Part shown: positions 1-36,609 of the stretch, in pieces
Layout: every line of letters starts with the position of its first letter
How positions within the stretch are numbered: position 1 is the first letter of the stretch
Source: Pseudomonadota bacterium
Lineage (GTDB): Bacteria; Desulfobacterota; Binatia; UBA9968
NCBI GenBank assembly: GCA_021324155.1
Contig: JAJPJQ010000005.1
Span: 1-36,609, forward strand
Direction of reading: 5' to 3'
Length of the DNA: 36,609 bases
Position numbers and translations under genes: made by a program
Notes under the pieces: model-generated
What the model was told of the DNA's origin: nothing
Database searches by the model: none
What the model saw: the letters and a program-made list of their open reading frames with translations, nothing else

Positions 1-1
1 C

Positions 2-943
2 ACCGAGAAGGAAGCCGACGCATGGTACGAGGACAAGAAAAATAATAAGCGCACGCCCGACCTGCTGCCGCGCGACGAAGTGGCGCGCGCGATCAACTCC
101 GAGGTGAAGGCGGGCCGCGGCAGCCCGCACGGCGGCGTCTTCCTGGACATCGCCTCGCGCCGGAGCGCGGATTACATCCAGAAGCGGCTGCCGTCGATGT
201 ATCATCAGTTCAAGGAATTGGCCGGCGTCGACATCACGAAAGAAGCGATGGAAGTCGGGCCGACCTGCCACTACATCATGGGCGGCGTGCGCGTCGACGG
301 CGAGACGACGGCGACGACCGTGCCGGGGCTTTTCGCGGCCGGCGAAGTCGCCGCAGGGCTCCACGGCGCGAACCGCTTGGGCGGTAACTCGCTGTCCGAC
401 CTGCTCGTCTTCGGCCGCCGCGCCGGGCAGCATGCCGCCGAGTACGCGAAGAAATTCAACGGGCGTAGCGCCGTCGGCGAAGATCAAGTCGCGGCGATCG
501 GACAGGAATTGCTCGCGCCGTTCAACGGCAAGGGCGGCGAGAACCCGTACTCGATTCACATGGATTTGCAGGATTGCATGCAGTCGCTCGTCGGCATCAT
601 CCGCACGGAGAGCGAATTGAAAAAAGCATTGGTCGAGATCGCCAAGTTTAAAGAGCGGCTCCAGCGCGTCACCGTGGAAGGCAACCGGCAGTACAATCCC
701 GGCTGGCATCTCGCGCTCGACCTGCGCACGATGCTCGCGGTGTCGGAGGCGTGCACGCTGTCCGCGCTCGAGCGCAAGGAAAGCCGCGGCGGCCACACGC
801 GCGACGATTATCCGAAGACCGATCCGAATCTCGCGAAAATCAACATCGTCACGCGCCGGGTGAACGGCGAGCTCAAGCTCTCGCACGAAGCGCGTCCGGA
901 GATGCCCGCCGAGCTCAAACAGCTTCTCGAGGAGCAGAAATAA
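2..943 (+). CDS. sdhA: Succinate dehydrogenase/fumarate reductase flavoprotein subunit, C-terminal part (5' truncated)
   Basis: The reading frame is open from base 2, so the N-terminal FAD-binding half lies outside the window; 313 residues remain. Visible is the late FAD-binding block (GLFAAGEVAAGLHGANRLGGN), followed by SLSDLLVFGRRAG, then the helical C-terminal domain typical of the SdhA/FrdA family (succinate to fumarate, electrons passed to the iron-sulfur subunit at the membrane). VGPTCHYIMGGVRVD is the usual block carrying the substrate-side histidine region. The stop codon TAA (941-943) overlaps the ATG of the next gene by one base, so the two are translationally coupled. The sequence cannot separate succinate dehydrogenase from fumarate reductase direction; the aerobic gene content nearby favours the former. 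Identification of the family is secure, the exact name less so. Confidence 0.93.
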   Translation, partial: TEKEADAWYEDKKNNKRTPDLLPRDEVARAINSEVKAGRGSPHGGVFLDIASRRSADYIQKRLPSMYHQFKELAGVDITKEAMEVGPTCHYIMGGVRVDGETTATTVPGLFAAGEVAAGLHGANRLGGNSLSDLLVFGRRAGQHAAEYAKKFNGRSAVGEDQVAAIGQELLAPFNGKGGENPYSIHMDLQDCMQSLVGIIRTESELKKALVEIAKFKERLQRVTVEGNRQYNPGWHLALDLRTMLAVSEACTLSALERKESRGGHTRDDYPKTDPNLAKINIVTRRVNGELKLSHEARPEMPAELKQLLEEQK

Positions 944-1692
944 TGGCCGCTCAGGAATTCGTCATGCAGGTCTGGCGCGGCGATTCGTCCGGCGGCGCCT
1001 TCAAGGAATACCGCATCCCGGCGTCCGAGGGCATGGTGGTTCTCGACGTCATCCACGCGATCCAGGCGAAGCACGCGACCGATCTCGCCGTGCGCTGGAA
1101 CTGCAAGGCCGGCAAGTGCGGCTCGTGCAGCGCGGAGATCAACGGCAAGCCCAAGCTCATGTGCATGACGCGCATGAACAGCCTCGACACATCACAGCCG
1201 ATCAGCGTCGCCCCGATGAAGACATTCCCGATCATACGCGACCTCGTCACCGACGTGAGCTTTAACTTCGAGATGGCCAAGCGCGTGCCGTCTTTCAAGC
1301 CGCGCCCGAAAGAGGCCGACGGCACGTATCGCATGCAGCAGGAAGACATCGACCGCGTCCAGGAATTCCATAAGTGCATCGAGTGCTTCCTGTGCCAGAA
1401 CGTCTGCCACGTCATCCGCGACCACGAGGAGAACAAGAAGCACTTCGCCGGGCCGCGCTTGTTCGTCCGCTATGCCGCGCTGGAAATGCATCCGCTCGAC
1501 ACCAACGACCGGCGCGAGCTGCTGAAGGAAAGAATGGGCCTCGGCTTCTGCAACATCACGAAATGCTGCACGGAAGTCTGCCCCGAGCACATCCACATCA
1601 CCGACAACGCGATCATTCCGCTGAAAGAGCGCGTCGTCGACGAGTTCTACGATCCTATCGCGCGAATGATTCGAAAAATTACCGGCAAGTAG
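943..1692 (+). CDS. sdhB: Succinate dehydrogenase/fumarate reductase iron-sulfur subunit
   Basis: Complete protein of 249 residues carrying electrons from the flavoprotein to the quinone-reducing membrane subunit. All three cluster motifs are present: [2Fe-2S] ligands C54, C59, C62 and C74 (WNCKAGKCGSCSAEINGKP then C), [4Fe-4S] ligands C145, C148, C151 with C155 (CIECFLCQNVC), and a last cluster site at C203, C209 and C213 (CNITKCCTEVCPE). The ATG at 943 overlaps the upstream stop (TAATG), which fixes the start. A longer in-frame opening upstream is only the antisense-like shadow within sdhA. No membrane anchor gene follows; the next gene is convergent and ends five bases away, so the cytochrome b subunit presumably lies upstream of the window, as in operons of the C-A-B order. 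That placement is inference. Confidence 0.95.
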   Translation: MAAQEFVMQVWRGDSSGGAFKEYRIPASEGMVVLDVIHAIQAKHATDLAVRWNCKAGKCGSCSAEINGKPKLMCMTRMNSLDTSQPISVAPMKTFPIIRDLVTDVSFNFEMAKRVPSFKPRPKEADGTYRMQQEDIDRVQEFHKCIECFLCQNVCHVIRDHEENKKHFAGPRLFVRYAALEMHPLDTNDRRELLKERMGLGFCNITKCCTEVCPEHIHITDNAIIPLKERVVDEFYDPIARMIRKITGK

Positions 1693-1696
1693 TTGA

Positions 1697-2044
1697 CTAT
1701 TGCGTCGGCTCGCCGTTCTTGCCGCCGAGCAATTCCTTTGCCAGCGCAGCGCGCACTTCGCCCCAGCTCTCCCCGCCGCATTTCGCGAAGAGCTGCGCGA
1801 TGGCATGCGCGACGATCTGCCAATCGAATTTGAGCACGACGAGGTTGCCGCGACCCCAGCGCGGCTCGACGGCCTGCGCCAAGCGCACCGGCGTCACGAC
1901 CGTGAAGCTGAAGACTTCCTCCTCGACGCCGTCCTTCGGACCCACGAGCACCTGAAACGCGACCTCGCAATCGGTCGGATCGTCCGGCAGATTCGGCGGC
2001 TCCAGATCGGGGCTCAAGATGTTGCGGATTTCGGGGTAGATCAT
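1697..2044 (-). CDS. Imm8-like immunity protein (orphan)
   Basis: A 115-residue cytoplasmic protein without signal peptide. It resembles the Imm8 family of polymorphic-toxin immunity proteins from memory of the family pattern: an N-terminal 'SPD..PP.LPDDP.DCEVAFQVLVGP' stretch, a central beta-rich FSFTVVTPVRLAQ, then VLKFDWQIVAHAIAQL and the closing C-GESW-EV-AALAKEL. Members bind and neutralise a cognate toxin domain. No recognisable toxin lies beside it: the neighbour upstream on the same strand is an exported protein of unknown function, and the gene downstream is convergent sdhB, five bases away. It therefore looks like an orphan immunity gene, a common state that protects against toxins of relatives. 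The family call is by pattern recognition only; a generic hypothetical protein is the alternative. Confidence 0.6.
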   Translation of the reverse strand: MIYPEIRNILSPDLEPPNLPDDPTDCEVAFQVLVGPKDGVEEEVFSFTVVTPVRLAQAVEPRWGRGNLVVLKFDWQIVAHAIAQLFAKCGGESWGEVRAALAKELLGGKNGEPTQ

Positions 2045-2102
2045 CCGAATGTTGTACTAACCGTCTAAACTTGTTGCAAGCCGTTGATTCAAGGATACCT
2101 TA

Positions 2103-2645
2103 TCACCTCAAAAGCCGAGAGAATGGAAAATCTTTTATCTGTCGGAAAAGCGGCTCGTCTTGATCCATGAAATCGACATTCGGAACAACTTTCTTCGTTT
2201 TTAAATCGATCACTTGGGATCGTGTACCAATTAGCGGCCCGGAGTTTTTGAAATGCTTTATTCTAATTCGGCTGATGAGAACGGTTTCATTGATGTCTCG
2301 GTCATAACCTAAAAAAGTATTCAGCCTTGACTCACTGCGGGCCAGGGTTTCATCAGAGCGAAAACAATAATCCACGTAATGCGCCCAATCGCCTGAAGGG
2401 CTGGTAAAAAACATCGAAACGTATGCGAAACCTTTATTTCGCCAAACGAACGCTTGGGTATAAACAGCCTGTTTTTGGTGGGCGTTTTCAAGATCTTTGA
2501 CATTTCTGAATTCTCGCCACTCCTCTCGGCTCAAAGCGTCGCTATGATCAGAAATCTCTCCAAAGATTCGAACAAGGTGGCTTTTATCCGAAGCAGATTC
2601 TGAAGCTCTTTTGCAGAAGCTATCTATTTCTGCCAGAGAGTCCAA
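2103..2645 (-). CDS. Unrecognised exported protein with abnormal 5' end
   Basis: I do not recognise this family. Read from the first usable codon (TTG at 2645) it has 180 residues, no membrane segment and a mixed hydrophilic sequence rich in K, E, D, S and F. The frame stays open upstream to a TGA at 2754-2756, and the extra codons encode what looks like a complete signal peptide: a basic stretch RRFTRL, a hydrophobic core NFWIAISIAAGVAV and an A-x-A-type end HARA, immediately before ALDSLAE. Yet no ATG, GTG or TTG exists in that extension. So either a rare start (ATC, ATA, ACG) is used, a base error removed the start, or the gene is 5' damaged and possibly silent. Base composition is unlike its surroundings (26 G+C in 60 bases at 2281-2340), suggesting recent transfer. 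It could be an accessory partner of the Imm8-like gene 58 bases downstream, but nothing shows that. Confidence 0.6.
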   Translation of the reverse strand: MDSLAEIDSFCKRASESASDKSHLVRIFGEISDHSDALSREEWREFRNVKDLENAHQKQAVYTQAFVWRNKGFAYVSMFFTSPSGDWAHYVDYCFRSDETLARSESRLNTFLGYDRDINETVLISRIRIKHFKNSGPLIGTRSQVIDLKTKKVVPNVDFMDQDEPLFRQIKDFPFSRLLR

Positions 2646-2739
2646 CGCAGCACGGGCATGCGGTGTTACAGCAACGCCAGCAGCTATACTGATTGCGATC
2701 CAAAAATTGATTAAACGCGTAAAGCGCCTCTGGGAATTA

Positions 2740-3543
2740 TCACGGCTCCAAACTCACCACCGGATTCCCCGTCCCCGACGACGGGCCGTAGGCGTGGAGT
2801 TTTCCCTTGAACGTGCCGCCGGTCGCGCCGAGGAGCATCGCGACGTGGCGGCCGCCCATCTCGGCCTGCGTGGTTTTACAGAAGTTAGGGAAGAAACTTT
2901 TGATTTCATCGGCGCGGCCGTGCGTCACCATGTCGATGAACTGACGGTCGAGCTTCTGGTTCTCCTCTGTCGGCCAGGTCGACGGGCCGCGCACGAGCTT
3001 GTGCGACAACGCGCCGCTCGCGACCACGATCGCGCGACGCGAGCTTGCGCGAATCGCCGCGCCGACCGCTTCGCCGAAGCGGAGACACTCGGCGATATTC
3101 GCCATCAGGCAGCACGACAGCGGCACGACCGACACGTCGAAGTTCGGCGTCAAGTACTGGATCGGATTCACTGTCCCGTATTCGAGCATGAACGGCTCGG
3201 CGGCCGACGCGATCGCCGGCGCGCCGGCTTCGTTGGCTTTCTTCGCGATCGCCTCGGCCAACTCGGGATCGCCGGGGAAATCGTACGGCATGCCGGCGAT
3301 GATCTCCGGCGCTTCCGACGAAGTGAGAACGCCTTTGTGGCGCTTGTGGCTGAGCGCGTAATGATTGAACGTCGTGACCCAGTGGGTCGAGGACTGCACG
3401 ATGACGTCGGGCCGCAGCCGCGCGACCACGCCTTCGAGCTCGTGCATGCCGCGGATCATCTCGCGCGTGAACTCCGGCGCCGCCGCCTCGTTGGCGATGC
3501 GCGGCGTGTGCGTGACGATGAGCGCGCCGACTATCTCGCCCAT
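2740..3543 (-). CDS. LigB-type (class III) extradiol ring-cleavage dioxygenase
   Basis: A 267-residue non-haem Fe(II) enzyme of the LigB/HpaD superfamily, which opens catecholic rings next to the hydroxyls. Expected residues sit at family positions: H12 (VTHTPRI) and H61 (TFNHYAL) as metal ligands, E228 (AEMGGRH) as the acidic ligand, and H181 (GALSHKL) as the catalytic base; this parallels H12, H61, E242 and H195 in Sphingomonas LigB. No small LigA subunit is adjacent, so it probably acts as a single-subunit enzyme like the HpaD branch. The ATG at 3543 has an AAAGGAA ribosome site and stands 19 bases after the ABC ATPase gene, so it closes the oxygenase/transporter operon. Placed there, it would cleave the catechol made after the Rieske step; the substrate is inference. 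Confidence 0.85.
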   Translation of the reverse strand: MGEIVGALIVTHTPRIANEAAAPEFTREMIRGMHELEGVVARLRPDVIVQSSTHWVTTFNHYALSHKRHKGVLTSSEAPEIIAGMPYDFPGDPELAEAIAKKANEAGAPAIASAAEPFMLEYGTVNPIQYLTPNFDVSVVPLSCCLMANIAECLRFGEAVGAAIRASSRRAIVVASGALSHKLVRGPSTWPTEENQKLDRQFIDMVTHGRADEIKSFFPNFCKTTQAEMGGRHVAMLLGATGGTFKGKLHAYGPSSGTGNPVVSLEP

Positions 3544-3562
3544 GGAAATTCCTTTCGCATTC

Positions 3563-4630
3563 TCATCGTGCGAAAACTTTGAGTTTCCCCGCCGGCAGGC
3601 TCACGTAAACCCTGCCGCCCGGCTCGAAGCCTGGGTCGGCGGCGGTCTTGTACGTGATCTTCGCGCCGCCGGCGGTCAAATGATATACCGTCACGTCGCC
3701 GAGAAAAAGCCGCGATTCGAGCGCGGCGGGAAATTCGTTCGCCCCGCCGCTCGCGCTATTCGAGACGAGAATTTCTTCCGGCCGGATCGCGACCGTCACC
3801 TCATTTCTCATTCCTTCCGGCAGGGCGCACGAGAGAAGACCGACCGCCGTTTTCACGCCGCCGTTCTCGACCGCGCCGTGAAAAACGTTCATCGCGCCGA
3901 GAAATTCCGCCACCGGCCGGCTCTGCGAGAAATGGTACAGCTTCTCCGGCGCGCCGGTCTCGAGGACTTTGCCGCCGCTCATGACCGCCATGCGGTCGGC
4001 GAGCGCCATCGCCTCGACCTGATCGTGCGTCACGTACAGCACCGTGATGCCAAGCTTCTTAGATAAACCGCGGATCTCGTCGCGCACCTCTTCGCGCAAG
4101 CGCGCGTCGAGATTGCTCAGCGGCTCGTCCATCAGCAGCACCTCGGGCTCGACGGCGATCGCGCGCGCGAGCGCGACGCGCTGCTGCTGCCCGCCGCTCA
4201 AGAACGGCACCGGCCGCTCGGCGTGATCCGCGAGCTGCACCAATGCGAGCGCGCTCATCACGCGCTCGCGGAGCCGGGCGCGCGGCATCCGCTGGACGCC
4301 GTTCTCCAGCGGGAAAGCGACGTTGTCGAAGACGGTCATATGCGGCCAGACGGCGTAGGACTGAAACACCATGCCGATCGCGCGCCGCTCCGGCGGCACG
4401 AAGACGCCGGCCGCCGCCGAGCTCATCGTGCGCCCGTTGAAAAGAATCTCGCCCGCGTCCGGCTTTTCGAGGCCGGCGGCGCAGCGGAGCAGCGTCGTCT
4501 TGCCCGAGCCGCTCAAGCCCAGCAGCACGAAGAATTCTTTGTCGGCGATCGCGAGATCGACGCCGTCGAGCGCGCGCACCGCGCCGTCGGAAGTCGTAAA
4601 GCGTTTGCTGAGGGCGCGAATCTCGATCAT
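3563..4630 (-). CDS. ABC importer ATP-binding protein (FbpC/PotA-like)
   Basis: A 355-residue nucleotide-binding subunit that powers the adjacent permease. In order: Walker A GLSGSGKTT (38-46), Q-loop Q90, signature LSGGQ (144-148), Walker B VLLMDEP (164-170), D-loop SNLD, H-loop H202 (YVTHD), and a C-terminal TOBE-like region from about residue 260 to the end (IRPEEILVS, LFLGDVTVYHL). Length and C-terminal domain fit the Fe3+/spermidine/thiamine group of importers. The ATG (4628-4630) overlaps the permease stop as ATGA, so start and coupling are clear; much longer openings upstream in this frame are read-through of the permease gene in a wrong frame. It serves all three binding proteins of the operon because no second ATPase is present. 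Substrate cannot be read from the ATPase. Confidence 0.93.
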   Translation of the reverse strand: MIEIRALSKRFTTSDGAVRALDGVDLAIADKEFFVLLGLSGSGKTTLLRCAAGLEKPDAGEILFNGRTMSSAAAGVFVPPERRAIGMVFQSYAVWPHMTVFDNVAFPLENGVQRMPRARLRERVMSALALVQLADHAERPVPFLSGGQQQRVALARAIAVEPEVLLMDEPLSNLDARLREEVRDEIRGLSKKLGITVLYVTHDQVEAMALADRMAVMSGGKVLETGAPEKLYHFSQSRPVAEFLGAMNVFHGAVENGGVKTAVGLLSCALPEGMRNEVTVAIRPEEILVSNSASGGANEFPAALESRLFLGDVTVYHLTAGGAKITYKTAADPGFEPGGRVYVSLPAGKLKVFAR

Positions 4631-6345
4631 ACCGGCGAAGCCACCTGCTGCTGGCGGCGAGCGTAAATCCAGAAGGTCGCGACCAGCGGCGACATGACCG
4701 CCATCATGACGATCGCGACCGCCGCCGCGTCGCCCAGGCCGCCGCCGTGCCACTGCCCCCAAACGTAAGTCGAGAGCACCTGGCTCCGCGGCGACGCGAG
4801 GAAGACCGCCATCGTGAGCTCGCGGTAGGCGGAGAGCGACGTCCAGATCCACGCGTAGACGAGCCCGGGACGAATGAGCGGCACAATGACTTTCAACAGA
4901 ATACGCAGCGTCGGGACGCCGCCGACCTCGGCCGCCTCTTCGAGCTCGCGGTGCACCTGGATCATGCTGCTGTTGAGCACGCGCGTTCCGAAGCTGATCC
5001 AGCAAACGGCGTACACCGCGATGAGAACGTAGATCGACCCGTAGAGCGGCACGACGTCGGAGATCAGCAGCGCGAAGTAGGCGATCGACAGCGCGAACAG
5101 GAGATGCGGCACGGGATGCGGCAGAAACGCGATCGCGTCGAGCGCGACCCGGCCGCGGAGCCGCGAGCGCGTGACGATCCACGAGATCGCCGTGCTCACG
5201 ACCACGACGATCGTCGGCACGAGCACCATCAGCAGCAGCGTGTTCCAGCCAGCGCCGAGGAGCGCGCTGTCGAAGAGCGTCGCGCCGTAGCGCTCGAACG
5301 ACGCGGCGGCGAGCGCCCGTCGCGACGGCATCTGCACGTACGGCAGCAGCGACACCCAGAAGATCGCCAGCAGCGGCAGCACGAAGGCGACGAAAAAGTA
5401 TCCGCCGATGAGTACCCAGCCCGCTGCGCGCCAGCGCCCGAGCTCGATCACGCTCGCTCGGTACGATTTGCCCGAGATGATCTGGTAGCGGTGGCTCTGC
5501 CTGAGCGCCGCGAAGTACGGCAGCATGAGCAGCAGCGAGACGCAGATCATGATCGAGCCGTACGCGCCGCTGAGACCGTAGCGCGGCAGCCCCTCGTTCG
5601 GATTAATCATGAAATAGAGCGCCGTGCTGAAGGTGAAGATGTTGTTCGCCATGCCGATCACGCCCGGCACGTCGAAGGCGGCGAGCGCGATCGTGAACAT
5701 CCAGATGACGGTCGAGAGCAGCGCGGGCCAAATGAGCGGCATCTCGACGCGCAGCAGCGTGCGCCACTTTCCCACGCCGTGAATGCTCGACGCCTCGACC
5801 AGCGCCGGGTTCATGCCGCGGAGCGCAGCGGAGATCATCACGTAAGCGAGCGGCGCAAGCGTGAGCCCTTCGACGAAGCCGATGCCCGCGACCGTCGCGA
5901 TGTTGAGCGGCGCGGCCGTGAGACCCAACATCTGCATGAAAATAATATTGATCACGCCGATGCGCGGATGAAGCAGAAACACCCAACCCATCGCCTTCAG
6001 GAAAGTCGGGAACAGAATGCCGATGCCGAGCAGGCTCATCGCGAGCGCCTTGTGCGGCAAATCCGTGCGCTCGATGAGCCAGGCGAAGACGAGCCCGAGC
6101 GGGATCGCGATGCCGATCGTCACGGCGGCGAATCGGAGCGTCGTCCACATGACGCGGTACATGTACGGATCGCCGATGAGTGTAAAGTAATTGGTGAAAG
6201 TGTAGCCCGACGCCTGGCCGGGCACGCCGGTGCGGAGACTCATCCAGACGATCGTGCCGAGCAGTCCGAGGATCGCGAGCGCCGCCGCGCCGGCGACGCC
6301 GGCTAGAATCAATTTTCCGTCGAAATGTGCGGCGGCGGCCTTCAC
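4627..6345 (-). CDS. ABC importer permease, fused double-domain (FbpB-like)
   Basis: A 572-residue inner-membrane protein with two homologous halves of about six membrane segments each, the layout of FbpB/SfuB. Each half ends in the ATPase-docking EAA loop: EASSIHGVGKWRTLL (184-198) and EAAEVGGVPTLRILL (470-484), both followed by P-L-I-x-P. The start is GTG at 6343-6345, overlapping the TGA of the binding-protein gene as GTGA; earlier codons in this frame run through the binding-protein gene and are not real. The first segment begins at about residue 12 (LILAGVAGAAALAILGLLG). As the only permease in the operon it must accept ligand from three binding proteins. FbpB relatives move ferric iron, but the aromatic-degrading neighbours suggest an organic substrate here. 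Confidence 0.93.
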   Translation of the reverse strand: MKAAAAHFDGKLILAGVAGAAALAILGLLGTIVWMSLRTGVPGQASGYTFTNYFTLIGDPYMYRVMWTTLRFAAVTIGIAIPLGLVFAWLIERTDLPHKALAMSLLGIGILFPTFLKAMGWVFLLHPRIGVINIIFMQMLGLTAAPLNIATVAGIGFVEGLTLAPLAYVMISAALRGMNPALVEASSIHGVGKWRTLLRVEMPLIWPALLSTVIWMFTIALAAFDVPGVIGMANNIFTFSTALYFMINPNEGLPRYGLSGAYGSIMICVSLLLMLPYFAALRQSHRYQIISGKSYRASVIELGRWRAAGWVLIGGYFFVAFVLPLLAIFWVSLLPYVQMPSRRALAAASFERYGATLFDSALLGAGWNTLLLMVLVPTIVVVVSTAISWIVTRSRLRGRVALDAIAFLPHPVPHLLFALSIAYFALLISDVVPLYGSIYVLIAVYAVCWISFGTRVLNSSMIQVHRELEEAAEVGGVPTLRILLKVIVPLIRPGLVYAWIWTSLSAYRELTMAVFLASPRSQVLSTYVWGQWHGGGLGDAAAVAIVMMAVMSPLVATFWIYARRQQQVASPV

Positions 6346-7412
6346 TGCTTGAGCATCTTCGCGAGCTCTTCTTTGAATTTCAGCCCGTCGCCGCCTTCGC
6401 TCTTGATGTATGCCGCCATCGCCTCGGCCGGCGGCTGCAGCTTGATGCGGTTGGCCGAAAGATATTTCGCCAGCCGCGTGCCTTCGACGAGATGCGTGGT
6501 GCGGCCGTCGTACTTCTCGATGATCGTCTGGGCTTCCTTCGACATCATGAAGGCGACGAAAAGCTTCGCCGTGTTCGGGTGCGCGGATTTTTTCAGCGCT
6601 CCGAGCTGGAAATAAGACGTGATCGGCGGCGACGAGCCGGTGACAGCGACGAGCGGCGCGCCTTTCTTCTCCCACATCCACATATGCTCCAGCGCGCCGC
6701 CGATGTTCGCCATGATAGGAAACTCCCCGCTGACGACGCGCTCCTCTTCGCTGTAGCGGAGCCGCCCGCCCGAGAGCGGGACGAGCTTGCGCGCGAAGTC
6801 TCTCACCTTCTCCTGCCCCCAGAGCAGCGACAGATCGGCCATCCACTGCACGTACGGCGGGATCGCGATTTTGCCCGCCCACGCGGGACTGAGCTTCGGA
6901 TCGACGAGATCGGCGTAACTTTTCGGCGTCTTGTCCTTGGGGATAAGGGTCGAGTTGTAGATGATGCCGTTGAGCGACGTATAGACGAGCACGCTCTCGG
7001 CCGGCAGCACTTCCATTTCTTTCGTGATCCAGGGGAAGGTCGCGCTCCATGCGACGGGCTCGAGGACGCCTTCCTGGTGCAGCAGCGCGTAGTGAGACTG
7101 CGACCCGAGATAAAAATCGGTCGAGGCACGGCCCGCCTTCACCTCGGTGATGACGCGCGCCGCCATCGAGTTCATCTCGGGCCCGGCGGCGAAATTGATC
7201 TTCGTGTTGAGACCGAATTTCTTGTTGAACGCCGCGCCGAGCTCTCCGAAGCCTTTCCGGCCGCCGAACGTCTCCGATCCGGCGACGAAGACGAGCTCGC
7301 CTTCCTTCGCCGCGCCGGCGACGAGGCGCTCGACGCTTTCCGCCGCGCGCGACGAAGAAGTCGCGAGAGCTAGCCAGATGAGCGCGGCGATGATGATCGC
7401 GAGTGTTTGCAT
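6342..7412 (-). CDS. Periplasmic solute-binding protein C (family 1, FbpA-like)
   Basis: A 356-residue exported receptor for the adjacent permease. A signal peptide spans about residues 1-23 (hydrophobic IIIAALIWLALA, cleavage near SRA-AES). The mature part shows the family 1 fold pattern: SVERLVAGAAKEGELVFVAGSETFGG, then INFAAGPEMNSMAARVITE, STDFYLGSQSHYALL, and a C-terminal block SAHPNTAKLFVAF shared by all family members. It is closely related to the two paralogues at 8567-9637 and 10806-11891. The paired tyrosines that hold iron in classical FbpA are not seen in the corresponding region (EFPIMANIGGALEHMW). The ATG at 7412 lies eight bases after oxygenase C; the stop overlaps the permease start. 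Being closest to the permease, this may be the ancestral receptor of the set (inference). Confidence 0.92.
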   Translation of the reverse strand: MQTLAIIIAALIWLALATSSSRAAESVERLVAGAAKEGELVFVAGSETFGGRKGFGELGAAFNKKFGLNTKINFAAGPEMNSMAARVITEVKAGRASTDFYLGSQSHYALLHQEGVLEPVAWSATFPWITKEMEVLPAESVLVYTSLNGIIYNSTLIPKDKTPKSYADLVDPKLSPAWAGKIAIPPYVQWMADLSLLWGQEKVRDFARKLVPLSGGRLRYSEEERVVSGEFPIMANIGGALEHMWMWEKKGAPLVAVTGSSPPITSYFQLGALKKSAHPNTAKLFVAFMMSKEAQTIIEKYDGRTTHLVEGTRLAKYLSANRIKLQPPAEAMAAYIKSEGGDGLKFKEELAKMLKQ

Positions 7413-7420
7413 AATGCGAA

Positions 7421-8554
7421 TTATCCCAGCGCGGCGATTTCCTGCATGCTCGCGTCGAAGCTGATATTCTCGTTCTGCCGCGGGTCGCGGATGATCCAGA
7501 CCGGGTCTTTACCGTCGCGCACCGCGTCAATCGATTCTTTCAGCATATTGCGCAGCATGATCACGCCCTGGTCCGACGCGCCGAGGTGCTCCGTCGAGCG
7601 GTCGTAAATGAGCCCCTGGCTCTCCTGCGCGACGCGGTCCTGGTCGTGCGACGCGATGCCCCACCAGCCGTCGTCGACGCGGTCGTAAACGCCCGGCTTG
7701 TCGTTGTCGTAGCCCAGCGTCTTCATCACGAACGGCTTGCCGCGCTCCTCCTCCGTATATGGATAGAACCGCAGCCAGAATGTCATGGTCTTGGTGTCGT
7801 CCATCGGCACGCGGAAGCGGATCGCGTGGTCCGGCCGGCGCCCCTTGCGCGCGGTGGTGTGCCGCGTATGCGACGGGAATATCCAGTGCGAGAATTTCGG
7901 CTTCGTGACGCCCGGCACGTGCATGGAAATTTTCGCGCCGTAGTCGCGCCGCTCCCAGTCGATCTCCGGGCGCTTGAGCGCCATGTGCGGATATTCCGGC
8001 GCATGGAGCGCGACGAGATGGGTCTGATCGACGGAGTTCTCGGCGCGCTGGAGCCAGTTGCAACAGTCCTCGCCGGCGCCGAGATGCCGCTCGCCGTCCT
8101 CGCGCGAGAAAAGATCGTAGCGCGGAAGCAGCGGCGCGGGCTCGGGACCGAGATAGGCGAAGACAAAGCCACCGATCTCCTCGGCCTTGTAGGCCGGATG
8201 CTGGATGCGGTCCTTGAACGTGCTGCCTTCCGGCTCCGTCGGCTGCTCGACGCATTTGCCGGCGAGATCGTAGAGCCAGCCGTGATAGCAGCAGCGGATG
8301 CCGCACTCTTCCACGCGCCCGAATTCGAGCGACGTCCCGCGGTGCGAGCAGTGAAGCCCGAGGAGCCCGAGCCTGCCGTTGCCTGCGCGGAACAAAACGA
8401 GATCCTCGCCGAGCAATCGCACTTTCGCAGGCCGGCTTTTTTGCGTGACTTGCTCGCTGAAAGCGACCGGCCACCAGTAGCGCCTAAGCATCTCGCCGCC
8501 CGGCGTGCCGGGACCGACGCGCGTCAGCAGCTCGTTTTCTTCTTTCGACAGCAT
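7421..8554 (-). CDS. Rieske aromatic-ring oxygenase C, phthalate-dioxygenase-like
   Basis: A 377-residue oxygenase component. The Rieske [2Fe-2S] site is C69-x-H71 (HCSHRG) and C88-x-x-H91 (CCYHGW). The catalytic iron site is D176-x-x-H179-x4-H184 within ENSVDQTHLVALH; the conserved block DQDRVAQESQG and DRSTEHLG near the C-terminus fit the third ligand region of this group. The N-terminus (MLSKEENELLTRVGPGTPGG) closely follows the phthalate 4,5-dioxygenase oxygenase (Pht3/OphA2) family, which hydroxylates aromatic carboxylates using electrons from a separate reductase. The start ATG has a near-ideal AGGAGGAA ribosome site that overlaps the stop codon of binding protein B. Substrate unknown. 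No reductase gene is nearby, so electrons must come from elsewhere. Confidence 0.9.
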   Translation of the reverse strand: MLSKEENELLTRVGPGTPGGEMLRRYWWPVAFSEQVTQKSRPAKVRLLGEDLVLFRAGNGRLGLLGLHCSHRGTSLEFGRVEECGIRCCYHGWLYDLAGKCVEQPTEPEGSTFKDRIQHPAYKAEEIGGFVFAYLGPEPAPLLPRYDLFSREDGERHLGAGEDCCNWLQRAENSVDQTHLVALHAPEYPHMALKRPEIDWERRDYGAKISMHVPGVTKPKFSHWIFPSHTRHTTARKGRRPDHAIRFRVPMDDTKTMTFWLRFYPYTEEERGKPFVMKTLGYDNDKPGVYDRVDDGWWGIASHDQDRVAQESQGLIYDRSTEHLGASDQGVIMLRNMLKESIDAVRDGKDPVWIIRDPRQNENISFDASMQEIAALG

Positions 8555-8566
8555 CGCAACTTCCTC

Positions 8567-9637
8567 CTAAAGCTTCAGCATCTTCGCCAATTCTTCTTTG
8601 AACTGCAGGCCGCTGTCCTCGCCCTTGAGATAGAACGCGATGGATTCCTTCGCCTCCTGGAGCTTGATCCCGCTCTCCTTCACATAGCGCGCCATCTTCG
8701 TCCCCTCGACCAGATGCGACGAGACGAATTCATGCTTTTCGAGCAGCGCCTGCCCTTCTCTCGACGCGAGAAAGGCGACGAATAGTTTCGCGAGGTTGGG
8801 GTGCGCGGAGCTGCGCGGCACGCCGAGCTGAAAATACGACGGCAGCACCGGTGTCGAGCCGGGCACCGCGACGAGCGGCGCGCCTTTCGCCTGCCATTTC
8901 CACATCTGCTCGATCGCGCCGCCCATGTTGGCGGTGATCGCGAACTCGCCGCTGACAATGCGCTCCTCTTCGTTGTAGCGCAGCCGCCCGACCGACATCG
9001 GAATCAGCTTGCGCGCGAAGTCCTTCACCTTCTCCTCGCTCCAGATCATCGACATCTCGACGAGCCACGAGACGTATGGCGGGATCGCGAGCTTTCCCGC
9101 CCACGCGGGCGAGAGACGCGGGTCGACGAGGTCTTCGTAGCGCTTCGGCGCTTTGTCCTTCGGGATGAGAGTCGAGTTGTAGCTCATGCCGCGGAGCGAC
9201 GTGTAGACGAGCACGCCTTCGCGCGGGTAGATCTCCATCTCTTTCTTGATCCAAGGGAACGTCCCGGACCAGTCGACTTTCTCGAGCGCGTTCTGCTGAT
9301 GCAGCAGCGCGTAGTGCGACTGCGAGCCGAGATAGAAATCGGTCGAAGACTTGCTGCCGCTTTTCGCCTCGGTGATCACGCGCGCGGCCATCGCGTTCAT
9401 ATCCGGTCCGGCGGCGAAGTTGATGCGCGCCTTCAAGCCGTACTTCCTGTTGAAGGCCTCCTCGATCTCCGCCATCGCCTTCTTGCCGCCGAAGGTCTGC
9501 GCGCCGGCGATGAAGTTGAATTCCCCTTCCTTCTTCGCGGCGGCGACGATTTCATCGATGGTAGAGGCGCGCGCCGCGGAAACGGCCAGCGCGAGCAGCA
9601 AAAATGCCGGGAGACAGCTTCGCGGGATGTTCTTCAA
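8567..9637 (-). CDS. Periplasmic solute-binding protein B (family 1, FbpA-like)
   Basis: A 356-residue paralogue of the other two receptors. Signal peptide about 1-24 (LPAFLLLALAVSA, cleavage near ARA-STI), then STIDEIVAAAKKEGEFNFIAGAQTFGGKK, INFAAGPDMNAMAARVITE, STDFYLGSQSHYALL and SAHPNLAKLFVAF. The start codon is TTG (9635-9637) preceded by AGGCGGAG; no ATG fits before the signal peptide and the next methionine lies in the mature protein, so TTG is the best choice. It lies eight bases after oxygenase B and 12 before oxygenase C. Sequence differs from its siblings most in the middle (YTSLRGMSYNSTL, MIWSEEKVKDFARKLIPMSVG), where ligand contacts would be expected, suggesting a different ligand. 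That specificity claim is inference. Confidence 0.92.
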   Translation of the reverse strand: MKNIPRSCLPAFLLLALAVSAARASTIDEIVAAAKKEGEFNFIAGAQTFGGKKAMAEIEEAFNRKYGLKARINFAAGPDMNAMAARVITEAKSGSKSSTDFYLGSQSHYALLHQQNALEKVDWSGTFPWIKKEMEIYPREGVLVYTSLRGMSYNSTLIPKDKAPKRYEDLVDPRLSPAWAGKLAIPPYVSWLVEMSMIWSEEKVKDFARKLIPMSVGRLRYNEEERIVSGEFAITANMGGAIEQMWKWQAKGAPLVAVPGSTPVLPSYFQLGVPRSSAHPNLAKLFVAFLASREGQALLEKHEFVSSHLVEGTKMARYVKESGIKLQEAKESIAFYLKGEDSGLQFKEELAKMLKL

Positions 9638-9645
9638 CGCTCCGC

Positions 9646-10788
9646 CTAATCCAATAGATCTTCGTGCGGCACGAGCCGGATCATTTCGTTCTTCGCCGGG
9701 TCGCGCACGACGGCGATCGGATCGCGCCCGTTCTGGACCGCCTCGATCGATTCGCGGTAAAGCCGGCGCAGCAGGATGACGCCCTTGTCGGTCGCGCCCA
9801 AGTGCTCCGTCGAGCGGTCGTAGATCGCTCCCTGGCTTTCCTGGGCGGCGCGGTCCTGGTCGGCGCGCGCGAACCAGCCGATCGAGTCGTCCCAGCGGTA
9901 GACGCCGTGCTTGGTATCGACGATGCCCTGCTCAGACCGGTCTTCCATAATCTTGACGGTCTGGCCGTCGCGGGCAGCGCCGAACTCGACGGTGAAATGC
10001 ATCGAGGACGTGTCGTCCACCGGCACGCGCCAGCGCATCACCTCGCCCGCGCTGCTCGCGCGGTGCTCCGTCGGATGGCCTTCCTCGACGTTGCCGGTCT
10101 TGTTCATCGTCGGGAAGACGAAGTAATTGACGTGCGCCCATTTCTTGCCGTCGACGCGCCGCGTGTAGGTGTTGACGATGCCGTAGTCGAAAGGCTGTGG
10201 ATTGATCTCGCCGTCGTCCCACGTCGGCGTCGACGCGGTGCGGTGCAGCCATTTGAGATGGTGCTGGTCGACGGAGTTCTCGATCATCTGAAAAAAATTG
10301 CAATGCACGAGCCGCCCCTGGCGCGCACGCACGCCGTCCTCGCGTACGAGCACGTCCCAGCGCGGCAGGAGCGGCGCGGGGTCGGGCCCCAGATAGGCGA
10401 AGATGACGCCGCCCAGCTCCTCGACCTTATAGGCGCGCTGGCGCACGCGGTCTTTGAAATTGCTCTCAGGCGGCTCGCCGGGCTGTTCCATGACGCGGCC
10501 GTCGACGGCGTAGAGCCAGCCATGGTAGCAGCAGCGGATTCCTCCGTCCTCAATATGGCCGAACTCCAGCGACGTGCCGCGGTGCGCGCAGCGCAGCGTA
10601 AGCAAACCAAGCTTGCCGGCGTCGTCGCGGAACAGCACGAGGTCTTCGCCCAGCAGCCGCTTCTTCAACGGACGCTTTTTCAGCTCCGCGGCGAAGCCGA
10701 TCGGATGCCAATAGCGGCGCAGCATCTCGCCGGCCGGCGTGCCCGGACCGACACGAGTCAATAAATCGTTCTCTTCACGCGACAGCAT
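9646..10788 (-). CDS. Rieske aromatic-ring oxygenase B, phthalate-dioxygenase-like
   Basis: A 380-residue paralogue of oxygenases A and C. Rieske ligands C67, H69 (RCAHRG), C86 and H89 (CCYHGW); catalytic iron residues D174, H177 and H182 (ENSVDQHHLKWLH); C-terminal DQDRAAQESQG and DRSTEHLG blocks. The first residues (MLSREENDLLTRVGPGTP) match the Pht3/OphA2 group. I take the ATG at 10786-10788, with an AGAGG ribosome site six bases before it; the frame continues upstream into binding protein A, but that part is not family-like. It is nearer to oxygenase A than to C in the residues after the active site (LKWLHRT). All catalytic residues being intact argues against a decaying duplicate. It starts 17 bases after binding protein A. 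Confidence 0.9.
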   Translation of the reverse strand: MLSREENDLLTRVGPGTPAGEMLRRYWHPIGFAAELKKRPLKKRLLGEDLVLFRDDAGKLGLLTLRCAHRGTSLEFGHIEDGGIRCCYHGWLYAVDGRVMEQPGEPPESNFKDRVRQRAYKVEELGGVIFAYLGPDPAPLLPRWDVLVREDGVRARQGRLVHCNFFQMIENSVDQHHLKWLHRTASTPTWDDGEINPQPFDYGIVNTYTRRVDGKKWAHVNYFVFPTMNKTGNVEEGHPTEHRASSAGEVMRWRVPVDDTSSMHFTVEFGAARDGQTVKIMEDRSEQGIVDTKHGVYRWDDSIGWFARADQDRAAQESQGAIYDRSTEHLGATDKGVILLRRLYRESIEAVQNGRDPIAVVRDPAKNEMIRLVPHEDLLD

Positions 10789-10805
10789 GACGACCTCTTG
10801 AAATT

Positions 10806-11891
10806 TTATTGCTTGAGTATGTTCGCGAGCTCTTCCTTGAACTTGAGCCCCTCGCCGGTCTCGCTCTTGAGATAATAGTCGATCGACTGCTTGGGTTCCT
10901 GCAGCGCGACGCGGTTGTCGCGCAGGTACTTTGCCATCATCGTGCCTTCGACGAGATGCGAGCTGCGCGATTCGTTCTTTTGCAGGAGCGCCTGGCCTTC
11001 CTTCGATATCATGAACGCGACGAAGAGCTTGGCGAGATTCGGGTGCGCGGAATTTTTCGGCACGCCGAGCTGGAAATAATCGGTGTTGATCGGGTTGAGC
11101 CCGGGCACCGCGACGAGCGGCGCGCCCTTCGGCTGCCAATCCCACATGTGCTCGAGCGCGCCGCCGATGTTCGCCATAATGGGAAATTCGCCGCTGACGA
11201 CGCGCTCCTCCTCGTTGTAGCGCAAGCGCCCGGCGGAAAGCGCGACGACCTTGCGCGCGAAATCCTTTACCTTCTCAGGTCCCCAGACGAGCGACAATTC
11301 GGCGAGCCAGGCGACGTACGGCGGGATCGCCATCTTCCCGGCCCACGTCGGGCTGAGCCGCGGATCGACTAGATCGAGATAGTTTTTCGGGACTTTATCT
11401 TTCGGGATCAGACTGGAGTTATAAATGATGCCGTTGGGCGATGTGTAGACGAGCACCGTTTGCCCGGCAAAAAGCTCCATCTCTTTCGTAAGCCAGGGAA
11501 AAATCCCCGACCAATTCACCGTCTCGAGCGCGTTTTCTTTGTGCAGGAGAGCGAAATGCGATTGCGAGCCGAGGAAGAAATCGGAGGACGACTTTCTGCC
11601 CGCCTTGAATTCCGTAATGAGCCGCGCGGCCCGCGCGTTCATGTCCGGGCCGGCGGCGAAGTTGATGCGGAGCTTGAGGCCGAATTTTTTTTGGAACGCG
11701 CCCTCGATCTCGTTCATGCCTTTGCGGCCGCCGAAGGTCTGCGAGCCGGCGACGAAAATCAGTTCTTCGCCGTCCTTTTTCGCCGCCGCCGTGACCTGCT
11801 CCAAGCTCTCCGCAGCGATGGAAACATGCTGCGCGGCAAAGAAAGCGGCGCCGAGCGTCAGCGCCACGAGCGCCGTTTTATACGGCGGCAT
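10806..11891 (-). CDS. Periplasmic solute-binding protein A (family 1, FbpA-like)
   Basis: A 361-residue exported receptor, first of the three in transcription order. The signal peptide covers about 1-27 (TALVALTLGAAFFAAQ, ending near SIA-AES). The mature protein carries the shared blocks ELIFVAGSQTFGGRKG, INFAAGPDMNARAARLITE, SSDFFLGSQSHFALL, FPIMANIGGALEHMWDW and SAHPNLAKLFVAF. The first 14 bases of its reading frame overlap the end of oxygenase A, so the two are almost certainly translated together. There is no separate permease: the single permease at 4627-6345 must serve it. Members of family 1 bind ferric iron, sugars, polyamines or organic acids; the oxygenase partner favours an aromatic acid. 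Confidence 0.92.
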   Translation of the reverse strand: MPPYKTALVALTLGAAFFAAQHVSIAAESLEQVTAAAKKDGEELIFVAGSQTFGGRKGMNEIEGAFQKKFGLKLRINFAAGPDMNARAARLITEFKAGRKSSSDFFLGSQSHFALLHKENALETVNWSGIFPWLTKEMELFAGQTVLVYTSPNGIIYNSSLIPKDKVPKNYLDLVDPRLSPTWAGKMAIPPYVAWLAELSLVWGPEKVKDFARKVVALSAGRLRYNEEERVVSGEFPIMANIGGALEHMWDWQPKGAPLVAVPGLNPINTDYFQLGVPKNSAHPNLAKLFVAFMISKEGQALLQKNESRSSHLVEGTMMAKYLRDNRVALQEPKQSIDYYLKSETGEGLKFKEELANILKQ

Positions 11892-13056
11892 GGGCCAGCT
11901 CCGCTCCTTCGAGCTTATATTCGCCGGGCACCAGACGAAGGTTGTTTTTCTCCGGATCGCGAATAATGCCGATGGGGTCCTGACCGCTCCTCACCGCGTC
12001 GATCGATTGCTTCAACATGCGGCGCAGCAGAATGACGCCCTCGTCGGAGACGCCGAGATGCTCGGACGTCCGATCGAAGATCGGCCCCTGGCTCTCCTGC
12101 GCGCAGCGGTCCTGGTCGCCGCGCGCGATCCAGCCGGTCTCCTCGTCCCAGCGGTATTTTCCCGGCACGCTGTCGAGCAGTCCCTGCTCGCTCTGGTCGG
12201 CAGGCATGCGGCGCGGCGGCTTGCCGTCGACAAGCGGCCCGAAGTAGAGCGTGAAGTGCATCGTGCTGGTATCGTCGATCGCGACGCGCCAGCGGAGCGC
12301 CTCGTAGCCTTCGTGGGTCGCGGCGAACGCCGCCGGGTGATCCTCCGGCAGGTGATAGCCGACCTTGTTCATGTTCGGCATGAGAAAGAGGCTGATGGTG
12401 CGGTAATAGTCGTCGCCGACGCGGCGGGTAAACGTGTCGAGAATTCCCCACTCCTTCGCCTCGGAAGTGAGCTTCTCGTCGCGCCAGAGACGCGTCTTGG
12501 GCGTACGATGGAGCCATTTGAAATGGTGCTGATCGACGCTGTTCTCGACCATTTGCAGGAAGTTGCAGTGGACGATGCGCGCGTTGAGCGCGCGCACGCC
12601 GTCCTCTCTGACGAGGACATCGTAGCGCGGCAGCAGCGGCGCGGGATCGGGGCCGAGATACGCGAAGACGATGCCGGCAAGCTCCTGCACCTTGTATGCG
12701 GGCTGGCGGACGCGGCCTTTGTAGCTGCTGTCGGCCGGCTCCCCCGGCTGTTCGAGGACTTTGCCTTCGACGTCGTAAAGCCAGCCGTGATAGCAGCAGC
12801 GGAGCCCGCCGTCCTCGACGTGGCCGAACGCGAGCGAGGTGCCGCGATGCGCGCAGCGGAGCGTCAAGAGACCCGGGCGGCCGCGATCGTCGCGGAACAG
12901 CACGAGGTCTTCGCCCAACAGCCGCCGCTTGAGCGGCCGGTTCTTCAATTCGCGCGACAAGGCGATCGGCTGCCAGTAGCGTCTCAGCATCTCGCCGCCC
13001 GGCGTTCCGCGGCCGACGCGCGTGAGAGTCTCGTTCTCTTCGAAGCTCAGCGCCAT
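11878..13056 (-). CDS. Rieske aromatic-ring oxygenase A, phthalate-dioxygenase-like
   Basis: A 392-residue oxygenase, first gene of the operon. Rieske ligands are C68, H70 (RCAHRG), C87 and H90 (CCYHGW); the catalytic iron residues are D175, H178 and H183 (ENSVDQHHFKWLH). The C-terminal half keeps DQDRCAQESQG and DRTSEHLG. It belongs to the same group as oxygenases B and C. The ATG at 13056 has a GGAAGGGGAA ribosome site and lies about 55 bases after a possible promoter with a perfect TTGACA. The C-terminus extends some 12 residues beyond its siblings (EYKLEGAELAHAAV), and that tail is the part that overlaps the start of binding protein A, so the overlap was probably made when the gene pair was joined or duplicated. 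Confidence 0.9.
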   Translation of the reverse strand: MALSFEENETLTRVGRGTPGGEMLRRYWQPIALSRELKNRPLKRRLLGEDLVLFRDDRGRPGLLTLRCAHRGTSLAFGHVEDGGLRCCYHGWLYDVEGKVLEQPGEPADSSYKGRVRQPAYKVQELAGIVFAYLGPDPAPLLPRYDVLVREDGVRALNARIVHCNFLQMVENSVDQHHFKWLHRTPKTRLWRDEKLTSEAKEWGILDTFTRRVGDDYYRTISLFLMPNMNKVGYHLPEDHPAAFAATHEGYEALRWRVAIDDTSTMHFTLYFGPLVDGKPPRRMPADQSEQGLLDSVPGKYRWDEETGWIARGDQDRCAQESQGPIFDRTSEHLGVSDEGVILLRRMLKQSIDAVRSGQDPIGIIRDPEKNNLRLVPGEYKLEGAELAHAAV

Positions 13057-13086
13057 TGCTCGTTCCCCTTCCGCCGCACTGTTGGT

Positions 13087-13116
13087 GAGCTAGCATACGA
13101 AGAAAATAGGTGTCAA
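13087..13116 (-). promoter_or_regulatory. Possible promoter of the oxygenase/transporter operon
   Basis: Reading the minus strand, a perfect -35 TTGACA (13116-13111) is followed after 18 bases by TAGCTC (13092-13087), a weak -10; an alternative TATGCT is only 13 bases away. The region is A+T-richer than its surroundings and lies just upstream of oxygenase A. The -10 is poor, so an activator may be needed; this is a motif match only. Confidence 0.35.
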
Positions 13117-13182
13117 CCCGACGCGCGCGGAGCGCGGCAGCGGAGCGAGAATTCGCGCAAGAAGTTGTCGTTGGGGGAGGGA

Positions 13183-13212
13183 GGGTCCTCCGCGCCGAAG
13201 CGCGAAGGACCC
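13183..13212 (-). terminator. Hairpin downstream of pilU, possible terminator or repeat
   Basis: GGGTCCT (13183-13189) pairs with AGGACCC (13206-13212), and inside it GCGC (13192-13195) pairs with GCGC (13200-13203) around a CGAA loop. It lies 17 bases past the pilU stop. No T-run follows on either strand, so it may act as a non-canonical terminator, or be a dispersed palindromic repeat separating pilU from the oxygenase operon promoter. Confidence 0.4.
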
Positions 13213-13228
13213 GTTGGGTGGAGCGAAA

Positions 13229-14425
13229 TTAAAGCTTTCGAAACGGACTGTTCACGCTTCGCAGTCCCTGAATGTGCATCGGCCCGGCCGGCTTTTCGCT
13301 CGTCGGCGCGGCGTCCTCGTCCAGCAGTTTATCGATGGCGTCGTCGCCGCGGAGGCCTTCCAGCTTGGTCTTGATGCGCAGGTTGTTCGCGCTGTCGGCG
13401 TGAATCAGCGCCTGCTCGAGGCTGATTCTGCCTTCTTTGTAGAGCATGAAGAGCGCGTGGTCGAACGTCTGGCAGCCCTCCTGGATGCCCTGCTCCATCG
13501 CCTCTTTGATGACGTCGACCTGGCCTTTTTTGATGAGTTCCTTGATGCGCGGCGTATCCATCAGAATTTCAATCGCGGCGACGCGCTTGCCGTCGACGCC
13601 CGGCACCAGTCGCTGTGAGATGATGCAGCGGAGATTGAGCGAAAGCTGCATCATGACCTGCGGATGGCGCGACTCGGGAAAAAAGTTGAGGATACGCTCG
13701 AAAGATTGGTTGGCGTTGGTTGAGTGCAGCGTCGCGAGACAGAGATGGCCGGTGTCGGCGAACGTGATGGCCGCTTCCATCGTGTCGGCGTCGCGGATTT
13801 CGCCGATCAGGATGACATCCGGCGCCTGGCGCATCGCGTTTTTCAGCGCGTCGGAAAACGTGTCGGTGTCGAATCCCAGCTCGCGCTGGTTGACAATCGA
13901 CTTCTTGTGCCGGTGGATGAATTCGATGGGGTCCTCGACCGAGACGATGTGACCCGGCGCGTTGGTGTTGCGGTGGTCGATCATGCCGGCGAGCGTGGTC
14001 GATTTACCCGAGCCGGTTGCGCCGACGACGAGCACGAGGCCGCGCTTGGTCATCGAGATGTCTTTTAAAATCTGCGGCAGGCCGAGTTCGTCGAGCGTCT
14101 CGATCTCGGTCTTGATGCGGCGGATGACGATGCCGACCGAGCCGCGCTGGCGGAAAACGTTGACGCGAAAGCGGCTGAGCTTGCGGTAGGAGAGCGCGAG
14201 GTTCATCTCCATGTGCTCGGCGAACTGCGACCATTGCCGCTCGTTCATGAACGATTTGGCGAGCTCTTCGAGCTCCTCGGGCGTGAACACGTGCTCGCCG
14301 ATGGGCTGGACGATGCCCTGGATGCGGTACATCGGCGGGCTCGCGACCGTAAGGTAAATGTCCGAGGCGTTCCGCTCCACCATGACGCCCAAAAAGTCCG
14401 TGAGGTTGATGCTCGCTTCCGACAT
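13229..14425 (-). CDS. pilU: Type IV pilus retraction ATPase, PilU-type
   Basis: A 398-residue hexameric motor ATPase acting at the inner face of the pilus machine; PilU works with PilT to retract the fibre. Walker A is GATGSGKST (135-143), the Asp box is VSVEDPIEF (161-169), Walker B is VILIGEIRD (204-212) and the His box TGHLCLATLHS (225-235). The C-terminal stretch with QEGCQTFDHAL and its extension beyond residue 340 is typical of PilU rather than PilT, whose signature AIRNLIRE is replaced here by RIKELIKK. The ATG has an AAGGAGAG site. It follows pilT by 31 bases in the same direction, the usual tandem arrangement in many proteobacteria. Confidence 0.9.
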   Translation of the reverse strand: MSEASINLTDFLGVMVERNASDIYLTVASPPMYRIQGIVQPIGEHVFTPEELEELAKSFMNERQWSQFAEHMEMNLALSYRKLSRFRVNVFRQRGSVGIVIRRIKTEIETLDELGLPQILKDISMTKRGLVLVVGATGSGKSTTLAGMIDHRNTNAPGHIVSVEDPIEFIHRHKKSIVNQRELGFDTDTFSDALKNAMRQAPDVILIGEIRDADTMEAAITFADTGHLCLATLHSTNANQSFERILNFFPESRHPQVMMQLSLNLRCIISQRLVPGVDGKRVAAIEILMDTPRIKELIKKGQVDVIKEAMEQGIQEGCQTFDHALFMLYKEGRISLEQALIHADSANNLRIKTKLEGLRGDDAIDKLLDEDAAPTSEKPAGPMHIQGLRSVNSPFRKL

Positions 14426-14456
14426 ACCGCTCTCCTTATGATTGTACCGTCCCGAT

Positions 14457-15545
14457 TTAAGCCCGCCCGCGCGAGGCCGCGACGCCGCCGACGCCGAACG
14501 CGCCGGCGCCGAAGAGATTCGGCGTCATGCTGCGCGACTGCGCCTCCTCCTGCGTAACGACGCCGCGAGTCGCCAGATCGACCAGCGCCATGTCCATCGT
14601 CTGCATGCCGTCCTTCTGGCTCACCTGCATCGTGCCGGGGATCTGGTGGATCTTGCCCTCGCGAATGAGATTGCGGATGGCGGTCGTGCCGGTCATGATC
14701 TCGAGCGCCGCGACGCGGCCGTCGCCGGTCTTTTTCTTCATCAGCGTCTGGGTGATGACGGCTTCGATCGATTCCGCGAACTGCGCCCGGATCTGCGCCT
14801 GCTGGCTGGGCGGAAAGACGTCGATGATACGATCGACCGTCTTCGGCGCGCTGGAAGTATGCAGCGTGCCGAAGACCAAGTGGCCGGTCTCGGCAGCGGT
14901 CAGCGCGAGCTGGATGGTTTCGAGGTCGCGCATTTCGCCGACGAGGATGATGTCCGGGTCTTCGCGCAGCGCCGCCCGGAGCGCGTTGGCGAATGAGTGC
15001 GTGTGAAAACCTAGCTCGCGCTGGTTGACCAGACATTTCTTCGACACATGCGTGAACTCGATCGGGTCTTCGACCGTGAGAATGTGCCCTTCGAAGTCTT
15101 CGTTGAGATAATCGATCATCCCCGCGAGCGTGGTCGATTTACCGGATCCGGTCGGGCCGGTGACCAGAATCAGTCCTTTTTCTTTGTCGCAAAGCTTCTT
15201 GAGAATCGGCGGCATCCCGAGCTGCTCGAGGGTCAGAACCTTGGAGGGAATCGTTCGGAAGACCGCGCCCTCGCCCTTGCGCTGCATGAAAACGTTGACG
15301 CGGAAACGCGCGATGTCGCCGAGCTCGAACGAGAAGTCGACTTCCAGCGTCGACTCGAAGGTCTTCCGCAACGCGTCGTTCATGATGTCGTAGACCATCG
15401 CGTGGACCTGCTCCTTGGTCAACGGAGCGTATTCGAGCTTTTTCAGATCGCCGTGGATGCGGAGCATGGGCGGCTCGCCGGAGCTCAAATGACAGTCCGA
15501 GGCCCCCTGCTCCACGCCGAAGGCAAGTAATTGGGCTATATCCAT
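14457..15545 (-). CDS. pilT: Type IV pilus retraction ATPase PilT
   Basis: A 362-residue retraction motor. Walker A is GPTGSGKST (130-138), the Asp box LTVEDPIEF, Walker B IILVGEMRD (199-207), the His box TGHLVFGTLHT (220-230) and the PilT-specific C-terminal helix AIRNLIREGK (289-298). The ATG at 15545 has a GGAGG site. The tail after residue 340 is glycine- and alanine-rich (LFGAGAFGVGGVA) and unlikely to be part of the motor core. It is the first gene of the pilT-pilU pair; upstream lie three evenly spaced TCTTGG repeats that could be regulator sites. No pilus structural or assembly genes are in the window. Confidence 0.94.
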   Translation of the reverse strand: MDIAQLLAFGVEQGASDCHLSSGEPPMLRIHGDLKKLEYAPLTKEQVHAMVYDIMNDALRKTFESTLEVDFSFELGDIARFRVNVFMQRKGEGAVFRTIPSKVLTLEQLGMPPILKKLCDKEKGLILVTGPTGSGKSTTLAGMIDYLNEDFEGHILTVEDPIEFTHVSKKCLVNQRELGFHTHSFANALRAALREDPDIILVGEMRDLETIQLALTAAETGHLVFGTLHTSSAPKTVDRIIDVFPPSQQAQIRAQFAESIEAVITQTLMKKKTGDGRVAALEIMTGTTAIRNLIREGKIHQIPGTMQVSQKDGMQTMDMALVDLATRGVVTQEEAQSRSMTPNLFGAGAFGVGGVAASRGRA

Positions 15546-15584
15546 CGTTTACGGCCTCCGAATGTCAGCGCCTATGAGTACAAT

Positions 15585-15636
15585 TCTTGGCACTCAGGCG
15601 TTAAATCTTGGTACTCGTTGTACCTTCTTGGCGCTG
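15585..15636. repeat. Three phased TCTTGG direct repeats upstream of pilT
   Basis: On the plus strand TCTTGGCACTC starts at 15585, TCTTGGTACTC at 15606 and TCTTGGCGCTG at 15626: spacing 21 and 20 bases, about two helical turns. The middle copy is also part of a small dyad, GGTAC-tcgtt-GTACC (15610-15624). They lie 40-92 bases upstream of pilT in the 215-base gap, a place fitting operator sites. Apart from these, and a TTTTCGCGAAAA palindrome near 15656-15667, I see nothing definite in this gap. Confidence 0.45.
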
Positions 15637-15760
15637 AAAACCCTGGAAATTCGCATTTTTCGCGAAAATCCGGCTATTCATCCGGTGGATTCAGCAATTA
15701 TCGGGCCGGTTATGAGGGTTCGAGGGGTGAGAGGATATTAAAGCGACAGCGACCGACGTC

Positions 15761-16363
15761 TCAGGGCGGGAACTTGGCCACGAGCTCCTCGAGACGGTCC
15801 TTGGCGTCTCTCAGGACGGGCTCGCCGTCACCCGTAAGGAGAATATCGAAATCGAGCACGAGCAGCGCTTCCACACTTTGCCGGAGCCGCGGCAGATCGT
15901 CGATGACCTTTTCCGGCAAAAGCGAACAGCGGCCGGGCGGATTGCCGATGACGGCGTCGCCGACGATCAGAATCCGTCGGTCGGGCCAGTGCAGCGCGAT
16001 TTCGCCGGGCGATTTCCCGGCGGCGGCGACGATGACGAGCGGGCCGATCTTGGCGCCGGCGCGGAGGTCGTCATCGATCACCGCGCCTTCCTTGCGTGCA
16101 TGCGGCGCGTCGGCGGGATGGATCGCGGTGCGCGCCCCGGTGCACTCGCGCACGATATTCGCCGCGCGCGAGTGATTGCGGTTCGTAATGATAGTGCGGG
16201 CGGCGCCGCGGCGCTCGATTTCCGCCAGGTCGTCGGCGCCGGGCTCGACCGGATCGATAACCAGGTTGCCGTCCGGGTGGACGATCAAATGGCCGTTGAA
16301 GTTATAGCCGTGCGGCTCGGAAAACCAAGGCCAGGTGAAGATGTCTTTTACAACCTCGCGCAT
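15761..16363 (-). CDS. Metallo-beta-lactamase-fold protein with degenerate metal motif
   Basis: A 200-residue cytoplasmic protein. The fold pattern is visible: an N-terminal strand set with NGHLIVHPDGNLVIDPV, then the position of the metal motif, then KSPGEIALHWPDRRILIVGDAVIG, the typical strand bearing the bridging aspartate, and LLTGDGEPVL near the end where a histidine ligand is usual. The canonical HxHxDH is replaced by TNRNHSRAAN, keeping only one histidine, so a normal two-zinc site is unlikely. It may bind a single metal, or act as a non-catalytic member. It starts 39 bases after the EutA-like gene on the same strand and probably shares its transcript. The ribosome site is weak. Substrate unknown. 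Confidence 0.7.
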   Translation of the reverse strand: MREVVKDIFTWPWFSEPHGYNFNGHLIVHPDGNLVIDPVEPGADDLAEIERRGAARTIITNRNHSRAANIVRECTGARTAIHPADAPHARKEGAVIDDDLRAGAKIGPLVIVAAAGKSPGEIALHWPDRRILIVGDAVIGNPPGRCSLLPEKVIDDLPRLRQSVEALLVLDFDILLTGDGEPVLRDAKDRLEELVAKFPP

Positions 16364-16402
16364 TTTGAGCGCCGCGCGCGGGCCTCCCGCGTTTAAGTCC
16401 GC

Positions 16403-17989
16403 CTAATCGTCGTGGTGATGATGATGGTGATGATGGTGCCCGCGGCCGGTCTCCGTGTGACGGAAAATCAGCGACTTGATGACGACCGGAACCGCGCGCG
16501 CATCGGGCAACTCTTCCCCGATATCGACGAAGTCGAAATCCTTTAAGTCGATGCCGTCGATCGAGATGATGCCGGCGCCCGTCAACAGCTCCCTTTCGAG
16601 AATGTTGCCGACGAGCTTCGCGATGTCGGCGTCGAAAACAAGCACCAGCGGCTGTCCCTTGTCGACGTGGTCCTTCATCGCGTCGGCGACGCCCTGCGCA
16701 AGATTGCGGATGAGCGGATACGACGGGCCTAGCTCCCAGTGGAGCGCGAGCGCGACGGGCCGCTCGCCGTCGATGTCGAAGCGCTGGAGCGCCTTCGTAA
16801 CGGCCGCAGTGACCGCGCCCGGCGTAAGCGGCTCGACCTGCTCGAACTCCGGCGTGATGACCTGAAGATTCCGCAGCGGCAGGAGATCGGGGTGTGACAG
16901 GTAGATCGTGTTGCCGCTCACCTGAACAGTGTACTGCGACGCGCCGATGACGGTCGCGCGAATGCGCACGTCGGGGTTCTTGAGGGGGATTTTCTTCCCG
17001 AACTTCTCCGCCGCCTCGCGCACGCGCCGGCCGAGCTGGTTGCCGAGATCGCCGAGATTCCGCTTCTCGTTCCCGTAGATGTATTCCGAGACGCCTCCTG
17101 AGAACATGATGGCGTCGACTTTGTCGGTGTAATCGAGATTGGGCGTGAGCAGCAGGTTCTGGACGAACGGCGAGAGCTTGCCGCGCTCGAGGACCGCGAA
17201 GAGCGAATCGCAAAGCAGCTCGGACATTTTTTCTTTTTCGCCGTCGCTCATCGTGCCGCCGATCTTGAGATCGATGCCGGCCTGTTTGGCGATCTTTACG
17301 CCTGTGTCTTCCAGCCGGTTGATCTTGCCCTGCTCGTCCATCGCGACGAGCCGCGCGCCGACTTCGACGGCGCATGTATCGACGACCTTGCCGTTCTGCG
17401 TGATCGCGACTTTGCTCGTGCCGCCGCCGATATCGACGTTCATGACGGTGTAGTTGTTGCCTTCGTGCATGGTGAGATGCACCGCGCCCGAACCGTAGGC
17501 GGCGAGAATCGCCTCGAGATTGTGGCCGGCGGTCGCGCAGACGAATTTGCCCGCCTCGGTGGAGAAGAGCTCGGCGATCGCGTCGGCGTTTTTCTTCTTC
17601 GCCGCCTCGCCGGTGACGATGACCGCGCCGGTGTCGATGTCCTTCGGCGTGACGCCGGCTTTCTGATACGACTCGCGAATGAAATCGCGCAGCTTGTTGG
17701 TGTCGATCGTCGTCTTGTCGACGTACGGCGTCAGCAGAATCGGCGACTCGTGCAATATCTCGCGTTTGACAACGACGAAGCGGCTGGAGAGCGCGATGCC
17801 CTGGCGCCGCAGCAGCAGGCGGGAAAAAATCAGATGCGACGTGGAAGAGCCGATGTCGATTCCCACCGATGTGAGCTGGATCCGCTCCGATTTCCACATC
17901 GGGTGGTCTTCGTCCATCGGCATCTCATCGCCTTCTTCGTCGTCGTATTCGTCATGGAGGTAGTATTCCTCGGCTGTCGGCTCAGACAT
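16403..17989 (-). CDS. eutA: EutA-like ASKHA reactivating factor with acidic head and polyhistidine tail
   Basis: A 528-residue protein of the EutA family, which uses ATP to release damaged cobalamin from ethanolamine ammonia-lyase. The ASKHA phosphate motif GIDIGSSTSHL is at 43-53 and MNVDIGGGTSK forms the second phosphate loop; MFSGGVSEYIYG is the adenosine-side motif. The start is ATG at 17989 behind AGAGGA; earlier codons in frame are not family-like. Two additions are unusual: an acidic first 32 residues (DEYDDEEGDEMPMDED), and nine consecutive histidines followed by DD at the very end (codons a mix of CAC and CAT). No eutB/eutC is in the window, so the client enzyme is unknown and may be another B12 enzyme. 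The tail could bind nickel, zinc or cobalt (inference). Confidence 0.82.
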   Translation of the reverse strand: MSEPTAEEYYLHDEYDDEEGDEMPMDEDHPMWKSERIQLTSVGIDIGSSTSHLIFSRLLLRRQGIALSSRFVVVKREILHESPILLTPYVDKTTIDTNKLRDFIRESYQKAGVTPKDIDTGAVIVTGEAAKKKNADAIAELFSTEAGKFVCATAGHNLEAILAAYGSGAVHLTMHEGNNYTVMNVDIGGGTSKVAITQNGKVVDTCAVEVGARLVAMDEQGKINRLEDTGVKIAKQAGIDLKIGGTMSDGEKEKMSELLCDSLFAVLERGKLSPFVQNLLLTPNLDYTDKVDAIMFSGGVSEYIYGNEKRNLGDLGNQLGRRVREAAEKFGKKIPLKNPDVRIRATVIGASQYTVQVSGNTIYLSHPDLLPLRNLQVITPEFEQVEPLTPGAVTAAVTKALQRFDIDGERPVALALHWELGPSYPLIRNLAQGVADAMKDHVDKGQPLVLVFDADIAKLVGNILERELLTGAGIISIDGIDLKDFDFVDIGEELPDARAVPVVIKSLIFRHTETGRGHHHHHHHHHDD

Positions 17990-18040
17990 TCCTCTAATAT
18001 TCCTTTCTCGATTTGATTTCCGGTGCGGGATTAAACCATT

Positions 18041-18070
18041 TGCATACCATAAGAAACCGCGGCTTGCCAA
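18041..18070 (-). promoter_or_regulatory. Possible promoter of the eutA-like gene
   Basis: On the minus strand TTGGCA (18070-18065) and TATGCA (18046-18041) are 18 bases apart, in the A+T-richer part of the divergent gap between the eutA-like gene and the DUF4175 gene, about 50 bases from the start codon. Motif match only. No convincing promoter for the plus-strand cluster was found in the rest of this gap. Confidence 0.35.
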
Positions 18071-18176
18071 CCGTTCGAGCCCGTCCGAAGCCCGCGCAGA
18101 AAGCGCCGCATTTCGCACGGTGCGCAGCGTAGACAAGCCAAAGTACGGAGAGTAAGATGACGAAGGTCGGAACGCC

Positions 18177-21100
18177 ATGGGTCAGGAAGAGTACACCGAA
18201 CTAGCTTCGTTTCTGCGCCGCTTCATCGGCCGTTTCCGCGCCGTCAAAGCGCTCGAAGGGCTGTGCCTTTTCGGCATCGCGGTCGTGCTGCTCTTCTCGC
18301 TCGGTCTCGCGGTCAAGGAAATCAAACATTTCTTCCCATACGCGGCGGCGATCTACACCGTGCTCGCCGCCGCGGCTTTGATCGCGCCGCTCGCGTGGAC
18401 GGTCTTTCAGCTGTGGCGGCGCGTGTCCAATGAATGGGCGGCGCTCTACATCGAGCGGCAATGCCCGCAGCTCAAGAACAACCTCATCAACTCGCTCCAG
18501 CTCTATCCCGAAATCGCCCGGCCCGAGCGGCCGGCCGAGATTTCCGCGTCGATGATCCTCGCGCTGCTGCGCTCGACGCGGCGGCAAATTCATTCGCTCA
18601 AGGCCGAGGAGCTCGTCAGCACCGGGCCGGCGTTCGCCAAGGGCCGGCTGCTCGCGATTCTCTTCGTGCCGGTGCTCGCGGTCGTGCTGTTCAATCCGTC
18701 CTCCGTGAGCGACACCTTCAGCCTGCTCGCGCATCCGCTGAAGGACATCCCGCCCTCGGAGACGCGGATCGATCTCGCGCCCAAGGGCATGCGCATCGCG
18801 CGCGGCGACGCCGTGACGCTGCAGGCCACGGCAGCGGGCGCGATTCCGAAAACGATGGATCTCTGGGTCGCGCGCGAAGGCGCGGCGCCCGAGCGGCTTA
18901 CAATGGAAGCCGCAGGCGGCGGCAAATTCACCGCGACGCTGAACGACGTGAAAGAGAGCTTTTCGTATCGCGCCGTCGCTGGAACATTCTCTTCGCCTAG
19001 CTACCGGCTCGAAGCGGTCGATCCCCCGGAGGTCGGCAATCTGCGCGCGACGCTCTATCCGCCCAACTACACCGGCCTCGCGGCGGAAAGTATCCAGGGC
19101 GGCAACCTCGAAGGACTGCGCGGCTCGACCGTGCGCCTCGAGGCCGAGACTAGCAAGGAAGTCGTCAAGGCGAAGCTCGTCCTCGATCAGGGCAAAGAAG
19201 TGCCGCTCAAAATCGACGGCAAAACCTTGCAGGGCAATCTCGTGATGTTCCAATCCGGCCGCTATCACATCGAGGTCGAGGACGCGCTCGGGTTCCACAA
19301 CCATCCGATCGCCTACGACATCCGCATACGCCCCGACGGCTTCCCGACGGTCGAGATCCTCAAACCGACGGAGGATCTCGAAGTCAACGGCGACGAGACC
19401 CTGTCGCTCGAATTCACCGCGCGCGACGATTTCGGCATTCAAGAAGCCGCGCTCGTCGTCAAGGTCGGCGGCCGCGAGGAAAAAATCCCCATCAGGCTCG
19501 ACAGCGTAAAGAAGCTGATTCCCCGCGAGCGCTTCGACATCGACCTCGGCCGCCTCGGCCTTAGCGAAGGAAGCGAAGCGATCTACAATATTGAAGTGCG
19601 GGACAACGACACGATCTCCGGGCCGAAGATCGGCGTCTCGCGCGGCTTGCGCCTCACGCTCAAGAATATCCGCGGCGAGCACCAGCAGGTCGCCGAGACG
19701 ATCCGCGATCTTTCGAACAAGATGATGGATGCCCTCGGCGAGCATCTGGAGCGGCCGGCCGATAAGAACGCCGACTCGGCTTTCGAGAAAAAGCTCGGCG
19801 ACATGTCGAAGAGCATCGAAGAGCTCATGAAGCGGAGCGCGAAAGACCGCCTCACCGATTTCGCCACCTATTCGGATCTGGAAGCGCTCAAGCGCAACCT
19901 CGAATACACCAAGAATGATCTCTTGCAGCGCGAAGCGCAGGCGACCGGCGAAGAAAAGGAAAAGGCGCGCGACGACGTCTCGACCGAGCTCGAGCGCATG
20001 TCGATGCTCGCGGAGGATATCGGCAAACGCCTCAAGGCCGAGGAGGTCGCCAATTCCGCGCGCGACCTCATGAAGAGCCAGGAGCGGCTCATGGATGCCC
20101 TCGACAAGCTTCAGAGCGGAGACAAGAATCTCGACGCCATCCTAAAGCAGCTTTCGCAGATGGCGAACCTCTTGAACTCGCTCCAGCGCTCGCTCTCGCA
20201 GATGGCGACCCAGCTGCCGGACGATTTCGTCAATAGCGAGGCGCTTCAGGGGCTCAATTTCGGCGACATGCAGCGCATGATGGACGAGATTCGCAAGAAG
20301 CTGGCGCAAGGCGACATCGAGGGCGCCATGCAGCTCGCGCGCGAGCTGTTCAACCAGATGGCGTCGATGGTCGCGGCGCTCCAGAACGCGAACCAGTCCG
20401 CGATGTCTTCGAGCATGGGGCGCATGCAGGGCGAGATGATGCGCTCGGCCAACGAGCTGCAGCAGCTGGCACGCGAGCAGCAGGACCTGCTCGTCGAGAC
20501 GGAGGCCGCGAACCGGCGCGCGCTCACCGAGCGCGAGAACGTGCTCAAGGAAAAGCTCGAGCGCTTCATGCAGAAAGCGAACCGCGACCTCTCGCGCATG
20601 GCCGAGGCCTTCCCGGACGTCGAAGGCGGCGGTCCGCCGCGTGAGGACGCGCTCGACGATGCGACCGTCAACAATCTCGTGAAGGAGATGATCGGGCGTC
20701 TGCTTAGGAAGGATTTCTCCGGCTTCGATGAAATCATGGGCCTGACGCAAAAGGAGCTCGACAAAAAACGCGCGCCGCAGCAGGAGGCCAAAGCCGGTCA
20801 GGCGCAGGCGAGCCTGAAAGACTTGAAGAGCGAGCTCGACGCGCTGCTCGGTATTCCCGCCGCGGAGCTCAAGGACTCCGAGCGGAGCGGTCTGCGCGAC
20901 CTCGAGCGCCGCCAGGGCGCGCTCAAGCAACGGACCGACCAGCTGCACGAGAAATTAGAGTCGCTGTTCCAGCTCTTCCCCTCTCTCGATCCGCAGATCA
21001 CGAAGAACATCAAGGAAGCCGGCGGCTCGATGGGCAACGCGCAAGGACGGCTCGGCGAGCTCGACTCCAAGGGCGCCGTGCCGCCGGAGCGGCGCGCGCT

Positions 21101-21440
21101 CGAACAGCTTTCGCAGTCGCAGCAGCAGATGCAGAGCGCCATGCAGCAGATGGCGCAGCGCGGGCAGCTCGGGCGCATGGCGGTGTCGCGCCTTTTCAGA
21201 ATGGGGCGCATGCTGCCGTCCGGCGAGCTCGTGCCGCTGCCCGGGATTCCGCAGCTGCCGCAGTTCGACGCCGAGGGCGGCATGACCGGCCTCGACACCG
21301 AGAAATTCCGCCTGCCGGGCAAAGAAGACTATCGCGCGCCGCGGAGTTTCCGCGAGGAAATTCTGGAGTCGCTCAAGCAGGGCGTGCCGCGCCAGATGAA
21401 AGAGCAGATCGAGAACTATTTCAAAAATCTCTCAGAGTAG
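18177..21440 (+). CDS. DUF4175-family large membrane protein
   Basis: A 1087-residue inner-membrane protein, first gene of the MoxR/vWA cluster. Two membrane segments lie at about 27-46 and 54-76 and a third at about 158-175, the N-terminal pattern of DUF4175. A beta-rich periplasmic stretch follows (about 180-500). From about 500 to 1030 the sequence is highly charged and rich in Q, M, E and K (for example QSQQQMQSAMQQMAQRG), predicted as long coiled coil. The ATG at 18177 has only a weak AAGG site; a better GGAG lies before an out-of-frame ATG at 18157 that opens a 15-codon frame. Family function is unknown; its constant company with MoxR, DUF58 and vWA genes suggests an envelope scaffold or client of that system. 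Confidence 0.85.
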   Translation: MGQEEYTELASFLRRFIGRFRAVKALEGLCLFGIAVVLLFSLGLAVKEIKHFFPYAAAIYTVLAAAALIAPLAWTVFQLWRRVSNEWAALYIERQCPQLKNNLINSLQLYPEIARPERPAEISASMILALLRSTRRQIHSLKAEELVSTGPAFAKGRLLAILFVPVLAVVLFNPSSVSDTFSLLAHPLKDIPPSETRIDLAPKGMRIARGDAVTLQATAAGAIPKTMDLWVAREGAAPERLTMEAAGGGKFTATLNDVKESFSYRAVAGTFSSPSYRLEAVDPPEVGNLRATLYPPNYTGLAAESIQGGNLEGLRGSTVRLEAETSKEVVKAKLVLDQGKEVPLKIDGKTLQGNLVMFQSGRYHIEVEDALGFHNHPIAYDIRIRPDGFPTVEILKPTEDLEVNGDETLSLEFTARDDFGIQEAALVVKVGGREEKIPIRLDSVKKLIPRERFDIDLGRLGLSEGSEAIYNIEVRDNDTISGPKIGVSRGLRLTLKNIRGEHQQVAETIRDLSNKMMDALGEHLERPADKNADSAFEKKLGDMSKSIEELMKRSAKDRLTDFATYSDLEALKRNLEYTKNDLLQREAQATGEEKEKARDDVSTELERMSMLAEDIGKRLKAEEVANSARDLMKSQERLMDALDKLQSGDKNLDAILKQLSQMANLLNSLQRSLSQMATQLPDDFVNSEALQGLNFGDMQRMMDEIRKKLAQGDIEGAMQLARELFNQMASMVAALQNANQSAMSSSMGRMQGEMMRSANELQQLAREQQDLLVETEAANRRALTERENVLKEKLERFMQKANRDLSRMAEAFPDVEGGGPPREDALDDATVNNLVKEMIGRLLRKDFSGFDEIMGLTQKELDKKRAPQQEAKAGQAQASLKDLKSELDALLGIPAAELKDSERSGLRDLERRQGALKQRTDQLHEKLESLFQLFPSLDPQITKNIKEAGGSMGNAQGRLGELDSKGAVPPERRALEQLSQSQQQMQSAMQQMAQRGQLGRMAVSRLFRMGRMLPSGELVPLPGIPQLPQFDAEGGMTGLDTEKFRLPGKEDYRAPRSFREEILESLKQGVPRQMKEQIENYFKNLSE

Positions 21441-21446
21441 TTCGTC

Positions 21447-23084
21447 TTGAAATTCGACATTTTCCGCAGAGCATCCGTCGCTTACGTACCCGCCTGCGCG
21501 TTGGCGTTTTTTTTCGCCGCGTTAACGCGACCGCCGTCCGCCTTCGCCGCCGAAGCAAAGCCGGGTGCGGAGGCGAACCCGCGCGTCGCCGAGGCCGAGG
21601 AGCGCCTCGAGGCCTGGCGCATCGGCGAGGCGGAGAAAATCTCCGCCGCGCTGCTGAAGGAATCTCCGCGCTCGGCCGACGCGCTCGCGCTCGCTGCCGA
21701 GGTGGCGTTCTACCAGGGCCACTACGACGAGGCGGCCCGGCTCGCCGAGCAGGCGCTCGCCGGCGATTCGGCGAACGAGAGGCGCCAGGCGCTCCGCATC
21801 CGCACGCAGCGCTCGCGCGACATCGTCGGGAAGATGAAGCGCTACGAGAGCGAGCACTTCCTCCTCTACCTCGATGAGGCCAAGGACGGCCTGCTCGCGC
21901 CGTATGCGCTCGACACGCTGGAAAAAAGCTACCGCATCCTCGGTCAGACCCTCGGCTATATGCCGGCCGAGAAAGTCCGCGTCGAGATCGCTCCCGACTC
22001 GCTCTCGTTCAACGGCATCTCGACACTGTCGCGCCGCGATATCGAGGAGACCGGCGCCGTCGGCATCTGCAAGTTCAACAAGGTGATGATCATCTCGCCG
22101 CGGGTGCTGCTCCAAGGCTACCGCTGGCTCGATTCGCTGAGCCACGAGTACGCGCACTACGTCATCGTCGGGGCGAGCGACAACAAGACGCCGATATGGC
22201 TGCACGAGGGCCTCGCGCGCTACTACGAGACTTTGTGGCGCAGGACAGACAAGGCGAAGGCCGCGCTCGATTATCTCTCGCCCGCGAATCAGACCCTGCT
22301 CGCGCACGCGCTCGACAAAAACAGCTTCGTCGGCTTCAAGAAAATGGAGCCGTCGCTGATTTACTTGGATACGCCCGAGCAGGTGCAGCTCGCCTATGCC
22401 GAGGCGGCGTCCGCCGTCGATTTTCTGGTGAGCCGCAAGGGCGAGGGGGGCCCGCGCGACCTATTGGCCGTCGTGAAAACGCGGCCGACGCCCGAGGCGA
22501 TCGAGAAGGTCCTCGCCGAGCCGTACGCCGCGTTCGAGAAGGATTGGAAGGAGTTCTTGAAGGCCAAGCAGCTCAAGCCGGTCGAGGGAAGCCGCGTGCG
22601 GCGCCTGAAAATCGTCGAAGGACAAAAAGAACAGGAAGATGTCGTCGAGCTGAAGGAGATTCAATCCGCCGTCGCGCGCAACCGCACGCATCTCGGCGAC
22701 GAGCTCCAGCAGCGCGGCAGAATCGTCGGGGCGACGGAAGAGTATCGCCGCGCCTTGCAGGCAAGCCCGGGTTCCCCTATTATTCTCGGGAAACTCGCGC
22801 GGGTTCTCATTCGGCAGTCGCGCTATCAGGAGGCGCTGCCGCATCTGCAAAAGGCGCTCGAGCTCGATCCGGATTCGGTCAGCGCTTACGTTCAGCTCGG
22901 CCGCCTCCACCACGCGAACAAGGAATTCGCCGCGGCCAAGGCCGATCTGGAGGAAGCGCTCCAGATCAATCCTTTCAATCCGGAGATCTACGGGATGCTC
23001 GCCGATGCGTATGCCGCGCTCGGCGATCAGGAGCAGGCGAAGCGCGCGAAAGCGAACCTGGAACGACTCGCGCGGGGACGTTAG
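21447..23084 (+). CDS. Exported gluzincin-like metallopeptidase with TPR repeats
   Basis: A 545-residue protein starting with TTG at 21447, six bases past the previous stop. A signal peptide is clear (ALAFFFAALTRPPSAFA, cleavage near AFA-AEA). Residues 50-125 form a first helical repeat region (ADALALAAEVAFYQGHYDEAARLAEQA). The central domain holds a zinc-peptidase motif HEYAH (233-237) with WLHEGLARYYE (251-261) supplying the glutamate ligand, as in the MA-like gluzincins. The last 130 residues are TPR units (YRRALQASPGSP, LPHLQKALELDPDS, ADLEEALQINPFNP). It probably acts in the periplasm on envelope proteins. The next gene, moxR, starts 11 bases later, so one operon is likely. Confidence 0.82.
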   Translation: MKFDIFRRASVAYVPACALAFFFAALTRPPSAFAAEAKPGAEANPRVAEAEERLEAWRIGEAEKISAALLKESPRSADALALAAEVAFYQGHYDEAARLAEQALAGDSANERRQALRIRTQRSRDIVGKMKRYESEHFLLYLDEAKDGLLAPYALDTLEKSYRILGQTLGYMPAEKVRVEIAPDSLSFNGISTLSRRDIEETGAVGICKFNKVMIISPRVLLQGYRWLDSLSHEYAHYVIVGASDNKTPIWLHEGLARYYETLWRRTDKAKAALDYLSPANQTLLAHALDKNSFVGFKKMEPSLIYLDTPEQVQLAYAEAASAVDFLVSRKGEGGPRDLLAVVKTRPTPEAIEKVLAEPYAAFEKDWKEFLKAKQLKPVEGSRVRRLKIVEGQKEQEDVVELKEIQSAVARNRTHLGDELQQRGRIVGATEEYRRALQASPGSPIILGKLARVLIRQSRYQEALPHLQKALELDPDSVSAYVQLGRLHHANKEFAAAKADLEEALQINPFNPEIYGMLADAYAALGDQEQAKRAKANLERLARGR

Positions 23085-23095
23085 GAAGACGATCG

Positions 23096-24124
23096 ATGGA
23101 GTCGACAGCCATAAACGACAAAGAGATCGCCGCGATCGAGGAGTTCGCCGCGAAGCGCGACGCCATGCTCGCGGAGATCGGCAAGGTGATCGTCGGACAG
23201 GACAAAGTCATCGAAGAGGTGCTGACCGCGCTTTTCTCGCGCGGCCACTGCCTGCTCGTCGGCGTCCCCGGCCTCGCGAAGACGCTGCTCATCAGCACGC
23301 TCGCGGAGATTCTCGATCTCGACTTCAATCGCATCCAGTTCACGCCGGACCTGATGCCGTCGGATATCACCGGCACCGATATTCTTCAGGAGGATCCGGC
23401 GACCGGCCGGCGCAAGTTCCAGTTCATGCAGGGACCGGTCTTCACCAATATTCTCCTCGCCGACGAGATCAACCGGACGCCGCCGAAGACTCAGGCGGCG
23501 CTGCTCCAGTCGATGCAGGAGTACAAAGTCACCGCCGGCGGGCAGACCTTTCCGCTCGAGCTGCCGTTTTTCGTCCTCGCGACGCAGAACCCGATCGAGC
23601 AGGAAGGCACGTACCCGCTGCCCGAGGCGCAGCTCGACCGCTTCATGCTCGAGATCGAGATTCAGTATCCGCCGTTCGACGACGAGATTCAGATCGTCAT
23701 GCAGACGACCTCGATCGGCCGTCCCAAGCCGAACAAGGTGATGGACGGCGCGGCGATCCTGCGCTATCAGGAGCTCGTGCGGCGCGTCCCCGCCTCGCCT
23801 TTCGTCGTCGGCTACGCCGTCGCGCTCACGCAAAGCTCGCGTCCGAAAAACGGCGCCGCGCCGCAGTTCGTCAGGGACTACATCGAGTGGGGTGCGGGCC
23901 CGCGCGCGTCGCAGTATCTCATCCTCGGCGCGAAGGCGCGCACGATTCTTCAAGGCCGCTACGCCGTCTCGATCGAAGACATCCAGGCGATGGCGCCCTC
24001 CGTGCTCCGCCACCGCATCATCCCGAATTTCAAAGCCCAGGCCGACGGCCTCTCCTCGCTCGATATCATCGGCCGCCTGCTCGCCGAAGTGAAGCCGCAG
24101 GAAGACGGGAAAGCGAAGCGGTAG
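23096..24124 (+). CDS. moxR: MoxR-family AAA+ ATPase
   Basis: A 342-residue chaperone-like ATPase. Walker A GVPGLAKT (56-63), Walker B ILLADEINR (119-127), the sensor-1 region ATQNPIEQEGTYPLPEAQLDRFM and the lid helix motif near RASQYLILGAKA are all intact. MoxR proteins remodel or insert metal into vWA-domain partners, which here follow as the DUF58 and BatA-like genes. The ATG at 23096 is preceded by GGAAG; the frame is open far upstream, but that is read-through of the peptidase gene in another frame. Length and sequence are typical, with nothing odd. Confidence 0.95.
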   Translation: MESTAINDKEIAAIEEFAAKRDAMLAEIGKVIVGQDKVIEEVLTALFSRGHCLLVGVPGLAKTLLISTLAEILDLDFNRIQFTPDLMPSDITGTDILQEDPATGRRKFQFMQGPVFTNILLADEINRTPPKTQAALLQSMQEYKVTAGGQTFPLELPFFVLATQNPIEQEGTYPLPEAQLDRFMLEIEIQYPPFDDEIQIVMQTTSIGRPKPNKVMDGAAILRYQELVRRVPASPFVVGYAVALTQSSRPKNGAAPQFVRDYIEWGAGPRASQYLILGAKARTILQGRYAVSIEDIQAMAPSVLRHRIIPNFKAQADGLSSLDIIGRLLAEVKPQEDGKAKR

Positions 24125-24138
24125 TTAAAGATCATCGC

Positions 24139-24660
24139 TTGCCGCTGCTTCGCTCACTCGCAGACCTCCTCTTCAGAAAATCCACGATCATCGCCGGCAT
24201 CGAAGTCCGCGGCCGCTCCGAGTTCATCCGGCGCAGCGAGGAAGCGCTGGCGCTTCTGCGGGATCTGCCGCAATTTGCGGACATCCAGCGCCACATCGCG
24301 ATCATCAAGCAGGGCCGCCGCAGCGGCATGTGGGCGCAGAAAAATCGCCCGACCTTCGTTGTCGGTAGGCGGACGTGGAGCCATTCGGCGCTCTGGTACG
24401 CCGGCGCGATCGCGCACGACGCGTACCACTCGAAGCTCTATCACGACGCGCGGCGCGAGAGCGCGAAGCCGCCGGCCGATTGCTGGACCGGGCCGGAAGC
24501 GGAGCGCGAATGCCTCGGCTATCAGATCGAAGCGCTGAAGGCGCTCGGCGCCGACGACGCCACGGTTGCTTATCTGGAGAAATTGCGAAAAAATCCAACC
24601 TACCAAGGTCACCACAAAGGCTGGCGCAGCTGGCGGGATTACCTCCGGCGCAGCTGGTGA
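24139..24660 (+). CDS. Unrecognised 173-residue protein inside the MoxR cluster
   Basis: I do not recognise this family. The best start is TTG at 24139, 14 bases after moxR; no ATG or GTG suits. The first 20 residues are moderately hydrophobic and basic (PLLRSLADLLFRKS). The centre has a compact set of conserved-looking residues: MWAQKNRPTFVVGRRTWSHS, then AIAHDAYHSKLYHD with several histidines spaced like a metal site, then a glutamate in EAERECLGYQIEALKALGA and the closing WRDYLRRSW. A histidine-rich helix followed by a downstream glutamate recalls zinc peptidases, but the HExxH motif is absent. Its position between moxR and the DUF58 gene is worth noting, since those two are usually adjacent. 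Confidence 0.65.
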   Translation: MPLLRSLADLLFRKSTIIAGIEVRGRSEFIRRSEEALALLRDLPQFADIQRHIAIIKQGRRSGMWAQKNRPTFVVGRRTWSHSALWYAGAIAHDAYHSKLYHDARRESAKPPADCWTGPEAERECLGYQIEALKALGADDATVAYLEKLRKNPTYQGHHKGWRSWRDYLRRSW

Positions 24661-24684
24661 AGCGACCGGGGTTTAACGTCAAAA

Positions 24685-25584
24685 ATGGCTGCCACCGCCG
24701 ACGGTAATAAAAGCTACTTCGACCCGCTCGTCCTTGCGCGGCTGTCGAATCTTTACCTCAAAGCGCGCTGGGTCGTCGAAGGGATGATGTCCGGCATTCA
24801 CCGGAGCCGCTCGAAGGGCTTCAGCGTCGAGTTCGAGGAGCACCGGGAATACTCGCCGGGCGACGAGATCCGCCGCATCGACTGGAAGGCGCTCGGAAAA
24901 TTCGACCGCTATTTCATCAAGGAGACCGAAGACGAGACGAACCTGCGCGCGACGCTGATCCTCGACGGCAGCGCCTCGATGGACTACGGCTCGAACGGCG
25001 TGACCAAGTTCGAGTACGCCTCGATCCTGACCGCGTCGCTCGCGTATCTGATCCTCAAGCAGCAGGACGCCGCCGGCGTCGCGACGTTCTCGGACAAGAT
25101 CGACGCGTTCGTGCCGCCGCGCGCGAAGCGCGGCTACGTCTTCGAGATCCTGCGGGCGCTCGAAGCGCACCGGCCTGCCGGCGAGACGAACGCCGGAAAG
25201 ATTCTCCAGGAGATCGCCGGCAAGATGCACCGGCGCGGGCTCGTGATTCTTGTCTCCGATCTTCTCGACGATACGGAAAATGTTCTCAACGGCCTCCGGC
25301 TCTTTCGCTTCAGCGGTCATGACGTGATCGTCTTCCACGTCATGGACACCGCCGAGATCGACCTGCCGTTCGACGGCAATATCCTGTTCGAGGACCTCGA
25401 GCTGCCCGACCTCAGAGTGACCGCCGACCCGCAGACCATCCGCGAGGTCTACCGCGGCGTGGTGAACGAGTTCATCGACCACGTGCGCAAGGAATGCCAC
25501 GCGGCCATGATCGATTATCAGCTCGTCTCGACCGCGACGCCGCTCGACCGCGCGCTCGTGAGCTATTTGGGCTGGAGAGCCTAG
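24685..25584 (+). CDS. DUF58 protein with von Willebrand A-like domain
   Basis: A 299-residue cytoplasmic protein. The DUF58 core EHREYSPGDEIRRIDWKA (52-69) is followed by a metal-adhesion motif D94-G-S96-A-S98 (ILDGSASMDYG), then the vWA-like remainder through LVILVSDLLDD and DVIVFHVMD. These proteins are standard partners of MoxR ATPases, which act on their vWA domain. ATG at 24685 is 24 bases after the small unknown gene. The stop at 25582-25584 is three bases before the next ATG, so it is clearly in one transcript with the BatA-like gene. Confidence 0.93.
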   Translation: MAATADGNKSYFDPLVLARLSNLYLKARWVVEGMMSGIHRSRSKGFSVEFEEHREYSPGDEIRRIDWKALGKFDRYFIKETEDETNLRATLILDGSASMDYGSNGVTKFEYASILTASLAYLILKQQDAAGVATFSDKIDAFVPPRAKRGYVFEILRALEAHRPAGETNAGKILQEIAGKMHRRGLVILVSDLLDDTENVLNGLRLFRFSGHDVIVFHVMDTAEIDLPFDGNILFEDLELPDLRVTADPQTIREVYRGVVNEFIDHVRKECHAAMIDYQLVSTATPLDRALVSYLGWRA

Positions 25585-25587
25585 TCG

Positions 25588-27699
25588 ATGTCGCTGTTTT
25601 TTTTGAACCCGCTCTATCTCTTCGGCCTGATGGCGGCGTCGCTTCCGGTGATCATCCACCTGCTCAACCGCCGGCGCATCAGGCGCATCCGCTTTCCCGC
25701 CGTGAAGTTCATCCTTCTGTCGCAGAAGCGCATCTCGCGCACCAAGCGGCTGCGCCATTGGCTCCTGCTCGCGCTCAGGACGGCGGCGATCGTCGTGCTC
25801 GTCCTTCTGCTCGCCCGCCCGATCTTCCAGACCGGCGCCGGGCTTTTCGCGAGCGGCGGCCCGTCGAGCGTCGCGCTCGTGCTCGACAACTCGCTCAGCA
25901 TGACGTGGAGCCGCGACGGCGAGGGCTTCAAACAGGCCAAAGACGCCGCGGCGCGGCTCTTCGCCTCGCTCGGCGCGGGCGACCGCGCGGCGCTGATTCC
26001 GACCAACACGGGCTCGAAGGATCCGATCCGGCTGAAACGCGAGAAAGATGTCTTGCTGCGCGACCTCGAAGGCGTCAAGATCGCCGACGGCAGCGCCGAT
26101 TTCGGCGCTGCGCTGGCGCGCGCCTACGACGTGCTGCGCGAGCCGGCGTCGGGAAAAGAGATCTGGGTCGTGACCGACGCGGCGCTGACCGATTGGGACC
26201 GCTTCAGCCTCGCCGCGCTCAAGCAATACGATCCGGCGGTCCCTGTCAAAGTCATCAAAGTCGCTACGAAGGAGACGCCGCCGAACGCGGCGATCCGCGA
26301 AATTCGCCTGCGCGGCCAGGACGTGAACGTCGGCCTGCCGACGGAGATTCAGGCGGTGATCACGAACTTCGGCGCGACCGAGATCAAAGATCTCGTGGTG
26401 CAGCTCAGAGTCGACGATCAGCCGAAGGAGCAGAAGCTCGTCGCGCTCGCGCCGCGCGGCGAGACGGAAGCGAACTTCCAGTTCGTGCTGGCGCGCCCCG
26501 GCAGCCATACCGCGGCGGTGACGCTGAAGAAGGACAGGCTCGCGGGCAGCACGAGCGAATACTTCACGCTGCAAGCCGAAGACAAGATCAAGGTCCTGGT
26601 CGTCGACGGCGACCCGCAGACCTCGCTGGTATCGAGCGAGACGTTCTTCCTGACGCGCGCGCTCAATCCCGAGGGCGGCGGCGCGTCGCCGTTCGTGCCG
26701 ACCGTAGTCATCCCCGAGGGCTTCGCGACCGCGCCGCTGGATTCCTATCAGGCGGTCGTTCTCTGCAACGTTCCGGCGATTCCGGACTCGGCGCTGCCGC
26801 GCCTCAAGGAATTCGTCCGGCGCGGCGGCGGCCTGCTGGTGTTTGTCGGCGACCGCGTGCAGGCGGAAGATTACAACCGCAAGCTGTACGATACGTCGCC
26901 GTCGATCCTGCCCGCGCGCCTCAAGGACAAGCGGCTCGTCTCCGCCAGCGCGCTGGAAAAGATCGAGCGCATCGATTTGAAGCATCCGGCGCTCGCGGCA
27001 TTCTCCGACCCGATCCTGGCGGATTCTCTGAAATCGACGCGCGTCGCCGGGTATTACCGGATCGACGCCGCGGGCGCGGCGCCGGTCGTCGCTCTCGGCA
27101 ACGGCGACGCGCTCGCCGTCGAGAAGAAGTTCGGCACCGGCCGCGTGGTGCTTGTCGCCACCGCGGCCGACCGCGACTGGAGCGATCTGCCGGTAAAGAC
27201 GGCGTACCTGCCGCTCGTTCAATCGCTGGTGAGCTATCTCCAAGGCGGTAAAAAGGGCGCGCTCGAAACCGGCGTCGCCGTCGGCGAGGCGAAGAAATTT
27301 TACCTGCCCGCCGCCTACGTCGGAAAGAATTTGAAGATCGTGCGCCCCGATCAGCGCGAGCGCGAGGTCGCGCTCGCCGCCGACGGCGACAAGGCCGCCG
27401 CGGCGTTCGCCGAGAACGACTTCGCCGGGATCTACCGCGTCTCGGCGCCGCTCGCGCCAGACGCGCCGGCGGCGCTCGCGCCGGTGTATCCCGTGAATCC
27501 GCCGTTTTTGGAGTCCCGACTCGACGCGATCAGCGACGCCGAGCTCGCCGCGCGGCTTCGCCCCGCGCGCGCGACGATCGTGCCGGTGGAGGAGATCGCG
27601 AAGGGCGGCAGCCGGAGCGATCTCGCGCTGCCGCTCCTGCTCGTGCTCATTCTCACGCTCGTCTCCGAAGGCTGGCTCGCGCAGAGGTTCTATGGATAG
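25588..27699 (+). CDS. BatA-like membrane vWA protein
   Basis: A 703-residue membrane protein. The N-terminus is the BatA hallmark: NPLYLFGLMAASLPVIIHLLNRRR with a first segment, then the basic RFPAVKFIL..QKR and a second segment at 59-77. The vWA metal motif is D100-N-S102-L-S104 (LVLDNSLSM). After about 240 residues there are beta-rich periplasmic domains (VNVGLPTEIQAVITNFGATEIKDLVVQLRV, a CARDB-like pattern) and a Rossmann-like glutamine-amidotransferase-fold region (VLVVDGDPQTSLVSSETFFL, RGGGLLVFVGDRV). A last membrane segment lies near the C-terminus (LALPLLLVLILTLVSEGWLA). The end overlaps the DUF4159 gene by eight bases. Role in the MoxR system as membrane partner is by analogy. Confidence 0.88.
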   Translation: MSLFFLNPLYLFGLMAASLPVIIHLLNRRRIRRIRFPAVKFILLSQKRISRTKRLRHWLLLALRTAAIVVLVLLLARPIFQTGAGLFASGGPSSVALVLDNSLSMTWSRDGEGFKQAKDAAARLFASLGAGDRAALIPTNTGSKDPIRLKREKDVLLRDLEGVKIADGSADFGAALARAYDVLREPASGKEIWVVTDAALTDWDRFSLAALKQYDPAVPVKVIKVATKETPPNAAIREIRLRGQDVNVGLPTEIQAVITNFGATEIKDLVVQLRVDDQPKEQKLVALAPRGETEANFQFVLARPGSHTAAVTLKKDRLAGSTSEYFTLQAEDKIKVLVVDGDPQTSLVSSETFFLTRALNPEGGGASPFVPTVVIPEGFATAPLDSYQAVVLCNVPAIPDSALPRLKEFVRRGGGLLVFVGDRVQAEDYNRKLYDTSPSILPARLKDKRLVSASALEKIERIDLKHPALAAFSDPILADSLKSTRVAGYYRIDAAGAAPVVALGNGDALAVEKKFGTGRVVLVATAADRDWSDLPVKTAYLPLVQSLVSYLQGGKKGALETGVAVGEAKKFYLPAAYVGKNLKIVRPDQREREVALAADGDKAAAAFAENDFAGIYRVSAPLAPDAPAALAPVYPVNPPFLESRLDAISDAELAARLRPARATIVPVEEIAKGGSRSDLALPLLLVLILTLVSEGWLAQRFYG

Positions 27700-28468
27700 A
27701 CGCGCGTTCTTACGTCTCGTGTCTTACGGATGTCTCGCCGCCGCGGGGCTCGCGCCGCGAAGCATCTTCGCCGCGCAGGGGCAGGAGCGCCAGCGCCCGA
27801 TCCAATTTACCTTCGCGCAGCTCAAATACCGCGGCGGCGATTGGAACCCGCACGCGCTCGCGGTCGGCCCACTGCTCGAAGAATTGATGCAGCGCACGAG
27901 CGTCGAGGCGGCGACGACGCGCCGCGAGGTCGCGCTGAACGATCCCGAGCTGTTCTCCTATCCATTCCTGTACATCAGCGGGAAATACGATTTCGAGCCT
28001 TTCACCGGCGAGGAGGTCGACACGCTCAGGCGCTTTCTCTCCTACGGCGGTTTTCTCCTCGCCGACGACGCGCTCGGACAGCCGGGCTACGGCTTCGATC
28101 AGAGCTTCCGCCGCGAGATCAAGCGGATTTTCCCGGACAAGGATTTCACGCGCATCCCCGCGGGCCATCCCGCCATGCGGAGCTTTTATTTGCTGAGAAA
28201 AATCGGCGGCGCGCGCATGGTGCATCCCTACGTCGAAGGCATCAACGTCGGGCCGAGCACGCCGGTCATGTATTGCCAGAACGACCTCGGCGGCGCGTGG
28301 GAGAAAGACCAGCTCGGCAACTGGGTGAACCAATGCACGCCCGGCGGCGAGGAGCAGCGCCGCGACGCGTTTCATCTGGGCATTAACCTGATTCTCTACG
28401 CGATGACGGAAAATTATAAGGACGATCTCATCCACGTGCCGTTCATTCGCCGGCGGCTCGCGCGATAA
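27692..28468 (+). CDS. DUF4159 exported protein with Tat-like signal
   Basis: A 258-residue protein that overlaps the BatA-like gene by eight bases. The first residues DRRAFLRLVSYGCLAAAGLA form a twin-arginine-type signal (RRxFL then a weakly hydrophobic stretch) ending near IFA-AQG, so export in folded form is likely. The body is the DUF4159 pattern: FTFAQLKYRGGDWNPH, PYLYISGKYDFEPFT-like core (written FLYISGKYDFEPFT), FLSYGGFLLADDALG and a C-terminal HLGINLILYAMTENYKDD. The fold is thought to resemble glutamine-amidotransferase domains without the catalytic cysteine. DUF4159 genes are constant companions of MoxR, DUF58 and vWA genes; biochemical role unknown. Confidence 0.87.
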   Translation: MDRRAFLRLVSYGCLAAAGLAPRSIFAAQGQERQRPIQFTFAQLKYRGGDWNPHALAVGPLLEELMQRTSVEAATTRREVALNDPELFSYPFLYISGKYDFEPFTGEEVDTLRRFLSYGGFLLADDALGQPGYGFDQSFRREIKRIFPDKDFTRIPAGHPAMRSFYLLRKIGGARMVHPYVEGINVGPSTPVMYCQNDLGGAWEKDQLGNWVNQCTPGGEEQRRDAFHLGINLILYAMTENYKDDLIHVPFIRRRLAR

Positions 28469-28480
28469 AGAAGATTTCTC

Positions 28481-30712
28481 ATGGATCGACTGTATTTCGT
28501 CGGCGGCCTTTCCTGGTGGGTGATCGGTTTGATCGCGCTCGGCGCGCTCGCCATGATCGCTTATCAATTCATCGGGCTGCGCCGCCGCCTCGGCGTGCGC
28601 CGGGCGATTCCGCTGACGGCGCTGCGCGCGATCGTCTATGCGCTGCTGGTTTTCTTTCTGCTGAGCCCGGGGCTCGTGCAGACGCGCGTTACGAAGCTTC
28701 GCCGCCCGCTGAATTTATTGATCGATACCTCGAAGAGCATGAGCCTGCCCGGTCCGAGCGGGAAAAGCCGCCTCGATACCGTGAAGGAGAAGCTCACCGC
28801 GGGCGACGATCCGCTCATCCGCCGGCTGGAGCGCGACTACGATCTCCGCGTCTATCAGTTCAACACGGCGCTCGCGCCGGTCGCGCCGTCGGCGATCGCG
28901 CAGCTCGAGGCGACCGGCAAGGGCACGCGTTTGGCCGAGCTTTTGACGGAAGCCGGACGCGACGCCGGCGCGAACGCCGCGATCATGGTCGTGAGCGACG
29001 GCATCGCCAACGGCGAGGGGCGCACGGGAGGCGCGGCGCCGCAGATCCCCGTGATCGCCGTCGGCGCCGGCGATAGCAAGGGTTACGTCGATCTCCGCCT
29101 CGCGGACGTGACCGCGCCGGAGTTCGGCTTTCGCGGCCGCGAGTTCAAAGTCGATCTCATAGTTCAGGCGTATGGCCTCGCCGGGAAAACCGTGCCGCTC
29201 TACTTCAACCGCGGCAAAAGTCTCATCGCCACCAAGGACGTCAAAATCGACGGCGACGCCTTCGAGCAGCGCGTGACGCTTTCCTACATGCCGAAAGAAA
29301 TCGGCGCGCAGAGCTTCAGCGTCAACGTGCCGGTGCAGCCCGGCGAGGCGATCGCCGACAACAATCACAAGGAATTCAAGGTCGAGGTGCGGCGCGACAA
29401 GCTCCGCGTGCTGACGCTCTCCGGCTCGCCGGCGTGGAACTACCGTTTCCTCCGCATGGCGCTCAAGCAGGACCCGTTCATCGATCTCGTCTCGTTCGTC
29501 TTCCTGCGCACGCCGACCGACGTCGTCGACGTGCCGGATAATCAATTGAGCCTGATCCCGTTTCCGATCGACGAAATCTTCCTGGAAGAAATAAAGAACT
29601 TCGACGTCGTGTTCCTCGACGATTTCTCCTACCGCTCGTATTTCAACGTCATGTATCTCGACCGCGTGCGCGATTTCGTGCGCGACGGCGGCGGGCTGGC
29701 GATGCTCGGCGGCGCGCGCTCGTTCGACAGCGGCGGCTACGCCGACAGCGCGCTGCGCGACGTGCTCCCCGTCGAGCTCGACGGCAAGGGCCGCTATCAA
29801 ATGGATACCCGCGCGCGCGGCGTGCTCACCGCTTCGGGCAAGGCGCATCCGATCACGCGGCTCGTCCCCGACGCGCAGGCGAACGAGGACGCGTGGAAAA
29901 AGCTCCCGCCGCTGAAGAGCCTGAACCAGATCCTGCGCGCGCGCGGCGAAACGCTGCTGCAGGCCGCGCCCGAGGGCGCGAGCGGCGGTCAGCCCCTGCT
30001 CACGGTCGGGCGCTACGGCAAAGGGCGCACCCTCGCGCTCATGAGCGACGACATCTGGCGCTGGAGCTTCGGCGCGGTCGGCGCGAAGGAGAGCCCGCAG
30101 AGCCATCTGAAGCTCATCCGCCACGCCGTGCGCTGGCTCGCGCAGGAGCCGATGTTCGAGCAGGTGCAGATCCAGCCGGTGAGCGGCGTCCGCGCGCCGG
30201 CCGAGAAAAGCGAATTCATCATTCAGGTGCTGAACGACGACTACACGCCCGCCGCGCACGCCAATCTCAAGGTCGAAGTCATCGGCAACGAAGGCGAGCA
30301 GATCCGGCTCGAAGCCGTCGAGCAGGCGGCCGGCGAGTACCGCGCGGAATTTACGCCGGCGAAGGAAGGCGCCTACCGCATCGAGGCGCAGGCCGACCTC
30401 GGCGGCAAGGCGATCGGCCGCGATAACAAAAACTTCACCGTGGCGTTTCCCTACGCCGAGGCCGAGGACGGCCGGCCGCGCCCCGAGCTGCTGAAAGACA
30501 TCGCGGAGAAGAGCAAAGGCGATTTCATCCCGCTCGCCGAGCTCAACGCCGCGAGCCTCGCGCGCGCCGCGGAGAAGCTCGACCGACTCGCGCCCGCGGA
30601 GATCGTCGAGCGCCGCGAGATCCCGCTGTGGGGAACGCTTACGACGTTTTCGATCATTCTCGTTTTTCTGAGTCTGGAGTGGTGGTTCAGGAGGAAGTGG
30701 GGACTCATCTAA
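28481..30712 (+). CDS. Large membrane protein with vWA and glutamine-amidotransferase-like domains
   Basis: A 743-residue inner-membrane protein closing the cluster. Membrane segments lie at about 11-32 and 47-65, the vWA metal motif is D82-T-S84-K-S86 (LLIDTSKSM), then VVSDGIANGEG and VIAVGAGDS complete the vWA core. A GATase-like domain follows (LTLSGSPAWNYRFL, FDVVFLDDFSY, VRDGGGLAMLGGARSFDSGGY, TLALMSDDIWRWSFG), and an immunoglobulin-like region (GEYRAEFTPAKEGAYRIEAQA) leads to a final segment near the C-terminus (LTTFSIILVFLSLEWWF). It starts 12 bases after the DUF4159 gene. Such proteins always accompany the BatA/DUF4159 set; the function is not established. Confidence 0.87.
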   Translation: MDRLYFVGGLSWWVIGLIALGALAMIAYQFIGLRRRLGVRRAIPLTALRAIVYALLVFFLLSPGLVQTRVTKLRRPLNLLIDTSKSMSLPGPSGKSRLDTVKEKLTAGDDPLIRRLERDYDLRVYQFNTALAPVAPSAIAQLEATGKGTRLAELLTEAGRDAGANAAIMVVSDGIANGEGRTGGAAPQIPVIAVGAGDSKGYVDLRLADVTAPEFGFRGREFKVDLIVQAYGLAGKTVPLYFNRGKSLIATKDVKIDGDAFEQRVTLSYMPKEIGAQSFSVNVPVQPGEAIADNNHKEFKVEVRRDKLRVLTLSGSPAWNYRFLRMALKQDPFIDLVSFVFLRTPTDVVDVPDNQLSLIPFPIDEIFLEEIKNFDVVFLDDFSYRSYFNVMYLDRVRDFVRDGGGLAMLGGARSFDSGGYADSALRDVLPVELDGKGRYQMDTRARGVLTASGKAHPITRLVPDAQANEDAWKKLPPLKSLNQILRARGETLLQAAPEGASGGQPLLTVGRYGKGRTLALMSDDIWRWSFGAVGAKESPQSHLKLIRHAVRWLAQEPMFEQVQIQPVSGVRAPAEKSEFIIQVLNDDYTPAAHANLKVEVIGNEGEQIRLEAVEQAAGEYRAEFTPAKEGAYRIEAQADLGGKAIGRDNKNFTVAFPYAEAEDGRPRPELLKDIAEKSKGDFIPLAELNAASLARAAEKLDRLAPAEIVERREIPLWGTLTTFSIILVFLSLEWWFRRKWGLI

Positions 30713-30731
30713 ATAAAGTTTCAGGTCGCAA

Positions 30732-30794
30732 GTTTCAGGTTTCACGAAAAGACGCAAACTCCGACCGTGAAACTTTAAACTTGAAACCTGAAAC
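30732..30794. repeat. Inverted and iterated GTTTCAGG-type intergenic repeat
   Basis: GTTTCAGGTTTCA (30732-30744) and its exact complement TGAAACCTGAAAC (30782-30794) are 37 bases apart, so they can form a 13-pair stem. A competing pairing exists inside: GTTTCACG (30739-30746) with CGTGAAAC (30766-30773). Related fragments (AAGTTTCA, GAAACTTTAAAC) fill the rest. It lies directly after the vWA cluster and may stop its transcripts, but the iterated look suggests a dispersed intergenic repeat family. Confidence 0.6.
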
Positions 30795-30810
30795 GGCGAG
30801 CGCGGCGCAC

Positions 30811-31596
30811 ATGAAAAGCTTCGCGTTTTATGTTCTACCGATGCTGGCGCTCGCCTTTTTTCCCGGACGCGCGCTCTCTTTTTGCCACGAGACCGAAGTC
30901 GTGCAGGCGCGCTTCATGCGCGCGGCGGTCGCGCCGGGCGCGCCGGTCTCGATCGAATGGATGGGCCACTCGATGTTTCAGATCACCTCGTCGAAGGGCA
31001 CCCGCATTCTCACCGACCCGCACGGGCGCGGCGACCTGCCCGCGCCGACCGCGCCGACGGACATCGTCACGACCAGCCACCAGCACGGGCCGCACAACAG
31101 CGTCTGGATGGCGAAAGGCAATCCCGTCGTCCTCGAAGGGCTCACGCCGAGCGGCGACGACTGGAACAAGGTGTACACGAACATCAAGGATGTCTCGGTC
31201 TACGACGTGCCGGCGTACCACGACAAGAGCCAAGGGCGGCAGCGCGGCAAGAACGCGATCTTCATTTTCCGCGTCGACGATATCTGCATCGCGCACCTCG
31301 GCGACCTAGGCCACGAGCTGACGCCGCAGCAGCTCAAGATGATGGGCAAGATCGACATTTTGCTCGTGCCGATCGCCGGCGGCTTCTTCACCGTCACGGC
31401 GACCGAGGCGAAGGGCGTCACCAAGCAGGTGAACCCGCGCATCGCCATCCCGATGCACTACGACTGGGAAGGCCAGGTGGCGGAGTACGCAAGCGGCCTC
31501 CGTGTCCGCAAGCTCGGCGGCCCGGTGCTCAAAATCTCCAAACAGGAATTGCCGCAGCCGTTCGACGTCGACATCTTTCCCGACCCGCACCGCTGA
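30811..31596 (+). CDS. Exported UlaG-like metallo-beta-lactamase-fold hydrolase
   Basis: A 261-residue protein with a signal peptide (FAFYVLPMLALAFFPGRALS). The start of the mature domain, VSIEWMGHSMFQITSSKGTRILTDPHGRG, is the classic UlaG-like opening, with the WxGHS motif and the first strand. The metal motif reads TTSHQHGPHN: three histidines are kept but proline stands where the usual aspartate of HxHxDH sits. Further ligand positions are visible as IAHLGDLGHEL and IPMHYDWEG. It probably hydrolyses a phosphate or amide bond in the periplasm, with an altered second metal site. I chose the ATG at 30811 because it opens the signal peptide; the frame is open further upstream through the repeat. 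Confidence 0.82.
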   Translation: MKSFAFYVLPMLALAFFPGRALSFCHETEVVQARFMRAAVAPGAPVSIEWMGHSMFQITSSKGTRILTDPHGRGDLPAPTAPTDIVTTSHQHGPHNSVWMAKGNPVVLEGLTPSGDDWNKVYTNIKDVSVYDVPAYHDKSQGRQRGKNAIFIFRVDDICIAHLGDLGHELTPQQLKMMGKIDILLVPIAGGFFTVTATEAKGVTKQVNPRIAIPMHYDWEGQVAEYASGLRVRKLGGPVLKISKQELPQPFDVDIFPDPHR

Positions 31597-31610
31597 CAAT
31601 CGCATTGTCA
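31594..31610. promoter_or_regulatory. Perfect 7-base dyad overlapping a stop codon
   Basis: TGACAAT-CGC-ATTGTCA is an exact inverted repeat beginning at the stop codon of the UlaG-like gene and ending 44 bases before the quinone oxidoreductase start. It could be an operator for the downstream gene, or the first of two hairpins forming a terminator. Confidence 0.35.
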
Positions 31611-31636
31611 TTTGCCCGCCGTTCGGCTAAGGCAAA
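31611..31636 (+). terminator. Possible terminator hairpin before the oxidoreductase gene
   Basis: TTTGCC (31611-31616) pairs with GGCAAA (31631-31636), and within it GCCG (31618-31621) with CGGC (31624-31627). ATTAAAC follows rather than a pure T-run, so termination strength is doubtful. Confidence 0.35.
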
Positions 31637-31654
31637 ATTAAACTTGGAGGCCTC

Positions 31655-32623
31655 ATGAAAGCGATTCGCGTCCACCAATCCGGCGGCATCGACGCCCTGA
31701 AATACGAAGACATTGCCGTACCCGAGCCCGGCGCGGGCGAAGCCCGCGTCAAGATCGAGGCGGCCGGCGTCAATTTTATCGACGTCTATCAGCGCACCGG
31801 GCTTTATCAGCTGAAGCTCCCTTTCACGCTGGGCATGGAAGGCGCGGGCGTCGTCGACGCGATCGGCTCTGGCGTCACCGACGTGAAAAAAGGCGAGCGC
31901 GTGGCGTACTGCATGGTGCCGGGCGCGTTCGCAGAATACGCCATCGTTCCGGCGGCGCGGCTCGTGCCGCTGCCGCAGAACATCGACGGCGCGACCGGCG
32001 CGGCGACGATGCTCCAGGGCATGACCGCGCACTACCTCACGCACAGCACCTACGCCCTGAAGCGCGGCAACAGCGCGCTGGTCCACGCCGCCGCCGGCGG
32101 CGTCGGGCTTTTGCTCGTGCAGATCGCGAAGCGCTTGGGCGCGACGGTGTACGGCACGGTATCGACCGACGAAAAAGCCCGGCTCGCGCGCGACGCCGGC
32201 GCCGACGATATTATTCTTTATACGGAAAAGGATTTCGCGGCGGAGGTGAAGCGGCTCACGAACGGCCGCGGCCTCGACGTGGTCTACGATTCGGTCGGCC
32301 AGACGACGTTCGACAAGAGCCTCGACTGCCTGAGGCCGCGCGGCACGATGGCATTATTCGGGCAATCCAGCGGGCCGGTGCCGCCGTTCAATCTGGGCGC
32401 GCTCGCGGCGAAGGGATCGCTCTTCGTCACGCGCCCGACGCTCGCGCATTACACGCTCGACCGCGCGGAGCTGCTCTGGCGGGCGAAAGATCTCTTCGGC
32501 TGGATCGCCGACGGCGAGCTCAAAATCCGCATCGACAAAGTCGTGCCGATGGCGGAGGCGGCGGAGGCCTACCGCCTGCTCGAAGGAAGGAAAACGACCG
32601 GAAAGGTATTGCTGCGGCCGTAG
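31655..32623 (+). CDS. qor: Zinc-independent quinone oxidoreductase (NADPH:quinone reductase)
   Basis: A 322-residue medium-chain dehydrogenase/reductase. The opening [20 protein letters not shown] and [16 protein letters not shown] are the QOR hallmark, with GMEGAGVV in the catalytic domain and the nucleotide loop [19 protein letters not shown]. The structural-zinc cysteine lobe and the usual zinc ligands of alcohol dehydrogenases are absent. The enzyme reduces quinones or enones with NADPH. ATG at 31655 has a TTGGAGG site. It ends one base before the convergent Spy-like gene. It could serve quinone disposal next to the aromatic operon, but nothing ties it to that directly. Confidence 0.92.
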
Positions 32624-32624
32624 C

Positions 32625-33260
32625 CTAGAACGATTCGCTTTGCGGGCTCTGATCGCCGCGCTGCTTGCGCTGGCCGCGCTCGCTGTCGCTGCGGCGGTCG
32701 CGATCGTCGGGCCGCCGGGTATAGCGGTTGCCGCCGGTCATCATGTCGCGCAGATGGTCGCGCTGCTCCTGCGACAGCACGCTCTTCCCCTGCTCCACGG
32801 CGCGGATGCGCGCAATGCGCTGATCGGCGCGCAGCCGCTCGATCTCGCGAATCTTCGCTTCCGCCTGTTTCACATCCACGGAATCCGCCCGCGTCACCTC
32901 GTCGAGGCTTTTTTCCGCGGCGTGGAGATCGTCCTGGTTCTTGCGCGCGCTGCGCTCGAAATCGTTTCTCAGGTCCTCGAGCTTTTTCGCCTGCTCGGGC
33001 GTCAGCTTGAGCTCTTCGCGGTGGCTCAGCATGTAGCTGATAACCGGCCGCTCGCCGCGGGACTCCCGGCGCGGGCCGAAGGGAAAGTTGCCGCCGAAGT
33101 GCTCGCGAAATTTATTCCCGAAATCCTCGAATTCCCGGCCGAGCTGATCCCAGACGTCGGCGACCTCTTCGTGAAATGCAGGACGAGGCGATCGGTCGGA
33201 GCCGGCAAAAACTGGCGCCGCGAGAATAGTCGCGAATGCGACAGCGACGATTATGCGCAT
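32625..33260 (-). CDS. Spy/LTXXQ-like periplasmic protein
   Basis: A 211-residue exported protein. The signal peptide is short (MRIIVAVAFATILAAPVFA). The core is helical, with the LTxxQ motif KLTPEQAKKLEDLRNDF and a second, degenerate LSQEQRDHLRDMM, as in the Spy/CpxP and zinc-resistance families that sense or chaperone misfolded envelope proteins. A glycine-proline-arginine linker (NFPFGPRRESRGERP) precedes it and the C-terminal 30 residues are strongly basic and disordered (RRPDDRDRRSDSERGQRKQ). The ATG at 33260 has a GGAGA site, part of a small hairpin; a longer frame upstream is not supported. Convergent with qor. Confidence 0.78.
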   Translation of the reverse strand: MRIIVAVAFATILAAPVFAGSDRSPRPAFHEEVADVWDQLGREFEDFGNKFREHFGGNFPFGPRRESRGERPVISYMLSHREELKLTPEQAKKLEDLRNDFERSARKNQDDLHAAEKSLDEVTRADSVDVKQAEAKIREIERLRADQRIARIRAVEQGKSVLSQEQRDHLRDMMTGGNRYTRRPDDRDRRSDSERGQRKQRGDQSPQSESF

Positions 33261-33265
33261 ATAAG

Positions 33266-33278
33266 TCTCCTTTGGAGA
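33266..33278 (-). promoter_or_regulatory. Hairpin enclosing the ribosome site of the Spy-like gene
   Basis: On the minus strand TCTCC-AAA-GGAGA is a five-pair stem whose 3' arm is the ribosome site of the gene at 32625-33260. In stress-response genes such a site can be hidden at low temperature, but the stem is short. Confidence 0.25.
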
Positions 33279-33306
33279 TAGATTAAAACGCCGTCTCGGG
33301 CCTTTG

Positions 33307-34548
33307 TCAAACCGCGGTCTCGGCGCGCGTCCGCGGCTCTTCGAGAAAAAAAAGCATCGCGAGAATGCCGGCGAAAATGACGCCCGCGAGCGCGATCCAC
33401 GCGTCGGCATACGAGCCCGTCACGTCGACGAGATAGCCGAACAGCGGTGTGCCGACGATCGTCCCGACGGAGTTGAACGTGATGAGCAGCCCGAGAGCGG
33501 CGCCGGTGCGCCCCTGCCCGGCGATCTCCGCCGTGAGCGCGTACGATACGCCCTGGTAGCCGACGAGGCAGACGCCGGCAAGGAAAATCAGCGGCAGCAC
33601 GGTCCAGAGCGATCCGCCGCCGCCGAGGAAACCGAGGCCGAGCGTAATCGCCGTCGAGAGAAAGCCGACCAGCAGGAGCACGATCTTGCGCGCGCCGTGA
33701 AACAGGCGGTCGCTCACGACGCCCCAGCCGATGCGGCCGATCATGCCGCCGAGCTGCGTCAGCGCGAGCGCCTGGCTGGCCCAATAGGGCGAGAGGCCGC
33801 GCGTTTCTTTCAAATAGAGCGGCACGTAGGTGATCAGGGCCATCTGGCCGATCAGCATGAGCGCCGTGCCGAAGCTCAGGCTCAAGAGGTCGCGCGCGCG
33901 GAACGGCGCTTGCGGCGCCCGGGGCGGCGGCGCCGATGCGTGCGGATTCACGATGTGCGGCGCATCTATCGGCTCGCGCCACAGGGACGAGAAGAGAAAG
34001 CCGAAAACCAGATTAACCGCGCCGAGACCGGCGAACGCGCCGCGCCAGCCGACGATGAGCACGAGCGACGGCGCGACGACTGCCGTCAGCACGCCGCCGA
34101 TGGGAACGCCGGTCTGCTTGATGCCCATGGCGGTCGCGCGCTCCTCGCGCGTGAACCACTCCATGACGCCGCGCGTCGAGGCAGGATTCAAAAAGCTGTA
34201 GCCCAGGCCGGCGAAGAAAAAAATCGCGAACGCCCAGACAAACGACGGCGCGAGCGCCGCGGCTGCGACTGTCAGGCCGAGCGCGAGATGCCCCGCGAGC
34301 GTGATCGAGCGCACGCCGAAGCGGTCGGCGAGCCAGCCGGCGGCGAACGAGAGCGCCGCCATGCCGAGATAGAACGCCGTGAAGAACATGCCGATCTGCG
34401 CGCGCGAGAGCCCGAGATCGGTCTGATAAAACGGCGCGAGCGTGTTGATCGCGTACTGGCCGCCGGCGCCGATCACGTGCGACACCGTGCCGAGCAGAAG
34501 CATCCTCCAGCGCAGCGTGTCGCGGTCGGGATCGGCGGCGCGGCTCAT
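33307..34548 (-). CDS. Major facilitator superfamily transporter
   Basis: A 413-residue protein with about twelve membrane segments in two halves joined by a cytoplasmic loop (REPIDAPHIVNPHASAPPPRAP). The MFS motif A-like GWLADRFGVRS follows segment two, and a related GVVSDRLFHGARK follows segment eight. It looks like the organic-anion/nitrate-sugar branch of MFS rather than a drug pump, though that is a weak reading. ATG at 34548 is four bases after the thiamine-diphosphate enzyme stop, so both share a transcript and the carrier probably brings in that enzyme's substrate or releases its product. Confidence 0.87.
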   Translation of the reverse strand: MSRAADPDRDTLRWRMLLLGTVSHVIGAGGQYAINTLAPFYQTDLGLSRAQIGMFFTAFYLGMAALSFAAGWLADRFGVRSITLAGHLALGLTVAAAALAPSFVWAFAIFFFAGLGYSFLNPASTRGVMEWFTREERATAMGIKQTGVPIGGVLTAVVAPSLVLIVGWRGAFAGLGAVNLVFGFLFSSLWREPIDAPHIVNPHASAPPPRAPQAPFRARDLLSLSFGTALMLIGQMALITYVPLYLKETRGLSPYWASQALALTQLGGMIGRIGWGVVSDRLFHGARKIVLLLVGFLSTAITLGLGFLGGGGSLWTVLPLIFLAGVCLVGYQGVSYALTAEIAGQGRTGAALGLLITFNSVGTIVGTPLFGYLVDVTGSYADAWIALAGVIFAGILAMLFFLEEPRTRAETAV

Positions 34549-34552
34549 CTAT

Positions 34553-36139
34553 TCAATCGAAGACGGTCTCGGAATACGGCGCGACGTCGATGAAGGCCTC
34601 GACGACGCTCGGGCCGTCGAGGGCGAGCGCCCATTCGAGCGCGGCGGCGAATTCGCTTTCATTGCGCGCGGGACGGCACGGCACGCCGAAATAGTGCGGC
34701 GGCGAATCGACCGGCGCGCCGAGCTCTACGCCGGAAAGGCCGTATCCCCTTTTCTCCTGCTTGATCTTCATGAGGCCGAGCCAGCCGTCGTTGAGCACGA
34801 CGATCGGAACTCTCAGGCCGAGTCGCCGCGCGAGCGCGAGCTCGCCGGCGGTCATTTGAAAGCAGCCGTCGCCGATGACGCCGACGACGACGCGCTCGGA
34901 ATGGACGAGCTTCGCGGCGTACGCCGCGGGCATGCCGTAGCCCATCGACGACCAGCCGTTGGTCGCGAGACAAGTCTTCGGCGCGTCGGTGCGCCACTGC
35001 GTCGCGATCTGGTGCGTGTGCGCGCCGACGTCGTAGGCGAGAATGCCGTCGGCGGGAAGCTTTTTTCTGAGCGCGTCGATGACGTGGTGCGCGGCGAAGC
35101 CGCCGCCGGGTCGGAGCTTGCGCTCGAGCTCGTCGCGATGCTTTTTCAGCTCCTCGGCGGACCAGTCGTTCGGCGTGGCGGGAATTTCTCCGAGCGCGGC
35201 GATCATGCCGTCGAGATCGCCCGCCGCGTTCAGCGCGAACGACAGCGACGGGCTCGTCTCGGCCGTCTCCGTGCTCAAGTGCAGAAGCGGAATTCGCTCC
35301 GCCCATTCCTCGTAGTTGATCTCGATCGGATCGAAGCCGACCGCGACGATGAGGTCGGCGCGGCGGACGAGCGCCTGAACGTCGCTGCGCCGCGCGCGGC
35401 CGAGCACGCCGGCCCACAATGGATGGCTCTCGGGCAGGAATCCCTTGGCGTGCAGCGTCGAGATGAATGGAATCTTCTGCCGCTCGATAAAGCCGAGCAG
35501 CGCGCGCGGCTCGCGGGCGCGGCAGAAGCTCAGGCCCGTCACGACGAGCGGCCGGCGGGCCCGCTCTAGAATGGACGCGAGCAGCGAGGGCGCCGACGCG
35601 GCGGCGTACGGAGGACTTTTTTTCGGCTTCGAAGAGCCGGCTGCCGCTTCGGCCTGCGCGACGTCCTCGGGCAAGTCGAGATGGACCGGGCCGGGCGGCT
35701 CGGCGCAGGCGAGCGTGAGCGCTTTCGCCAGCGCCGCGCCGGCGTCTTTCGCGCGCAGGCTATAGCTCGCCTTGGAAATCGGCGCGAAGAGCGCGTCGTG
35801 GTCGATGCGCATCTGCACGCGGCGGCGGAGCCACGGCGTCGCGACATTACAGGTGATTGCGATGAGCGGCGCGCGGTCGAGCCACGCGGCGCCGACGCCG
35901 GTCGCGAGATTGGTCGCGCCGGGGCCGAGCGTCGAGGCGCACACGCCCGGAATGCCCGTGAGCTGGCCGACGGTCGCGGCCATGAAGCCGGCGGAGGTCT
36001 CGCTCGCGGTGAGGACGAATTCGACGGGGCTTTTGCGCAGCGCCTCGATCAGCGGCAGCACCGGCCCGCTCGGGATGCCGAATACCCGGCGGACGCCGGC
36101 GTCGGCGAGCATGCGCGCGAGCAGCTCGGCGGTCGTCAT
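34553..36139 (-). CDS. Thiamine-diphosphate-dependent enzyme, acetolactate synthase/decarboxylase family
   Basis: A 528-residue enzyme with the three domains of the acetohydroxyacid-synthase superfamily: N-terminal pyrimidine domain with catalytic E47 (TASETSAGFMA) and GPGATNLATGVGAAWLDRAPLIAITC, a middle domain (ARRPLVVTGLSFCRA), and the C-terminal pyrophosphate domain with G423-D-G then N450-D451 (IGDGCFQMTAGELAL ending VVLNDGWLG). The second asparagine of the usual GDG...NN pair is D451 here. It is shorter than acetolactate synthase and lacks a regulatory partner, so it is more likely a 2-oxo acid decarboxylase or carboligase (benzoylformate or sulfopyruvate decarboxylase type). It starts six bases after the aspartate dehydrogenase stop and is followed by the MFS gene. 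Confidence 0.87.
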   Translation of the reverse strand: MTTAELLARMLADAGVRRVFGIPSGPVLPLIEALRKSPVEFVLTASETSAGFMAATVGQLTGIPGVCASTLGPGATNLATGVGAAWLDRAPLIAITCNVATPWLRRRVQMRIDHDALFAPISKASYSLRAKDAGAALAKALTLACAEPPGPVHLDLPEDVAQAEAAAGSSKPKKSPPYAAASAPSLLASILERARRPLVVTGLSFCRAREPRALLGFIERQKIPFISTLHAKGFLPESHPLWAGVLGRARRSDVQALVRRADLIVAVGFDPIEINYEEWAERIPLLHLSTETAETSPSLSFALNAAGDLDGMIAALGEIPATPNDWSAEELKKHRDELERKLRPGGGFAAHHVIDALRKKLPADGILAYDVGAHTHQIATQWRTDAPKTCLATNGWSSMGYGMPAAYAAKLVHSERVVVGVIGDGCFQMTAGELALARRLGLRVPIVVLNDGWLGLMKIKQEKRGYGLSGVELGAPVDSPPHYFGVPCRPARNESEFAAALEWALALDGPSVVEAFIDVAPYSETVFD

Positions 36140-36145
36140 TCTCTG

Positions 36146-36609
36146 TCAGGTCCCGATGCGGACGGAATCGACGGCGTCCTGGATCGAGCGGATGATCGAC
36201 AGCGCGGTCAGTTTTCCGGTGCGCGGGTTCTCGCTCGGAACGTTCTCGACGTGCACGTGCAGGCGGCCGAACTCCCCTTCCACTTCGATATCGTGGCAGT
36301 TGCGCTTGAGTCCCGGCACCGCGAGGATGCGCACGCGCGTCCGATCCGGGCCGATGCCGGCGAGGCTAACGGCGGCGGTGACGTTGACGTTAGCGGGAAA
36401 GCCGCGGCACGCCTCGCGCGCCGTGCCGGAGAACACTTCGCGCTCGGCGTCGAGGCCGGCGAGGGAAATCTTGTTCTCGGTCAGATGCGGCGCGCCTTCG
36501 AGGCCCGCGGGCGGCTTGCGCGTCGTGATCGTCACATGATCGATCGCGCCGACGGAGGCCGACTTGATGCCGTCGAGCCCCGCGATCGCGCCCGAGGGGA
36601 CGAGCAGGC
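36146..36609 (-). CDS. nadX: L-aspartate dehydrogenase, C-terminal part (5' truncated)
   Basis: The reading frame runs off the end of the window; about 154 residues are visible. The family pattern is clear: LLVPSGAIAGLDGIKSA, then FSGTAREACRGFPANVNVTAAVSLAGIGPDRTRVRI, H in KRNCHDIEVEGEFG, and SENPRTGKLTALSIIRSI at the end. The enzyme oxidises L-aspartate to iminoaspartate/oxaloacetate with NAD(P)+ and can feed NAD synthesis. In several proteobacteria it is found with thiamine-diphosphate and aldehyde dehydrogenase genes in catabolic clusters, as it is here with the downstream decarboxylase and MFS carrier. A GTG near 36535 is not the start because the frame and the family pattern continue upstream. 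Confidence 0.88.
   Translation of the reverse strand, partial: LLVPSGAIAGLDGIKSASVGAIDHVTITTRKPPAGLEGAPHLTENKISLAGLDAEREVFSGTAREACRGFPANVNVTAAVSLAGIGPDRTRVRILAVPGLKRNCHDIEVEGEFGRLHVHVENVPSENPRTGKLTALSIIRSIQDAVDSVRIGT

Follow-up and report, generated by a model that had tools for sequence, protein, structure and literature searches.

A histidine-tailed EutA-like ATPase without ethanolamine ammonia-lyase, and the bicupin genes that accompany its wider branch

EutA, the reactivase of ethanolamine ammonia-lyase, is described to remove damaged cobalamin from EutBC (PMC5821096). The window analysed here (the whole stretch of DNA, which is one entire contig of 36,609 bases from a 4.80 Mb, 53-contig, 98% complete genome) carries a EutA-like gene with no ammonia-lyase near it, and the question is what such a protein serves. 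A first-pass annotation had suggested that it belongs to a EutA branch occurring without ethanolamine ammonia-lyase, that it reactivates a different cobalamin enzyme, and that it handles cobalt or nickel.

A EutA-family protein apart from the ethanolamine system

The open reading frame runs on the minus strand from an ATG at 17989 to a stop at 16403 (Table 1), its product ending in GRGHHHHHHHHHDD, and the plus-strand frame of the same interval is interrupted by stops. A further in-frame ATG lies upstream at 18178; 17989 is the likelier start because a start at 18178 would overlap the divergent gene starting at 18177. The Pfam EutA model (PF06277) covers residues 38–509, the full core, with 431.6 bits. 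The NCBIfam EutA equivalog cut-offs were missed (best score 373.7 against 598 bits), and three sister NCBIfam EutA models gave 212–271 bits against cut-offs of 769–952. Judged by its sequence, the protein is a member of PF06277, yet it fails the tests made for functional EutA.

Table 1. Positions of the EutA-like gene, its motifs and its nearest neighbours in the window.
Feature	Position	Strand	Remarks
EutA-like ASKHA ATPase gene	16403..17989	-	528 aa; ORF and Pfam
Acidic head, residues 1–32, with His-Asp/Glu motif and D-E-[DEN]-H-P-M-W	17894..17989	-	
Phosphate-1-type motif GIDIGSST	17840..17863	-	residues 43–50; alignment
Phosphate-2-type motif NVDIGGGT	17417..17440	-	residues 184–191; alignment
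Adenosine-type motif FSGGVSE	17084..17104	-	residues 296–302; alignment
Nine-histidine run at C terminus, then Asp-Asp and stop	16412..16438	-	
Metallo-beta-lactamase-fold protein gene	15761..16363	-	directly downstream of EutA-like gene
Divergent DUF4175 gene	18177..21440	+	first of MoxR/DUF58/BatA-type cluster

The three nucleotide motifs, which we take to be of phosphate-1, phosphate-2 and adenosine type, are invariant or nearly so in an alignment of the genome's four full EutA-like paralogues, in keeping with the first-pass reading of the ASKHA motifs as intact. The predicted structure, a modest model from 4 rows (mean pLDDT 75, falling below 50 at residues 1–33 and 512–528), has an ASKHA fold by Foldseek, with PDB matches that include exopolyphosphatase, an HgdC-type activator, PilM, MreB, EutJ and a glucokinase. 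A PDB sequence search with the protein returned no EutA structure, and its weak matches to the tail resemble expression tags. HypB/UreG-type nickel-insertion GTPases are defined by a P-loop GTPase fold; the window protein, ASKHA by both Pfam and Foldseek, does not have it. Its closest named relatives (approximately 68–79% identity) come from MAGs titled Deltaproteobacteria or Candidatus Binatia, and one titled Syntrophobacter.

Ethanolamine ammonia-lyase was not found beyond the immediate surroundings either. EutB (PF06751) gave no match in the 98% complete host genome, with a positive E. coli control, and was found in only 6 of 50 genomes bearing the branch; in none of the six did it share a contig with a listed EutA match. 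A classical EutA that has merely lost its neighbours is ruled out by this absence from the host genome and from 44 of the 50 others. The earlier observation that no ammonia-lyase lies nearby can thus be extended to the genome, where eutBC, looked for through EutB, was not found, and the suggestion of a EutA branch occurring without ethanolamine ammonia-lyase is supported.

The tree agrees with this separation. Six yardstick EutA genes, taken as outgroup, are divided from the other 98 rows by a branch with SH-aLRT 99, long branches being flagged; four of the six have annotated eutB and eutC, and the stretches of the other two carry no annotation. The window gene does not group with the EutA genes adjoining eutBC. 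Its own branch is monophyletic (16 rows, SH-aLRT 100) and joins a bicupin-adjacent gene, L051, from a MAG titled Chloroflexi with SH-aLRT 92, below the 95 mark, and by tree position the window gene falls within a bicupin-associated EutA-like branch. The earliest split in the EutA-like tree separates a gene from a Thorarchaeota MAG (L102) that may represent a third EutA type; its flanks, 1.5 kb on one side and 8 kb on the other, gave no cupin match, and its genome gave none to EutB.

Around the window gene, two neighbours recur. The metallo-beta-lactamase-fold gene is present in 17 of 40 own-branch records (a redundant set with many short flanks) and in 0/11 records of the branch's family 3. 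Of the 35 own-branch records that reach 1.4 kb or more upstream, in which some genomes are counted twice, 31 have the DUF4175 gene next to the EutA-like gene. The DUF4175 gene opens a large cluster (18177–30712) of DUF4175, peptidase/TPR, MoxR-like AAA+ ATPase, DUF58, BatA-like VWA, DUF4159 and GATase-like genes. MoxR/VWA pairs have been described to insert metal into other enzymes (PMC9976466, PMC13036017), and their link to the EutA-like gene is one of position only. Elsewhere on the minus strand, 6342–13056 holds repeated genes for solute-binding proteins and Rieske oxygenases (some by Pfam, others by reading), with ABC permease/ATPase genes after them and two T2SSE-family (PilT/PilU-like) ATPases before, and looks like a tandem duplication of an uptake-plus-oxygenase unit.

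The acidic head and the histidine tail

Both unusual ends reported in the first-pass annotation are borne out by translation: an acidic head of about 32 residues, 14 of the first 32 being D or E, and a terminus of nine histidines and two aspartates. Because the nine histidine codons mix CAC and CAT, no simple DNA repeat underlies the tail, and an origin as a microsatellite is excluded by these mixed codons together with the conservation of histidine among relatives. Head and tail were compared in 27 distinct own-branch rows, one of which (L019) loses its tail at a contig end. The tail is no chance feature: all 16 rows of the window protein's own family with a readable tail have 3 to 10 histidines after the core, and in all 16 histidine is retained as the neighbouring tail letters change; the single family-2 row has 2, and 9/9 family-3 rows have only 1, so that a histidine tail is not universal in the branch. 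The head pattern H[DE][GED][HYD] is present in 27/27 rows, family 3 included, as is H-P-M-W-[RK]-S-E-R farther along, within which H-P-M-W is invariant. Family 3 is a sister family without the histidine tail and with the His/Asp head. The survey of relatives that had been proposed as a check on these features therefore upheld the tail within the own family and the head throughout, and lack of conservation of the tail, which had been named as evidence against the idea, was found in part, in family 3.

Histidine-rich ends also recur in the wider branch, as heads such as MHD..DHDH and as long tails of up to 29 histidines in 71 residues. Three or more tail histidines occur in 24 of 104 tree rows, for which the fewest changes on the tree number 5, and 66/104 rows have three or more among the 45 residues preceding the core, where part of the sequence may be untranslated. 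The six yardstick EutA genes end no more than 4 residues past the core, and no histidine occurs in that stretch. In 52 adjacent pairs of EutA-like and bicupin genes, the number of histidines in the EutA head and in the N-terminal extension of the bicupin showed a rank correlation of -0.58: the extension has a mean of 1.7 histidines in 22 pairs with two or fewer in the EutA head, and of 0.13 in 30 pairs with three or more. Start codons here come from the ORFs alone, and the pattern runs along clades and hence represents a few events at most, but such complementarity fits a shared metal-collecting arm borne by either partner.

A probable bicupin partner of the wider branch

The three other EutA-like copies of the host genome sit beside cupin genes. 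Loci were drawn from the best 80 of 478 confirmed ones, together with plasmid records, and searched with a bicupin model built from 74 cluster members. Outside the own branch, 59 of 84 full-length EutA-like genes have a bicupin match within 300 bp on the same strand, the match of one of them (L012) being weaker, at 85 bits, and falling on a different two-domain cupin, and 72/84 have one within 8 kb; the set counts one record twice (L041, L119) and several genes of one genome, and some of its misses lie near contig ends. None of the six yardstick EutA genes has a match in 6 kb flanks. The adjacent pairs come from records titled Binatia, Chloroflexi, Alpha- and Betaproteobacteria, Armatimonadota and Actinobacteria. 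Two loci added later (L131, L132) have no bicupin match; in both, EutA is followed by a gene of the NicO family and then, within 1 kb of EutA, by a single-domain cupin. Genes of the annotation-free plasmid records L123 and L129 come from our own ORF calls, and the GC3 filter used in gene calling left out some genes at low GC, NicO in L131 and L132 among them.

The two genes also occur together at the level of whole genomes. From the order of Aromatoleum (presumably Burkholderiales in GTDB), 300 genomes were drawn evenly, with the best 4 and best 6 candidates per genome scored. Branch-type EutA (>360 bits) was found in four (G141, G289, G326 and G439), and a bicupin match above 300 bits in exactly these four; none of the other 296 had a bicupin match above 50 bits, nine having only weak cupin matches below 50 bits, and five with weaker EutA-like matches (98–242 bits) had no bicupin among the matches listed. 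Without G141, the chosen centre, agreement is 3/3 in 299 genomes. Among 72,556 plasmid records, bicupin is present in 4, the same 4 with a EutA approximately 43% identical to the window protein, and in none of 21 other EutA-bearing records (≤34.6% identity). In the class of the host genome (97 genomes), EutA-like genes were found in 35/35 sampled members of its order, the host included, and in 0/62 from the other orders; bicupin was found in 35/35 genomes with EutA and 0/62 without, a contrast that amounts to one event because all 35 belong to one order. The host genome itself has at least 20 bicupin-model matches at E ≤ 1e-20 (20 of 72 candidates scored).

For the window gene the case is less direct. 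No cupin lies beside it, with more than 16 kb available on each side, and the idea that one was overlooked by a single model was dismissed when a second search, with six other cupin seeds, also found none. Near own-branch genes in general the bicupin model matched in 0/44 rows, 28 of these loci having a flank of approximately 1.5 kb or less. Our confidence in a bicupin partnership for the window gene itself is lowered because no cupin adjoins it.

Pfam Cupin_2 matches the cupins beside the EutA-like genes of the host genome, 3/4 of them above cut-off. Of three compared with NCBIfam, two weakly match gentisate or 5-aminosalicylate dioxygenases, far below cut-off, and the third matches none. The bicupin model fold (pLDDT 82, TM approximately 0.45) is nearest to the manganese bicupins oxalate decarboxylase and MncA and to seed globulins. 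Four histidines, H250, H252, H295 and H297, are invariant in 74/74 cluster members and, by reading of the predicted model, would lie in the second barrel; they suggest a bare metal site, not a corrinoid. Neighbours of the pairs (107 chosen ORFs: 106 of the nearest 130 among 272, plus the NicO gene of L118, added deliberately, so that the tally is uninformative on NicO) are mainly transporters and enzymes of organic- or aromatic-acid breakdown, a catabolic setting that fits an iron dioxygenase equally well.

Some individual loci are also of note. On contig C42 of the host genome (L010, 4472–13035) a run resembling F420 biosynthesis, with CofD and a radical SAM gene by Pfam and other genes by reading, lies a few genes upstream of a bicupin-EutA pair. 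A bicupin-EutA-bicupin set in L011 (7850–17892) follows genes read as ATP synthase, an order that recurs, with the same ORF clusters before EutA, in L090, L095, L097 and L121, and in L101 without a called bicupin. The densest cluster found, on a contig of Aromatoleum toluclasticum (L134), has three EutA-like genes, two bicupins and a NicO permease within approximately 11.5 kb, with a third bicupin and small cupins farther along, and offers a good cultured test case.

Candidate metal, mechanism and rival explanations

Genes for nickel uptake and regulation lie near a minority of pairs. NicO-family genes number 50 in the 50 branch-bearing genomes (58 rows merged by hand); 6 above the family cut-off lie within 6 kb of a EutA-like gene, or 8 with weaker matches, where 0.79 would be expected at random (p ~1e-4, or 1e-6 with the weaker matches, values that overstate independence and use rounded genome sizes). 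Independent cases number about five, because L131 and L132 are syntenic relatives; another locus shares a genome with one of them. By the time the 50 genomes were chosen from 67 loci, nickel genes were already known in L111, L113, L116 and L118, and all four were kept; the 17 dropped comprised own-branch loci, short loci and a small remainder. A regex scan served solely to find nickel-transporter candidates, and HupE near L111 and L123 was left out of the enrichment count. In Noviherbaspirillum humi a bicupin-EutA pair has NikR next to it, and NikR is also near one pair in Phyllobacterium zundukense, where a HoxN/HupN/NixA permease adjoins EutA; after a second Phyllobacterium pair come a LysR gene and a putative metal transporter of the TerC family. 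Across the 50 genomes, 1 of 18 NikR matches is near EutA. In the host genome NicO is matched only below threshold (24.7 bits against a cut-off of 27.7), at a site approximately 24 kb from the EutA-like gene of contig C42. Nickel is thus a plausible leading candidate for the metal, a lead rather than a result, and to that extent the earlier proposal of cobalt or nickel handling gains from the recurrent histidine-rich ends and the enrichment of nickel/cobalt permeases nearby.

We regard it as an even prospect that the branch comprises EutB-independent, EutA-family ASKHA ATPases that serve cupins, chiefly the four-histidine bicupin, by metal loading or reactivation. In such a mechanism, the His/Asp-rich head and the histidine tail would act as flexible arms gathering a divalent metal, with nickel the leading candidate. 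ATP would bind in the ASKHA site, whose motifs are intact, and the protein would dock on the bicupin, as gene order and co-occurrence suggest strongly for the branch and indirectly for the window copy. ATP binding or hydrolysis would then open or clamp the bicupin, by analogy with EutA, so that a wrong, oxidised or missing metal, tentatively nickel, could be exchanged at the four-histidine site. The three sister copies would work beside their own adjacent cupins, the window copy having kept a single chromosomal place, divergent from the MoxR/VWA cluster; in what is the weakest step, it may be a generalist that serves the many bicupins of the genome in trans.

The same partnership could instead centre on iron or manganese, the ATPase reactivating oxidised metal in ring-cleaving bicupin dioxygenases and the nickel genes being incidental. 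This reading overlaps the one above in all but the metal, and we regard it as possible, if the less probable; the weak dioxygenase matches of some cupins, the manganese bicupins among fold neighbours, the catabolic neighbourhoods and the ABC transporters near several pairs, which we take to be of Fe3+-like type, all suit it, and the NicO enrichment and the NikR genes next to two pairs tell against it. A larger departure would give the EutA-like protein no part in metal handling and make it a kinase whose phosphorylated product the bicupin goes on to convert. Many ASKHA proteins are kinases, a glucokinase is among the fold matches, the neighbours are catabolic enzymes and acid transporters, and the strict co-occurrence would suit an obligate two-part enzyme; we nevertheless hold this unlikely, since four EutA-like genes to at least 20 bicupin-model matches in the host genome is a chaperone-like ratio and a kinase leaves no place for histidine-rich arms or nickel permeases.

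The ends themselves could be neutral low-complexity sequence or passive metal sponges, an interpretation that is silent on the function of the core. The strong variation in tail length and letters and the tailless family 3 speak for it. With histidine kept in 16/16 own-family rows, at least five changes of the histidine tail on the tree, and a tendency, at clade level, for histidine-poor EutA heads to pair with histidine-bearing bicupin extensions, it seems somewhat more doubtful still than a kinase. Least probable of all, and improbable in absolute terms, is the first-pass proposal that a different B12 enzyme is reactivated while the tail handles cobalt: membership of the EutA family by Pfam favours it, and NicO proteins can carry cobalt, but EutB, the B12 enzyme surveyed, is absent from the host genome and 44 of 50 others, co-occurrence with the bicupin is exact, and NikR is by name a nickel regulator. 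The partner indicated by gene order and co-occurrence is the bicupin, and a different cobalamin enzyme is not supported by a survey that covered EutB.

Known systems resemble parts of the proposed metal-loading ATPase. The window protein shares with EutA its Pfam family over the core, its ASKHA motifs and its predicted fold, but differs in having no EutB in its genome, scores below the equivalog cut-offs, an additional head and tail and a separate branch on the tree, and the wider branch, unlike EutA, partners a bicupin. Histidine-rich tails are named for SlyD and UreE, nickel maturation factors (PMC7055735), and the proteins studied here, presumed maturation factors with a histidine-rich end whose genes sometimes lie close to nickel permeases or NikR, resemble HypB, UreE and SlyD in these respects; unlike in those systems, the nucleotide-binding protein here is of ASKHA type and the presumed client is a cupin rather than urease or hydrogenase. 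The cupin dioxygenase QueD, a nickel quercetinase, needs a 3His/1Glu or 4His environment to form the Ni, Co or Mn holoenzyme (PMC4416304), and a cupin metal site is likewise predicted in the bicupins here. These appear, by reading, to belong to a different family with four invariant histidines, and the abstract on QueD mentions no helper ATPase (PMC4416304). Among the papers listed from the open-access literature, judged by title and opening lines of the abstract, none was seen to join this EutA branch with cupins or nickel.

It is conceivable, though we put it no higher than a tentative proposal, that these proteins form a previously unrecognised class of ASKHA-type, ATP-driven metallochaperones that load or repair nickel in a large bicupin family, the window copy being a housekeeping form that stands alone and bears a histidine metal arm of its own. 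The branch genes carry a EutA annotation in databases, one that, should the bicupin link hold, points to the wrong enzyme and the wrong cofactor. That link gives an orphan ATPase branch a clear client and provides a testable helper for cupin metalloenzymes, in which the choice of metal is an acknowledged question (PMC4416304); it may also point to a new nickel enzyme in degraders of organic and aromatic acids. Because 11 of the 35 genomes from the host order have at least 20 bicupin matches, the lowest count being 4, the system may matter for a good share of the metabolism of that order.
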